64,000 nucleotides of DNA from the NCBI RefSeq assembly GCF_000715075.1, contig NC_134089.1, forward strand, positions 102,989,157-103,053,156, written 5' to 3'. This document shows, piece after piece, positions 1-64,000 of this stretch. Source of the stretch: Nicotiana tabacum. Its lineage: Eukaryota > Streptophyta > Magnoliopsida > Solanales > Solanaceae. How positions within the stretch are numbered: position 1 is the stretch's first letter; each line of letters starts with the position of its first letter. The position numbers were made by a program, and so were the translations under genes. Below the pieces are notes generated by a model. The model saw nothing but the letters and a program-made list of their open reading frames with translations, made no database searches and had not been told where the DNA came from.

Positions 1-1850
1 TAATGATTCATATTAGGAAGTGCGTCTCCTATTAGAATGAACAGGGTTGACTTAGGAAGTGCGTCTCTTAGGAATAAAGATTCATATTAGGAAGTGCATC
101 TCCTACAATATGAGGTTGATGGACTTGGACTAGGAAGTGCGTCTCCTCGGATTGATGATTCAAATTAGAAAGTGCGTCTCCTGCAATGTGAGGTTGAAAG
201 ACTTGGAGGGAATGTAACCCGGGGTTGGTGCCCTGTATCACCGAGAAAGAAGGTAACCAGGGGTTGGCTCCCTATGTCACTAAGAAAGAATGTAACCAAG
301 GGTTGGCACCCTGTATCACTAAGAGGGAATATAATCAAGGGTTGGTGCCCAAACTAGGAAGTGCGTCTCCTATGAGTGAGGTTGAAATATTTGAAGGGAA
401 TATAACCAGGGGTTTATGCCCTATATCACTGAGAAAGAATGTAACCAGGGGTTGGCGCTCTGTATCACTAAGAGGAAATGTAACCAGGGGTTGGCACCCT
501 ATATCACTGAGAAAGAATGTAACCAGAGGTTGGCTCCCTATGTCACTAAGAAAGAATGTAACCAAGGGTTGGCACCCTGTATCACTAAGAGGGAATATAA
601 TCAAGGGTTGGTGCCCAAACTAGGAAGTGCGTCTCCTATGAGTGAGGTTGAAATATTTGAAGGGAATATAACCAGGGGTTTATGCCCTATATCACTGAGA
701 AAGAATGTAACCAGGGGTTGGCGCTCTGTATCACTAAGAGGAAATGTAACCAGGGGTTGGCACCCTATATCACTGAGAAAGAATGTAACCAGAGGTTGGC
801 GCCCTGTATCACTAAGAAGGAATAGCCAGGGGTTGGCGCCTAAACTAGGAAATGCATCTCCTACGAGTGAGGTTGAAAGATTTGGAGGGAATGTAACCAG
901 GGGTTAGTGCCCTGTATCATTAAGAAAGAAATGTAACTAGGGGTTGGCGCCCTGTATCACTAAGAGGAAATGTAACCAGGGGTTGGCACCCTGTATCACC
1001 GAGAAAGAAATGTAACCAGGGGTTTGCGCCCTGTATCACTGAGAAAGAGTGTAACCAGGGGTTGGCGCCCTGTATCACTAAGAAGGAATAGCTAGGGGTT
1101 GGCGCCCAAACTAGAAAGTGCGTCTCCTACGAGTGAGGTTGAAAGATATGGAGGGAATGTAACCAGGGGTTGGTGCCCTGTATCACTGAGAAAGAATGTA
1201 ACCAGGGGTTGGCGCCCTGTATCACTAAGAGGAAATGTAACCAGGGGTTGGAACCCTGTGAGAAAGAATGTAACTAGGGGTTGGCGCCCTGTATCACTGA
1301 GAAAGAAATATAACCAGGGGTTGGCGCCCTGTATCACCGAGAAAGAATGTAACCAAGGGTTGGTGCCCTGTATCACTAAGAAGGAATAGCCAGAGGTTGA
1401 ACCTGTATCACTAAGAAAGAATGTAACCAAGGGTTGACACCCTGTATCACTAAGAAGAAATGTAACCAAGGTTTGGCGCCCTGCATCACTAAGAAGGAAT
1501 ATAATCAAGGGTTGGCGCCTTGTATCAATTGAGAAGGAATGTAACCAGGGGTTTACGCCCTGTATTACTGAGATAGAATATGACTAGAGATTGGCACCAC
1601 GTATCACTGAGAGAATGTAACCAAGGGATGGTGCCTTGTATCACTTACTGAGAAATTATCCAGGGGATAGGATACCTTGTATGAAAATAAAACCTCACTA
1701 AAGATTGTTGTACCTTATATTGGAAAATACAGCTAGGGATTAGTGTACCCTATACTAAACATGCGACTAAGGAGTGGTGTGCCTTATGTCAAAATGGGAC
1801 CTCAACTAAGGACTGATGTACCTTATACTGAAAAATGCAGTGGTTGATGA
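1..1850. repeat. 39-bp minisatellite with 266-bp higher-order repeat (Ogre A 3' region)
   Basis: The basic unit is 39 bp and contains GTAACCAGGGGTTGGCGCCC followed by TGTATCACTGAGAAAGAAT. It is repeated from about 205 to about 1650. A different module of about 50 bp carrying AGGAAGTGCGTCTCCT is interspersed (around 14, 52, 86, 136, 355, 621, 845). The block at 361-626 is repeated at 627 onwards almost base for base, giving a higher-order period of 266 bp. Units after about 1560 become progressively degenerate (CAGGGGATAGGATACCTTGT, then CCTTATACTG), so the edge nearest gag is decaying. Ogre-lineage elements are known for tandem repeats in the 3' UTR, which fits the position. Because 39 is a multiple of three, both strands show accidental open frames with a 13-residue repeat. 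I do not read these as genes. Confidence 0.93.
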
Positions 1851-2924
1851 TGTGATTATTAGCATATCTAGAAAGAAAAAGTAGAGACTTTGAAGAATTT
1901 ACCTTTGGTGACATTCGTCCTTTGATAACTTTATTTCTACACTACTTTGTTTCCTGCTTCAAACAAAGAAAGACTTGTGAGTTTTCAAAGTGGTCGGTTT
2001 GTGGCTTTGAATGCCTTGAGTAGTTTGAATATGCGGCCACCTCATTTTTAGAGAACTGATTTTCCAGTAATGGTACCAAACGGCTAGGAGGCTCTATACC
2101 GTGTACTGGAAACTTTGTCTTTCTAATGTCACCTCTGACTGTTTCATAACCGAATGTCTAAAGTATTGCTGAACCTTGTCTATAGATCAAGTCTTCACTT
2201 GGGCGGTTTTCTCCTTTAAAATCAAACTTGATTATTTTGCGCCTGATATCATCTTATGTCTGTGGTGCTATCAGCTTTCCCCACGAAGCAAATGTTGCTT
2301 AGCGACCTTTTGGATTTCTTTGAAACACTATATTCGGCTTATCTGAGGAGATTACTGATGGATTCGTGCCTTTGTCAATGCCGCGTATGCCCCACATCCT
2401 TTATTTTGCACTTCCAAGAAATAGTGACCAATTTTATGGCCCTTTCTTTATTGTCTTCTAAACAAGTAGACTAGCAAACTTTTGGAACTTTCATTGGCAT
2501 AAACCCTCAAATCTCGTTTAGCTTCAACAAACTTATTGTGCATGTTGCTTCCTGGGTATGTCCTCTTCGATGTGCTAGGACAGAAGTCGCTTTGTATAAT
2601 TGGAAAGCTGGTAACAGATTTTGAAATCATTTCTCGGTTGTTTTAAGAAATATTGAATCAAAATAAAAATTCAAATGGACAAAATGAAGCGATGTAAAAG
2701 TGAGAAGGAATAATATTTAACTGAAAATGCCACTTTACTGGGAGAGAGAAAAAAAGGGTCTCCTTTGAATATGGTAGCCAACTTTAATGGTCATGACATG
2801 CATTTTGGACTGAGCGGCCGAATCTATCCAACCAATCTACCCTTTCTTCTTGTTGTTCCTTTTCGTCTTTGAAGTTGGCCTCTTTATGCCAATCATTTTC
2901 ATCAAATCACAGCTCACCTTCGAC

Positions 2925-3030
2925 CAGTAGTGCCCTGAAAGGTTTTCACCAACCGGCCTCTCTCATTTATTTATCTCTACTTACCATCACCTTACAGTGC
3001 CCATGAGGGTTTTCACCAATAAGACTCTCT
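2925..3030. repeat. Pair of GGTTTTCACC motifs
   Basis: Two copies of a dispersed motif, at about 2925-2964 and 2988-3030. Each reads AGTGCC, then a short inverted repeat (CCT-GAA-AGG in the first, CCC-ATGA-GGG in the second), then GGTTTTCACCAA and a CTCTCT tail. The same pair with the same spacing occurs in both tandem Ogre units (40389-40496 and 54592-54700). Confidence 0.7.
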
Positions 3031-3357
3031 GTTTTCATTCATTATCTCTTCTTTGTTTTCGCCTTTTTGTGCGAGCAACTTGACATTGTTCTACGTTGTG
3101 TGACAACTGTTGCTTAATGCATGTTTCCCTTGACATTCTTAAGACTATTTGGAAGGTCTTTATTTGAAAGTCTTTTGGAGAGGTTTAGAAAGAAAGGTCA
3201 CATTAAGGCTCAAAATAGACTCAAGATGAAATGGTTGTATATTTACAATTATTGGAATCGACTCTTCATAAAAATAATTAAAAAAAAATCTACTCCAATT
3301 TCATATACTGGGGAATTTTTATTTTTGATTTGGTTAGACTGAGCCCTAGTGTAGAGC

Positions 3358-3399
3358 TGACTACATATCCTATAAAGGAATCAAGTGAAACGTCGTTCA
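3358..3399. repeat. Degenerate copy of the two-level hairpin motif
   Basis: Reads CTACATATCC, TATAA, AGGAATCAAG and ACGTCGTTC. The inner stem TCCT/AGGA is intact. The outer stem is partly decayed (CGTCG instead of CGTAG). It lies at the place equivalent to the better-preserved copy at 40901-40949 in the tandem unit. Confidence 0.55.
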
Positions 3400-4204
3400 A
3401 AGTAACACGAAAGATTTCTTTGTTGTTTTTCTTTTCATTTTTCTTTTCTCTTTCTTATTTTTTTTTATATATAATCAAATTGTCCTAGCTCCTATTTTTC
3501 GGTGGCATGGATCTTCAATAATTTTTTTTTCTTATACTTGATTCCAAAAGAGGGGGGTCAAAGAAAAATAAAACAGGCTCAAAATGGGTAATGAAGGGTA
3601 TAAAGTGTTTGGGTAGCAGAAAAAGGGCCTCCTAGCCTCAAGAATGTCAAACATTCTATCTCTTCTCAGGTTCGGAATTGATGGCCATGACTATCTTCTT
3701 GGTTTTGTCAGTCGCATAGCTCTGTAGTCAATATCTTGTTCGCAACAAATGACCTTGGAGCTACTTTTTCTTGGTCTTTGCCTTGATGTGAAATGATGCA
3801 CTTCAGTACCAACTAATCCATTTAATATTCCCTGGAATGCACCTTCTTGGAGATTTGGGTCATCTTCCCTGATATGATTAGATTATGGCAGGCCGTAGCC
3901 AAAAAGCCTTTCATCAATTAGTCCAACTAGGCTTCAAAACTTTCAATTATTCTTAAACCGGTATTCAATGATAGGTTTGAGATAAACATCTTTAAGCTTT
4001 ACGGATACGACTATATTAGTTCCATATGACACAGGCTTATCATCACAGTTCTTCAACCTCTTATTTATCCTCCAAGTGTCTTTTCTCGATTCAATTCAAG
4101 ATTGGACATGCTTTCTAAAATCAATCTGAAATCTCCGCATGCATGTCATGTCACTAAAATTGGTGTGAAAGAAATATATATGCAAGAATAATTAAATATA
4201 ATGG

Positions 4205-4544
4205 ATTAAAATGACGCAAAGCAAAAAATTTCATTTCATTGATTAAAGGATAGAGAGATTTGATGACAGGACAAACAAACAACATCTGGATCACAACCTC
4301 GAAGTAATCCAGATGATAGAAATAATGACAAAATAGTTACCAAGACTCCTTTCTGGAAAGGAGAGGAGTGACTCATTAAAATGGCACAAAGCAAAAAAAT
4401 TCATTTCATTGATTAAAGGATAGAGAGGTTTGATGACAGGACAAACAAACAACATCTGGATCACAACCTCGAAGTAATCCAGATGATAGAAATAATGACA
4501 AAATAAGTTACCAAGACTCCTTTCCGGCAAGGAGAGGAGTGACT
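4205..4544. repeat. 170-bp direct tandem duplication
   Basis: Bases 4205-4374 are repeated at 4375-4544 with few differences. Both copies begin ATTAAAATG, contain TTTCATTTCATTGATTAAAG and GGACAAACAAACAACATCTG, and end with a GGAGAGGAGTGACT segment. The sequence corresponds to about 41905-42060 of the tandem Ogre unit, where only one copy is present. The duplication is therefore private to Ogre A. Confidence 0.9.
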
Positions 4545-4689
4545 TTCCAATTACCAAGCTCGATATCTTAGCTAAGCATTTGCACATCAGCATCAAACAA
4601 GACCTTCAATAATTTTGAACGCATTGCATTCAGTGGACGGATTCTTGACCTTTTCATCAAACTGTCCCCATATTCCTTAACATTGTTAA

Positions 4690-6389
4690 TCATCTAAGCA
4701 TTGTGTGATTTGTCATGACATTTAGGATGTAATTATCTTGGACCACGATCATCTCTTCTTGAATCATCATTTCTATTTCCTTTTTCAAAACTCGACAATC
4801 CTCAGTGCTATGCCCCTAGACCTTAGAATGGTACACGCATTGTACAACAAGCTTAAAACCTTTTGTATATGGATCAGGAACATACCCTTGAAGTGACTCA
4901 ATCATACCACAACATTTAAACCTTTCAAACAAACTTGTGTAGGATTCTACGATTGGCGTGAAATCATCCCTCTGCTTATGTTCCCTTTCATACTCTTCTT
5001 TTGTACGAGGGTTCTAGGGTGATTGAGAGTTCTTCTATCGCGGATGAAGGTATGTTAAAGCTGGGGCCCACATTTATTGGCGATTGGATGGTTTGGCATA
5101 AGACTGAGCATGGAATGTTGCATACTGTGGAGAAACTGAGTATCGTGGATCCGGAGGTTGAGATGCTCCCCTTTGGCCTCTTTTTGCCTGTGATGCCATC
5201 ATGGCCTCCTCATCTTTCTTATTTTGGTAAACAAGGCTATCCGGGCTATTCTATATTTCTTAGGTAGTTGCTTTGAGAGCCGCTTGACTTATAATTCATC
5301 CTGTATTGAGGCCATTGTCGATCATTTCTCCTATCTTGATTGCATCAGCAAAAGGTCTGCCCATTGCGGACATCATATTTTGAAAATAAAGGAAGACAGT
5401 GATTAACTCATGGTCATCCATGGGTGGCTTAACTCTAGATGCTTTCTCTCTCCACCTAACGGCATACCCCCTGAAGCTTTCAGTCGGCTTTTTCTTCATA
5501 TTAGACATGGAATTACAATATGGTGTAATATCAATATTGTACTGAAATTGTTTGATGAAGGCATGAGCCATGTCGTCAAACATGCCAGTGAGAGATATCT
5601 TGCTCAATGAACCATTCAAAGGCTACCCCTACCAAACTTTCCCCAAAATAAGCCATCAACAACTTTTCATTTTTCCGGCAGCCCTCAGCTAGGTCAGTAC
5701 CTTTTCAAGTGGGCGATAGGGTCACCGTGTCTATCATATTTCTCAAATTTTGGGGTCTTGGACACTGGTGGCAAATGGGTGTGAGGGAACATGCATAGAT
5801 CACTGAATGAAACACTTTTTTGACCATCTATTCCTTGTATGTTCTGCTCAAGGCTTTTCATTTTTCTGGCCAACTCATCTGGCTCATCCATCTTGGCATC
5901 CTTTTTAGTTTCTGCAGGTGACTCGTACAGAGAAGTCTGATTATATGGAGCCGCGACCCTGAAAGCCATGTTTGGAGAATAGTATTGTCCATCATAAGCA
6001 TGAGATGGCGGCTCATTATTTGGCCTCGTAACAGGAGGTGGTAGCGGAATTGTATACACATGCACACCAGACATGATGAGAGGTGTGTTCCTAACCTATG
6101 CGGTAGGAGGCTCCACATTAGAGGTACCAGGGCCGACATGGAAGTTGTAATTTGGCACATACCCTAGTGGTAGAATGTGATCGCTCGTTGCAGAGAGAGG
6201 TGGTTGAGTAGCCAGGGGTATGGTGGAAGTTCCCTCAGAGGCACCCTGGGGTGGAGGTTGACCAAAAACCCAAGCTTGATATACATCTAACAGTTGCTGT
6301 CTCAATTTTCTTATTTCCTCTAACTCTTGCTCGGCTGACTGACCCTGGGGATTGTCACTGAGCAACTCGATTTCATTAGTGTTATCCAT
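4690..6389 (-). pseudogene. Ogre A gag, broken
   Basis: This is a decayed gag structural protein gene, read right to left. The likely start is the ATG at 6389, because the N-terminal acidic stretch and the following YQAWVFGQ motif line up with the start of the intact tandem-unit gag (YQAWSTGQ). Open pieces are 6443-6096, 6074-5694 and 5619-5296, separated by stops. The middle piece carries MKSLEQ, DLCMFP, PKFEKYDRHGDPIAHL, equivalent to VKSLEQ, DLCLFP, PKFDLYNGHGDPVTHL in the intact copy. The third carries FQYNIDITPY and ESFRGYAVRWRE of the gag capsid-like domain. A zinc-knuckle-like YHSK...GHSTEDC lies near 4790-4860 with its first cysteines no longer clean. It is much more diverged than the tandem units. 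Several in-frame stops make it non-functional. Confidence 0.85.
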
Positions 6390-7022
6390 TACTACTGGTC
6401 CCTTAGATCTTATGAAGTAATGATGTGTTGCCAGATTCACCACAAACCAATCACCTTAAACTTACTTGATAAGAGACAAGAAACGTGTTGGGATTAAGCA
6501 TTTTACAGATATGAATCACACTTAATAAGTCATGCTCCTAACATCAAACATGCTTTTGGAAGGCTTCAATGTTTCATTTCGGCTTATCAGGTTGCTACTT
6601 ATTGACGCTCTTATTTTCTTCTCTCTATTTTCTTGCTTTTCTTTTCACTCGCCTCATTTTGATCCTGCAATTTAGAACCGTTGAAGAATATTTCGATCGA
6701 ACCTTTTGGGGATTTCCTAAGTATCATGTCGCCGCATGAATCAGATCATTACGTAGTTCAGGAAAATCAGAAATAAAGTAAACAAATTAACTCTCGTTTT
6801 TTTTTACTCATATACAAATAACTCCAAAGAAAGTTCCTAATAAGGAAAATATTTTGGATTTTTTTTGTAAAAAGAAAGGCTTCAAAAGTAAGAATTTTTT
6901 TTTGGATTTAATTTTTTTATTGAATTCTTGAAAGAAAGACTTCTAAACAAAGATATTTTTCTTTTTTTTAAAAAAAAAGTTTTTTTTTGATTTTTTTTGA
7001 TTTTTTCATTTTTGAAAGAAAG
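6390..7022 (-). other. Ogre A 5' UTR, part left of the Tekay insertion
   Basis: Low-complexity sequence rich in poly-T/poly-A and GAAAGAAAG. It contains one copy of the two-level hairpin motif at 6711-6761. It continues at 20815 after the inserted chromovirus. No gene seen. Confidence 0.75.
6711..6761. repeat. Two-level hairpin motif, copy F
   Basis: Reads GATTTCCTAAGTATCATG, TCGCCG, CATGAATCAGATC and ACGTAGTTC. The inner stem TCATG/CATGA is perfect. The outer stem is weakened (CTAAG against CGTAG). It is equivalent in place to copy B at 44338-44390, just upstream of gag. Confidence 0.75.
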
Positions 7023-9546
7023 TGCCACGACCCATTTCCATAATAGGTCATGATGGCGCCCGACACCATTGTCAGGAAAGCCAACGCGGAAAAATATAAT
7101 TAAGTTCTCATTTTACTTTTACCCAAAAATAGGTGAGGCAGATTCTCAAATTAAAGTTAAGATCAGAAGCGATAATTAATGAATCAAAAGATTATACAAC
7201 CAAAAAGCAAATGTCTACCACTGTGTGCCAAGACCTGGTGTCACAAGTAATATGCAACTAGTAGAATGTACGAAAAGGTAACTCTATCCTACTGTCTGAA
7301 ATAGAATAGACAACCAAAAGTAAAGAAAGACTCCATCGAGCTACAGAATGGCATAGGAAGGGAGCAGCTCACCCTAGAATCTCGGGCTGGATCAAGAGTA
7401 TGCACCAGCCTGGTAACCAGATGTACCTGCCTCAGATCATGTACAATTAAGTACAGAAGTATAGTATGAGTACATAAACAATATGTACCCAGTAAGTATC
7501 CCGTCTAATCTCGAAGAAGTAGAGACGAGAGGTCGACTCGATACTTACTAGGGTCAAATAATATGAGATTAATTTATAATAAGCAGGGATAGCACAAGTT
7601 ATAAGCATTTAATAAGTGTAGAATAACAGTTCCTTTCAAAATATTCTCTTGTGATATATATATATATATATATATATCAAGCAGATATGAAGTCCAGTCC
7701 ACAGAGAAAACACTAAGCAAGAACATGCGCAAATAATACCAAGGGACGTACGACCGGATCCAACATAAAAATAAATTGTGCACTGCCGAGGGTCGAACGG
7801 CTCGAACCATAGATGCATATATTACCCCGCTCGCAAATCAACCATGCGACGCGGTCAAATATAATTAAACACAGCAACAGGTAGACAATAGTATATAACT
7901 CTAGAACAATTATTCACAGGTATGTTAAATTTCTCTTTAAAAGGCCAAGGAAACTAAGGTTCCTACCACTAGTCTCATTTAACTTAATCAACATGGTTTA
8001 TACGTATCCGAATTTAAGCATCAAGTTACAAGTATATCACATAGAGCATGCTTATGGGTCCTAGACTATCCGGACTTAGCATAATAGTAGCTACGCATGG
8101 ACTCTCATCACCTAGTGTGTACGTAGCCCCCGCATATAGTGACAATTTATTCAATTATTACACCTATGGGGACAATTCCCTCTTACAAGGTTAGAAAGGA
8201 GACTCACCTCGCTCCAAAGTGCACTTCCAAATGCCAAGAACAAGTCCAAGCCCTCAATTCGGAGCCGAACAATCCCAAACTAGTTAAATGAAGTAAGAAC
8301 TAGTTAATATAGGCTCACAAGATCGAATTCTAGCTATTTAAGCAATTTACCAACCATTAACACAAGTTTCCTAAATTCCGACCCCGGGCCCACGTGCCCG
8401 GATTCCGTGATTTTTCGAAGGATGTTGTTCTCTACAACCTAAGGATCAATAATATATGATTTCTAATTAATTCCAAGTTTTATTAAAACCCTAGGTTTTT
8501 GCTCTAACCCCATGATTTCACCTTAACATTAGTGTTTAATCTACCTAAGACAATGATATTAGACTAGAAATAGGTAGCACACACTTACCTCAAGATGCTA
8601 GGTGAAGTTCTTCTCTCAAAAGCTACCAAATCGCCCAATGGAGGAGTGGAAATGTGATAAAATGACTTAGAACCCGCAATAAATGAACCTCACTGCCTAG
8701 CGATTTCCGCATCTACGGTCAGGGGACCGCATCTGCGAGAGATAGGCCGCACCTGCGAAAATGGGCCAAAGAGCTGGGACCGCATCTGCGGTCTCGCACT
8801 TGCGGTCCACCAATCGCAAGTGCGGTTATGACAGAAGTAGCAAGCTTCAGCTCTTTCTAAAAATTTTCACTTCACTCAAGCCTCGTCCGAATGACGCTCA
8901 GGGCTCCCGGGCCCCGTCTGAACATACCAATAAGTCTGAAATCACGATATGGACCTACTCGAACCTTCGGAACACCTGAAACAACGCTAAATCTAGTAAT
9001 CACCCCCTAAAACCAAATGAATTAAACTTATGAACTTCAAGTTCTTAATTTTCCTCTAACGGGCCAAAATGCCCTTAAACTACTCGGATTGACACCAAAT
9101 TTTATGGAGAAGTCTTAAATGATACTTCGGACCTATACCGGGCTTCGGAACCAACATACGAGACTGATACCCATGAAATCAACCATTACTTAGTTTCTTT
9201 AAATCCTTAAAACTTCAGATTAACAATTTCTAATAAAAATTCATTTCTTGGGCTAGGAACCTCGAAATTTGATTCCGGACATACGCCTAGGTCCCATATT
9301 TTCCCACGGACCCTCCGAGACTATCAAATCGTGAATCCGGGTCTGTTTTCCCAAAATGTTGACCAAAGTCAAACTTAGTCTTTTACGAAAAATCCTAAGG
9401 AATCAAATGGGCATATTTTACTCAAAACCATTCCAAATCTCGAACCAACCGCCCCCGCCAGTCGTAAATTAGCTAAAGCACGTACGAGAAGTTTTATTTA
9501 GGGGAACAGGGTTCTAAAAGGCAAAACGACCAGGCGGGTCGTTACA
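7023..9546 (-). repeat. 3' LTR of the Tekay-type element
   Basis: On the plus strand it runs from TGCCACGACCC (the right copy has TGTCACGACCC) to GGGTCGTTACA. It has a (TA)n run at 7653-7677 and a GC-rich cluster at 8700-8830 with repeated GCATCTGCGG and GCACCTGCG words and their complements. It aligns along its whole length with 14798-20814 once the solo LTR is removed. It has about 80 bp around 9310-9395 that is missing from the right copy. Confidence 0.93.
7653..7677. repeat. (TA)n microsatellite
   Basis: About 12 TA units inside the Tekay 3' LTR. The equivalent place in the other LTR (about 18922-18932) has only a short run. Confidence 0.95.
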
Positions 9547-9559
9547 TTCTCCACATCTT
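9547..9559 (-). other. Polypurine tract of the Tekay-type element (degenerate)
   Basis: Minus-strand AAGATGTGGAGAA directly abuts the TGTAACGACC start of the 3' LTR, where the plus-strand primer tract must lie. It is interrupted by two T residues. Confidence 0.7.
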
Positions 9560-9740
9560 AAACAAACGTTCATCCTCGAGCGTACATAGAAAAGTACCTG
9601 GGCTGCTGAATAAATGGGGATATCTACTCCGCATGTCCTCCTCGGACTCCCAGGTTGCCTTCTCGACTGGTTGGCCCCTCCACCGGACCTTTACCATAGA
9701 AATTTCTTGGATCTCAACTGGCAATCCTGTCTATCAATAA
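9547..9740 (-). pseudogene. Integrase C-terminal chromodomain, broken
   Basis: The minus-strand frame reads VKVRWRGQPVEKATWESEED and then MRSRYPHLF, the typical aromatic-cage end of the chromodomain of Tekay-type integrases. Chromodomains at the integrase C-terminus are thought to target insertion to heterochromatin by reading histone marks. A stop separates it from the upstream integrase frame at about 9725-9800. The open frame runs into the 3' LTR edge at 9542, as expected for the end of the polyprotein. The domain identity is clear. It cannot be functional in this copy. Confidence 0.88.
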
Positions 9741-9797
9741 TGGCAATTGGCTCTTCCTCATAGCCCAAGCTCTCATCCAACTGAATAGTACTGAAGT

Positions 9798-10930
9798 CTA
9801 ACACATGGGACAAGTTGGAGTGATACTTTCGAAGCATCGATACATGGAAAACTGATGAACTCCCGATAATCTAGGGGGTAAGGCAAGCTCATAGGCAACC
9901 TCCCCAACTCTCATGAACACCTCAAAGGGACCGATAAACCTTGGGCTCAACTTGCCCTTCTTCCCGAACCTCATAATGCCTTTCATTGGCGAGACTTTCA
10001 AGAGAACCTTCTCGCCAACCATAAATGATACATCACGTGCCTTCAGATCCGCGTAACTCTTCTGTCTAGACTGAGCTATGCGAGGCCTCTCCTGAATCAA
10101 CTTCACCTTATCCAAGTCATCATGTACCAAGTCTGTACCATACAACTTAGCCTCACCAGGCTCGAACCACCCGATAGGAAAACGACAACGGCGACCATAT
10201 AAAGCCTCGTATGGAGCTATCTCAATGTTGGACTGATAGCTGTTATTATATGTAAACTCTGCCAAGGCAAGAACTGATCCCACTGCCCTGCAAAGTCAAT
10301 CACACATGCTCTAAGCATGTCCTCTAAAATCTGAACTGTCTGCTCTGACTGACCGTCGGTCTGAGGATGGAATGTTATGCTAAGCTCTACACGGGTCCCC
10401 AACTCACTCTGAACGGCTCTCTAGAAATGGTAAGTGAACCTAGGGCCTCTATCTGATATGATGGAAATAGGCACACTATGCAACTGGACTATCTCCCGAA
10501 TGTAAATCTGAGCATACCTCTCCGCTGTATAAGTAGTCGTCGCTGGAATGAAGTGAGCCGACTTGGTCAACCTATCAATAATGAACCACACTAAATCGAA
10601 CTTCCGCAAAGTCCGCGGCAACCCAACTACGAAATCCATGGTGATATACTCCCACTTCCACTCCGGTATAGGCATCTGCTGAAGTAGGCCACCCGGTCTC
10701 TTGTGTTCATACTTGACATGCTGGTAATTCAAACACTTAGACATATGCTCCACTATGTCTTTCTTCATTCTCTGCCACCAATAATGTTGCCTCAAGTCAC
10801 GATACATCTTCGTAACACCCGTATGAATGGAATACCACGAATTGTGAGCCTCCTCTAGAATCCTCTCCCTCAGACCATCAACATTAGGAACACATAAATG
10901 ACCCTGATGTTGCAAAACACCATCCTCACC
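9798..10930 (-). pseudogene. Ty3/gypsy integrase, broken
   Basis: Integrase joins the cDNA to the chromosome. From N- to C-terminus (right to left) I see the HHCC zinc region with EEAHNSWYSIHTGVTKMY and then EHMSKCLNYQ. The second cysteine of the CxxC pair is now tyrosine (codon at 10724-10726). Next comes the catalytic core: ITMDFVVGLP with the first Asp, SDRGPRFT with the second Asp, and QTDGQSEQT with the Glu. A GPY/F-type module follows (GEKVLLKVSPMKG, LSPRFIGPFEV). The frame is broken by a stop at about 10421 (after FTYHF) and by a frame change near 10283-10217. The DDE residues survive but the zinc finger and the frame do not. Confidence 0.93.
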
Positions 10931-11014
10931 AATAGAAATCTCCTTGGAACCTCCTTGAAGTACCGTCTCCCTGAGACCGCCAAATGTGGGATCATTGAAC
11001 TACCGGGTCTTGAT

Positions 11015-11580
11015 CTACCCCAATAACGAAGACTGCGCAATCACACACTCAAGGACTCGGCTAGGCTCTGAAATGTCCAACCTCACAAGTCTGTTAGCCA
11101 AGGACTGAATGTCCAAAGATAGTGGCCTCTCTACTGCTGGAATGAATGTCACGCTATCCATAATCTCTGCCTTTCTGCTTAAGTCATCTGCGACCACATT
11201 TGTCTTGCCTGGATGATAAAGAATGGTGATGTCATAATCCTTCAGTAACTCAAGCCACATGCGCTGCCTCAACTTAAGATCCCTCTACTTGAACAAATGC
11301 TGTAAGTTGTGATGATCAGTATAAACCTCACATGACACCCCATACAGATAATGCCTCTATATCTTAAGAGCATGAACAATCGCGACCAACTCTAGATTGT
11401 GCACAGGATAATTCTTCTCATGAACCTTCAGTTGACGCGAAGCATATGCAATAACTCGCCCCTCTTGCATCAATACACATCCCAAGCCAACGCGTGAAGC
11501 ATTGCAATATACCATATACATCCCCGAGCTAAAAGGCAATACAAGAACTGGTGCTGTAGTCAAAGCTATCTTGAGCTTCT
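11015..11580 (-). pseudogene. RNase H domain, broken
   Basis: RNase H removes the RNA strand during reverse transcription. The frame 11563-11357 reads [16 protein letters not shown] and [20 protein letters not shown], followed by [11 protein letters not shown]. The expected first catalytic Asp of the (S)DAS motif is Asn here. After stops at about 11356 and 11283 the domain continues with YTDHHNLQHLF (the last Asp region) and WLELLKDYDITILYHPGKTN, then VVADDLSRK. It joins the RT upstream and the integrase downstream, so the order is that of Ty3/gypsy pol. Confidence 0.9.
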
Positions 11581-11589
11581 GGAAGCTCT

Positions 11590-12250
11590 CCTCACAATCA
11601 TCGGACCAACGGAATGGAGCACCCTTCTAGGTCAATCTAGTCAAAGGTGATGCAATAGATGAAAAGCTCTACACGAATCGCCGATAATAACCCGCTAGCC
11701 CCAGGAAACTCCTGATCTCGGTCACTGAGGTAGGACGTAGCCAACTCTGAACTGCCTCAATCTTCTTGGGATACACCTTAATACCTTCTCCTGTCACAAC
11801 ATACCCCAAGAATGCCACTGACTCTAGCCAAAACTCACACTTGGAGAACATAACATATAGTTTCTGCTCTCGCAAGGTCTGAAGCACTACTCTCAAATGT
11901 TTCTTGTGCTCCCCCAAGCTATGTGAGTATATCAAGATGTCAACAATGAAAACAATGGCAAATGAATCAATATAAGTCTTGAATACCCTGTTCATCAAAT
12001 CCATAAATGTTGTTGGGGCATTAGTCAAGCCAAAGAACATTACCAAAAACTGATAATGGCCATATCTACTCCGGAATGTAGTCTTCGGAACATTCGAGTC
12101 CCGAATCTTTAGCTGATGATACCCTGGCCTCAGGTCTATCTTAGAGAAAACCCTAGCACCCTGCAACTGGTCGAACAAATCATCAATACGAGGCAACAGA
12201 TACTTGTTTTTGATGGTGACTTTGTTCAACTGGTGGTAATCAATGCACAT
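11590..12250 (-). pseudogene. Reverse transcriptase, catalytic Asp lost
   Basis: RT copies the element RNA into DNA. The open frame 12250-11669 begins inside the domain: [66 protein letters not shown], then the active-site block [11 protein letters not shown]. In Ty3/gypsy RT this block should be (Y/F)xDD. Here the first Asp is Val (codon 11942-11944) and the second Asp is kept (11939-11941). The end carries [20 protein letters not shown] and [13 protein letters not shown], the thumb/connection. A stop separates it from the preceding frame just upstream of MCIDY. Confidence 0.95.
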
Positions 12251-13000
12251 CTACATAGTCCCATCCTTATTATTTACAAATAACACTGGTGCACCCCAAG
12301 GCGATACACTGGGCCTAACAAACCCCTTTGCCAACAACTCCTCAAGCTGCTCCTTCAACTCCTTAGGAGCCATACAATACGGTGGAATAGATATAGGCTG
12401 GGTGCCTAGAGCCAAATCAATACAGAAATCAATATCGCAGTCCGGTGGCATGCCAGGAAGATCAGAAGGAAACACATCGGTGAACTCTCGAACCACTGGA
12501 ACCGAATCAATCATCGGAGACTCTGTGGTAGTATCCCAAACATAAGCTAGATAAGCCAAACACCCCTTCTCGACCATATGCCGGGCCTTTAGAAAAGAAA
12601 TAACCCGACTAGGTGTATCAACTGTGGAACCCCTCCACTCCAACCTCGGCAACCTTGGCATCACTAGTGAAACAGTCTTGGCATGGAAATCTAGGACGAC
12701 GTGATATGGAGATAACCAATCCATGCCCAGGATGAACTCAAAATCGATCATATCAAGCAACAGGAGATCTGCTCTAGTCTCAAAACCACGGAATATGACC
12801 ATACAGGACCGGTAGACCCAATCCACAACCACAGAATCACCCACAGGTGTAGACACATGAACAGGAGTGCCCAAAGGCTCAGGAGATATGACCAGGAATC
12901 GAGCAAACAGGGATGATACATATGAATAAGTAGACCCTGGATCAAATAATACCGAAGTATCTCTACCATCGATAGAAATAATACCTGTGATGATGGCATC
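12251..13000 (-). pseudogene. Retroviral-type aspartic protease and linker, broken
   Basis: The protease matures the polyprotein. The minus-strand frame carries LFDPGSTYSYVSS (about 12911-12952), the chromovirus form of the D-[ST]-G active-site loop with Pro at the middle position, as is common in this plant lineage. Downstream come LLLLDMIDFEFILGMDWLSP, containing the hydrophobic-Gly motif (ILGMDWL), and then the start of RT (GFVRPSVSPWGAPVLFVNNK, 12250-12330). The open frame 12874-12251 ends at a stop just before the RT block MCIDY. Confidence 0.88.
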
Positions 13001-13159
13001 TAAGGCTAATGCATCTGGCCTAGCCGGAAGGGCATAGAATCTGGCTGGAGCACCGGCTGGCTGGGCTCCACCTGACTGAGCAGTAGCTGGCTGACCTCTC
13101 CCTACCAGGCCTCCACCTCTAGGACAGCCCCTACCATCTTACCCTCCACCTCTAGGTGG

Positions 13160-14602
13160 CTGGGCCGTTGGTGCTGAAATCATGGGCTTCTGACCCTGCT
13201 GCACTACCTTGCCCCGAAGTCTGGGGTAGGTCCTCTTCATGTGACCCGGATCTCCACACTCGTAGCACCCTCTCGGTACCATATCCTGCTACCCTAAAGT
13301 CTGAGTCTGCTGACCCGAATACCCACTGGAAGAGCCTTGGATGGCCGGTAGGCGATATGAACTCTCTGGCACGGCACTGAAGTGGGCACCAGGAGAACCC
13401 TGATAACCAGAATACCCGCCGAAGGAACCCTGAACAGCTGGTGGGTGGTAAGAACTCTCCAGCATCGCACTGAAATAAGGTCTCAGTGGAGCACCTCGGG
13501 GAGGGGGTGGTGGTGCTGAATGCAGGGGTCTGCTAGGCCGACCCCTCCCAAATTGACCTCTACCCCTAGCTGGGGCACCTCTGAACTCTCCCGAAAATCT
13601 AGCCCTCTTATCCTGCTACATCTTCTCCCTACCCCTATGGCGATAACCCTCAATCCTGCGAGCAATATCTACCACTAGCTGTTGTTCAGTACCCATTTCC
13701 ACCTCTCGGGCCATGCCAGCCCGAATAGTAGGGTGTAACCCCGCAACGAACCTCGACACTCTCTCTACATCACATGGGAAGTATCAGAAAACCTCGCCTC
13801 ATAATCGGTCAGAGACATCTGACCCTGCTTGCTCAAACTGATACCGTAGCTCTTCCCGCTCAGAGGGTGGAATTTACCTATCCAGGAATAACTGTGCGAA
13901 CTGACCCCAAGTGACGGGAGGAGAACCTACTGGCCTGCCAAGAACATAGGACTGTCACCATTTACGGGCCCTGCCCTCAAGCTGAAAAGTAGTGAAGTAA
14001 ACTCCATGCGACTCCAATATCCTCATGTTGTGCAATCTGTCCCTGCACCTATCTGTGAAGTCCTGGGCATCCTCATGACACTCGCCACCGAAAATTGGAG
14101 GGTGAAGCCTAGTCCATCTATCCAATAACTTTTGCGGATCGCCCTCCGCAGCTGACCTGGGCTGGGGTGCCACTGCAGCAACTGGCTGAGCCCTATCCGC
14201 TGGTAATGCGCCCTGAGTCTGATACACTACAGCTGTATAACTAGAAGCCTGAGTAGTAGGGGTCTGTGCTCCCTCTCCCGCCTGTGATATGGCTGGATCT
14301 GCTAGAAATAAACCAGCCTGGGTCATCGAATCCATGAACCGTAGTATACGGCCAATGACCTCCTGGAATCCCGGTGTTGTCATAAAGTCTACCGGGGTAG
14401 GCTCAGCTGCGGGCACCTCGCCCTGCTCCTCGATAATAGGATCCCATACTGGATCTGCTGGTGGTAATACCGGAATAGCTTTGGGACACCCTCATCCCCT
14501 ACTACGGGCCGGTGCCTTTTCCCGGCCTCTGCCTCGGCCTGTAGCAATGGGGGAAGTGGCTCCGCCCGGGTGTAGAACATCGGTCGTGCGTGTTCTCACC
14601 AT
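13160..14602 (-). pseudogene. Tekay-type gag, broken
   Basis: Gag forms the particle and binds RNA. The start is probably the ATG at 14602, giving MVRTRTTDVLHPGGATSP and an RG-rich stretch, with an in-frame TGA at 14494-14492. The next open piece, 14416-13955, has VIGRILRFMDSMTQAG and LDRWTRLHPPIFGGE, then DAQDFTDRCRDRLHNM, typical of the capsid-like region. It stops where a Trp codon of KWW is now TGA. Beyond that, SYVLGRPVGSPPVTWGQF is readable in the same frame before further stops. A zinc knuckle CYECGDPGHMKRTY lies at about 13225-13267. The last Cys of CCHC is Tyr. The number of C-to-T type changes suggests long methylation-driven decay. Confidence 0.9.
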
Positions 14603-14782
14603 CTGCGAGAGAATATAAGAGGGGAATTTTAATATACCGACCACTACACGATAGGAAATGAATAAAGAGTAGTTTTTCCTAATATCCTATAGTCTCTCGA
14701 AGATAAATACAGACGTCTACATACTGATCTACAAGACTCTATTAGGTTTTCCTATGACTTGTGAGACCTACGTGAACCTAGT

Positions 14783-14794
14783 GCTTTGATACCA
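14783..14794 (-). other. Primer-binding site of the Tekay-type element
   Basis: Minus-strand TGGTATCAAAGC, three bases inside the 5' LTR edge at 14798. It matches the complement of the 3' end of initiator tRNA-Met (TGGTATCAGAGC) with one change. Confidence 0.88.
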
Positions 14795-15279
14795 TGTTGT
14801 CACGACCCATTTCCATAATAGGTCATGATGGCGCCCGACACCATTGTCAGGTAAGCCAACATGGAAAAATATAATTAAGTTCTTATTTTACTTTTACCAA
14901 AAATTGGTGTAGCAGATTCTCAAATTAAAGTTAAGACCATAAGCGATAAATAATGAATCAAAAGATTATAAAACCCAAAAGCAAATATCTACCACTGTGT
15001 GTGCCAAGACCTGGTGTCACAAGTAACAAGCAACTAGTAGAATGTACGAAAAAGTAACTCTATCCTACTGTCTGAGATAGAATAGACAACAAAAGTAAGG
15101 AAAAGACTCCATCCGGATGCTTAGCGGCACAGGAAGGGAGCAGCTCACCGTGGAAGTCTCGGTGTATGAATCAGGGGCGCTCACCAAACTAGTAGCCAGA
15201 TGTACCTGTCTCAAATCATGTACAATTAAGTACATAAGTGTAGTATGAGTACATAAACAATATGTACCCAGTAAGTATC

Positions 15280-18200
15280 TGTCACGACCCAAACCCCGCT
15301 CCGGTCGTGATGGCGCCTCTCGTGAAGACAAGGACAACCAACAAACCCATATCGCCCTTCCAAAAATAGTTAAACATTAATAAACAATTTAAATATGATT
15401 TAATGATATAATTAACGGAAGCACAACCCAACACAGCCCTAACCGGGGTGTCACAAGTCACGAGCATCTACTAGGGTATAAATACAACTGAAAGCCTGGA
15501 ATGTACAAGTACAGACTAATGAAATGAGGAGAGAGAAAAGCAGTGCTACGAATGCCGGCAGCTACCTTGCTAAACCCTGATGACTCTGCCTTCGATCAGC
15601 CAAAACATACCTGAATCTGCACACAAAGTGCAGGGAGTAATGTGAGTACTCTGAATCAATGAGTAATAATAATAAATAAAGACTGGATGCAAGAAATCAT
15701 GCAAAAACACAAGGTATTCCATACTGAAGCAGAAAAATCACTTTAAACAGTAAAGTAGTGTGAAATCAAGTGAAAATCCCTTTTTTTAACAAGTAAAGTA
15801 AGTAGTTTACAAGTAAGTAACAAAAATGATAGAAATGTAAACAGTCCCTCGGGCAAAAAATGTAAACAGCCTCTCGGACAAAACATGTACAACAAACCGC
15901 CCCTCGGGCATAATATCAACAAAACCAGCCTCTCGGGCTCAATATCAGAACAGTGCCAGCCCCTCGGGCTCAATATCAGAACAGTAACAGCCCCTTGGGC
16001 TCACTCTCAGAATAGTATCAGCCACTCGGGCTACCTCACAATCACTCATATCAGCCCCTCGGGCATAGTATCAATCACTCAGAACAATGGATACCCGCGC
16101 TCACTGTGGGTGTGCAGACTCCGGAGGGGCCCCTTACAGCCCAAGCGCTATATCAAGCCACCTCGTGGCATCATCACTCAGCATATCCTCACATCACTCA
16201 AGCCACCGCGTGCATATAAAGTATCTCAGGCCCTCAGCCTCATATCACTCGGCCTCACATCACTCAAGCCACCGCGTGGCATAAATAGTAACTCAGGCCC
16301 TCGACCTCATATCACTCAACATATCCTCACATATGGCTTTCGGCCTCACTCAGTCCGAAAATCATCACAAGCCCCTTGGGCATTTGTAAAACAGTAGTTC
16401 TCAGCCCAAAATATCATTTAGAAATATCATTTGAGTTTCAAATCTATATAAAAGTGGTTGAGTTTGTAAAACAATAATCATCAACAGGACTGAGTTGAAA
16501 TATAAGTCAAAACAGTGAGGAAATAGTGATAAAAATTTCCGAAGGGTTCAAATAATTAGCACGAAGCTCAAATACGGCAATCAGCCCAAATCATGATGAT
16601 AACAAATCAGTTTCAATCAAATATGCAGTAAAATCATCAATACGGGATGGACCAAGTCACAATCCCCAGTAGTAAAGGACCCCACACTCATCATCCAGCG
16701 CGTGTTTCACCTCAATATAGCACTACGATGTGCAATCCAGGGTTACAAACCCTCAGGACATCATTTACAATCATTACTCACCTCGAACCGGCTAATCCTC
16801 TAGCTCGCGATGCCTTTGTCTCTCAAATCGACCTCCGATTGCCTTGAATCTAGCCACAATAATTCGATTCAGTTAATAAAAATTATAGCAATTAATTCCA
16901 TATGAAATTCTACATTTTCCATTAAAAATCCGAAATTGCACTTAAAATTTACTCGTGGGGCCCACATCTCGGAACCCGATAAAAGTTACGAAATATGAAA
17001 CCTCATCCAACCACGAGTCCAGCCATATAAATTTTACTAAAATCCGACATCAACTAGACCCTCAAATCTTCAAATTAAACCAAGAGGGTTTTCAAGATTT
17101 TTCCAACTAAATCACCAATTAAATGCCAAAACTAGTAATAGATTCGGGTAATCTAACCAAAATTAAGTTAAGAACACTTACCCCATTGTTTTCTCTGAAA
17201 ATCTCCAAAAATCACCTCTTCCCGAGCTCCAATTTGGTAAAAATGAAAAATGGGACGAGTCCCATTTTAAGAGCTTGAATCTGTCCAGAAAATGTCGTGG
17301 GCACTGTTCACGCGTACGGTACTGTTTACGGGGGTACTGTACACGGTACTGTATACGGTACTATTCATGGGGTACTGTACACGGTACTGTTTCTGCAATT
17401 TTCTGCAATTTTCCCTAAGTCCGAAATCACTCCTAGACACCTCTGAAACACTCCCGAGCCCTCGGGGCTCCTAACCAAACACATACAATAACTCAACAAC
17501 ATCCTACGAACTTAACTGTGCGATCAAATCGCTAAAATAACGTCATATACCATGAATTAAGCTTTAAAATCCAAGAATTCTTTCAAATTTCATAAAACAT
17601 CAATTTTTCCATTTTGAGTCCGAAACACATCAAGCGACGTCCGTTTTCAACCAAACTTTACAAAAGTGATTAAACCATATATAAGACCTGTATCAGGCGT
17701 CGGAACCAAAATACGGGCCTGATATCATCACTTTTTAATCAAATTTCATTTCCATTTTCCTTAAATATTTTCAGAAAACAATTTTACTCAAAAAATCATT
17801 TCTCGGGCCTGAGACCTCAGAATTCGATGATTCTTATTCCTATGAGTCACAAATAATGATACAAACATAGCCCTTCAGTCAAAACTCAATTCAAAGCTTA
17901 TTTGCTCAGCTCAATACCCATTTCACTCGTTTAATAATTAACACATGTTTCGTGTCAAAAACCCAATCGCGACTTGATGAAATTAGACCAAACTTTCCAG
18001 ACCAGTCCTATAATTCATTATCAAAATTCTAGAAGTCTCGAAATAAAATTTCGATCTCTAGAACTAAAAATGGACCTTTGGATCATTATATGCTTATGCT
18101 CAAAACGGCAAAATCTTCCAAAAACTCTTCCAAAACTTATCCGAGCCTCATGGGTCCCCAACCAAAAATGCCAACATAATTCATAGCATCATTCAAACCT

Positions 18201-18763
18201 GCTCAAATCATCAAAACACCTCAAACAACATCAAATTACCCAAAACTCATCGAATTCAAGCCTAAATTTCCAAAAACTTCCGAAATACTCTTTCAATCAA
18301 AAACCCGACCAAACGATGTCCGGATAACCTGAAATTTCGCACACACATCACAAATGACATAATGAAGCTACAGCAACTCTCGGAATTCCATTCAGACTAC
18401 TATATCAAAATCTCGCCTATCAACCGGAATTCGCCGAAATACTAACTTCGCCAATTCAAGCCTAATTCTACATCGGACCTCCAAAACCAATTCCGATCAT
18501 ACTCCTAAGTCACAAATCACCTAACAGAGCTAACCAAATCATAAAAATTCCAATCCGAGATCAAATACACATAAGTCAAATTTTGGTCAAACCTTTCAAA
18601 TTTCAAGCTTCAACTGAGAACTGTTCTTCCAAATTCATTCTGATTAACCTGAAACCCAACACCAATGATTTAGATAAGTCATAATACACCAAATGGGGAA
18701 AGTAATGCCCAAGAACTGGCGAGCGAAGTGCAAAAGCTCAAAACGACCGGTCGGGTCGTTATA
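15280..18763 (-). mobile_element. Solo LTR of a second Tekay-like family, with perfect 5-bp target duplication
   Basis: Starts TGTCACGACCCAAACCCCG and ends GGTCGGGTCGTTATA (last CA mutated to TA). It is flanked by GTATC at 15275-15279 and 18764-18768. The host LTR reads GTACCCAGTAAGTATC before it and TTGTCTAATCTCG after it, which joins exactly as in the uninterrupted left LTR (7490-7510). There is no PBS, PPT or coding domain inside. It is therefore a solo LTR left by LTR-LTR recombination. It belongs to a different family from its host LTR. Confidence 0.93.
15840..16400. repeat. Irregular CCCTCGGGC repeat cluster inside the solo LTR
   Basis: The word GCCCCTCGGGC or a close variant recurs more than ten times, separated by 20-40 bp of AATATCA/AGAACAGT-type sequence. 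Later it changes to CAAGCCACCGCGTGGCAT and CCTCATATCACTC. CCCTCGGG is close to a palindrome. This is a degenerate tandem repeat in the U3-like part. No gene. Confidence 0.75.
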
Positions 18764-20814
18764 GTATCTTGTCTAATCTCGAAGAAGTAGAGACAAGAGG
18801 TCGACTCGATACTTACTAGGGTCAAATAATATGAGATGAATTTATAATAAGCAGGGATAGCACAAGTTATAAGCATTTAATATGCGTAGAATAACAGTTC
18901 CTTTCCAAATATTATCATGGGTGATATATATATATCATGCAGTTATGAAGTCCAGTCCACAGAGAAAACACTAAGCAAGAACATGCGCAAATAATACCAA
19001 GGGACGTACAGTCCGATCCAACATAAAAATAAATTGTGCACTGCCGAGGGTCGAACGGCTAGAACCATAGATGCATCTATTACCCCGCTCGCGAATCAAC
19101 CATGCGACGCGGTCAAACATAATTAAACACAGCAACAGGCAGACAACACTATATAACTCTAGAATAGTTATTCACAAGTATGTTAAATTTCTCTTTAAAA
19201 GGCCAAGGAAAATAAGGTTCCTATCACTAGTCTCATTTAACTTAATCAACATGGTTTATACGAATCCGAATTGAAGTATCAAGTTACAAGTATATCACAT
19301 AGAGCATGCTTATGGGTCCTAGACTACCTGGACTTAGCATAATAGTAGCTACGCACAGACTCTCGTCTCCTAGTGCGTACGTAGCCCCCACATATAATGG
19401 CAATTTATTCAATTATTACACCTATGGGGACAATTCCCTCTTACAAGGTTAGAAAGGAGACTCACCTCGCTCCAAAGTGCACTTCCAAATGCCAAGAACA
19501 AGTCCAAGCCCTTAATTTGGAGCCGAACAATCCCAAACTAGTTAAATGAAGTAAGAACTAGTTAATATAGGCTCACAAGATCGAATTCTAGCTATTTAGG
19601 TAATTTCCCAACAATTAACACAAGTTTCCTAAATTCCGACCCCGGGCCCGCGTGCCCAGATTCCGAGATTTTTCGAAACAAGATCAAATTCTAGCTATTT
19701 GAGCAATTTCCCAACCATTAACACAAGTTTACTCCATAACAAATTTCGTGGTTAAATCTAAGTTTTATTAAAACCCTAGGTTTTTGCTCTAACCCCATGA
19801 TTTCACCTTAACATTAGTGTTTAATCTACCTAAGACAATGATATTAGACTAGAAATAGGTAGCACACACTTACCTCAAGATGCTAGGTGAAGTTCTTCTC
19901 TCAAAAGCTACCAAATCGCCCAATGGAGGAGTGGAAATGTGATAAAATGACTTAGAATCCACATTAAATGAACCTCACTGCCCAGCGATTTCTGCATCTA
20001 CGGTCAGGGGACCGCATCTGTGAGAGATGGGCCGCACCTGCAAAAATGGGCCAAAGAGCTGGGACCACATCTTGGGAGCCGCTGCTACAGTTCCTGGCCT
20101 GTCCTGGGCCACTTTTGCGATGGCACGACCGCATCTGCGGTCTCGCACCTGCGGTCCACCAACCGCAGGTGCGGTTATGACAGAAGCAGCAAGCTTCAGC
20201 TCTTTCTAAAAATTTCCACTTCACTCGAACCTCGTCCGATTGATGCTCAGGGCTTCCTGGCCCCGCCCGAACATACCGACAAGTCCGAAATCACGAGACG
20301 GACCTACTCAAACCTTCGGAACACAAGAAACAACGCTAAATCTAGGAATCACCCCCTAAAACCAAATGAATCAAACATATGAACTTCAAGTTCTTAATTT
20401 TCCTCTAACGGTCCAAAACGCCCTTAAACTACTCGGATTGACACCAAATTTTACGGACAAGTCTTAAATGATACTTCAGACCTGTACCGGGCTTTAGAAC
20501 CAACATACGAGCCTGATACCCATGAAATCAATCATTACTTAGTTTCTTTAAATCCTTAAAACTTCAGATTAACAATTTCTAATAAAAATTCTTTTCTCGG
20601 GTTAGGAACCTCGAAATTCGATTCTGGGCATACGCCCAGGTCCCATATTTTCCCATGAAATCCTAAGGAATCAAATGGGTATATTTCACTCAAAACTATT
20701 CCAAATCTCGAACCAACCGCCCCCGCCAGTCGTAAATTAGCTAAAGCACATACGAGAAGTTTTATTTAGGGGACCAGGGTTCTAATAGGCAAAACGACCC
20801 GGTGGGTCGTTACA

Positions 20815-21869
20815 AAAAGTCTTCTAAAGAAGAAATAAAACATTTTTGAATTTTGAAAAATTTTCCTTTAATTGTGAAAGAAAAAAAATATTTTGGAATT
20901 CAATCCTTTTTTGGAATTTTTGAAAGAAGTTTTTTTTATTTATTTTCGAAAGAAATTTTTATTTTTTTGGTCTTTTTTTTCATTTTCTAAGGAAAGATTT
21001 CGAAGAAGGAATTAAGGAAAAGGAAAATATGTTATGATTTTTTTTTTGGAAAATTGGGGGCCGGAACCGATGAGGTTTTCCTACATATCTCACATCCGGT
21101 GAGAATCAGACCCGCGTAGTTCGGTAAAATTGGGTACTTTTCTCTTTTGATTTTTATGAAAATTAATCTTTACACCTCACACCAGACTATTACAAAATCC
21201 CTTTTTTAAAAAGGGTTATTTGCGCTAAACTAGGAGAATGACTTCCCTTTTTTTCTTCTCTTTTTTTAATAATTCCGCTATACTAATTTTCTTTTGCCGG
21301 TCGACATGCAAGTAAGCCGTCCAAATGATGTATCAATTAGCACATAAGTACACATGATGGTCTCAGAGAGGATACTTGTCTTATATGGACCCAGCCCCTA
21401 TGCCGAGTTTCGCTAAGTCAAATGCACGTGATGCATATAAAACGAACGTACTAGGGATATCCGACATGAGGTTTGTTCTTCTAGGTTTAAATCCTAGTGG
21501 AGAAGGTATCTAGACTGGCTTACTCGAGCGGACAACTAGAGCCGAGGAGGGTCAGCGTATTGGTAGCATTGCTTTCCGGCTTAACTGGTGGTGCTCCCTG
21601 CCTAAAAACATGTGTGACTAAAATCCTTCACTGGGTGACAAGCACCTCGGCTATCTCAAAGAAAGTGGGCTATGCCAAGAAAATGCCCAATTATTAATTT
21701 CAAGAAGACTCAGAGGGGGTGCATAAGAAGACAGTTTATATGTACAAATCAACAATATTGAATCAGTAAAAAGCGAACAGGCAACACAATAGACACAAAT
21801 AAATCACAATATTTACACAATTAATAAAGCTAAAAAAGTCAATATATACAAGCTCGAATTCTTATTATA
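20815..21869 (-). other. Ogre A 5' UTR, part right of the Tekay insertion
   Basis: It begins with AAAAGTCTTCTAAAGAAG, continuing the GAAAGAAAG text cut at 7022. It is poly-T rich, then contains the two-level hairpin motif (21073-21124), a segment with CAAATGCACGTGATGCA (21419-21435, equivalent to 46403-46419 in the tandem unit) and CGGACAACTAGAGCCGAGG. It ends at the PBS. No gene seen. Confidence 0.8.
21073..21124. repeat. Two-level hairpin motif, copy E
   Basis: Reads TTTTCCTACATAT, then CTCAC-ATCCG-GTGAG, then AATCAGACCC and GCGTAGTTCGG. The inner stem is a perfect 5 bp. The outer stem is CTAC/GTAG. It is equivalent in place to copy A at 45195-45249. Confidence 0.85.
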
Positions 21870-21887
21870 TCTCCAGCAGAGTCGCCA
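21870..21887 (-). other. Ogre A primer-binding site
   Basis: Minus-strand TGGCGACTCTGCTGGAGA, separated by GCTC from the LTR edge at 21892. It is one base different from the tandem-unit PBS. Ogre elements are known to be primed by tRNA-Arg, and this sequence fits that class. Confidence 0.85.
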
Positions 21888-21891
21888 GAGC

Positions 21892-24886
21892 TATCACACC
21901 ATTTTTTACCCCTCCAAAAAGATATGTGTTATGCTATGGATTTGTGGGTTAAAGAGTTTTTCCAATTAAAGTGACAATTTTGAAATAGGGATTATTTTGT
22001 TATTCAGAGTCGCCACTTGGAATTGATTTTTTGGTGTTCCAAGTCACCTTTTATTTGAATACCTAGTCAAAGGAAGGTTTGACTCTTTTATTATTGGTCT
22101 GCAAAAACAAAGTCCGGATAAGGAATTCTATTGACCGGGGAGAAGGTGTAAGACATTCCCCGAGTCTCGTGGTTCTAGCACGGTCGCTTTATTGACTTAA
22201 ACTTGGCTTGAATTAATTTTGGACAAACTGTAATTTATATGATTTTCATGTCTTTACCTATCCGCTTTTATATCCATATTATTAGGAAAATTAAAGAAAA
22301 TTTTGAATAATAAGATGTCATAACCACACTACGCAAGCAAATGCATGATTGAGACGAAATTTATTAATTTTATCATACCAGCGCTACGCATGCGAAATTG
22401 CAGTTATGACAAAGATTATTAGTACATTATTACTTTTGAAAAGAAAGTTAATACACTTAAAGAAATTACTAAAATATTAAGTATCGCGTTACGCAAGCGA
22501 ATCCGCAATTTTAGCAAAAGAATTAATTAAATTAGAAATTAATTAAACTAATGGGTATGATATGAGATTATTGAATTAATTTATTGAATGCTAAGCATCA
22601 CGCTACGCAAGTGATTCCGTGAGTTAAAGCGCGCCTACTAATTGTCTAGCGTTTAAATTAATTATTAAGGGATGATTCTTAAATACACATGTTTCATTCT
22701 TAAATAATGGATATTCAACACATTAATAACACAAATGTATTCTTCAACTAGTTTTTCCAACGTACCAGCACACTTAGTCACATATTTTCCCCAATTTCAT
22801 CAACTTGCCATGAACATAAATATTACTAAGAGACATATTACTATATGTTACCTTTTCAACACTAAGATGGGAGTTAAAATGACTAACATTAGATATATGA
22901 AACCAAGGCAAAAGAAACTAAACATCTACATATAAATATTTCTGGAAAACAAAATGTTTCTTTTCCTTAAACTAGATACACTTCACAGAATGTTGTTTGA
23001 GCTATATATGTGAAGAAAAATGAAAGATTAACCAAATATTACAGATGTACATGTTTTAAACATAAGTAACACGCTAAATATTCATTCATTCCAGTAAAGC
23101 ACATTGAGCATATCCTATGAGCTGAAAGAGACCCATATTCTCATCCATTGGATATAAAAATCTGCATTGAAAAATTTGAGAAATATCTGGATTGCAAAAA
23201 ATAAATACAGCAGTTAAAAAATGGAGCTCCGCAACGGGAAAAAAACAGCAGAAAACAGAAGCAGTTTCGTGTTTAAAATAGCCAGAAAACCTTAGAGAAG
23301 AAACCCAAAACCAATTATAAAGAAGACTTATACTTTTCTAAAAGTTTGCACTCTAAAATTTACTCACGAAGCTCATCATTCTAGATTACTAAAGGTTGCT
23401 TTAGTTACTGATTTTTCACTCTCAAAATTGTATTTTTAGGGTGTAAAAATTGCCCAACAAATGTGTGGTCCAGTCCCCTTAAGTGTGGGAAGTGCAGCCT
23501 CTCAAATTGGCAAATAAAGTCAATCTTGTTTGGACCAATTTTTCCATAAAATCTGCTCTTTAATTCAAAAGCAAGACTTTTTGGTTCAATCTTGTCCAAG
23601 AGAGAGTATTTTAACCAAAATCTGCTCTTCACTATTCAAAGATAGACTTTTGTTAAAAAACGGTCCAAAAGTCTATATTTTCTTATCAGACAATTTGACT
23701 TTTGAGTGTTGTACTCAAAGAGTCTTGAAGTAGTAAATAAACAAACAAGCAAGTATCTTATACTCTCAAGTATTCCTACCTCACTTTTATCAATACAAAA
23801 CTATTTTACTACTTTAACAAGTGCAAAAACAGAAAATTTAACATTTCAAACATCAAAAACTAATGCTAAAATAATTACTAATAGAAAAAAATAAAATTTG
23901 AAAAAAAAAATAAAAAAAAAAATAAAATATCAGCCATAAAAAAGAATAGGATTTTTATCATTTTACAGTTCAAATGGCCGAAAAAATGGTAGTATGCCAA
24001 AAGAGGGTGTTCGGGGAAGTCGCCTGAATTTGGCTGGATTTTGGTAGCCGGATTTTGGGGTAGAACTGATATCAATAGATAGGTCTTGAGGATCTCTATC
24101 CGTTGATGTAGGTATTGTGGGGTGGTAGTGGTTGGAGCTTCAAGAATTTGGGCAAAAAAGTGACGGAAAAGTTTCCTAGATCTAAGATTCAAGGAATTTG
24201 ACGGTTTTTTGAAGGATTTGGTTTGGAGATATGTAAAGAGGAGGTTATGGAGATTGTATGGTGTGATTTTGAGGTGATTTAGAGGTAGTCCGCCGGCGGC
24301 GGTAGAGAGAGTGAAGAGAGAGTGAGGAGGGAAAGGAAGAAAGAGGAATTTAGGCTTAGTAAATGGCCAAAAATCTGATTTTTGGGGCCTTATATACCTA
24401 TGGAGCATAAAATAAAGGCCATTGGATCAAAGTGGGATGAAGGATTGAGATTTGGTCTTGGTCACTTAATGAAACGACGTAGTTTTGAGGTAAAAATACG
24501 TCGTTTTGGACCCTTTCAATAGCAATCCCTTATCTTGCACTCTTGGCCATTTTATCTTTCAAATTTGGCCAAATTTCTTCCTTAATCCTACCTATTAAAC
24601 TAAATTTATACAAACAAATAAATTAATTAAATAACCTATTCAAATAATCAATTAACTAGATTGATTCACCAATTGAAAAGTTAGTCAATTCCTAAAATGC
24701 ACAAATGAAGGCAGAATTATTATTTTTTGGTATTTTCATGATAGGAAATATACAATTAAAAACACAAAATTGAGAAAAATAATTAAAATAACAAAACACT
24801 AATAACTTTAGGAGGTGTTAAAATAGTGCAAAAAACACTAATGACTTTAGGAGGTATTAAAATAGTGCAAAAATTAGGTGTTCACA
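21892..24886 (-). repeat. Ogre A 5' LTR
   Basis: About 3.0 kb. The plus-strand ends are TATCACACCATTTTTTACCC (the first TG is mutated to TA) and AATTAGGTGTTCACA. It has the U5 box shared by all Ogre LTRs here: CAGAGTCGCCACTTGG at 22005-22020, GAGAAGGTGTAAGACATTCC and GTGGTTCTAGCACGGTCGCT at about 22170-22190. Farther in, four spaced copies of a CGCTACGCAAGCGAATCCGC-like word occur (22328-22625). A GCCGGCGGCGG patch lies at 24290. It ends in a short duplicated ACTTTAGGAGGT(A/G)TTAAAATAG. Confidence 0.9.
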
Positions 24887-25179
24887 ATCACCGAGCTCAT
24901 GATCCATAATTGAACAATCGCATTGTAGCGGTCCGATTAACACAATTGGAAGACATCCTTTTCACACAAGTATCTAGTGCATGTTCCATCAATAAACCCT
25001 AATTTATTTTTCCCAAGGAGTGACATCTTCGTAGATCGACTCCATTCCGAATAATTTTTAGTTTTGATGAGCAATTGTGGGACAATTTGTAAACCAAGTG
25101 TGTCCAAGGGATGGACATACAATGGATCATTGCAATTAATTTGCTAACTGTTCACATGTGAGGATACTGCTGTAGTTTA
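24887..25179 (-). pseudogene. Copia-type gag N-terminal region, truncated on both sides
   Basis: The minus-strand frame reads YVHPLDTLGLQIVPQLLIKT, then NYSEWSRSTKMSLLGKNKLG and FIDGTC. This is the conserved N-terminal domain of copia-type gag (HPxDxxG...NYxxWSRSM...KNKLGFVDGT). It continues to RYNAIVQLWIMSSV at the left, where the Ogre A LTR starts. On its right it is cut by the Tekay-like derivative at 25180; the first codons of the same gene lie at 30024-30002. An in-frame TAG precedes the HP motif. It is dead. Confidence 0.85.
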
Positions 25180-25885
25180 TGTAATGACCCGGCTGGTCGT
25201 TTTAAGCAATTGCATTCGGTTCGACAATTTGAGGTCATGAGTAGCTTCACATAATGTAGTATGACTTGCGTGCATCATCGGCTCTAGTTTAGAAGTGGTT
25301 CAGAAATGATTTTAAGGGGTGACTCTCATTTGAGAAGCTCGAAGTTGAAAGAATTGACCAAGGTTTGACCTTTGAGTATTTGACCTCTGATTGAGTTTCA
25401 ATGGTTCTGGTAGGTCTGTATGGTAATTTGGACTTGGCGTATGCCCAGATTTTGCATTTGGAGGTTTTTAGAAAGTTTCGGTACCATTGCCGGAAGTTGG
25501 CAATTTAAAAGTTTAGAATATTCCTAAGTTTGACCATGGTTTGACTTTAAGGCTATCGGGTTCGAATTTTTATTTCGGAACTTGGAATAGGTTCATTCAG
25601 TCATATGGAACTTGTCTACAAAATTCGGTGTCAGTTGGAGTTGATTTGATATGGTTCGGATGCTAGGTTGCGCTTCTAGGAATTCTTTAAGTTCATTGTG
25701 ATTTCATGCATTTTGGCATCTGATTCATGATTCTAGAGGTTATTTTGGTGTATCGATATCGTGAGCGAGTTTGTGTTATATTTTTAGACTTGTGTAGATG
25801 TTTGGTTAAGGGACCAAGGGCTCGGATGGGTTTCAGACGCATTTTGGAGTGTTTGGAAGAAGGTTCAGCTTGCTGGTGTCTCTGT

Positions 25886-26120
25886 TCTCGCATTTGCGAG
25901 GTTTTTATTGCATTTGCGAGATCATTCTCGATTTTGCGACGATGGTCTGGGGAAGAGAAGTTCGCATTTGCGAACAATTTCATCGCATTTACGATTAGGC
26001 AGCTTTTGCATTTGCGACACAAACTGTCGTTTTTGCGAAGACTCTGAGCTCGCTTTTGCGACTTTGACAGAGCGGGTCAGCCTTCGCTTTTGCGAATTTT
26101 TTGTTGCATTTGTGTCCATC
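25886..26120 (+). repeat. Clustered TTCGCATTTGCGA palindrome-like words
   Basis: About nine occurrences of GCATTTGCGA, TTTTGCGA or their complements in 235 bp (for example TCGCATTTGCGAGG, TTCGCATTTGCGAACAA, TCGTTTTTGCGAAG). The Tekay LTRs at 8700-8830 and 19985-20175 hold a related GCATCTGCGG/CCGCAGATGC cluster at a comparable place. Confidence 0.85.
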
Positions 26121-27092
26121 GCAATTGAGAATCGGATCATCTGAGGTTGGTATTAAGATTTTCCTTTCGGGACCTAGCTTCATTTTATCATGTTTTGAAC
26201 CCTAGCCTTGATGGGAGGCGATTTTGTGGAAGGATTTTCATACCAAACCATTGGGTAAGTAAATCTAATCAATTTTTGATTATATTTCATGATTATAAAT
26301 TGAATTTTAACATCAAATTCATGAGAATCTAAGGGAAAAATTGGATATTTTGTCAAAGTTTTGAAAAATAAAAATTTGGGATTTGTATAAAGATCATAAC
26401 TTTGTTAATTGAAATTATTTTTTCTTGCATTGTTTGATGAATTTAAGTCGTCTTTGGTTAGATTGAGCCGAGCGGAGGTGAATTTGTAAAGGAAAAGCTA
26501 ATTTGAGTATTAATTTGGCCGAATTGAGGTAAGTGTCTTGCCTAACTTTGTTGAGAAAATTTTTTCTACTAATTGCCATTGTTTGCTACATGCGGGGGTG
26601 ATGCATAACGTGAAAGTCGTGTATGCAAGGTGACTAGTGGGTACACAGGCTATATATGGTATTTGACTGATCTAGGTTATCTAGACTCTTCCCATGCCTT
26701 TAATTGAATTGTCCTGGCGTGGTATGTCTCTCATTCGTATTCTGCTCTTACATGCTTTATTTGATATTGTTAGCACTTATTGTACCCCTTACTTGTCATT
26801 TTGTCCTTACATGCTTTGGTTGAAGTTATTGCCTTTCTTATTGTCATGTTACCTTTTAATTATTGAGTCTCTTCCATGACTCCTTGCATATTTGTTACTT
26901 GTCTTAACTATTTTACTTTCACACTTTAGTTGTCACGTGATTTACTTGTCTTGTTGTTTTTGTAATATTTGTTGCTTTCCTTTGATTATTTCGTAGTTCC
27001 TTTTTGACGTGTACTTATACCTTTCGATTGTAGAGATTCTTGTAAATTGAGTGATTGATTTGTTATTGTTAAGTAAAATTGCTTGTGGATCA

Positions 27093-27324
27093 GGTTGCGC
27101 ACCGCAACAGGTGTAATAAGGGAGGATTGTGAAATGATAATACAGTGGGATCGGGTTGCACGCCGCAACAAGTAGAATAAGGAAGGATTATTTGATACAG
27201 TGAAATAAGGGAGAATTTGATATTGATACGGTGGGATTGGGTTGTGCGCCACAAGAAATTTTATATGTTATTCTTGATATTGATATAGTGAAATAACGGT
27301 GGGATCGGGTTGTGCACCGCAACG
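27093..27324 (+). repeat. Four spaced GTTGCG-CGC-CGCAAC hairpins
   Basis: Copies at 27093-27110, 27153-27170, 27239-27256 and 27308-27324, most preceded by GTGGGAT(C/T). The hairpin arms are GTTGCG/CGCAAC, GTTGC/GCAAC, TTGTG/CACAA and GTTGTG/CGCAAC. Pairing is kept in all four, the last with a wobble. Confidence 0.8.
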
Positions 27325-28801
27325 GATTATGTGTGTGTTGTATTCATTGTTGTATTGTATTAACTTTCGATATTTATCATGTGATATGTTGAGGACTGAT
27401 ATCTCTGGGTTTACTGATTTAGAGGATTAAGTTGTTTTCACTAGTTTATTGCTTTGCCGTTATTTCCTGTTTTCCTTTTCTATTACTATTATTTTGGTGA
27501 ATTGATTTTTAAGATGAATTTACTACACTGAGTCATTATCCCATATCCTGTAGAGATGTTGGTACTACAATGGTTTTAAATAAAGAAATTATTAAATTGC
27601 TTATCTTATGTAACACTTACATTAAAACTCGTCTTTTCATCCGGTATTTTACTATTCTTAATAGTTGTCATATTTTACTTTAATTGATTTTTCAACTTAA
27701 ACTTCTCACCTCATCTGACGATTTCATCTTACTTATAAATAGTTGTTATGTTTTTATTTAACAAACTCTAAATTTAATCCAGTAGCTATCCGATGCTTTA
27801 TTTCAATTGAAAATGTTATTTTCTTCACCCAAATAATTTCTAAAATAAACTCATTTTTTCTCAATTGACTTCCTACTTTATACCAAGTTGTTATTATGCC
27901 TTATTGTATAGGATTAAATCTCTTGAATATTTTAAAGTAGCATTTGATATGGATACAATGTACGTGATAACACATGAATTTTGTCGTGCGAAAGTGATTT
28001 GGAAAATATGGGCACAAGGTGCCATGTCTGTAAAGTTTGGAAGTTATGACTTATGATCTGACATTAGGAGATGTCGTACCTGGGGTAATTCTTTTTGAAA
28101 TTCGTGCATTAAGAATGATTTGATTGATTGAGTTGTCATCGGGTTCTCTTACTTGAATCCATTCATATTTTATCTATACCTCGACTAAGTTGTTGCTTAA
28201 TTACTTGGTTGTTTCTCGTTGCCATTCGGGCTCCCCTTATTTTCACTGCTAATTGTAATTTGAAATCTTTTTGCTATTGTCCTTATATTGATATTCTTTC
28301 CTTGTTAGATTATGTCATATCCTACGTAAGTTTACATGTCCAATAGGTGTCTTGACATGTCCTCGTCACTACTCTACTGAGGTTAGGCTTGATTCTTACT
28401 AGGTACCACTGTGGTGTACTCATACTACACTTATGCACAACAGATGTATCGGGTCGAGTTGGTTCTGAGACACATGCCTGTGCGGTTGGAGATTTCAAGG
28501 TACACCTGCTGGATGTCCGGCTCCGAAGTCACCTTCTGTTGCACTTTATTTCCTATTAGTCCGGGACAGTGATGTATTCTTATTTCTAGTGACTCTTAGA
28601 AAAGCTTATGACTTGTACTATCGATTTTGGGATATTGTATCATGTTGAGATTGTTGGCTTATTATAGAAACTTCTATTTCATGCTTATTAGTTATTTGGT
28701 TAGAGATCTATTATTAAATCAGCAAGTGTTAGGCTTACCTAGTCTTAGAGACTAGGTGTCATCACGATATCCTACAGAGGGAAATTGGGGTTGTGATAAG
28801 T

Positions 28802-28813
28802 TGGTATCAGAGC
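28802..28813 (+). other. Primer-binding site of the Tekay-like derivative
   Basis: TGGTATCAGAGC, an exact match to the usual initiator tRNA-Met PBS, three bases after the LTR end at 28798. Confidence 0.95.
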
Positions 28814-29837
28814 TCTAGGTTCATAGGTGCTACAAGTCATAAGTAAGTTTAGTAGAGTTTTGCGGATCGGTATGGAGACGTCTGTACTTATGTTCAAGAG
28901 GTTACAGAACTATAAGAAAATTCTACTTCTTTCATTTCCTATCGTGCAACATTGATTCAGCTTCAAACATATATCTTACATTCATTTGCATCCATTCGTG
29001 TATGATATTGCACACTCGGTATCAACTATGCACCAACAGTTCGTGATGCTGTGGATGGGCTATGAGGAAGCTAGGGATGCTCAACCATTGTCTTAACGAG
29101 TCTTCCAGACTGAGGATGCAGATGTATTAAGAGGTTATTCAGTTGTTCACATGAGGGCGCAGCGGGTTCTGGCGTCTAGGGTGATAAGTATGAGCTTGGG
29201 AAGGTTTGATTGGTTGCCTAGTCATCATGATCGTGGTAAGGTCACGAGATGGAGGTTGGTTTGAGGATAGTTGGTGGTATTAGAGGCTACGTGATTTGTA
29301 TGGGATTTCTACTCAGTGGAAGGCGCATAATATCATTTAAGGCGCTGGAAAAATTGAGTTTGGCTGTCACGAGGGTAGGCATGCGCTTAGTAGATGACTT
29401 AAGGTATCTTATGATTGGTGTTGTACGAACGGTGAAGGTTGGTATTATGGTTCATCCGATGTTATGTCTTATGGCTTTGCTCCAAGTAGGGGAGTCCACT
29501 ATCGGCGAGCAGATTGCAGGGTCATGTGTTATATCAATTTTGGCCTGAGGTGCATGTATATAGTATTAAAATGTTCCCTAAAATTTGAATATGATTAAGA
29601 TCTGAGATTTGCATGGGATAATGCTGGGACTTGCGATATTTCTGCGACATTAATGAATCTACATTTCAGTGTCAGAGGGGTTAGAAAGGCAATTTCAGAT
29701 GCACAAAAGGCCTTTTCAGTATGGACATCTCAGCTGCGGCATTATGGGGTGATTCAGAGAAAATACGGTGGCTTATGAGGTTCTGGGATACGTGGTTCGT
29801 GCAAGGATTTTCTGTATTGAGCTTTGGTTTTGAATTA
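28814..29837 (+). other. Internal region of the Tekay-like derivative, no gag-pol recognised
   Basis: It starts with the leader usual for this family (CTCTAGGTTCATAGGTGC, then TTGCGGATCGGTATGGAGAC). A plus-strand open frame of 99 codons (29249-29548) resembles nothing I recognise. No retroviral motif is visible. Probably a deletion product or a non-autonomous leader. Confidence 0.6.
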
Positions 29838-30001
29838 TTGTATCATGTTGAGATTGTTGGATTATTATAGAAACTTCGGCTTCATGCTTATTAGTTATTT
29901 GGTTAGAGATCTATTATTAAATCAGCAAGTGTTAGGCTTACCTAGTCTTAGAGACTAGGTGTCATCACGACATCCTATGGAAGAAAATTGGAGTCATGAT
30001 A
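29838..30001 (+). repeat. Truncated 3' LTR (last 160 or so bases)
   Basis: It repeats 28633-28798 closely (TTGTATCATGTTGAGATTGT, then AATCAGCAAGTGTTAGGC, CCTAGTCTTAGAGACTAGG). It ends GTCATGATA at 30001. About 3.4 kb of the LTR start is missing. Confidence 0.88.
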
Positions 30002-30202
30002 GTTACGACTGTATCGTTTGCCATTACATAAAATTTCTGAAGATTTGAGATCAAAAAACTGAGCGTGAGAGAAAATGAAGAATTGAGAAAGAGTCCAACA
30101 CAGAACTGAGGGAAATAAAAGAAGAGAAAAAGGAGATTAGAAGATAGAAACAGTCCAGAAGCTTGTCATTCATAATCGCCGAGCACCGCAACTTTGATAC
30201 CA
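30002..30202 (-). other. Copia-type element: gag start, leader and PBS
   Basis: The minus strand reads the PBS TGGTATCAAAGTTGCGG (30202-30186), then a leader of about 160 nt, then an ATG at 30024 that opens the gag frame until it is cut at 30002 by the Tekay-like insertion. The continuation is at 25179 downwards. The PBS is close to the initiator tRNA-Met type (TGGTATCA matches, later bases differ). Confidence 0.75.
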
Positions 30203-30300
30203 TGTTAAAATCAACCCTAGGTTCGCCATTAGAGAGCTTTGAGGTGTACGAGGGGAACTCTTGTGAACAACACAGAAAAATATTCTATAGAAAGAAAGGG
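30203..30300 (-). repeat. Copia 5' LTR, edge only
   Basis: Plus-strand TGTTAAAATCAACCC starts directly at the PBS, as expected for an LTR ending in ...TTAACA on the minus strand. Only 98 bp remain before the next insertion at 30301. The rest is not visible in the window. Confidence 0.7.
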
Positions 30301-31298
30301 TGTCACGACCCAAATCTTTCTCCGAAAGACGTCGTGACGGCACCTAGTCTCTACGACTAGGTAAGCCTAACAAATTACAGAATAATAGATATGAAAACAG
30401 AATTAAACCACTAGACTACAACAGATAACAATAAAATGATAAAATGCCGCTTGGCATGTACAAGTAACACAGCACTCGAGTATACATAGTATTCCCAAAA
30501 CCCAGTAACCATAAGTCATAAGCTATAGAAGAAAACTAAGTATCTCTATACACCATAGTCTAAGAAAATATGGAAAGGTAAACGATGTAGAAGGGAATAG
30601 AGGGGGACTCCGAGGTCTGCGAACGCGGGAAGATATATCTTGAAGTCTCTGCAATCTCAGTGCTCACTAATAACGAGGCTGATAAGAAGTACCTGGATCT
30701 GTACACAAAACATGTGTAGAGGAGTAGCATGAGTACACCACAACGGTACCCAGTATGTGTCAAGCCTAACCTCGGTCGAGTAGTGACGAGGTCAGGTCAG
30801 GGCCCTACTAGTACATAATAAATAAGGCAGAAGAATATAACATAAGAGACTGGAATTTAACAAGATAAAACCATAGAAAAATAGCAGTACAACACGTAGG
30901 GATAAACAACAGGGGATCTCCCGAGATACCGTCTCGTAGTCCCAAAAGTAAATATGCAAGGAGAACTCCCAAGGTATCGCCTCGTAGTCTCAAAAGTAGA
31001 TGTGCAGGGGGATCTCCCGAGGTATCGCCTTGTAGTCCCATAAGTAAATGTGCAGGGGGATCCCCCGAGGTACCGCCTCGTAGTCCAAGAAGTAAACAAA
31101 CAGCTCGAAACCGATGAATACAATAATTAACAGCAAGAATCCTATAGTTAAGACTGATACAGATCGATGAAAAATAGGAAATAAACTAAGCATGCTGCAA
31201 ACATTTCAAATAAGCATTTAAGGCACATAGACATGCGATACTAGGCTAAAACAAGATAACTACACATGCCAATATAACTCAATTAGGATGTAACACGT
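30301..31298 (-). repeat. Partial Tekay-like LTR
   Basis: Starts TGTCACGACCCAAATC with the CACCTAGTCTCTACGACTAG block, the inverted form of the LTR end at 28735-28798. It is therefore the 3' end of a minus-strand LTR. It is about 1 kb and is cut at 31299 by an Ogre-type LTR. It contains a 48-bp repeat (30912-31100). No PBS or coding sequence. Confidence 0.78.
30912..31100. repeat. 48-bp tandem repeat, four copies
   Basis: Units start at about 30912, 30960, 31007 and 31055, each with GGGGATCTCCCGAGGTA, CGCCTCGTAGTC and AAAAGTAAATGTGCA. GGGATCTCCC is a near palindrome. Confidence 0.88.
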
Positions 31299-32567
31299 TG
31301 TCACACCTCCTTTTTACCTACACCCCCGTAAAGGAGCGTAAAGGGAGTTTTTCCAATTGAAGGACAATCGAAACGGGATTTATTTATTTAATTCAGAGTC
31401 GCCACTTGGGAGATTTATGGTGTCCCAAGTCACCAGTTGAATCCCGAATCGAGGAAAAGATTGACTCTGTATTACAGTTCGTGAACCAGAAATCCGGGTA
31501 AGGAACTCTGTTAACCCGGGAGAAGGTGTTAGGCATTCCCGAGTTCCGTGGTTCTAGCACGGTCGCTCAACTGTCATATTCGGCTTATCTATCTGATTTT
31601 AATACATGTTGAACCTATGTGCAAATTTTAACTTCAACCTCTTTTTATCTATTTTTTAAGAAAAATTGCAACGTTATTAAAGCAAGTCTTGAACAACGTC
31701 ACATAAATGCACCCGCGATTTTTGACATATTTTAACATCGTTAAGATTTGGATTTGGGTCACATAAATGCGCACCCGAGTTTAGGAAGGTAACATTATTA
31801 AAATACGCGCCCAGGCCTGGGCCATTTATTTCGGCCCTGAAGCTTACACTTTATGCAAAGGGGCTGTTGAGCCCCAGCCGTTAAATTAAACAACGCTTCA
31901 GTTCAATGTGCACAAGTGTTCACTGAAAGTTTTAAACCATCAAGTTTAATGAACTAGCTCAACGAAACGAACAATTACTCTGATTCTATACCCCAACCCT
32001 TATGCTAACCAAAATTACCAACTCGAGTTCACGTATCTATCATATTTAAAGCCGTTGTTCATGCTAGGAATTAACAGGACAATCATGAAAAAGCTTAACT
32101 TATTGAGGTGATTAGATAGTATACCATGTTATTCGTACAATTTGTCATGTCTAATTTTATACTCGTTTGTGATCCCAGCACCCTAAATATGGAAGCTATA
32201 GCAATTGGCTATTACGATCCAGATTCACCTTCACATTAACGTCACAGTTAACTAAATTAACTACAGCAAATCCGAGTAGCTCATACAGTCCAGTACAGAT
32301 TCATGGTCATATAATCAATAATCCATAGTCTCTCTAGTTTAATTACAAGACAAGTTTCAGAAATTACTAATGCGTATTTGAAATCTATAACTACAAGCTA
32401 TACTAATAGTGAAATACAGAAGCAAATTCATATGGTAGCAGTGCCTCGTCATTTTATTTCATAATCGTTTAGATACATCGAATGAAACTTCAAGGAATTA
32501 GTGACAACAAGGTACATGAAAATATAATCGAGTAGAAGGAGGAGTTAGAAAAAAAAGAGCAAACAGC
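31299..32567 (-). repeat. Older Ogre-type LTR, partial
   Basis: Starts TGTCACACCTCCTTTTTACC and carries the U5 blocks shared with the young Ogre LTRs: CAGAGTCGCCACTTGGG at 31394-31410, CCCGGGAGAAGGTGTTAGGC, and GTGGTTCTAGCACGGTCGCT at 31550-31569. After about 31620 it diverges (two CACATAAATGC-ACCCG copies replace the CACGCG copies). It is cut at 32568 by LTR1 of the tandem array. Its remainder is expected to the right of the array, beyond the window. Confidence 0.85.
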
Positions 32568-32655
32568 TGTCGCACCTCCTTTTTCCGCCCCCGCTAGGGT
32601 GCAGGGAGTTTTCTCCAATTAAAGGACAGTCGAAACGGGATTTGTTTGTTTGTTT

Positions 32656-32666
32656 CAGAGTCGCCA
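32656..32666 (-). other. PBS-like 11-mer inside LTR1 U5
   Basis: Minus-strand TGGCGACTCTG, identical to the first 11 bases of the true PBS, about 90 bp inside the LTR end. It is also present at 22005-22015, 31394-31404 and 61184-61194, and with one change at 46958-46968. Confidence 0.9.
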
Positions 32667-34661
32667 CTTGGGAATTTTAAGGCGTCCCAAGTCACCGATT
32701 TTAATCCCTGAATCGAGGAGAATATGACTCTGTCTATTTAACAGTCTGCGCACCAGAAATCCGGATAAGGAATTCTGTTAACCCGGGAGAAGGTGTTAGG
32801 CCTTCCCGAGTTCCGTGGTTCTAGCACGGTCGCTCAACTGTTATATTCGGCTTGATTATTTTGATTTGTTAAATACATTTTTATTGCATGATTTTATTGT
32901 TACCGCTTCTATTTAGATTTAAAGACCCTTCTTTGAATCGAATCACGCGTACGTATATTCGTGTTATAAATTATATTTTTTAAAACATGCGGAGTTGTGT
33001 CACGCGCACGTGTACACAATAATATAGATAATATTTTTATTAAAATAATCATTTTCGAAATTATGCTTTAAATAAAATCAAAAACATTCGCCCTTTTGGT
33101 ATAATTAAGTAGTGAACCTCACATCTCGGGTTTTTATGAAATTAATAATGATATTCTCCGAGAAATCCCTTTTATTAAATATTCGATCGAAGTCACGCGA
33201 ACGCATAATCCGAATTGCTTTTAGAAATATAATTAGGTTACGCGAACGTATCCCTAATCACAAAAATATTCTTGATGGTAGTATAAATTTTCCACAAATT
33301 GTTTATTACATCCATACATTTTTATGTGAAAGTCATGAGAAATAAATATTCTTCTAGTCTCTAAATTCCTTAAAAAGAATTTACAATTTATTGGACGTTG
33401 ATCGCAATTTATATTTTTTCGCGTATGAATTATATTCCTCAAACCATTCGAATTTGAGGAGTAAAATAAACAACGTGTGATTAATACTACCATTTAGTGA
33501 ATACAATATTTGCCTACCTAAATAAACAACGTGCAAATTACGTATAAAAATTGGGAAAGAATGGATGTAAGAAAGGAAGTGATATTTTTGAAGAATTTTC
33601 ATTATTCTATTTGTAGCAAACGCTATTTACACATTTTTTGACTTAAAATGTTACAATTTATATATCTCATCTTTCTTTTACACCACTTGTTTTTAGTCCG
33701 AGGTTATAATTATTTAGTTAATTTTTGATTACGAAGATTGAGTTTGAGATAAACACTAACTCTGCCTATGCGAATATTTACAAACACTAACTCTATATTT
33801 TGTAAAAAAATCATCGACATTATTTCATACATTAAAAGAAATGAGTTGATCGCGTTCCTAAAATAACTATGCCATTTGTTATTAAAAAAGAGAACTAATC
33901 TACCAATTGATTTAATAAGACGACATCATCTAGCTTTAAACAAAATTAGATATTTGACAAAATAATCTAGTAATGTAATTTCTGGGTATTTCCGTATTAT
34001 TCTTTACTTAGCTAACAATATCACAAGATTTAATTAATGGCCAATTTTCTGCAATGTTCCCTATCTCAACAATTTAAACAGTAAATGTCATCACTAGTCC
34101 TCAAAACATATAAGATTATCGTGGAATTTACTACTCCAGAAGGTTAATTAGTTAACAATTTATCGTGTCAAGTATAATACTATATTAACCAACTAAAACA
34201 AAACTGAAACTTAAACTAATAAAATTTAAATGAGTAGAAGACATCCTTATAATTCCAAACTTCATTTACTTGCCATGTTGAAGCTTTTCATGCCATGAAT
34301 TTAAAATATATACCTGATATTGGAAGCAAAAGAAAATGATGATGAGAATCAGCAGCAATAATAACAGTACAATAGCAACAACTGCCCAGCAACAGTAACA
34401 ACCCAGTAACAGACCGGTGGAGTAGTAATCCCAAAAACAAAAGCTTTAAGCTTTAAATGAAACAACAACCATTAATACTAATTTCAAACAAAAAAAGAAA
34501 GTAGTAGATTTTTTTTTAGTTTTATTTTATTTTGAAAGCTTAAATATTTTTCGGAATTTTTCTCTCTTCTATTCTCTGTCCGTTTTTTTCTCTCTATCTG
34601 TGTGTGTATTTTTTTTCGTATCTCTCTCCCTATTTCTGTTCTTGTCTTGTGTTCAAGACTT

Positions 34662-34672
34662 CATATATATAA
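34662..34672 (-). promoter_or_regulatory. Candidate TATA box of LTR1
   Basis: Minus-strand ATTATATATATGA, followed downstream by ACACAAGACAAGAACAG and an AG-rich AGGGAGAGAGATACG stretch. A start about 30 nt downstream would be near 34630. A second TATA-like word (ATATAAAG, minus strand, about 36716-36726) lies upstream next to the site II cluster. I cannot tell which is used. Confidence 0.45.
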
Positions 34673-36534
34673 TCCCATCCCATAAATCTTTTAATCAATT
34701 AAATCAATACTTTTTCTCTACCCAACCCATTATCTTTCCACTCATCCCCATTACATTAAATAAACATATCACACCACCCCATTATATTTTGTCCCCCATG
34801 CTTCATTTAAAATAATGCAAGATTCCCCCTTTAAATTAAATCTTGTCCCCCCTTTATATTAAACAACTATATCACAACTCACCCCATTTCATTTTGTCCC
34901 TCATGCTTCAAATAAACAATTTCAAAATGTACAATTCCTAAACTTCCCCTCACGACCTTACTGAAATTACCAAACTACCCCTGAACGTACTACAAATTTA
35001 CCAAACTACCCATCAGCTATAACACATCAATTAATCAAACTTAACCAAAATATAGACAATATGATCAATTTCTAACAATGTTCAAACAACAATATGAACA
35101 CGGATGAACATCATAACAACAATATCACATGAACACGATTTTAATAATATTTCAACAACAAATCACATGAACACAAATTGAACAACAAAGAACAACTAAA
35201 ATTTGATTGAACAATATTTTAGCAACAAACAATCCTATTTTCGGATTCAACAACTACAACAAACAAGTATATTTAGATTTCTAACTTCAATCATATTGAA
35301 CTTAAAATCAATTCTAACAACATTACAACCAACAATTCCTATATTAAACTTTATGAGATAAATTCAAGAAATAATCACAAATGGTAAACAAGAAACCAAG
35401 CTATACAAATTTCGGATTCAAGAACAAACAAACATAATATGAACATGAATTAAATCTAAAAATAAAAACGATGGATTCAAATGATTAAAACCAACATACT
35501 TCCCTTATTACAACTAAATTCTTTAGACAAATAACAAGATCGACGAAGAAACAATTATGAACTTAAACTTGAACTTAACAATATTAACAATTTCTAACAA
35601 TACATAAACACATGAAACAAATTGAAGAAATAGTTAATTAAATTTCAATTTGAATCTAACAAACATCAAACTAACAAATATTCACTTAAACAATAATACA
35701 AACATGAAATGAATATGAAAACAACTAATTAAACTTCTATTTTGAAATCTGAAAATTAATTTAACAAACAACATGAACATGAACAAAACCAAAAATCAAA
35801 TATCTAAGCATAGACATGAACAAAACAAACATTCGCTGATTTTAGATTCGAAAAATATCAAAACAAAATACGGACAAACAAAAAACTCAAAATCTACTAA
35901 CCGGATCGAACGACATACGTACGGACTGTTTTGATGACCCAAGCATCGAGCGAATGACGATGAACTTGGATGGAAACAATCTATCCGGAAACGAATCTCG
36001 CACCAAGATAACTTGACGCCGAAGACGACCACGAACGGACGACCAAAGAAGGTGGTCGTTTGGCATCGTTTAAAAACGAAAAATGGCAGCCCGTCACAAG
36101 CAGAAGGCAGCAGCAGCTCGATTAGCGAAGAAGACGCATCTACGACAGCCATGGATGGAGGTCGAAGCTCGAGCTTTGACGAAGAACAAAGAAGATGAAA
36201 GCAACCACCATGGATGACGATGGCAGAAGCTGTGACGGGCAGTCGCGGGGAGCTTGGTGTTGAAGTTGATGAGCACGATGCAGCAGCTCGGAGACAGAAT
36301 TAGTCGCGGAAATCTCAACTGTGAGCTTTCATGGTGGAGCTCGACGGATTGGTTGTTGGTTCGGTCGCGTTTGGAGGTCGTTTGGTTGAGCCGGGGTCGT
36401 GAGGGTGACGTGCGTGTGTGTGTGTGACGTTGGGCAGCCATGGTTGAGCTTTGAGGGGGAAGCCATGGATGACCTTGGAGAAACTTGAGGAAGAAGAAGA
36501 AGATAGGAGGGGGGCGGATGACTTCTTAGTCTTT

Positions 36535-36726
36535 TTAGGGTTTTTTTCTTCTTTTTTCTTTTGTTTTGTGTTGTAAAATGTAAGACAAAGGGGTTTGGGT
36601 CTTTTGGATTATGGACTGGGTCGACCCAGCTCGAAATGGACTGGGTCGTAGGGAAGATTGGGCCATTTTTTGGGCCGGTGGCTTGAAATCGAAGAAGAGG
36701 CCCAATTCCGACTTTCTTTATATTTT
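36535..36726 (-). promoter_or_regulatory. Site II (TGGGCC) cluster plus telo-box in LTR1
   Basis: Three TGGGCC/GGCCCA words at 36659-36664, 36671-36676 and 36699-36704, then minus-strand AAACCCTAA (telo-box) at 36543-36535. Between them GACCCAG occurs in direct and inverted form (36617-36656). In plants, site II and telo-box pairs are typical of ribosomal-protein and other proliferation-linked promoters. LTR2 has the same set at 51133-51178 and 51010-51018. Confidence 0.6.
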
Positions 36727-37146
36727 CGCTCTCTTTTCTTCTTTTCTTTCTCTAAAGCTAAATTATAAAAAATACTTAAACTATTATTAAGAACTAAATT
36801 AAGTTATAAAAGTGCAAATTAACTCTCAATAACAATTAACGCACAATTAAGTAATAATTAAGCATAAAATTGTATATTTGGACATTAAATGCTAAAAATG
36901 CAAACGATGCCTATTTTTGTAATTTTTAATTTTTTATAAACAAATTTAATTAGTAACAATTATAGAATTAAATCCTACATGCAAATGCGACATATTTTTG
37001 TATTTTTTTTTTATTAATTTAGCAAATAACAGACAAATACAAATAATTATTCAAAATATCACAAAATTGCACACCAAAGAAAAATCATTTTATTTTTGAA
37101 TTTTTTGGGAGTAATTCTCATATTGGGAAAAAATCACGTGCTTACA

Positions 37147-37164
37147 GCTGCCCCTCTTTGCCCG
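37147..37164 (-). other. Polypurine tract, unit 1
   Basis: Minus-strand CGGGCAAAGAGGGGCAGC directly precedes the LTR start TGTAAG. It is the expected primer for plus-strand DNA synthesis. Confidence 0.85.
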
Positions 37165-37273
37165 AAGACACGAAGGGTTTTCGTGCAAAGATAAAGCGAG
37201 CGATTTTTGCCCATCCGAGTACTCCGTTGAAGCATTTTTTTTTTTGAAAAAGATTTGACCGAACCTTTGCTTC

Positions 37274-37326
37274 AAAGGTTTCCTACATATCCTGGGCTAA
37301 ACAGGAATCAGGTCAATGTAGTTCGG
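37274..37326. repeat. Two-level hairpin motif, copy D
   Basis: Reads GGTTTCCTACATAT, CCTG-GGCTAAA-CAGG, AATCAGGTCA and ATGTAGTTCGG. The outer stem is CTACAT/ATGTAG, where other copies have CTACG/CGTAG. The inner stem is CCTG/CAGG. It lies about 130 bp inside the internal region. Confidence 0.88.
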
Positions 37327-37659
37327 AAACTTTGGTAGCTGGGACTACCGTTGGACTGCACTGTTACTGTTGTTGCATGCTATTACTACTGCTTACCGAT
37401 CTCCTTGTTACACCATGCTTAAAAGAAAACAAGAAGTTAAGCTATACTGCAATTTTTCTTGTTGCCTTGCTTTCTTGTCCGCTTGCATTTTTTCGGTGCT
37501 TTTCTTCTTTTTGACATATGCACTTGAGTTTGTGTTGTGACCTCTTGTTGCAACCTTCTGCTTCCCGGTGCCGGGGAATTTTATTGTTTCCTGCTGGGGA
37601 TTCCAATTTTAACCCTCTGTTTTATTGTCCTCTGACTTGATCTTGAAATGTATGCCTCT

Positions 37660-37933
37660 GTTGTATGGGCGGGCTCCCAACTTCAATACTTGAAAATTTA
37701 AAGACTGAAATGTATGCCTCTGTTATCTGGGCGGGCTCCCAACTTCAAATAAACAACTTTTGAAATAAACGTCATTCCTTTCTTCAAGCGGGCTCCTGAC
37801 TTCAACAACAACTTCTAAAATAAAATGCCTTTCCTCTCTTCAGGCGGGCTCCTGATTTCAACAACAACTTTGAAAATAATCGCCATTACTCTTTTCAGGC
37901 GGGCTCCTGACTTCAACAACTTTTAAAATAAAA
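37660..37933. repeat. GCGGGCTCC degenerate repeat, unit 1
   Basis: Five copies of GCGGGCTCC(C/T)(A/G)ACTTCA separated by 45-65 bp of TTTGAAATAAA-like sequence (first at about 37669, last at about 37899). It abuts the 30-bp array. Confidence 0.85.
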
Positions 37934-38837
37934 TCCTATTCGAGGGCGGATGAACCCGAAATATCCTATTCGAGGGCGGATGAACCCAAAATATCCTATT
38001 CGAGGGCGGATGAACCCAAAATATCCTATTCGAGGGCGGATGAACCCAAAATATCCTATTCGAGGGCGGATGAACCCAAAAATATCCTATTCGAGGGCGG
38101 ATGAACCCAAAATATCCTATTCGAGGGCGGATGAACCCAAAATATCCTATTCGAGGGCGGATGAACCCAAAAATATCCTATTCGAGGGCGGATGAACCCA
38201 AAATATCCTATTCGAGGGCGGATGATCCCATTATATCCTATTCGAGGGCGGATGAACCCAAAATATCCTATTCGAGGGCGGATGAACCCAAAATATCCTA
38301 TTCGAGGGCGGATGAACCCAAAATATCCTATTCGAGGGCGGATGAACCCAACAATATCCTATTCGAGGGCGGATGAACCCAAAATATCCTATTCGAGGGC
38401 GGATGAACCCAAAATATCCTATTCGAGGGCGGATGAACCCAACAATATCCTATTCGAGGGCGGATGAACCCAAAATATCCTATTCGAGGGCGGATGAACC
38501 CATTATATCCTATTCGAGGGCGGATGAACCCAAAAATATCCTATTCGAGGGCGGATGAACCCAAAATATCCTATTCGAGGGCGGATGATCCCATTATATC
38601 CTATTCGAGGGCGGATGAACCCAAAATATCCTATTCGAGGGCGGATGAACCCAAAATATCCTATTCGAGGGCGGATGAACCCATTATATCCTATTCGAGG
38701 GCGGATGAACCCAAAATATCATATTCGAGGGCGGAAGAACCCATTATATCCTATTCGAGGGCGGATGAACCCAACAATATCCTATTCGAGGGCGGATGAA
38801 CCCAACAATATCCTATTCGAGGGCGGATGATCCCATT
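37934..38837. repeat. 30-bp tandem array, about 30 copies (unit 1)
   Basis: The unit is TCCTATTCGAGGGCGGATGA followed by ACCCAAAATA. Variants differ mainly in the last bases: AAAAT, AAAAAT (31 bp), ACAAT (31 bp), CATTAT, and GATCCC for GAACCC. The variants recur in blocks, as in a higher-order structure. Because 30 is a multiple of three, plus-strand frames show a ten-residue repeat (NPKYPIRGRM); the 31-bp variants shift the frame, so a real protein is unlikely. Position between coding region and 3' LTR matches the hypervariable 3' region known in Ogre-type elements. Confidence 0.96.
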
Positions 38838-38991
38838 TTTATAAATCTTAGAATTGTCTTACCTCCGACTGTTTTTCTTCGAATCGTGATGTCTTGCTAT
38901 CTCTTAAAACTTGAATTGATTTCCTCGTTCTTCCGAGAAAATTTTCGACAATGGCAGAAAATCGTCTACCCCAGTTTTGGTGCTTTTCCTT

Positions 38992-39232
38992 GTTCTCCAG
39001 GTGGACGCCTGACTTCTGATATTTCAACTGTTCTTCCTTGTTCTCCAGGTGGATGCCTGATTGCTGATACTTCAACTGTTCTTCCTTATTCTCCAGGTGG
39101 ACGCCTGACTGCTAATACTTCCATTTCTCTTCCTTGTTCTCCAGGTGGACGCCTGATTTCTTCTTCAATTTTTCATCCTCATTCTCCAGGTGGACGCCTG
39201 ACTTCTTCTTCAATTTTTTATCCTCCGCTCTG
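38992..39232. repeat. 48-bp tandem repeat, five copies (unit 1)
   Basis: Each unit starts TTCTCCAGGTGGACGCCTGA and continues with a T-rich half (CTTCTGATATTTCAACTG, then TTCTTCCTTG). Later copies replace the second half with TTTCTTCTTCAATTTTTCATC. Confidence 0.92.
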
Positions 39233-40900
39233 CTTTGTTCTTGCTTGCTGGGGATAATTCCACTGTGGGAGTCTCCTTTCTTCCCCTCCTTCAAATTCAA
39301 TTTTTTTTTTTTTTAGAATTTATTTTCTCTCAACACTGCTGGGAATAAAAGTGTTATCTTCTTGGGATAACGTTGTTGAGGATAATGCTGCTGGGGAATT
39401 TTATCCCTTCAAATTTTTGCATCATTCTTCTGGAAGCTGCTGGGGATGATAATGGTTTTTGCTTTTCTGAGCACAAATGTCATCCCTTTGTTCTGTCTGC
39501 TGGGGAACAACTTCTTTTATTAAAACTTGTTATGCTGGGGGTAAAACTGGTTCAAAGACCACTTCCCTTGAGACTGGTGCTATATTCATTCTACCCCGAA
39601 TGGGTATCTGACTTCCAGAAAATTTTCCAAATGAAAGGAAATTTTTCTGCCCCAGTTTGACAGTCTCCCTTATGGCATGCATTTCTGTCATCAATGCCAC
39701 TTCCTTTACCTGTTTCAATTTAAACAAAATTTGTTAGTTTAAAATGCGGTGGTTGGTTATGATACTCCTACTGGGATGGTTTTTCCCTTTCTCCCTTCCC
39801 CACTCTATGTTGTCCGACCCTCTTGGAACTTGGTCGAAAATCTGTCGGGGATGCTCCTACATCTCGATGATCTACCGGGGGCCCTCTTGGAATTAGGTCC
39901 ACAATTTTCTCAACTGTTGTTTTCCTGTTTTTCTCCAACTTCCCTTGGAAATTTGGTCGTATTGGGATCTAGGCCCCTTTCATCATTTGGTCTTGCGACC
40001 AACTTCTTTTCTCTTTATCGCCTTGTCTTTGGCGTGTCCTATTCGCATTTTGCTTTGCATCATTTTGACAACTGGTAGTAAGCTCTGAAAATCCTTTTCA
40101 AAAACAAACTGCTGGGAAGGTAAAGTTTTTTAAACCAAGAAATGAAAGAGTGATGATTTCAAAAAATAGAAAAAAAGAAGAAGTCTTTCTGAACAAATGC
40201 TAGGGAAAAGGAAAGAAAAGAACTTATCTGAATGATATAACCGATTCCAACGATCATGTCGTGCATTCCGGATTAATCAACCCAGTCTATTTGTATCAAT
40301 CAACCTTCCAGACGGCCTCATGTTGCTGGGGATAAACAAGCACTCAACTCTTTGCCAAATGCGGATCCTTCCCGCCAATCTTGTCTTGTCGCCTCATAGT
40401 GCCCTTCGAGGGGTTTTCACTAATAAGACTCTCTCATTTCTCTCAACTCTCGTCGCCTTATGGTGCCTCTGAAGGTTTTCACCGATAAGACTTTCTTATT
40501 TTATTTTATTTTTCAGCTGAGGATTGGAGTGCTGCCGATATAACTCTCTCTGTTGGGGATTCTTTCGGCTATCAATTCATTTTCAGCTTATGATCTTCTT
40601 CTTTGCTGGGGATCAGAGTGTTATTCCCGACTTCCATTTGAATTGACTTAGCATTTCTCAGATACTGATCGGGAGGTCTTTTTTGGACATTAATAGGGGT
40701 TTTTGTGTATGGCTGAAAGTAGAAGGGGGTATCCAAAGTTCAAAAATAATTCTTAGGGGTAAAATAGTACAACTCTTGGAATCAAACTTTCTTGACAAAA
40801 TTACAAGCGCCAACTTCTGCCCCAGTTTTTCTTGCTTGAGGATTTTTATTTTGTCATACTATGTTACCTTATGCACACTATGTTACACTATGACCGAGCC
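39233..40900 (-). other. Internal 1 non-coding stretch with GCTGGGGA words
   Basis: No gene is supported. The word GCTGGGGA occurs at about 39246, 39391, 39440, 39510, 40324 and 40606 (plus 37591), with near matches such as GCTGGGGG, GCTGGGAA and GTTGGGGA. It includes a GGTTTTCACC pair (40389-40496). A plus-strand open frame at 39749-40078 is conserved in unit 2, but the two units are nearly identical everywhere, so that says little. Confidence 0.6.
40389..40496. repeat. Pair of GGTTTTCACC motifs (unit 1)
   Basis: First copy: CATAGTGCCCTTCGAGGGG (stem CCCT-TCG-AGGG), TTTTCACTAATAAGACTCTC. Second copy: TATGGTGCCTCTGAAGG (stem CCT-CTGA-AGG), TTTTCACCGATAAGACTTTC. Both are preceded by (G)TCGCCT(C/T)A. 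The same pair is at 2925-3030 and 54592-54700. Confidence 0.82.
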
Positions 40901-40949
40901 GTGAGGCGCCTACGTATCCTTCTTTGAGGAATCAGGTCCAACGTAGTTC
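40901..40949. repeat. Two-level hairpin motif, copy C
   Basis: Reads GAGGCGCCTACGTAT, CCTT-CTTT-GAGG, AATCAGGTCCA and ACGTAGTTCC. The outer stem is CTACGT/ACGTAG. The inner stem is TCCT/AGGA with an extra T-G pair. It lies just left of the pol stub. Confidence 0.86.
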
Positions 40950-41189
40950 CCATTCCTTTGTTTTTTGTTTTTTTTTCTTGACTTTTCTTTTGTTCTTATT
41001 ATCATTACTTTTTTCATTTTCATTACTGATTCCAAAAGAGGGGTATGAAAGTAAATAAGGCTCAAAAGGGGAAGCAAAGGTCAAAGTGTTTGGATAGAAG
41101 AAAGAATTGCCTCCGTCATTTCATTCTCTGATAAATGCTAAGTACAAACAAACAACAATTACAATTACCAGAAATCATAATATCTCTTA

Positions 41190-41700
41190 ACTGCGTCAGA
41201 ATTGATAGCCATGTCGACGCATTTCCCTTCGTTATCTGTGGATCATAAAGCGTCATCGGGCTTGCTCTATTTAGATTGCGATGATCAACACATACCTCGG
41301 ATTTTCCTTTTTTTTTTGGCACCACATTAGCCCACCAATCAGGATATCGAGCGGCCCGAATAACCTTAGTATTCAGCTGTTTGGTCACTTCTTCCTTAAT
41401 CTTCCCACTCACGTTGGTTTTGATCTTCCTGAATTTTGCTGGACGGGGGGTAATGCCGGGTCAGTGGGCAATTTTTGAACCACTAGATTGGTGCTTAAGC
41501 CTGGCATGTCGTCGTATGACCATGCAAAATGTTTTGAATTCAGTAAGTGCTTTGATTAGTTCTTACCTGATGTTTGGTTTCATGTGGATGCTTATCTTAG
41601 CTTCCCTGATGTCATCCGCATCCCCTAGATTGACGGCTTCCGTGTCATTTGAGTTGGGCTCTTTTCTTTTTTTTCAAATTGGCTCAACTCTCTGTTAATT
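41190..41700 (-). pseudogene. Pol stub: N-terminal edge of Ogre reverse transcriptase (unit 1)
   Basis: The minus-strand frame 41412-41116 reads KIKEEVTKQLNTKVIRAARY, then PDWWANVVPKKKGK and VCVDHRNLNRASP, the start of the Ty3/gypsy RT domain (EV...V.YP.W.ANVVPV.KK.GK.R.C.D.R.LN.A.P). Immediately afterwards, where the FPLP..D block and the catalytic motifs should follow, the sequence becomes unrelated. Upstream (41698-41420) the pre-RT linker (IREELIKALTEFKTF) is readable with a stop. The rest of RT, RNase H and integrase is absent from the unit, and no protease is seen between gag and here. This is an internal deletion shared by both units, so it predates their separation. Confidence 0.82.
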
Positions 41701-42188
41701 TTTCTGAAGGCTTCATCCTTATCGTATTCCGACTTATCATCACAATCTTGTACTATAAGTTCGAAATCAGATTGATTGATTTCTTTTTTAGACTAGGTTG
41801 AAGATCCGTCGTGCATGCCATGTCATTAGAACCAGTAGAAAGAGAACTGTTCAGAAGAGAAAAATAAGAAGAAAAATTAAAACAAAATAAGGAATGAGGA
41901 AAAAAACTTTCACTTTATTAAAATACGGGATAGCAAGGTTTCACACTTTGGTGAGCACAAGAAAGATCTGGATTACAACCCTGGAATAATCCAGACAACA
42001 AAAAAGAAAATCAGAGCCCACTACCAAGACTCCCTTCGTATAGGAAAAGGAGTAGCCATTCAATTGTTGATTTTTGCTTTCAACCCCACAAACTGTACAT
42101 CTGCCTCATTGGACCATTTTCCCAACACCATAACTGGCTTGTCATCCACCTTTTCCAACTATACCACCGTTTTCCCACTGGTTAACAT

Positions 42189-44051
42189 TTATTTTGAACC
42201 GACACAGATCATCATCACTGTTTGTGAGGGTTTCTTTAGCTTCCCTCCTTCGTGCATTAGCTCAATCATGTGGGTTTCAAGGTGTGCCGGCAACGGGTTC
42301 TGATTGATGTTGGGTGCCTCTGGTGTCTGAACCTCAATCTTGTTGGTGTCAATAAGATTCTGTACTGCATGTTTCAACTTCCAACATTTCTCGGTATCAT
42401 GTCCGAGAGCCCCCGAACAATACTCACAGCTTACCGAGTGGTCCATATTTTTGGGAAAGGGATTTGGAAATCTGGGCTCAACAGGACTCAACAAGCCTAA
42501 CTGCCTTAATTTGTGGAACACAACAGTATAGGTTTCCCCCAACTCAGTGAATGTTCTTTGTATTTTTTCATTTTTGAAAGCCTTATTTCCCCGGAAACCT
42601 TCCCCTGGAGGGTTCTTGTAGGCTCTTGGTGGTGAATAGGTGTTTTGCAGTGGTGTATGTGTGTTCTGGGGAGCCGGTGCGCGCCATTGCGAGCGAACCG
42701 GAGGCTGAGTATATGTTTGGGCTTGGTTAATAGAAGAATGGGGCTCTGAAGGGTGATAGTAGTGTTGGGATGAATTGTGGTGGTAAGTTGATTGGCGAGG
42801 TCGTTGTTGATTATAGTAAGGCGGTGAACCTCTGGGTCCCGACCAAATTCCTGAATCAACTACCGCTGCTTCCTCTCTCTTCTTTCTTCCGATTTCTCCT
42901 ACCCCGCCTTGAATAGCTTGAGTAGCTGCCTTAATTGCTGAATAGCTCATAATTTTATTTGTCTTGAGGCCTTCTTCCACCATACCTCCCATCTTCACTA
43001 CCTCGTTGAATGATTTCCCTACCGCTGAAACCAAATGGGCATAGTAAGTTGGTTCCAAGGCTTGGAGGAAGTAGTCTACCATTTCACTCTCCTTCATAGG
43101 AGGATCCACTCTTGCTACCTGTTCTCTCCACCGGAAGCCATACTCTCTGAAACTTTCATTGTGTTTCTTCTCAAATTTTGTCAAAGATAGTCGATCTGGG
43201 ATGATTTCCAGATTGTATTGGAAATGGTGTGCGAATGCCTGTGCTAGGTCATCCCAGGTGTACCATCTCCCATGGTCCTGGCGTGTATACCACTCCAAAG
43301 CTGATCCGCTTAAACTTTGACTGAAGTAAGCCATCAATAATTCGTCCTTTCCCCCAGCTCCTCGCATCTTGCTGCAGAAACCCCTTAAGTGGGTTACTGG
43401 GTCGCCGTGCCCATTGTATAGGTCAAATTTAGGCATCTTGAAACCAACTGGTAATTGTACATTTGGGAACAAGCACAAATCCTTGTAAGCTACACTGACT
43501 TGCCCACCTAATCCCCGCATGTCTCGGAATGATTGTTCTAGACTTTTGACCTTCCTGAACATTTCTTCTTGTTCAACATTTTTGGCTAGCTTGTCAATTT
43601 CGGTTGGGATATCAAAACGAGGAGCAGTTGAATGGATTTCGGAGGCTTTGAGGGTGGGCTCCGGGGGGTAATATTGGTTGTCCTGGGCCTGGAATGTAGG
43701 CTCACTAGGAGATTTGTGGAATGTAGCCGGGGGAGGTGCTACGAAAACAGGAGTCACAGGTGGAGGAAAGTATGAAACTGGTTTTGGAGGTGGAGACTGC
43801 GGTGTTTGAAAGGTGGTTCCTCGGTAGTGTTGGTAAATGGGGAAATTTGGGGATAATTCAGTGGTAATATTATCCTGAGTTTGGGTCATTGATGGAGCAG
43901 GGTTAGTTGGGTAAGATAGGGGTAACTGCCCTGTAGACCAAGCCTGGTACATTTCAGCCATTTGCTGTTTGAGTTTAAACATCTCTTCTTTCATTTTCCC
44001 GACATCCATCTCCTCTAGCTCAATACCTGTGTCAACATCTGGGATAGACAT
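42189..44051 (-). CDS. Ogre gag, intact open frame, 620 aa (unit 1)
   Basis: Gag builds the virus-like particle and packages RNA. The start is the ATG at 44051, the first after the leader; the same start is kept in unit 2. An acidic N-terminus (MSIPDVDTGIELEEMDVG) is followed by a short coiled-coil-like MKEEMFKLKQQMAEMYQAW, then a Pro-rich linker (about residues 60-150) and the retrotransposon gag domain. That domain has PKFDLYNGHGDPVTHLRGF, MAYFSQSLSGSALEWY, FAHHFQYNLEIIPDR and ESFREYGFRWREQVARVDPP, roughly residues 215-360. A zinc knuckle of spacing CX2CX5HX4C (CEYCSGALGHDTEKC) lies at about 538-552. It ends VGSK-stop with no protease behind it. It is the only long intact frame in the window. 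It is probably expressed from the LTR as a gag-only element. Confidence 0.92.
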   Translation of the reverse strand: MSIPDVDTGIELEEMDVGKMKEEMFKLKQQMAEMYQAWSTGQLPLSYPTNPAPSMTQTQDNITTELSPNFPIYQHYRGTTFQTPQSPPPKPVSYFPPPVTPVFVAPPPATFHKSPSEPTFQAQDNQYYPPEPTLKASEIHSTAPRFDIPTEIDKLAKNVEQEEMFRKVKSLEQSFRDMRGLGGQVSVAYKDLCLFPNVQLPVGFKMPKFDLYNGHGDPVTHLRGFCSKMRGAGGKDELLMAYFSQSLSGSALEWYTRQDHGRWYTWDDLAQAFAHHFQYNLEIIPDRLSLTKFEKKHNESFREYGFRWREQVARVDPPMKESEMVDYFLQALEPTYYAHLVSAVGKSFNEVVKMGGMVEEGLKTNKIMSYSAIKAATQAIQGGVGEIGRKKREEAAVVDSGIWSGPRGSPPYYNQQRPRQSTYHHNSSQHYYHPSEPHSSINQAQTYTQPPVRSQWRAPAPQNTHTPLQNTYSPPRAYKNPPGEGFRGNKAFKNEKIQRTFTELGETYTVVFHKLRQLGLLSPVEPRFPNPFPKNMDHSVSCEYCSGALGHDTEKCWKLKHAVQNLIDTNKIEVQTPEAPNINQNPLPAHLETHMIELMHEGGKLKKPSQTVMMICVGSK

Positions 44052-44337
44052 ACTTTCGGGTATTCGTCCTTTTGATCTCGTGTGATAATGATAATATGCT
44101 AGTATACTCTTTAGAGAAACTAACTGCTTGAATTCTGAAAATGAACAAACTTGTTAGTTTTGAGAATTTAACACATATATAATTACACGTTGAGATGCAA
44201 TGCTCCTAGACAAATATCCCCTTTCTATTATGCATTTGCTCGACTGCTTGTGTCGTCCCAATTTTCTTGAAAATTTTATTCACTTATATTTTATTTTATT
44301 TTATTATATATATTTTATTGTGGTGGTCGAATCTTAT

Positions 44338-44390
44338 GGAGATTGCCTACGTATCATGACCCCGCATGAATCAGACCTTGCGTAGTTCGG
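44338..44390. repeat. Two-level hairpin motif, copy B
   Basis: Reads GGAGATTGCCTACGTAT, CATG-ACCCCG-CATG, AATCAGACCTT and GCGTAGTTCGG. Outer stem CTACG/CGTAG, inner stem TCATG/CATGA. It lies about 290 bp upstream of the gag start. Confidence 0.88.
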
Positions 44391-45003
44391 ACCAATAAAA
44401 GATGAACAATACTAATCATTTTTTTTTCAATTTTCATATTAAAACAAACTGGGTTTCAATGGTTTGAAGATTACCTACAAACGTGAAAATCAAACAACCC
44501 ACATATTTTAATCAAAAGATTTATACTCTCAAAACAAAAAAGGCCAGCTTCCTTTCCCCGTTTGACAAATGCAACCAAATGGCTATTTTTGCAAATGTGG
44601 CCCCTTCCAAATCTCACATGAATTTTGAGGCCGGGGAGGATTATTTTGACACTTTACAAACTTGTCCGTTCTTTTACGAAAATAACCTTTCGACAACTGA
44701 AAGATACTCTAAGGCTATTTCGGCAAGAACCGTTTAAGACGCGGTCGAAGCTGGCTCGACTTATTTTGACCAAAAATCCAAACGGTATTCACCTGACCAC
44801 TAACTCTTTTTTTTTTTCAAATTACAATAAAAATCGGGTGTTGCAAACACGGCCCTTCAGTGCCTCGGGGACGAAGATTTTTAAGGCTGTGTGGGTCGAT
44901 TGGACCAAATCTTAAGAAATGACCCAAAGGTGGTTATTTATGCAAAGTCAGCCTTCCGGCGTCCCTTTCGGGAACATTCGGCTATGTCTTAATAAAACAG
45001 CGT

Positions 45004-45187
45004 CACCCGACTTCTTTATGACAAAATTAAAATTTGACACATTATTTTTGGCTATATTTTAGCAAAAGGGGAGGTTGGACACCACCCGACTTATTTATGA
45101 CAAGATTAAAATTTTGACACGTTTTTTATTTATTTATTTATTTATTGGTTTTTGGCTATTTTAGCAAAAGGGGGGGGGGGGGGGGTT
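45004..45187. repeat. 79-bp tandem duplication and poly-G run
   Basis: CACCCGACTTCTTTATGACA at 45004 recurs (one change) at 45083, each followed by TTAAAATTTTGACAC and TTTTAGCAAAAGG. The second copy ends in about 16 G in unit 1, but only about 10 in unit 2 (near 59371-59380). Confidence 0.85.
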
Positions 45188-45194
45188 GGACCCG

Positions 45195-45249
45195 ATGAGG
45201 GTTGCCTACGTATCTCACATCCGGTGAGAATCAAACCCGCGTAGTTCGG
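45195..45249. repeat. Two-level hairpin motif, copy A
   Basis: Reads GGGTTGCCTACGTAT, CTCAC-ATCCG-GTGAG, AATCAAACCC and GCGTAGTTCGG. Outer stem CTACG/CGTAG, inner stem TCTCAC/GTGAGA. It is the best-paired copy. Confidence 0.9.
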
Positions 45250-45804
45250 GCAGGTCATGATTAAAGTAAGTAAACTAATTTTAAATTATTATTATTTTGA
45301 ATTTGTAAAAGAACTGCTTTGAAAGAAGAAATGAAGTATATATTTTTTTTTTGAATTTTTGATTGATTTTCTTTTTGAAAGAAAGACTTCTAAGAATTCC
45401 TTTTCTTTTGATTTGAACTTTGAGAATTTCAAAAGTAAAAGGAAGATTTTTTTTTTGTTTTTTTTTCTTATTCTAAGAAGAAAGAAAATATTTTTTTGGA
45501 ATTTTACCTTTAATAAAAGAAATGCTTTCTAAAAAAATATTTTTTTTGAATTTTTAATTTTCTTTTCAACTTTTAAAGAAGAAGGAAAATATTTTCGAAT
45601 TTGTTTTATTTTATTATTATATATATATATTTTTTTTAATAATTAAAAAGACTTTCTTAAAGAAGTCAATAATGGAAAATATTTTTGGATTTTTTGTTTT
45701 GAAAATTGGGAGTCTAAAAAAAACTTTTCTAGACTTTTTGACAGGACAAATATTTTTGCAACAAATATATATACATTTTTTGGAAATAAAGAAAAACTTT
45801 TTGG

Positions 45805-45806
<2 letters not shown>

Positions 45807-45854
<48 letters not shown>
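45807..45854. repeat. (TA)n microsatellite, unit 1
   Basis: About 24 TA units in the 5' UTR. The unit 2 copy at 60010-60048 is shorter. Confidence 0.97.
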
Positions 45855-45857
<3 letters not shown>

Positions 45858-46847
45858 CAACAAATAATAAAACCACTTTCAACGCGACTCTTTTTATTTT
45901 ATTATTTTGAATTTTTCAGAAACGAATAAAAAAACTACTTTAAAAGTAAAACTCTTTTTCATTGTCATTTTCAGGGGAAGACAAACTATTTTCCCTTTTA
46001 TATATTTTTTTTATTTTTTATTTTTAAAAAAAATAAAATATATTTATTTTTTTTTTTTTGAAAAATAAGACAGAACAACGATTTTTTTTTCTTTCTATTT
46101 TTTCTTTGGTTTTAATAAAACAAACTAATAAAACATTTTTTTTCATTTTCTCAAAATTTCGGCAGAGTTTTGACAGTATTTGGGCATTGGTTTTTTTTTT
46201 CAAAAATAAACAGTCAATTCCCTAACCGCTATTTCTTTTTTTTCAATTTGAAAATATTATTCATGATATTCAAAAGTCAGTCAACACACAAATCCGGATC
46301 AAATAAATGCGCAAGTAGCAGCAAGTAAGATGCATCAGGATGGTCATTTTTTTGGTACACCTGTCCTAGACAGACCCAACCCATGTGTTGAGTCTCCAAA
46401 GTCAAATGCACGTGATGCAAACAATCACTCCTACTAGGGATCCGGCATGAAGCTGAGTTATTCTAAGTGAAAAAACCTGAGGCATATTGATCTAGCCCTG
46501 GCTTACCCAAACGGACAGTTTGAGCCGAAGCGGGGGCAACGTACCGAGAGCACGAAAGTCTACCCGGCCTAGTTACTTGTCCCAACTTCGTCTTATTTGG
46601 TATGACTTTAACAGAAAGGTGGGCCACGCGCACGTGTGCACCATAAATTTAGAAGACTCAGAAAGAAGGGGGTTTCGTAGCAGTTGTATATATTAATAAT
46701 TCAAATAATATTAAAGCGGTAAAAGTGTCATTTAGCACATTGGGCATATATCATGTAAAAAAAATCAGATAATAAATAAAACCAACTATAACAATTATTT
46801 TAAGCTCGAATTCTTGAACCCTGAACTAGTGGTTCTGGGTTGTTGAT

Positions 46848-46865
46848 TCCCCAGCAGAGTCGCCA
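46848..46865 (-). other. Primer-binding site, unit 1
   Basis: Minus-strand TGGCGACTCTGCTGGGGA, 4 bp (GCTC) from the LTR edge at 46870. It fits the tRNA-Arg-type PBS of Ogre elements. Confidence 0.92.
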
Positions 46866-46869
46866 GAGC

Positions 46870-49800
46870 TGTCGCACCTCCTTTTTCCGCCCCCGCGAGG
46901 GTGCAGAGAGTTTTCTCCAATTAAAGGACAGTCGAAACGGGATTTGTTTGTTTGTTTTAGAGTCGCCACTTGGGAATTTTATGGCGTCCCAAGTAACCGG
47001 TTTTAATCCCTGAATCGAGGAGAATATGACTCTGTCTATTTAACAGTCTGCGCACCAGAAATCCGGATAAGGAATTCTGTTAACCCGGGAGAAGGTGTTA
47101 GGCATTCCCGAGTTCCGTGGTTCTAGCACGGTCGCTCAATTGTTATATTCGGCTTGATTATTTTGATTTGTTAAATACATTTTTATTGCATGATTTTATT
47201 GTTACCGCTTCTATTTAGATTTAAAGACCCTTCTTTGAATCGAATCACGCGTACGTATATTCGTGTTATAAATTATATTTTTTAAAACATGCGGAGTTGT
47301 GTCACGCGCACGTGTACACAATAATATAGATAATATTTTTATTAAAATAATCATTTTCGAAATTATGCTTTAAATAAAATCAAAAACATTCGCCCTTTTG
47401 GTATAATTAAGTAGTGAACCTCACATCTCGGGTTTTTATGAAATTAATAATGATATTCTCCGAGAAATCCCTTTTATTAAATATTCGATCGAAGTCACGC
47501 GAACGCATAATCCGAATTGCTTTTAGAAATATAATTAGGTTACGCGAACGTATCCCTAATCACAAAAATATTCTTGATGGTAGTATAAATTTTTCACAAA
47601 TTATTTATTACATCCATACATTTTTATGTGAAAGTCATGAGAAATAAATATTCTTCTAGTCTCTAAATTCCTTAAAAAGAATTTACAATTTATTGGACGT
47701 TGATCGCAATTTATATTTTTTCGCGTATGAATTATATTCCTTAAACCATTCGAATTTGAGGAGTAAAATAAACAACGTGTGATTAATACTACCATTTAGT
47801 GAATACAATATTTGCCTACCCAAATAAACAACATGCAAATTACGTATAAAAATTGGGAAAGAATGGATGTAAGAAAGGAAGTGATATTTTTGAAGAATTT
47901 TCATTATTCTATTTGTAGCAAACGCTATTTACACATTTTTTGACTTAAAATGTTACAATTTATAAATCTCATCTTTCTTTTACACCACTTGTTATTAGTC
48001 CGAGGTTATAATTGTTTAGTTAATTTTTGATTACGAAGATTGAGTTTGAGATAAACACTAACTCTGCCTATGCGAATATTTACAAACACTAACTCTATAT
48101 TTTGTAAAAAAATCATCGACATTATTTCATACATTAAAAGAAATGAGTTGATCGCGTTCCTAAAATAACTATGCCATTTGTTATTAAGAAAGAGAACTAA
48201 TCTACCAATTGATTTAATAAGACGACATCATCTAGCTTTAAACAAAATTGGATATTTGACAAAATAATCTAGTAATGTAATTTCTGGGTATTTCCGTACT
48301 ATTCTTTACTTAGCTAACAATATCACAAGATTTAATTAATGGCCAATTTTCTGCAATGTTCCCTATCTCAACAATTTAAACAGTAAATGTCATCACTAGT
48401 CCTCAAAACATATAAGATTATCGTGGAATTTACTACTCCAGAAGGTTAATTAGTTAACAGTTTATCATGTCAAGTATAATACTATATTAACCAACTAAAA
48501 CAAAACTGAAACTTAAACTAATAAAATTTAAATGAGTAGAAGACATCCTTATAATTCCAAACTTCATTTACTTGCCATGTTGAAGCTTTTCATGCCATGA
48601 ATTTAAAATATATACCTGATATTGGAAGCAAAAGAAAATGATGATGAGAATCAGCAGCAGTAATAACAGTACAATAGCAACAACTGCCCAGCAACAGTAA
48701 CAAAGTAACAGACCGGTGGAGTAGTAATCCCAAAAACAAAAGCTTTAAGCTTTAAATGAAACAACAACCATTAATACTAATTTCAAACAAAAAAAGAAAG
48801 CAGTAGATTTTTTTTAGTTTTATTTTATTTTGAAAGCTTAAATATTTTTCGGAATTTTTCTCTCTTCTATTCTCTGTCCGTTTTTTTCTCTCTATCTGTG
48901 TGTGTATTTTTTTTTCGTATCTCTCTCCCTATTTCTGTTCTTGTCTTGTGTTCAAGACTTCATATATATAATCCCATCCCATAAATCTTTTAATCAATTA
49001 AATCAATACTTTTTCTCTACCCAACCCATTATCTTTATATTCTCTGTCCGTTTTTTTCTCTCTATCTGTGTGTGTATTTTTTTTTCGTATCTCTCTCCCT
49101 ATTTCTGTTCTTGTCTTGTGTTCAAGACTTCATATATATAATCCCATCCCATAAATCTTTTAATCAATTAAATCAATACTTTTTCTCTACCCAACCCATT
49201 ATCTTTCCACTCATCCCCATTACATTAAATAAACATATCACACCACCCCATTATATTTTGTCCCCCATGCTTCATTTAAAATAATGCAAGATTCCCCCTT
49301 TAAATTAAATCTTGTCCCCCCTTTATATTAAACAACTATATCACAACTCACCCCATTTCATTTTGTCCCTCATGCTTCAAATAAACAATTTCAAAATGTA
49401 CAATTCCTAAACTTCCCCTCACGACCTTACTGAAATTACCAAACTACCCCTGAACGTACTACAAATTTACCAAACTACCCATCAGCTATAACACATCAAT
49501 TAATCAAACTTAACCAAAATATAGACAATATGATCAATTTCTAACAATGTTCAAACAACAATATGAACACGGATGAACATCATAACAACAATATCACATG
49601 AACACGATTTTAACAATATTTCAACAACAAATCACATGAACACAAATTGAACAACAAAGAACAACTAAAATTTGATTGAACAATATTTTAGCAACAAACA
49701 ATCCTATTTTCGGATTCAACAACTACAACAAACAAATATATTTAGATTTCTAACTTCAATCATATTGAACTTAAAATCAATTCTAACAACATTACAACCA

Positions 49801-51625
49801 ACAATTCCTATATTAAACTTTATGAGATAAATTCAAGAAATAATCACAAATGGTAAACAAGAAACCAAGCTATGCAAATTTCGGATTCAAGAACAAACAA
49901 ACATAATATGAACATGAATTAAATCTAAAAATAAAAACGATGGATTCAAATGATTAAAACCAACATACTTCCCTTATTACAACTAAATTCTTTAGACAAA
50001 TAACAAGATCGACGAAGAAACAATTATGAACTTAAACTTGAACTTAACAATATTAACAATTTCTAACAATACATAAACACATGAAACAAATTGAAGAAAT
50101 AGTTAATTAAATTTCAATTTGAATCTAACAAACATCAAACTAACAAATATTCACTTAAACAATAATACAAACATGAAATGAATATGAAAACAACTAATTA
50201 AACTTCTATTTTGAAATCTGAAAATTAATTTAACAAACAACATGAACATGAACAAAACCAAAAATCAAATATCTAAGCATAGACATGAACAAAACAAACA
50301 TTCGCTGATTTTAGATTCGAAAAATATCAAAACAAAATACGGACAAACATAAAACTCAAAATCTACTAACCGGATCGAACGACATACGTACGGACTGTTT
50401 TGACGACCCAAGCATCGAGCGAATGACGATGAACTTGGATGGAAACAATCTGTCCGGAAATGAATCTCGCACCAAGATAACTTGACGCCGAAGACGACCA
50501 CGAACGGACGACCAAAGAAGGTGGTCGTTTGGCATCGTTTAAAAACGAAAAATGGCAGCCCGTCACAAGCAGAAGGCAGCAGCAGCTCGATTAGCGAAGA
50601 AGACGCATCTACGGCAGCCATGGATGGAGGTCGAAGCTCGAGCTTTGACGAAGAACGGAGAAGATGAAAGCAACCACCATGGATGACGATGGCAGAAGCT
50701 GTGACGGGCAGTCGCGGGGAGCTTGGTGTTGAAGATGATGAGCGCGATGCAGCAGCTCGGAGACAGAAGTAGTCGCGGAAATCTCAACTATGAGCTTTCA
50801 TGGTGGAGCTCGACGGATTGGTTGTTGGTTCGGTCGCGTTTGGAGGTCATTTGGTTGAGCCGGGGTCGTGAGGGTGACGTGCGTGTGTGTGTGTGAGTGT
50901 GACGTTGGGAAGCCATGGTTGAGCTTTGAGTGGGAAGCCATGGATGACCTTGGAGAAACTTGAGGAAGAAGAAGAAGATAGGAGGGGGGCAGATGACTTC
51001 TTAGTCTTTTTAGGGTTTTTTCTTCTTTTTTCTTTTGTTTTGTGTTGTAAAATGTAAGACAAAGGGGTTTGGGTCTTTTAGATTATGGACTGGGTCGACC
51101 CAGTTCGAAATGGACTGGGTCATAGGGAAGATTGGGCCATTTTTTGGGCCGGTGGCTTGAAATCGAAGAAGAGGCCCAATTCCGACTTTCTTTATATTTT
51201 CGCTCTCTTTTCTTCTTTTCTTTCTCTAAAACTAAATTATAAAAAATACTTAAACTATTATTAAGAACTAAATTAAGTTATAAAAGCGCAAATTAACTCC
51301 CAATGACAATTAACGCACAATTAATTAATAATTAAGCATAAAATTGTATATTTGGACATTAAATGTTAAAAATGCAAACGATGCCTATTTTTTTAATTTT
51401 TTATTTTTTGTAAACAAATTTAATTAGTAACAATTATAGAATTAAATCCTACATGCAAATGCGACATATTTTTGTATTTTTTTTATTAATTTAGCAAATA
51501 AACACGCACAGACAAATACAAATAATTATTCAAAATATCACAAAATTGCACACCAAAGAAAAATCATTTTATTTTTGAATTTTTTGGGAGTAATTTTCAT
51601 ATTGGGCAAAAATCACGTGCTTACA
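46870..51625 (-). repeat. Ogre LTR2, shared by units 1 and 2
   Basis: 4756 bp, serving as 5' LTR of unit 1 and 3' LTR of unit 2. It has the same features as LTR1, with a private 170-bp tandem duplication (48868-49207). Private single-base changes include GTTTTAGAG for GTTTCAGAG (46950s) and AAGTAACCGG for AAGTCACCGG (46990s). Open frames such as 50621-50265 are shared with LTR1 and are probably not genes. Confidence 0.95.
48868..49207 (-). promoter_or_regulatory. 170-bp duplication of the candidate TATA region in LTR2
   Basis: 48868-49037 is repeated at 49038-49207, almost identically. Each copy has the CT-rich stretch, TCTTGTGTTCAAGACTTC and the TATATATA box (48962-48970 and 49132-49140). 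LTR1 and LTR3 have only one copy. Confidence 0.9.
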
Positions 51626-51643
51626 GCTGCCCCTCTTTGCCCG
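51626..51643 (-). other. Polypurine tract, unit 2
   Basis: Minus-strand CGGGCAAAGAGGGGCAGC next to the LTR2 edge, identical to unit 1. Confidence 0.85.
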
Positions 51644-51751
51644 AAGACACGAAGGGTTTTCGTGCAAAGATAAAGCGAGCGATTTTTGCCCATCTGAGTA
51701 CTCCGTTGAAGCATTTTTTTTTTGAAAAAGATTTGACCGAACCTTTGCTTC

Positions 51752-51804
51752 AAAGGTTTCCTACATATCCTGGGCTAAACAGGAATCAGGTCAATGTAGT
51801 TCGG
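51752..51804. repeat. Two-level hairpin motif, copy D of unit 2
   Basis: Same sequence as 37274-37326, with CCTG/CAGG and CTACAT/ATGTAG stems intact. Confidence 0.88.
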
Positions 51805-52139
51805 AAACTTTGGTAGCTGGAACTACCGTTGGACTGCACTGTTACTGTTGTTGCATGCTATTACTACTGCTTACCGATCTCCTTGTTACACCATGCTTAA
51901 AAGAAAACAAGAAGTTAAGCTATACTGCAATTTTTCTTGTTGCCTTGCTTTCTTGTCTGCTTGCATTTTTTCCGGTGCTTTTCTTCTTTTTGACACATGC
52001 ACTTGAGTTTGTGTTGTGACCTCTTGTTGCAACCTTCTGCTTCCCGGTGCCGGGGAATTTTATTGTTTCCTGCTGGGGATTCCTATTTTAACCCTCTGTT
52101 TTATTGTCCTCTGACTTGATCTTGAAATGTATGCCTCTG

Positions 52140-53430
52140 TTGTATGGGCGGGCTCCCAACTTCAATACTTGAAAATTTAATGACTGAAATGTATGCCTCT
52201 GTTATCTGGGCGGGCTCCCAACTTCAAATAAACAACTTTTGAAATAAACATCATTCCTTTCTTCAAGCGGGCTCATGACTTCAACAACAACTTCTAAAAT
52301 AAAATGCCTTTCCTCTCTTCAGGCGGGCTCCTGATTTCAACAACAACTTTGAAAATAATGGCCATTACTCTTTTCAGGCGGGCTCCTGACTTCAATAACT
52401 TTTAAAATAAAATCCTATTCGAGGGCGGATGAACCCAAAATATCCTATTCGAGGACGGATGAACCCAACAATATCCTATTCGAGGGCGGATGAACCAAAA
52501 ATATCCTATTCGAGGGCGGATGAACCCAAAATATCCTATTCGAGGGCGGATGAACCCAACAATATCCTATTCGAGGGCGGATGAACCCAAAATATCCTAT
52601 TCGAGGGCGGATGAACCCATTATATCCTATTCGAGGGCGGATGAACCCAAAAATATCCTATTCGAGGGCGGATGAACCCAAAATATCCTATTCGAGGGCG
52701 GATGAACCCATTATATCCTATTCGAGGGCGGATGAACCCAAAAATATCCTATTCGAGGGCGGATGAACCCAAAATATCCTATTCGAGGGCGGATGATCCC
52801 ATTATATCCTATTCGAGGGCGGATGAACCCAAAATATCCTATTCGAGGGCGGATGAACCCAAAATATCCTATTCGAGGGCGGATGAACCCATTATATCCT
52901 ATTCGAGGGCGGATGAACCCAAAATATCCTATTCGAGGGCGGATGAACCCATTATATCCTATTCGAGGGCGGATGAACCCAACAATATCCTATTCGAGGG
53001 CGGATGAACCCAACAATATCCTATTCGAGGGCGGATGATCCCATTTTCAAAATCTTAGAATTGTCTTACCTCCGACTGTTTTTCTTCGAATCGTGATGTC
53101 TTGCTATCTCTTAAAACTTGAATTGATTTCCTCGTTCTTCCGAGAAAATTTTCGACAATGGCAGAAAATCTTCTGCCCCAGTTTTGGTGCTTTTCCTTGT
53201 TCTCCAGGTGGACGCCTAACTTCTGATATTTCAACTGTTCTTCCTTGTTCTGTGGATACCTGATTGCTGATACTTCAACTGTTCTTCCTTGTTCTCCAGG
53301 TGGATGCCTGATTGCTGATACTTCAATTGTTCTTCCTTGTTCTCCAGGTGGACGCCTGACTGCTAATACTTCCATTTCTCTTCCTTGTTCTCCAGGTGGA
53401 CGCCTGATTTCTTCTTCAATTTTTCATCCT
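52140..53430. repeat. Three tandem arrays of unit 2 (about 60, 30 and 48 bp)
   Basis: GCGGGCTCC copies (about 52148-52400), the 30-bp array with about 21 copies (52413-53045, against about 30 in unit 1) and the 48-bp TTCTCCAGGTGG repeats (about 53195-53425). The last part of the 30-bp array shows the same order of variants as unit 1 (CATTAT, AAAAAT, GATCCC, ACAAT). The difference is therefore a block loss or gain at the other end, not random turnover. Confidence 0.93.
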
Positions 53431-55320
53431 CCGCTCTGCTTTGTTCTTGCTTGCTGGGGATAATACCACTGTGGGAGTCTCCTTTCTTCCCCTCCTTCAA
53501 ATTCAATTTTTTTTTTCAGAATTTATTTTCTCTCAACACTGTTGGGGATAAAAGTGTTATATTCTTGGGATAACGTTGTTGAGGATAATGCTGCTGGGGA
53601 ATTTTATCCCTTCAAATTGATGCATCATTCTTCTGGAAGCTGCTGGGGATGATAATGGTTTTTGCTTTTCTGAGCACAAATGTCATCCCTTTGTTCTGTC
53701 TGCTGGGGAACAACTTCTTTTATTAAAACTTGTTATGCTGGGGGTAAAACTGGTTCAAAGACCACTTCCCTTGAGACTGGTGCTATATTCATTCTACCCC
53801 GAATGGGTATCTGACTTCCAGAAAATTTTCCAAATGAAAGGAAAATTTTCTGCCCCAGTTTGACAGTCTCCCTTATGGCATGCATTTCTGTCATCAATGC
53901 CACTTCCTTTACCTGTTTCAATTTAAACAAAATTTGTTAGTTTAAAACGCGGTGGTTGGTTATGATACTCCTACTGGGATGGTTTTTCCCTTTCTCCCTT
54001 CCCCACTCTATGTTGTCCGACCCTCTTGGAACTTGGTCGAAAATCTGTCGGGGATGCTCCTACATCTCGATGATCTACCGGGGGCCCTCTTGGAATTAGG
54101 TCCACAATTTTCTCAACTGTTGTTTTCCTGTTTTTCTCCAACTTTCCTTGGAAATTTGGTCGTATTGGGATCTAGGCCCCTTTCATCATTTGGTCTTGCG
54201 ACCAACTTCTTTTCTCTTTATCGCCTTGTCTTTGGCGTGTCCTATTCGCATTTTGCTTTGCATCATTTTGGCAACTGGTAGTAAGCTCTGAAAATTCTTT
54301 TCAAAAACAAACTGCTGGGAAGGTAAAGTTTTTTAAACCAAGAAATGAAAAAGTGATGATTTCAAAAAATAGAAAAAAAGAAGAAGTCTTTCTGAACAAA
54401 TGCTAGGGAAAAGGAAAGAAAAGAACTTATCAGAATGATATAACCGATTCCAACGATCATGTCGTGCATTTCGGATTAATCAACCCAGTCTATTTGTATC
54501 AATCAACCTTCCAGACGGCCTCATGTTGCTGGGGATAAACAAGCACTCAACTCTTTGCCAAATGCGGATCCTTCCCGCCAATCTTGTCTTGTCGCCTCAT
54601 AGTGCCCTTCGAGGGGTTTTCACTAATAAGACTCTCTCATTTCTCTCAACTCTCGTCGCCTTATGGTGCCTCTGAAGGTTTTCACCGATAAGACTTTCTT
54701 ATTTTATTTTATTTTTCAGCTGAGGATTGGAGTGCTGCCGATATAACTCTCTCTGTTGGGGATTCTTTCGGCTATCAATTCATTTTCAGCTTATGATCTT
54801 CTTCTTTGCTGGGGATCAGAGTGTTATTCCCGACTTCCATTTGAATTGACTTAGCATTTCTCAGATACTGATCGGGAGGTCTTTTTTGGACATTAATAGG
54901 GGTTTTTGTGTATGGCTGAAAGTAGAAGAGGGTATCCAAAGTTCAAAAATAATTCTTAGGGGTAAAATAGTACAACTCTTGGAATCAAACTTTCTTGACA
55001 AAATTACAAGCGCCAACTTCTGCCCCAGTTTTTCTTGCTCGAGGATTTTTATTTTGTCACACTATGTTACCTTATGCACACTATGTTACACTATGACCGA
55101 GCTGTGAGGCGCCTACGTATCCTTCTTTGAGAAATCAGGTCCAACGTAGTTCCCATTCCTTTGTTTTTTGTTTTTTTTCTTGACTTTTCTTTTGTTCTTA
55201 TTATCATTACTTTTTTCATTTTCATTACTGATTCCAAAAGAGGGGTATGAAAGAGTAAATAAGGCTCAAAAGGGGAAGCAAAGGTCAAAGTGTTTGGATA
55301 GAAGAAAGAATTGCCTCCGT
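53431..55320 (-). other. Internal 2 non-coding stretch
   Basis: Counterpart of 39233-41115, with scattered base changes only. It includes GCTGGGGA words, the GGTTTTCACC pair (54592-54700) and hairpin copy C (55103-55152). In copy C the inner stem is damaged (GAGAAATC instead of GAGGAATC). No gene seen. Confidence 0.75.
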
Positions 55321-55389
55321 TATTTCATTCTCTGATAAATGCTAAGTACAAACAAACAACAATTACAATTACCAGAAATCATAATATCT

Positions 55390-55900
55390 CTTAACTCCGT
55401 CAGAATTGATAGTCATGTCGACGCATTTCCCTTCGTTATCTGTGGATCATAAAGCGTCATTGGGCTTGCTCTGTTTAGATTGCGATGATCAACACATACC
55501 TCGGATTTTCCATTTTTCTTTTGGCACCACATTAGCCCACCAATCAGGATATCGAGCGGCCCGAATAACCTTAATATTCAGCTGTTTGGTCACTTCTTCC
55601 TTAATCTTCCCACTCACGTTGGTTTTGATCTTCCTGAATTTTGTTGGACGGGGGGTAATGCCTGGTCAATGGGCAATTTTTGAACCACTAGATTGGTGCT
55701 TAAGCCTGGCATGTCGTCGTATGACCATGCAAAATGTTTTGAATTCAGTAAGTGCTTTGATTAGTTCTTCCCTGATGTTTGGTTTCATGTGGATGCTTAT
55801 CTTAGCTTCCCTGATGTCATCCGCATCCCCTAGATTGACGGCTTCCGTGTCATTTGAGTTGGGCTCTTTTTTTTTCAAATTGGCTCAACTCTCTGTTAAT
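55390..55900 (-). pseudogene. Pol stub of unit 2
   Basis: Same truncated RT start as unit 1. The pre-RT linker is open at 55878-55666 (DIREAKISIHMKPNIREELI, KALTEFKTF). The RT edge follows at 55620-55460 with ANVVP-like coding on the minus strand. The deletion end is the same as in unit 1. Confidence 0.8.
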
Positions 55901-56390
55901 TTTTTCTGAAGGCTTCATCCTTATCGTATTCCTACTTATCATCACAATCTTGTACTATAAGTTCGAAATCAGATTGATTGATTTCTTTTTCTAGACTAGG
56001 TTGAAGATCCGTCGTGCATGCCATGTCATTAGAACAAGTAGAAAGAGAACTGTTCAGAAGAGAAAAATAAGAAGAAAAATTAAAACAAAATAAGGAATGA
56101 GGAAAAAAACTTTCACTTTATTAAAATACGGGATAGCAAGGTTTCACACTTTGGTGAGCACAAGAAAGATCTAGATTACAACCCTGGAATAATCCAGACA
56201 ACAAAAAAGAAAATTAGAGCCCACTACCAAGACTCCCTTCGTATAGGAAGAGGAGTAGCCATTCAATTGTTGATTTTTGCTTTCAACCCACAAACTGTAC
56301 ATCTGCCTCATTGGACCCTTTTCCCAACACCATAACTGGCTTGTCATCCACCTTTTCCAACTATACCACCGTTTTCCCACTGGTTAACAT

Positions 56391-58253
56391 TTATTTTGAA
56401 CCGACACGGATCATCATCACTGTTTGTGAGGGTTTCTTTAGCTTCCCTCCTTCGTGCATTAGCTCAATCATGTGGGTTTCAAGGTGTGCCGGCAACGGGT
56501 TCTGATTGATGTTGGGTGCCTCTGGTGTCTGAACCTCAATCTTGTTGGTGTCAATAAGATTTTGTACTGCATGTTTCAACTTCCAACATTTCTCGGTATC
56601 ATGTCCGAGAGCCCCCGAACAATACTCACAGCTTACCGAGTGGTCCATATTTTTGGGAAAGGGATTTGGCAATCTGGGCTCAACAGGACTCAACAAGCCT
56701 AACTGCCTTAATTTGTGGAACACGGCAGTATAGGTTTCCCCCAACTCAGTGAATGTTCTTTGTATTTTTTCATTTCTGAAAGCCTGATTTCCCCGGAAAC
56801 CTGCCCCTAGAGGGTTCTTGTAGGCTCTTGGTGGTGAATAGGTGTTTTGCAGTGGTGTATGTGTGTTCTGGGGAGCCGGTGTGCGCCACTGCGAGCGAAC
56901 CGGAGGCTGAGTATATGTTTGGGCTTGGTTAATGGAAGAATGGGGCTCTGAAGGGTGATAGTAGTGTTGGGATGAATTGTGGTGGTAAGTTGATTGGCGA
57001 GGTCATTGTTGATTATAGTAAGGAAGTGAACCTCTGGGTCCCGACCAAATTCCTGAATCAACTACCGCTGCTTCCTCTCTCTTCTTTCTTCCGATTTCTC
57101 CTACCCCGCCTTGAATAGCCTGAGTAGCTGCCTTAATTGCTGAATAGCTCATAATTTTATTTGTCTTGAGGCCTTCTTCCACCATACCTCCCATCTTCAC
57201 TACCTCGTTGAATGATTTCCCTACCGCTGAAACCAAATGGGAATAGTAAGTTGGTTCCAAGGCTTGGAGGAAGTAGTCTACCATTTCACTCTCCTCCATA
57301 GGAGGATCCACTCTTGCTACCTATTCTCTCCACCGGAAGCCATACTCTCTTAAACTTTCATTGTGTTTCTTCTCAAATTTTGTCAAAGATAGTCGATCTG
57401 GGATGATTTCCAGATTGTATTGGAAATGGTGTGCGAATGCCTGTGCTAGGTCATCCCAGGTGTACCATCTCCCATGGTCCTGGCGTGTATACCACTCCAA
57501 AGCTGATCCTCTTAAACTTTGACTGAAGTAAGCCATCAATAATTCGTCCTTTCCCCCAGCTCCTCGCATCTTGCTGCAGAAACCCCTTAAGTGGGTTACT
57601 GGGTCGCCGTGCCCATTGTATAGGTCAAATTTAGGCATCTTGAAACCAACTGGTAATTGTACATTTGGGAACAAGCACAAATCCTTGTAAGCTACACTGA
57701 CTTGCCCACCTAATCCCCGCATGTCTCGGAATGATTGTTCTAGACTTTTGACCTTCCTGAACATTTCTTCTTGTTCAGCATTTCTGGCTGGCTTGTCAAT
57801 TTCGGTTGGGATATCAAAACGAAGAGCAGTTGAATGGATTTCGGAGGCTTTGAGGGTGGGCTCCGGGAGGTAATATTGGTTGTCCTGGGCCTGGAATGTA
57901 AGCTCACTAGGAGATTTGTGGAATGTAGCCGGGGGAGGTGCTATGAAAACAGGAGTCACAGGTGGAGGAAAGTATGAAACTGGTTTTGGAGGTGGAGACT
58001 GCGGTGTTTGAGAGGTGGTTCCTCGGTAGTGTTGGTAAATGGGGAAATTTGGGGATAATTCAGTGGTAATATTATCCTGAGTTTGGGTCATTGATGGAGC
58101 AGGGTTAGTTGGGTAAGATAGGGGTAACTGCCCTGTAGACCAAGCCTGGTACATTTCAGCCATTTGCTGTTTGAGTTTAAACATCTCTTCTTTCATTTTC
58201 CCGACATCCATCTCCTCTAGCTCAATACCTGTGTCAACATCTGGGATAGACAT
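56391..58253 (-). pseudogene. Ogre gag of unit 2, two nonsense codons
   Basis: Exactly the same length (1863 bp with stop) as the intact gag of unit 1, so no indels. The start is the ATG at 58253. Codon 311 is TAG (57321-57323) where unit 1 has a Gln codon in FRWREQVAR. Codon 417 is TGA (57003-57005) where unit 1 has an Arg codon in NQQRPRQ. Both are C-to-T changes on the coding strand, one in a CAG and one in a CGA context, as expected from deamination of methylated cytosine. The gag domain would be cut before its end and the zinc knuckle lost. Other differences are scattered substitutions. Confidence 0.93.
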
Positions 58254-60006
58254 ACTTTCGGGTATTCGTCCTTTTGATCTCGTGTGATAATGATAATATG
58301 CCAGTATACTCTTTAGAGAAACTAACTGCTTGAATTCTGAAAATGAACAAACTTGTTAGTTTTGAGAATTTAACACATATATAATTACACGTTGAGATGC
58401 AATGCTCCTAGACAAATATCCCCTTTCTATTATGCATTTGCTCGACTGCTTGTGTCGTCCCAGTTTTCTTGAAAATTTTATTCACTTATATTTTATTTTA
58501 TTTTATTATATATATTTTATTGTGGTGGTCGAATCTTATAGAGATTGCCTACGTATCATGACCCCGCATGAATCAGACCTTGCGTAGTTCGGACCAATAA
58601 AAGATGAACAATACTAATCATTTTTTTTTCAATTTTCATATTAAAACAAACTGGGTTTCAATGGTTTGAAGATTACCTACAAACTTGAAAATCAAACAAC
58701 CCACATATTTTAATCAAAAGATTTATACTCTCAAAACAAAAAAGGCCAGCTTCCTTTCCCCGTTTGACAAATGCAACCAAACGACTATTTTTGCAAATGT
58801 GGCCCCTTCCAAATCTCACATGAATTTTGAGGCCAGGGAGGATTATTTTGACACTTTACAAACTTGTCCGTTCTTTTACGAAAATAACCTTTCGACAACT
58901 GAAAGATACTCTAAGGCTATTTCGGCAAGAACCGTTTAAGACGCGGTCGAAGCTGGCTCGACTTATTTTGACCAAAAATCCAAACGGTATTCACTTGACC
59001 ACTAACTCTTTTTTTTTTCAAATTACAATAAAAATCGGGTGTTGCAAACACGGCCCTTCAGTGCCTCGGGGACGAAGATTTTTAAGGCTGTGTGGGTCGA
59101 TTGGACCAAATCTTAAGAAATGACCCAAAGGTGGTTATTTATGCAAAGTCAGCCTTCCGGCGTCCCTTTCGGGAACATTCGGCTATGTCTTGATAAAACA
59201 GCGTCACCCGACTTCTTTATGACAAAATTAAAATTTGACATATTATTTTTGGCTATATTTTAGCAAAAGGGGAGGTTGGACACCACCCGACTTATTTATG
59301 ACAAGATTAAAATTTTGACACGTTTTTTATTTATTTATTTATTTATTGGTTTTTGGCTATTTTAGCAAAAAGGGGGGGGGGGTTGGACCCGATGAGGGTT
59401 GCCTACGTATCTCACATCCGGTGAGAATCAAACCCGCGTAGTTCGGGCAGGTCATGATTAAAGTAAGTAAACTAATTTTAAATTATTATTATTTTGAATT
59501 TGTAAAAGAACTGCTTTGAAAGAAGAAATGAAGTATATATATTTTTTTTGAATTTTTGATTGATTTTCTTTTTGAAAGAAAGACTTCTAAGAATTCCTTT
59601 TCTTTTGATTTGAACTTTGAGAATTTCAAAAGTAAAAGGAAGATTTTTTTTTGTTATATTTTTTTTTATTCTAAGAAGAAAGAAAATATTTTTTTGGAAT
59701 TTTACCTTTAATAAAAGAAATGCTTTCTAAAAAAATATTTTTTTTGAATTTTGAATTTTCTTTTCAATTTTTAAAGAAGAAGGAAAATATTTTCGAATTT
59801 GCAACAAATAAATATATATATTTTATTTTTTTTAATAATTAAAAAGACTTTCTTAAAGAAGTCAATAATGGAAAATATTTTTGGATTTTTGTTTTTTGAA
59901 AATTGGGAGTCTAAAAAAAACTTTTCTAGACTTTTTGGCAGGACAAATATTTTTGCAACAAATAAAGATATATTTACATTTTTGGAAATAAAGAAAAACT
60001 TTTTGG

Positions 60007-60051
<45 letters not shown>

Positions 60052-61073
60052 CAACAAATAATAAAACCACTTTCAACGCGACTCTTTTTATTTTATTATT
60101 TTGAATTTTTCAGAAACGAATAAAAAAACTATTTTAAAAGTAAGACTCTTTTTCATTGTCATTTTCAGGGGAAGACAAACTATTTTCCTTTATATATATA
60201 TATATTTTTTTTGAAAAATAAGACAGAACAAAAGACAAACTATTTTCCTTTATATATATATATTTTTATTTTTTATTTTTTTGAAAAATAAGACAGAACA
60301 ACGATTTTTTTTTCTTTCTATTTTTTCTTTGGTTTTAATAAAACAAACTAATAAAATATTTTTTTTTCATTTTCTCAAAATTTCGGCAGAGTTTTGACAG
60401 TATTTGGGCATTGGTTTATTTTTTTCAAAAATAAACAGTCAATTCCCTAACCGCTATTTCTTTTTTTTTTCAATTTTAAAATATTATTCATGATATTCAA
60501 AAGTCAGTCAACACACAAATCCGGATCAAATAAATGCGCAAGTAGCAGCAAGTAAGATGCATCAGGATGGTCATTTTTTTTGGTACACCTGTCCTAGACA
60601 GACCCAACCCCTGTGTTGAGTCTCCAAAGTCAAATGCACGTGATGCAAACAATCGCTCCTACTAGGGATCCGGCATGAAGCTGAGTTATTCTAAGTGAAA
60701 AAACCTGAGGCATATTGATCTAGCCCTGGCTTACCCAAACGGACAGTTTGAGCCGAAGCGGGGGCAACGTACCGGGAGCACGAAAGTCTACCCGGCCTAG
60801 TTACTTGTCCCAACTTCGTCTTATTTGGTATGACTTTAACATAAAGGTGGGCCACGCGCATGTGTGCACCATAAATTTAGAAGACTCAGAAAGAAGGGGG
60901 TTTCGTAGCAGTTGTATATATTCATAATTCAAATAATATTAAAGCGGTAAAAGTGTCATTTAGCACATTGGGCATATATCATGTAAAAAATCAGATAATA
61001 AATAAAGCCAACTATAACAATTATTTTAAGCTCGAATTCTTGAACCCTGAACCAGTGGTTCTGGGTTGTTAAA
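58254..61073 (-). other. 5' UTR of unit 2
   Basis: Counterpart of 44052-46847. Hairpin copies B (58540-58592) and A (59390-59447) are intact. The (TA)n run (60010-60048) is shorter, the poly-G run is shorter, and a duplication of about 64 bp (GACAAACTATTTTCCTTTAT twice, 60173-60300) is private to this unit. No gene seen. Confidence 0.8.
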
Positions 61074-61091
61074 TCCCCAGCAGAGTCGCCA
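61074..61091 (-). other. Primer-binding site, unit 2
   Basis: Minus-strand TGGCGACTCTGCTGGGGA with the GCTC spacer before the LTR3 edge at 61096. Confidence 0.92.
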
Positions 61092-61095
61092 GAGC

Positions 61096-64000
61096 TGTCG
61101 CACCTCCTTTTTCCGCGCCCGCGAGGGTGCAGGGAGTTTTCTCCAATTAAAGGACAGTCGAAACGGGATTTGTTTGTTTGTTTCAGAGTCGCCACTTGGG
61201 AATTTTAAGGCGTCCCAAGTCACCGGTTTTAATCCCTGAATCGAGGAGAATATGACTCTGTCTATTTAACAGTCTGCGCACCAGAAATCCGGATAAGGAA
61301 TTCTGTTAACCCGGGAGAAGGTGTTAGGCATTCCCGAGTTCCGTGGTTCTAGCACGGTCGCTCAACTGTTATATTCGGCTTGATTATTTTGATTTGTTAA
61401 ATACATTTTTATTGCATGATTTTATTGTTACCGCTTCTATTTAGATTTAAAGACCCTTCTTTGAATCGAATCACGCGTACGTATATCCGTGTTATAAATT
61501 ATATTTTTTAAAACATGCGGAGTTGTGTCACGCGCATGTGTACACAATAATATAGATAATATTTTTATTAAAATAATCATTTTCGAAATTATGCTTTAAA
61601 TAAAATCAAAAACATTCGCCCTTTTGGTATAATTAAGTAGTGAACCTCACATCTCGGATTTTTATGAAATTATTAATGATATTCTCCGAGAAATCCCTTT
61701 TATTAAATATTCGATCGAAGTCACGCGAATGCATAATCCGAATTGCTTTTAGAAATATAATTAGGTTACGCGAACGTATCCCTAATCACAAAAATATTCT
61801 TGATGGTAGTATAAATTTTCCACAAATTGTTTATTACATCCATACATTTTTATGTGAAAGTCATGAGAAATAAATATTCTTCTAGTCTCTAAATTCCTTA
61901 AAAAGAATTTACAATTTATTGGACGTTGATCGCAATTTATATTTTTTCGCGTATGAATTATATTCCTCAAACCATTCGAATTTGAGGAGTAAAATAAACA
62001 ACGTGTGATTAATACTACCATTTAATGAATACAATATTTGCCTACCCAAATAAACAACGTGCAAATTACGTATAAAAATTGGGAAAGAATGGATGTAAGA
62101 AAGGAAGTGATATTTTTGAAGAATTTTCATTATTCTATTTGTAGCAAACGCTATTTACACATTTTTTGACTTAAAATGTTACAATTTATAAATCTCATCT
62201 TTCTTTTACACCACTTGTTTTTAGTCCGAGGTTATAATTATTTAGTTAATTTTTGATTACGAAGATTGAGTTTGAGATAAACACTAACTCTGCCTATGCG
62301 AATATTTACAAACACTAACTCTATATTTTGTAAAAAAATCATCGACATTATTTCATACATTAAAAGAAATGAGTTGATCGCGTTCCTAAAATAACTATGC
62401 CATTTGTTATTAAGAAAGAGAACTAATCTACCAATTGATTTAATAAGACGACATCATCTAGCTTTAAACAAAATTGGATATTTGACAAAATAATCTAGTA
62501 ATGTAATTTCTGGGTATTTCCGTACTATTCTTTACTTAGCTAACAATATCACAAGATTTAATTAATGGCCAATTTTCTGCAATGTTCCCTATCTCAACAA
62601 TTTAAATAGTAAATGTCATCACTAGTCCTCAAAACATATAAGATTATCGTGGAATTTACTACTCCAGAAGGTTAATTAGTTAACAGTTTATCATGTCAAG
62701 TATAATACTATATTAACCAACTAAAACAAAACTGAAACTTAAACTAATAAAATTTAAATGAGTAGAAGACATCCTTATAATTCCAAACTTCATTTACTTG
62801 CCATGTTGAAGCTTTTCATGCCATGAATTTAAAATATATACCTGATATTGGAAGCAAAAGAAAATGATGATGAGAATCAGCAGCAGTAATAACAGTACAA
62901 TAGTAACAACTGCCCAGCAACAGTAACAACCCAGTAACAGACCGGTGGAGTAGTAATCCCAAAAGCAAAAGCTTTAAGCTTTAAATGAAACAACAACCAT
63001 TAATACTAATTTCAAACAAAGAAAGATAGCAGTAGATTTTTTTTTAGTTTTATTTTATTTTGAAAGCTTAAATATTTTTCGGAATTTTTCTCTCTTCTAT
63101 TCTCTGTCCGTTTTTTTCTCTCTATCTGTGTGTGTATTTTTTTTCGTATCTCTCTCCCTATTTCTGTTCTTGTCTTGTGTTCAAGATTTCATATATATAA
63201 TCTCATCCCATAAATCTTTTAATCAATTAAATCAATACTTTTTCTCTACCCAACCCATTATCTTTCCACTCATCCCCATTACATTAAATAAACATATCAC
63301 ACCACCCCATTATATTTTGTCCCCCATGCTTCATTTAAAATAATGCAAGATTCCCCCTTTAAATTAAATCTTGTCCCCCCTTTATATTAAACAACTATAT
63401 CACAACCCACCCCATTTCATTTTGTCCCCCATGCTTCAAATAAACAATTTCAAAATATACAATTCCTAAACTACCCCTCACGACCTTACTGAAATTACCA
63501 AACTACCCCTGAACGTACTACAAATTTACCAAACTACCCATCAGCTATAACACATCAATTAATCAAACTTAACCAAAATATAGACAATATGATCAATTTC
63601 TAACAATGTTCAAACAACAATATGAACACAGATGAACATCATAACAACAATATCACATGAACACGATTTTAACAATATTTCAACAACAAATCACATGAAC
63701 ACAAATTGAACAACAAAGAACAACTAAAATTTGATTGAACAATATTTTAGCAACAAATAATCCTATTTTCGGATTCAACAACTACAACAAACAAGTATAT
63801 TTAGATTTCTAACTTCAATCATATTGAACTTAAAATCAATTCTAACAACATTACAACCAACAATTCCTATATTAAACTTTATGAGATAAATTCAAGAAAT
63901 AATCACAAATGGTAAACAAGAAATCAAGCTATACAAATTTTGGATTCAAGAACAAACAAACATAATATGAACATGAATTAAATCTAAAAATAAAAACGAT
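61096..64000 (-). repeat. Ogre LTR3, truncated by the window end
   Basis: First 2905 bp of the 5' LTR of unit 2, with TGTCGCACCTCC at its edge and the usual U5 blocks. One TATATAT box is at 63191-63199. It agrees with LTR2 against LTR1 at many sites (for example CGCGAGGG, CCTACCCAAAT, CCGTACTATTC). Whether a further unit follows cannot be seen. Confidence 0.95.

Follow-up and report, generated by a model that had tools for sequence, protein, structure and literature searches.

Within a 64,000-nt stretch of Nicotiana tabacum DNA (the window, in whose positions all coordinates are given), Ogre/Tat-like retrotransposons carry a short repeated motif whose arms differ from copy to copy and still pair. 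What is this motif, and what might it do for the elements that carry it? The earlier note had placed it at 11 positions, and all 11 do carry it: a covariance model built from these copies, used in a window scan with filters off, rescored them at 47.7-68.7 bits, with the next window site at 9.2. Elements and motif copies alike lie on the minus strand (Table 1), so that the RNA is the reverse complement of the letters given before. None of the 11 copies is inside the gag ORF or an LTR, and Ogre A and B agree in the order of their copies.

Table 1. Element landmarks and motif copies in the window; pairing strands are written in RNA sense (P1-P3, stems; PK, pseudoknot), and A, B and C denote the elements
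Feature	Positions	Strand	Place or remark	Pairing
gag ORF, element B	42189..44153	(-)	654 aa, Retrotrans_gag; fixes sense strand	
Polypurine tract (PPT) and 3' LTR start, element B	37146..37157	(-)		
PBS-like sequence, element B	46857..46865	(-)		
B_H1	45184..45247	(-)	5' leader, 1618 nt past PBS-like site	P1 CUACG/CGUAG; PK GGUU/AACC; P2 UCUCAC/GUGAGA; P3 ACCC/GGGU
B_H2	44325..44388	(-)	235 nt upstream of gag open frame start	PK GGUC/GACC; P2 UCAUG/CAUGA; P3 AAUCU/AGAUU
B_H3	40892..40949	(-)	downstream of pol stub	PK GACC/GGUC; P2 UCCU/AGGA; P3 GCC/GGC
B_H4	37257..37324	(-)	167 nt upstream of PPT	P1 CUACAU/AUGUAG; PK GACC/GGUC; P2 UCCUG/CAGGA; P3 AACCUUUG/CAAAGGUU
C_H1	59381..59444	(-)		
C_H2	58527..58590	(-)		
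C_H3	55095..55152	(-)		relative to B_H3, one P2 pair U-G and one P3 pair broken
C_H4	51735..51802	(-)		
A_H1 (diverged Ogre A)	21059..21122	(-)		PK GGUC/GGCC; P3 AACC/GGUU
A_H2 (diverged Ogre A)	6695..6759	(-)		PK GAUC/GAUC; P2 UCAUG/CAUGA
A_H3 (diverged Ogre A)	3337..3398	(-)		PK CACU/AGUC, 3/4 pairs; P2 UCCU/AGGA; P3 AGCUCUA/UAGGGCU

The window gag falls in Retrotrans_gag, in keeping with a Ty3/gypsy element. At the pol end, an integrase domain was found in 6 of 10 tested ORFs of motif-bearing loci, none of them from the window elements themselves; elements B and C contain no more of pol than a stub, which in B resembles reverse transcriptase (RT) by eye and had no Pfam match. The 3' UTR contains hypervariable tandem repeats: in B and C these are 30-bp and 48-bp arrays located between H3 and H4, in Ogre A they are 39-bp arrays, and passages of PMC7004042 describe the trait for Tat/Ogre. 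Between pol stub and repeats, B and C contain no ORF of at least 80 aa, and they retain all four motif copies despite the missing downstream ORFs, as expected for a site needed in cis. The Ogre intron has been reported between gag-pro and RT; none of the four copies is positioned there, and consequently they are not by themselves a mark of unspliced RNA.

From 5' to 3', the predicted fold would run GAA, P1 5' strand, pseudoknot 5' strand, UGAU, hairpin P2, U and P1 3' strand, and then, after a short spacer, hairpin P3, 1-2 nt including a C, and the pseudoknot 3' strand. The two-level hairpin described before, P1 enclosing P2, is thus part of a larger fold, whose third hairpin and pseudoknot had been overlooked. 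The inner arms differ and yet pair in every copy, as claimed: when the letters inside UC/GA were shuffled, none of 100,000 shuffles matched the pairing observed in the 7 distinct window copies, and 17/100,000 did so for the four B copies alone. P2 also outscored every one of 2000 permutations in 113 distinct copies (the window ones among them), and again in 32 cluster representatives. For P1 and P2 together, in 9 distinct rows, paired cells amounted to 90.2% against 81.2% in shuffles, and the covariation score to 0.301 against 0.135 (0/500 shuffles each); pairs changed on both sides were weakly above shuffles (26/500), and the count of further pair types was not (412/500). That the stems pair no better than shuffled copies is excluded by these tests.

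The claim that the outer arms change together holds for the H4 type, with CUACAU/AUGUAG: AUGUAG stood opposite in 22/30 loci chosen by the 5' strand CUACAU, versus 1/30 chosen by CUACGU. It does not hold throughout, since Ogre A has a mismatch or G-U pair in 3/3 copies and the sixth pair is C-A in H1 and H2 of B. The fifth pair is A-C in 11/113 copies, and P1 was weaker in the 32 representatives (33/2000 permutations). A further claim, that CGG after GTAGTTC is constant, fails, as CGG is missing from the two H3 copies and from all but one of the three Ogre A copies. For P3, 0/2000 shuffles reached the pairing of the 7 window copies; in genome copies P3 itself was picked by its pairing, and so they offer no independent test of it. 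Unconstrained folding yielded P1 in 5/11 window copies, and nested minimum free energy showed no gain over shuffled sequence (sense z -1.66 to +1.05, 7 copies). Two other arrangements were rejected. A closing stem between bases before GAAC and bases after P3 pairs in just part of the copies and would compete with both P3 and the pseudoknot, and dimerisation via P1 strands of different copies is disfavoured because the H4-type change fits P1 to its own partner and not to other copies.

The pseudoknot joins the four bases preceding the invariant UGAU to four bases past P3. It was derived from the 7 window copies, where 27/28 pairs form; 4 of 5040 exact permutations equal this, the true order included, and none of 3000 random permutations did so with registers searched anew. 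In 100 copies whose text is absent from the window, 357/400 cells were paired and 78 copies fully so, full pairing being missing in 22; at four shifted registers only 0-2 of the same copies paired fully. With one copy per class (50 copies), 157/200 cells were paired and 0/5000 permutations reached this, a count to be read with the fact that permutations ignore relatedness, as a wrong register (offset 4) also beat all 2000, with 42% of cells paired. The two strands are also exchanged together within one type. H2-type copies have GGUC/GACC (17/22) or GAUC/GAUC (3/22), and H3-type copies GACC/GGUC (22/49) or GACU/AGUC (15/49), with the crossed combinations once each; the H4 type is the weakest class (20/33 fully paired). 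By permutation, therefore, P1, P2 and the pseudoknot covary in a large alignment, within the scope of one genome.

We also asked where the motif lies across the 4-Gb genome. Three disjoint half-motif patterns gave 33,089 exact matches, and reversed-pattern controls gave 0. The places named in the earlier note as module borders recur across loci: copies are found in the leader, before gag, after integrase ORFs and before polypurine tracts, and each place retains its own version of the motif. In each of the 30 loci retrieved by H1, of which two belong to the window itself, H1 was accompanied by H2. H3-type copies lay 129-302 nt downstream of integrase ORFs in 6 of the 7 such ORFs checked against Pfam, so that the proposed scope, a gag-only RNA, was too narrow. 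In 21/30 CUACAU loci a PPT-like sequence followed the motif by 146-173 nt; by eye, these loci show four different LTR starts. Where a locus had two copies, both were on one strand (34/34, of which 30 belong to one H1/H2 family). When the leaders of Ogre A and B are compared, H1 stands out as the strongest similarity (69 nt, 89.9%, E 2e-21); at H3 the motif is less conserved between the two elements than the preceding 150 nt.

Searches for relatives in Rfam, IMG/VR, GTDB genomes and plasmids gave none. No Rfam family (4227 searched) matched the window at gathering score, HDV-like ribozymes included, and relaxed thresholds with two copies gave one opposite-strand match each (E 3 and 1.1). In IMG/VR, three motif patterns and one 3' pattern led to no recognisable relative, one pattern being without any match; in 10 of 77 stretches a loose comparison, allowing 2 mismatches, placed CGTAGTTC behind the match, and these ten were judged from the letters alone to be chance. 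Eight of these ten are nearly identical in text, and hence probably one phage coding stretch. A gag search of IMG/VR returned 3 stretches, none a relative; the second motif half was not seen by eye in 33 stretches from GTDB genomes (one pattern) and IMG/VR, and blastn against plasmids gave no matches. HDV-like ribozymes share the strand order of the Ogre motif (P1a, pseudoknot strand, hairpin, P1b, hairpin, pseudoknot strand), but their P1.1 or catalytic-core pattern was not seen by eye; after P3 comes a C and then the pseudoknot strand RRYC, and a CNRA-like core, judged by eye, fits B_H1 alone. Strings like the motif are presumably also present in repeats of legumes and other plants. HDV-like ribozymes are, moreover, self-cleaving and, in the account of PMC3774820, known in non-LTR elements. 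No published description of the motif was found in open-licence PMC literature. The sequence CCTACGTATC appears in a potato paper (PMC11397162).

Of the two readings offered by the earlier note, structured RNA or protein-binding DNA, stem covariation, the third stem, the pseudoknot, the single strand and the recurring positions support the first. The motif is very probably a conserved RNA structure, and it probably acts in cis on the element RNA. On balance we favour, by a modest preference, the reading that transcripts of Ogre/Tat-type Ty3/gypsy elements contain a pseudoknotted RNA element acting in cis, which in the window measures 58-68 nt. The fold would form and work as RNA, and the near-constant GAA, UGAU and U bases would be offered to a trans factor, our best guess being the element's own Gag; several sites per RNA could then nominate the element RNA for packaging or assembly. 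This job, Gag recognition or packaging, is the tentative part of the proposal. A parallel is the pseudoknot in the 5' RNA of Ty1, also an LTR retrotransposon: parts of PMC4974528 describe it as one of the main sites bound by a C-terminal Gag fragment, report that its disruption impairs retrotransposition, and state that an encapsidation role could not be demonstrated. The Ty1 structure differs in lying at the RNA 5' end of a yeast element, and the likeness drawn is one of structure.

The main rival, unlikely in our view, is that the motif may be a nuclear export or RNA-stabilising element resembling the MusD transport element (MTE) of mouse, with the pseudoknot recruiting host export factors for intron-containing Ogre RNA. 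Support comes from sections of PMC12786077, and the MTE is likewise a pseudoknotted cis-acting RNA of an LTR retroelement in which structure outweighs sequence (PMC3362945, in part). However, the MTE differs in having a kissing loop and a shown transport function, whereas the Ogre RNA has four small structures, a four-fold repetition not described for the MTE in those portions of PMC3362945.

It is improbable that the copies instead block 5'-3' exonucleases or scanning ribosomes, in the manner of plant-virus xrRNA, which might give stable RNAs starting at module borders. Compact plant-virus pseudoknots at UTR and intergenic sites do block exonucleases and have covarying strands and near-constant loop bases (PMC6299227 and PMC10520033, in part), and xrRNA_D in particular resembles the Ogre motif in its size, positions and covarying stems (PMC6299227, same portion). 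These RNAs are viral, with the block shown, and no Rfam family matched the Ogre motif. The layout also seems different: the covarying strand of the Ogre motif lies directly before UGAU, between P1 and P2, and that of xrRNA_D in the apical loop of P2.

Slightly more doubtful still is a service in reverse transcription, for instance H4 positioning or exposing the polypurine tract. The recurrent spacing to PPT-like sequences would suit it, and a stem-loop at the PPT has been proposed for Sireviruses (PMC2829016, in part). This would leave H1, H2 and H3 unexplained, and the window sense strand has AGAGGGG at both PPTs and at 11465 but nowhere else.

A DNA-level inverted-repeat site, such as two ACGT cores bound by bZIP factors, which bind such cores, is very unlikely. 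TACGTA and ACGTAG are present in many window copies, and passages of PMC2829016 compare palindromic repeated motifs of Sireviruses, dyad-symmetric, non-coding and with arms differing between plant retrotransposon families, with transcription-factor sites. Those motifs differ in being short palindromes in LTRs and before ENV of Ty1/copia elements, read as DNA sites, with no pseudoknot reported in those passages. The ACGT core is lost on both sides of CUACAU copies in 22/30 loci, and the window LTRs are free of copies. A DNA site is also disfavoured by the pseudoknot, without obvious meaning in duplex DNA, and by the excess of sense-strand G-U over A-C cells: 21:8 in P2 and 36:13 in the pseudoknot over all copies (57 to 21 together), and 7:5 and 14:6 in cluster representatives (21 to 11), the pseudoknot G-U count being biased because its register was chosen to maximise pairing with G-U counted. 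A functionless self-spreading mini-repeat is the least plausible reading: intrastrand template switching can correct short inverted repeats and might keep the arms complementary, but it would not create a pseudoknot, nor does such a repeat fit the shared order in Ogre A and B, the recurring positions with their own versions, or the single strand of two-copy loci.

We return to the cis-acting RNA element. With roughly even chances, it is an undescribed fold of Ogre/Tat RNA that exists in four versions, one each for the leader, pre-gag, post-integrase and pre-PPT positions. Conserved across diverged families within one genome and present tens of thousands of times, these versions would serve as addressed marks read by one or four trans factors. 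If so, few structured RNA motifs of a plant genome would be more abundant. To our knowledge, the signals by which plant Ty3/gypsy elements are packaged, exported and translated are little known. For Ty1 and Ty3, too, such signals are not clearly defined, according to parts of PMC4974528. A fold this small, of which the strands are known and which comes in many natural variants at recurring positions, would make such signals testable with short RNAs and reporters. Furthermore, the motif may help annotation: element 3' ends could be located by the pre-PPT copy, and the end of pol by the post-integrase copy.

Elements B and C, two Ogre/Tat-like Ty3/gypsy retrotransposons, form a tandem array with a unit spacing of about 14.1-14.5 kb and main matches 97.5-98.8% identical, a shared-LTR arrangement whose sequence suggests unequal recombination. 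Element A is diverged and interrupted by another retroelement, in which the covariance model described below found no motif copy above 9.2 bits. Because the gag ORF of B lies on the minus strand, this strand is the element sense, and the RNA is the complement of the text in which an earlier note had described a recurrent motif; the copies it reported are present. The best named matches of the window gag protein come from Nicotiana, and its two top-ranked matches are metagenome records.

Features in the window, with positions and remarks
Feature	Position	Remarks
Tandem array of B and C	32565-64000	LTR-internal-LTR-internal-LTR
gag ORF of B	44153-42189	Minus strand; Retrotrans_gag domain (Pfam)
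Different LTR retroelement in leader of Ogre A	7023-20655	LTR-like repeats
Protease-like ORF of that retroelement	12251-13138	
Tandem repeats of 30, 48 and 39 bp	37864-38919, 52283-53045, 38953-39228, 171-1666	3' UTR; flanked by H3 and H4 in B and C
Second non-coding island common to Ogre B/A	40389-40505 and 2928-3039	~360-445 nt past H3; 73.7% over 114 nt, E 3e-12; internal repeat
Leader island common to Ogre B/A	46359-46534 and 21374-21551	70.6% over 180 nt
~110-nt block	41002-41114	Just before H3, after pol stub; 75% identity to Ogre A
Second PBS (primer binding site)-like string GTGGCGACTC	46968, 61194, 22015, also 32666, 31404	Inside LTR ends; PBS-like site downstream in 3 of 5 cases, at 103, 103 and 128 nt

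Eleven motif copies were found in the window, all on the minus strand. B and C each carry H1 (leader), H2 (before gag), H3 (after the pol stub) and H4 (before the polypurine tract, PPT); A carries the first three, and its H4 would sit past the left end of the window. The common order, as far as visible, is H1, H2, gag, H3, tandem repeats, H4. A covariance model of the outer stem (P1) and inner hairpin (P2) scored the 11 copies at 47.7-68.7 bits and the next-best window match at 9.2; because the model was trained on these copies, their own scores are uninformative, and the information lies in the drop to that next match.

P1 pairs CUACG(U/C) with ACGUAG, and P2 in the window copies is a UC..GA hairpin (U-G once, in H3 of C) whose further pairs differ by position. 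The two-level hairpin with complementary, copy-specific stems proposed earlier was incomplete, as a third hairpin, P3, lies 3' of P1: its best-stem sum over seven distinct window copies, 34.0, was reached by none of 2000 shuffles (mean 15.2). For P1 and P2, covariation score and paired cells exceeded all 500 shuffles and the number of further pair types did not, so that the covariation count is mixed. P1 pair 5, in 113 copies, was G-C in 61, A-U in 36, A-C in 11, G-U in 4 and A-G in 1. The opposite strand was AUGUAG in 22 and ACGUAG in 4 of 30 loci chosen by CUACAU, 1 and 26 of 30 chosen by CUACGU, and 11 and 5 of 19 hand-picked CUACAC loci.

Furthermore, a pseudoknot (PK) links the tetranucleotide directly 5' of UGAU to another one 1-2 nt past P3, with 27 of 28 pairs in seven window copies (GGUU/AACC, GGUC/GACC, GACC/GGUC twice, GGUC/GGCC, GAUC/GAUC and CACU/AGUC). 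In fixed register, 27 pairs were reached by 4 of 5040 exact permutations, the true order included; when registers were searched anew, none of 3000 random permutations matched the observed pairing, nor did any of 3000 shuffles.

The PK model was recorded first, and genome copies were inspected only afterwards. They were obtained by DNA similarity, 5'-half patterns and hand-picked places, and 113 distinct ones were parsed, 9 with window text and 104 new, of which 4 without a P3 parse were dropped. In the remaining 100, with the 5' PK strand preset as GRYY by the search patterns and the register free at 1 or 2 nt past P3, in permutations too, 357 of 400 cells were paired and 78 copies were full; at control offsets 4-7 only 0-2 of the 100 were full. 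The other 22 look like a mix of wrong P3 parses and decay. With one copy per class (n=50), own strands paired in 157 of 200 cells (28 full), the permutation maximum being 155 in 5000 draws. Relatedness inflates the permutation test on new copies, because the wrong register at offset 4, where 42% of cells were paired, likewise outscored its permutations. Cleaner evidence comes from swaps at a single position: with types assigned by script rules, H2-type copies had GGUC/GACC in 17 and GAUC/GAUC in 3 of 22, and H3-type copies GACC/GGUC in 22 and GACU/AGUC in 15 of 49, with each crossed form once. H4-type copies, by the same rules, were looser (20 of 33 fully paired).

Across the 4.0-Gb genome, three disjoint half-motif patterns gave 33,089 exact matches (10,879+10,620; 2,051+1,861; 3,887+3,791), a count of 5' halves, not individually checked, outside which the CUACGC form of H1/H2 falls; each reversed-pattern control gave 0. 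All 30 loci fetched by H1, a near-identical set that includes B and C, had H1 together with H2. In each of the 34 two-copy loci, 30 of them these H1/H2 loci, both copies share a strand. When ten ORFs were put to Pfam, integrase domains were found in six of the seven upstream of H3-type copies, and these six ORFs end at a distance of 129-302 nt from the motif; the remaining one and the three from H4-type loci had no Pfam match. PPT-like sequence lay 3' of the motif in 21 of 30 CUACAU loci, 18 of them with a distance of 146-150 nt and 3 with 167-173 nt; judged by eye, these loci have four different LTR starts. No such sequence was found within 600 nt in 30 CUACGU loci. The distance in the window is 166-167 nt.

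Between A and B, H1 is identical at 46 of 50 bases, against 12-36 in surrounding windows, and H2 at 43 of 50, against 12-34, whereas H3, at 34 of 50, falls below the 41-44 directly upstream. Among 34 H2 segments, mean ungapped identity is 0.99 in motif columns, 0.84-0.95 in the preceding 40 nt and about 0.5 farther upstream, and over the stretch from 60 to 110 nt it declines from 0.91 to 0.69; letters 3' of the 3' PK strand differ among elements in H2 copies.

The motif matched no Rfam family. HDV-like ribozymes have the same strand order, although by eye no catalytic core of that kind is seen. No description of this RNA element was found in searches of the open-licence PMC literature, and its apparent novelty is limited to that literature. 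A short stretch common to eight viral contigs (L019, L023, L041, L060, L064, L071, L076, L077), loosely like both motif ends, is probably one coding stretch.

The motif is retained on elements with and without intact pol. It may act in export, in blocking an exonuclease or in reverse transcription. GAA, UGAU, a single U and the C before PK are near-constant, while the helix letters around them change together; constant bases held by covarying helices would be expected of a site that a trans factor recognises by those bases, presented in a given shape. For Ty1, packaging by its pseudoknot could not be demonstrated (PMC4974528). Gag is our favoured candidate for such a factor, because the Ty1 pseudoknot is a major binding site of a Ty1 Gag fragment (PMC4974528).
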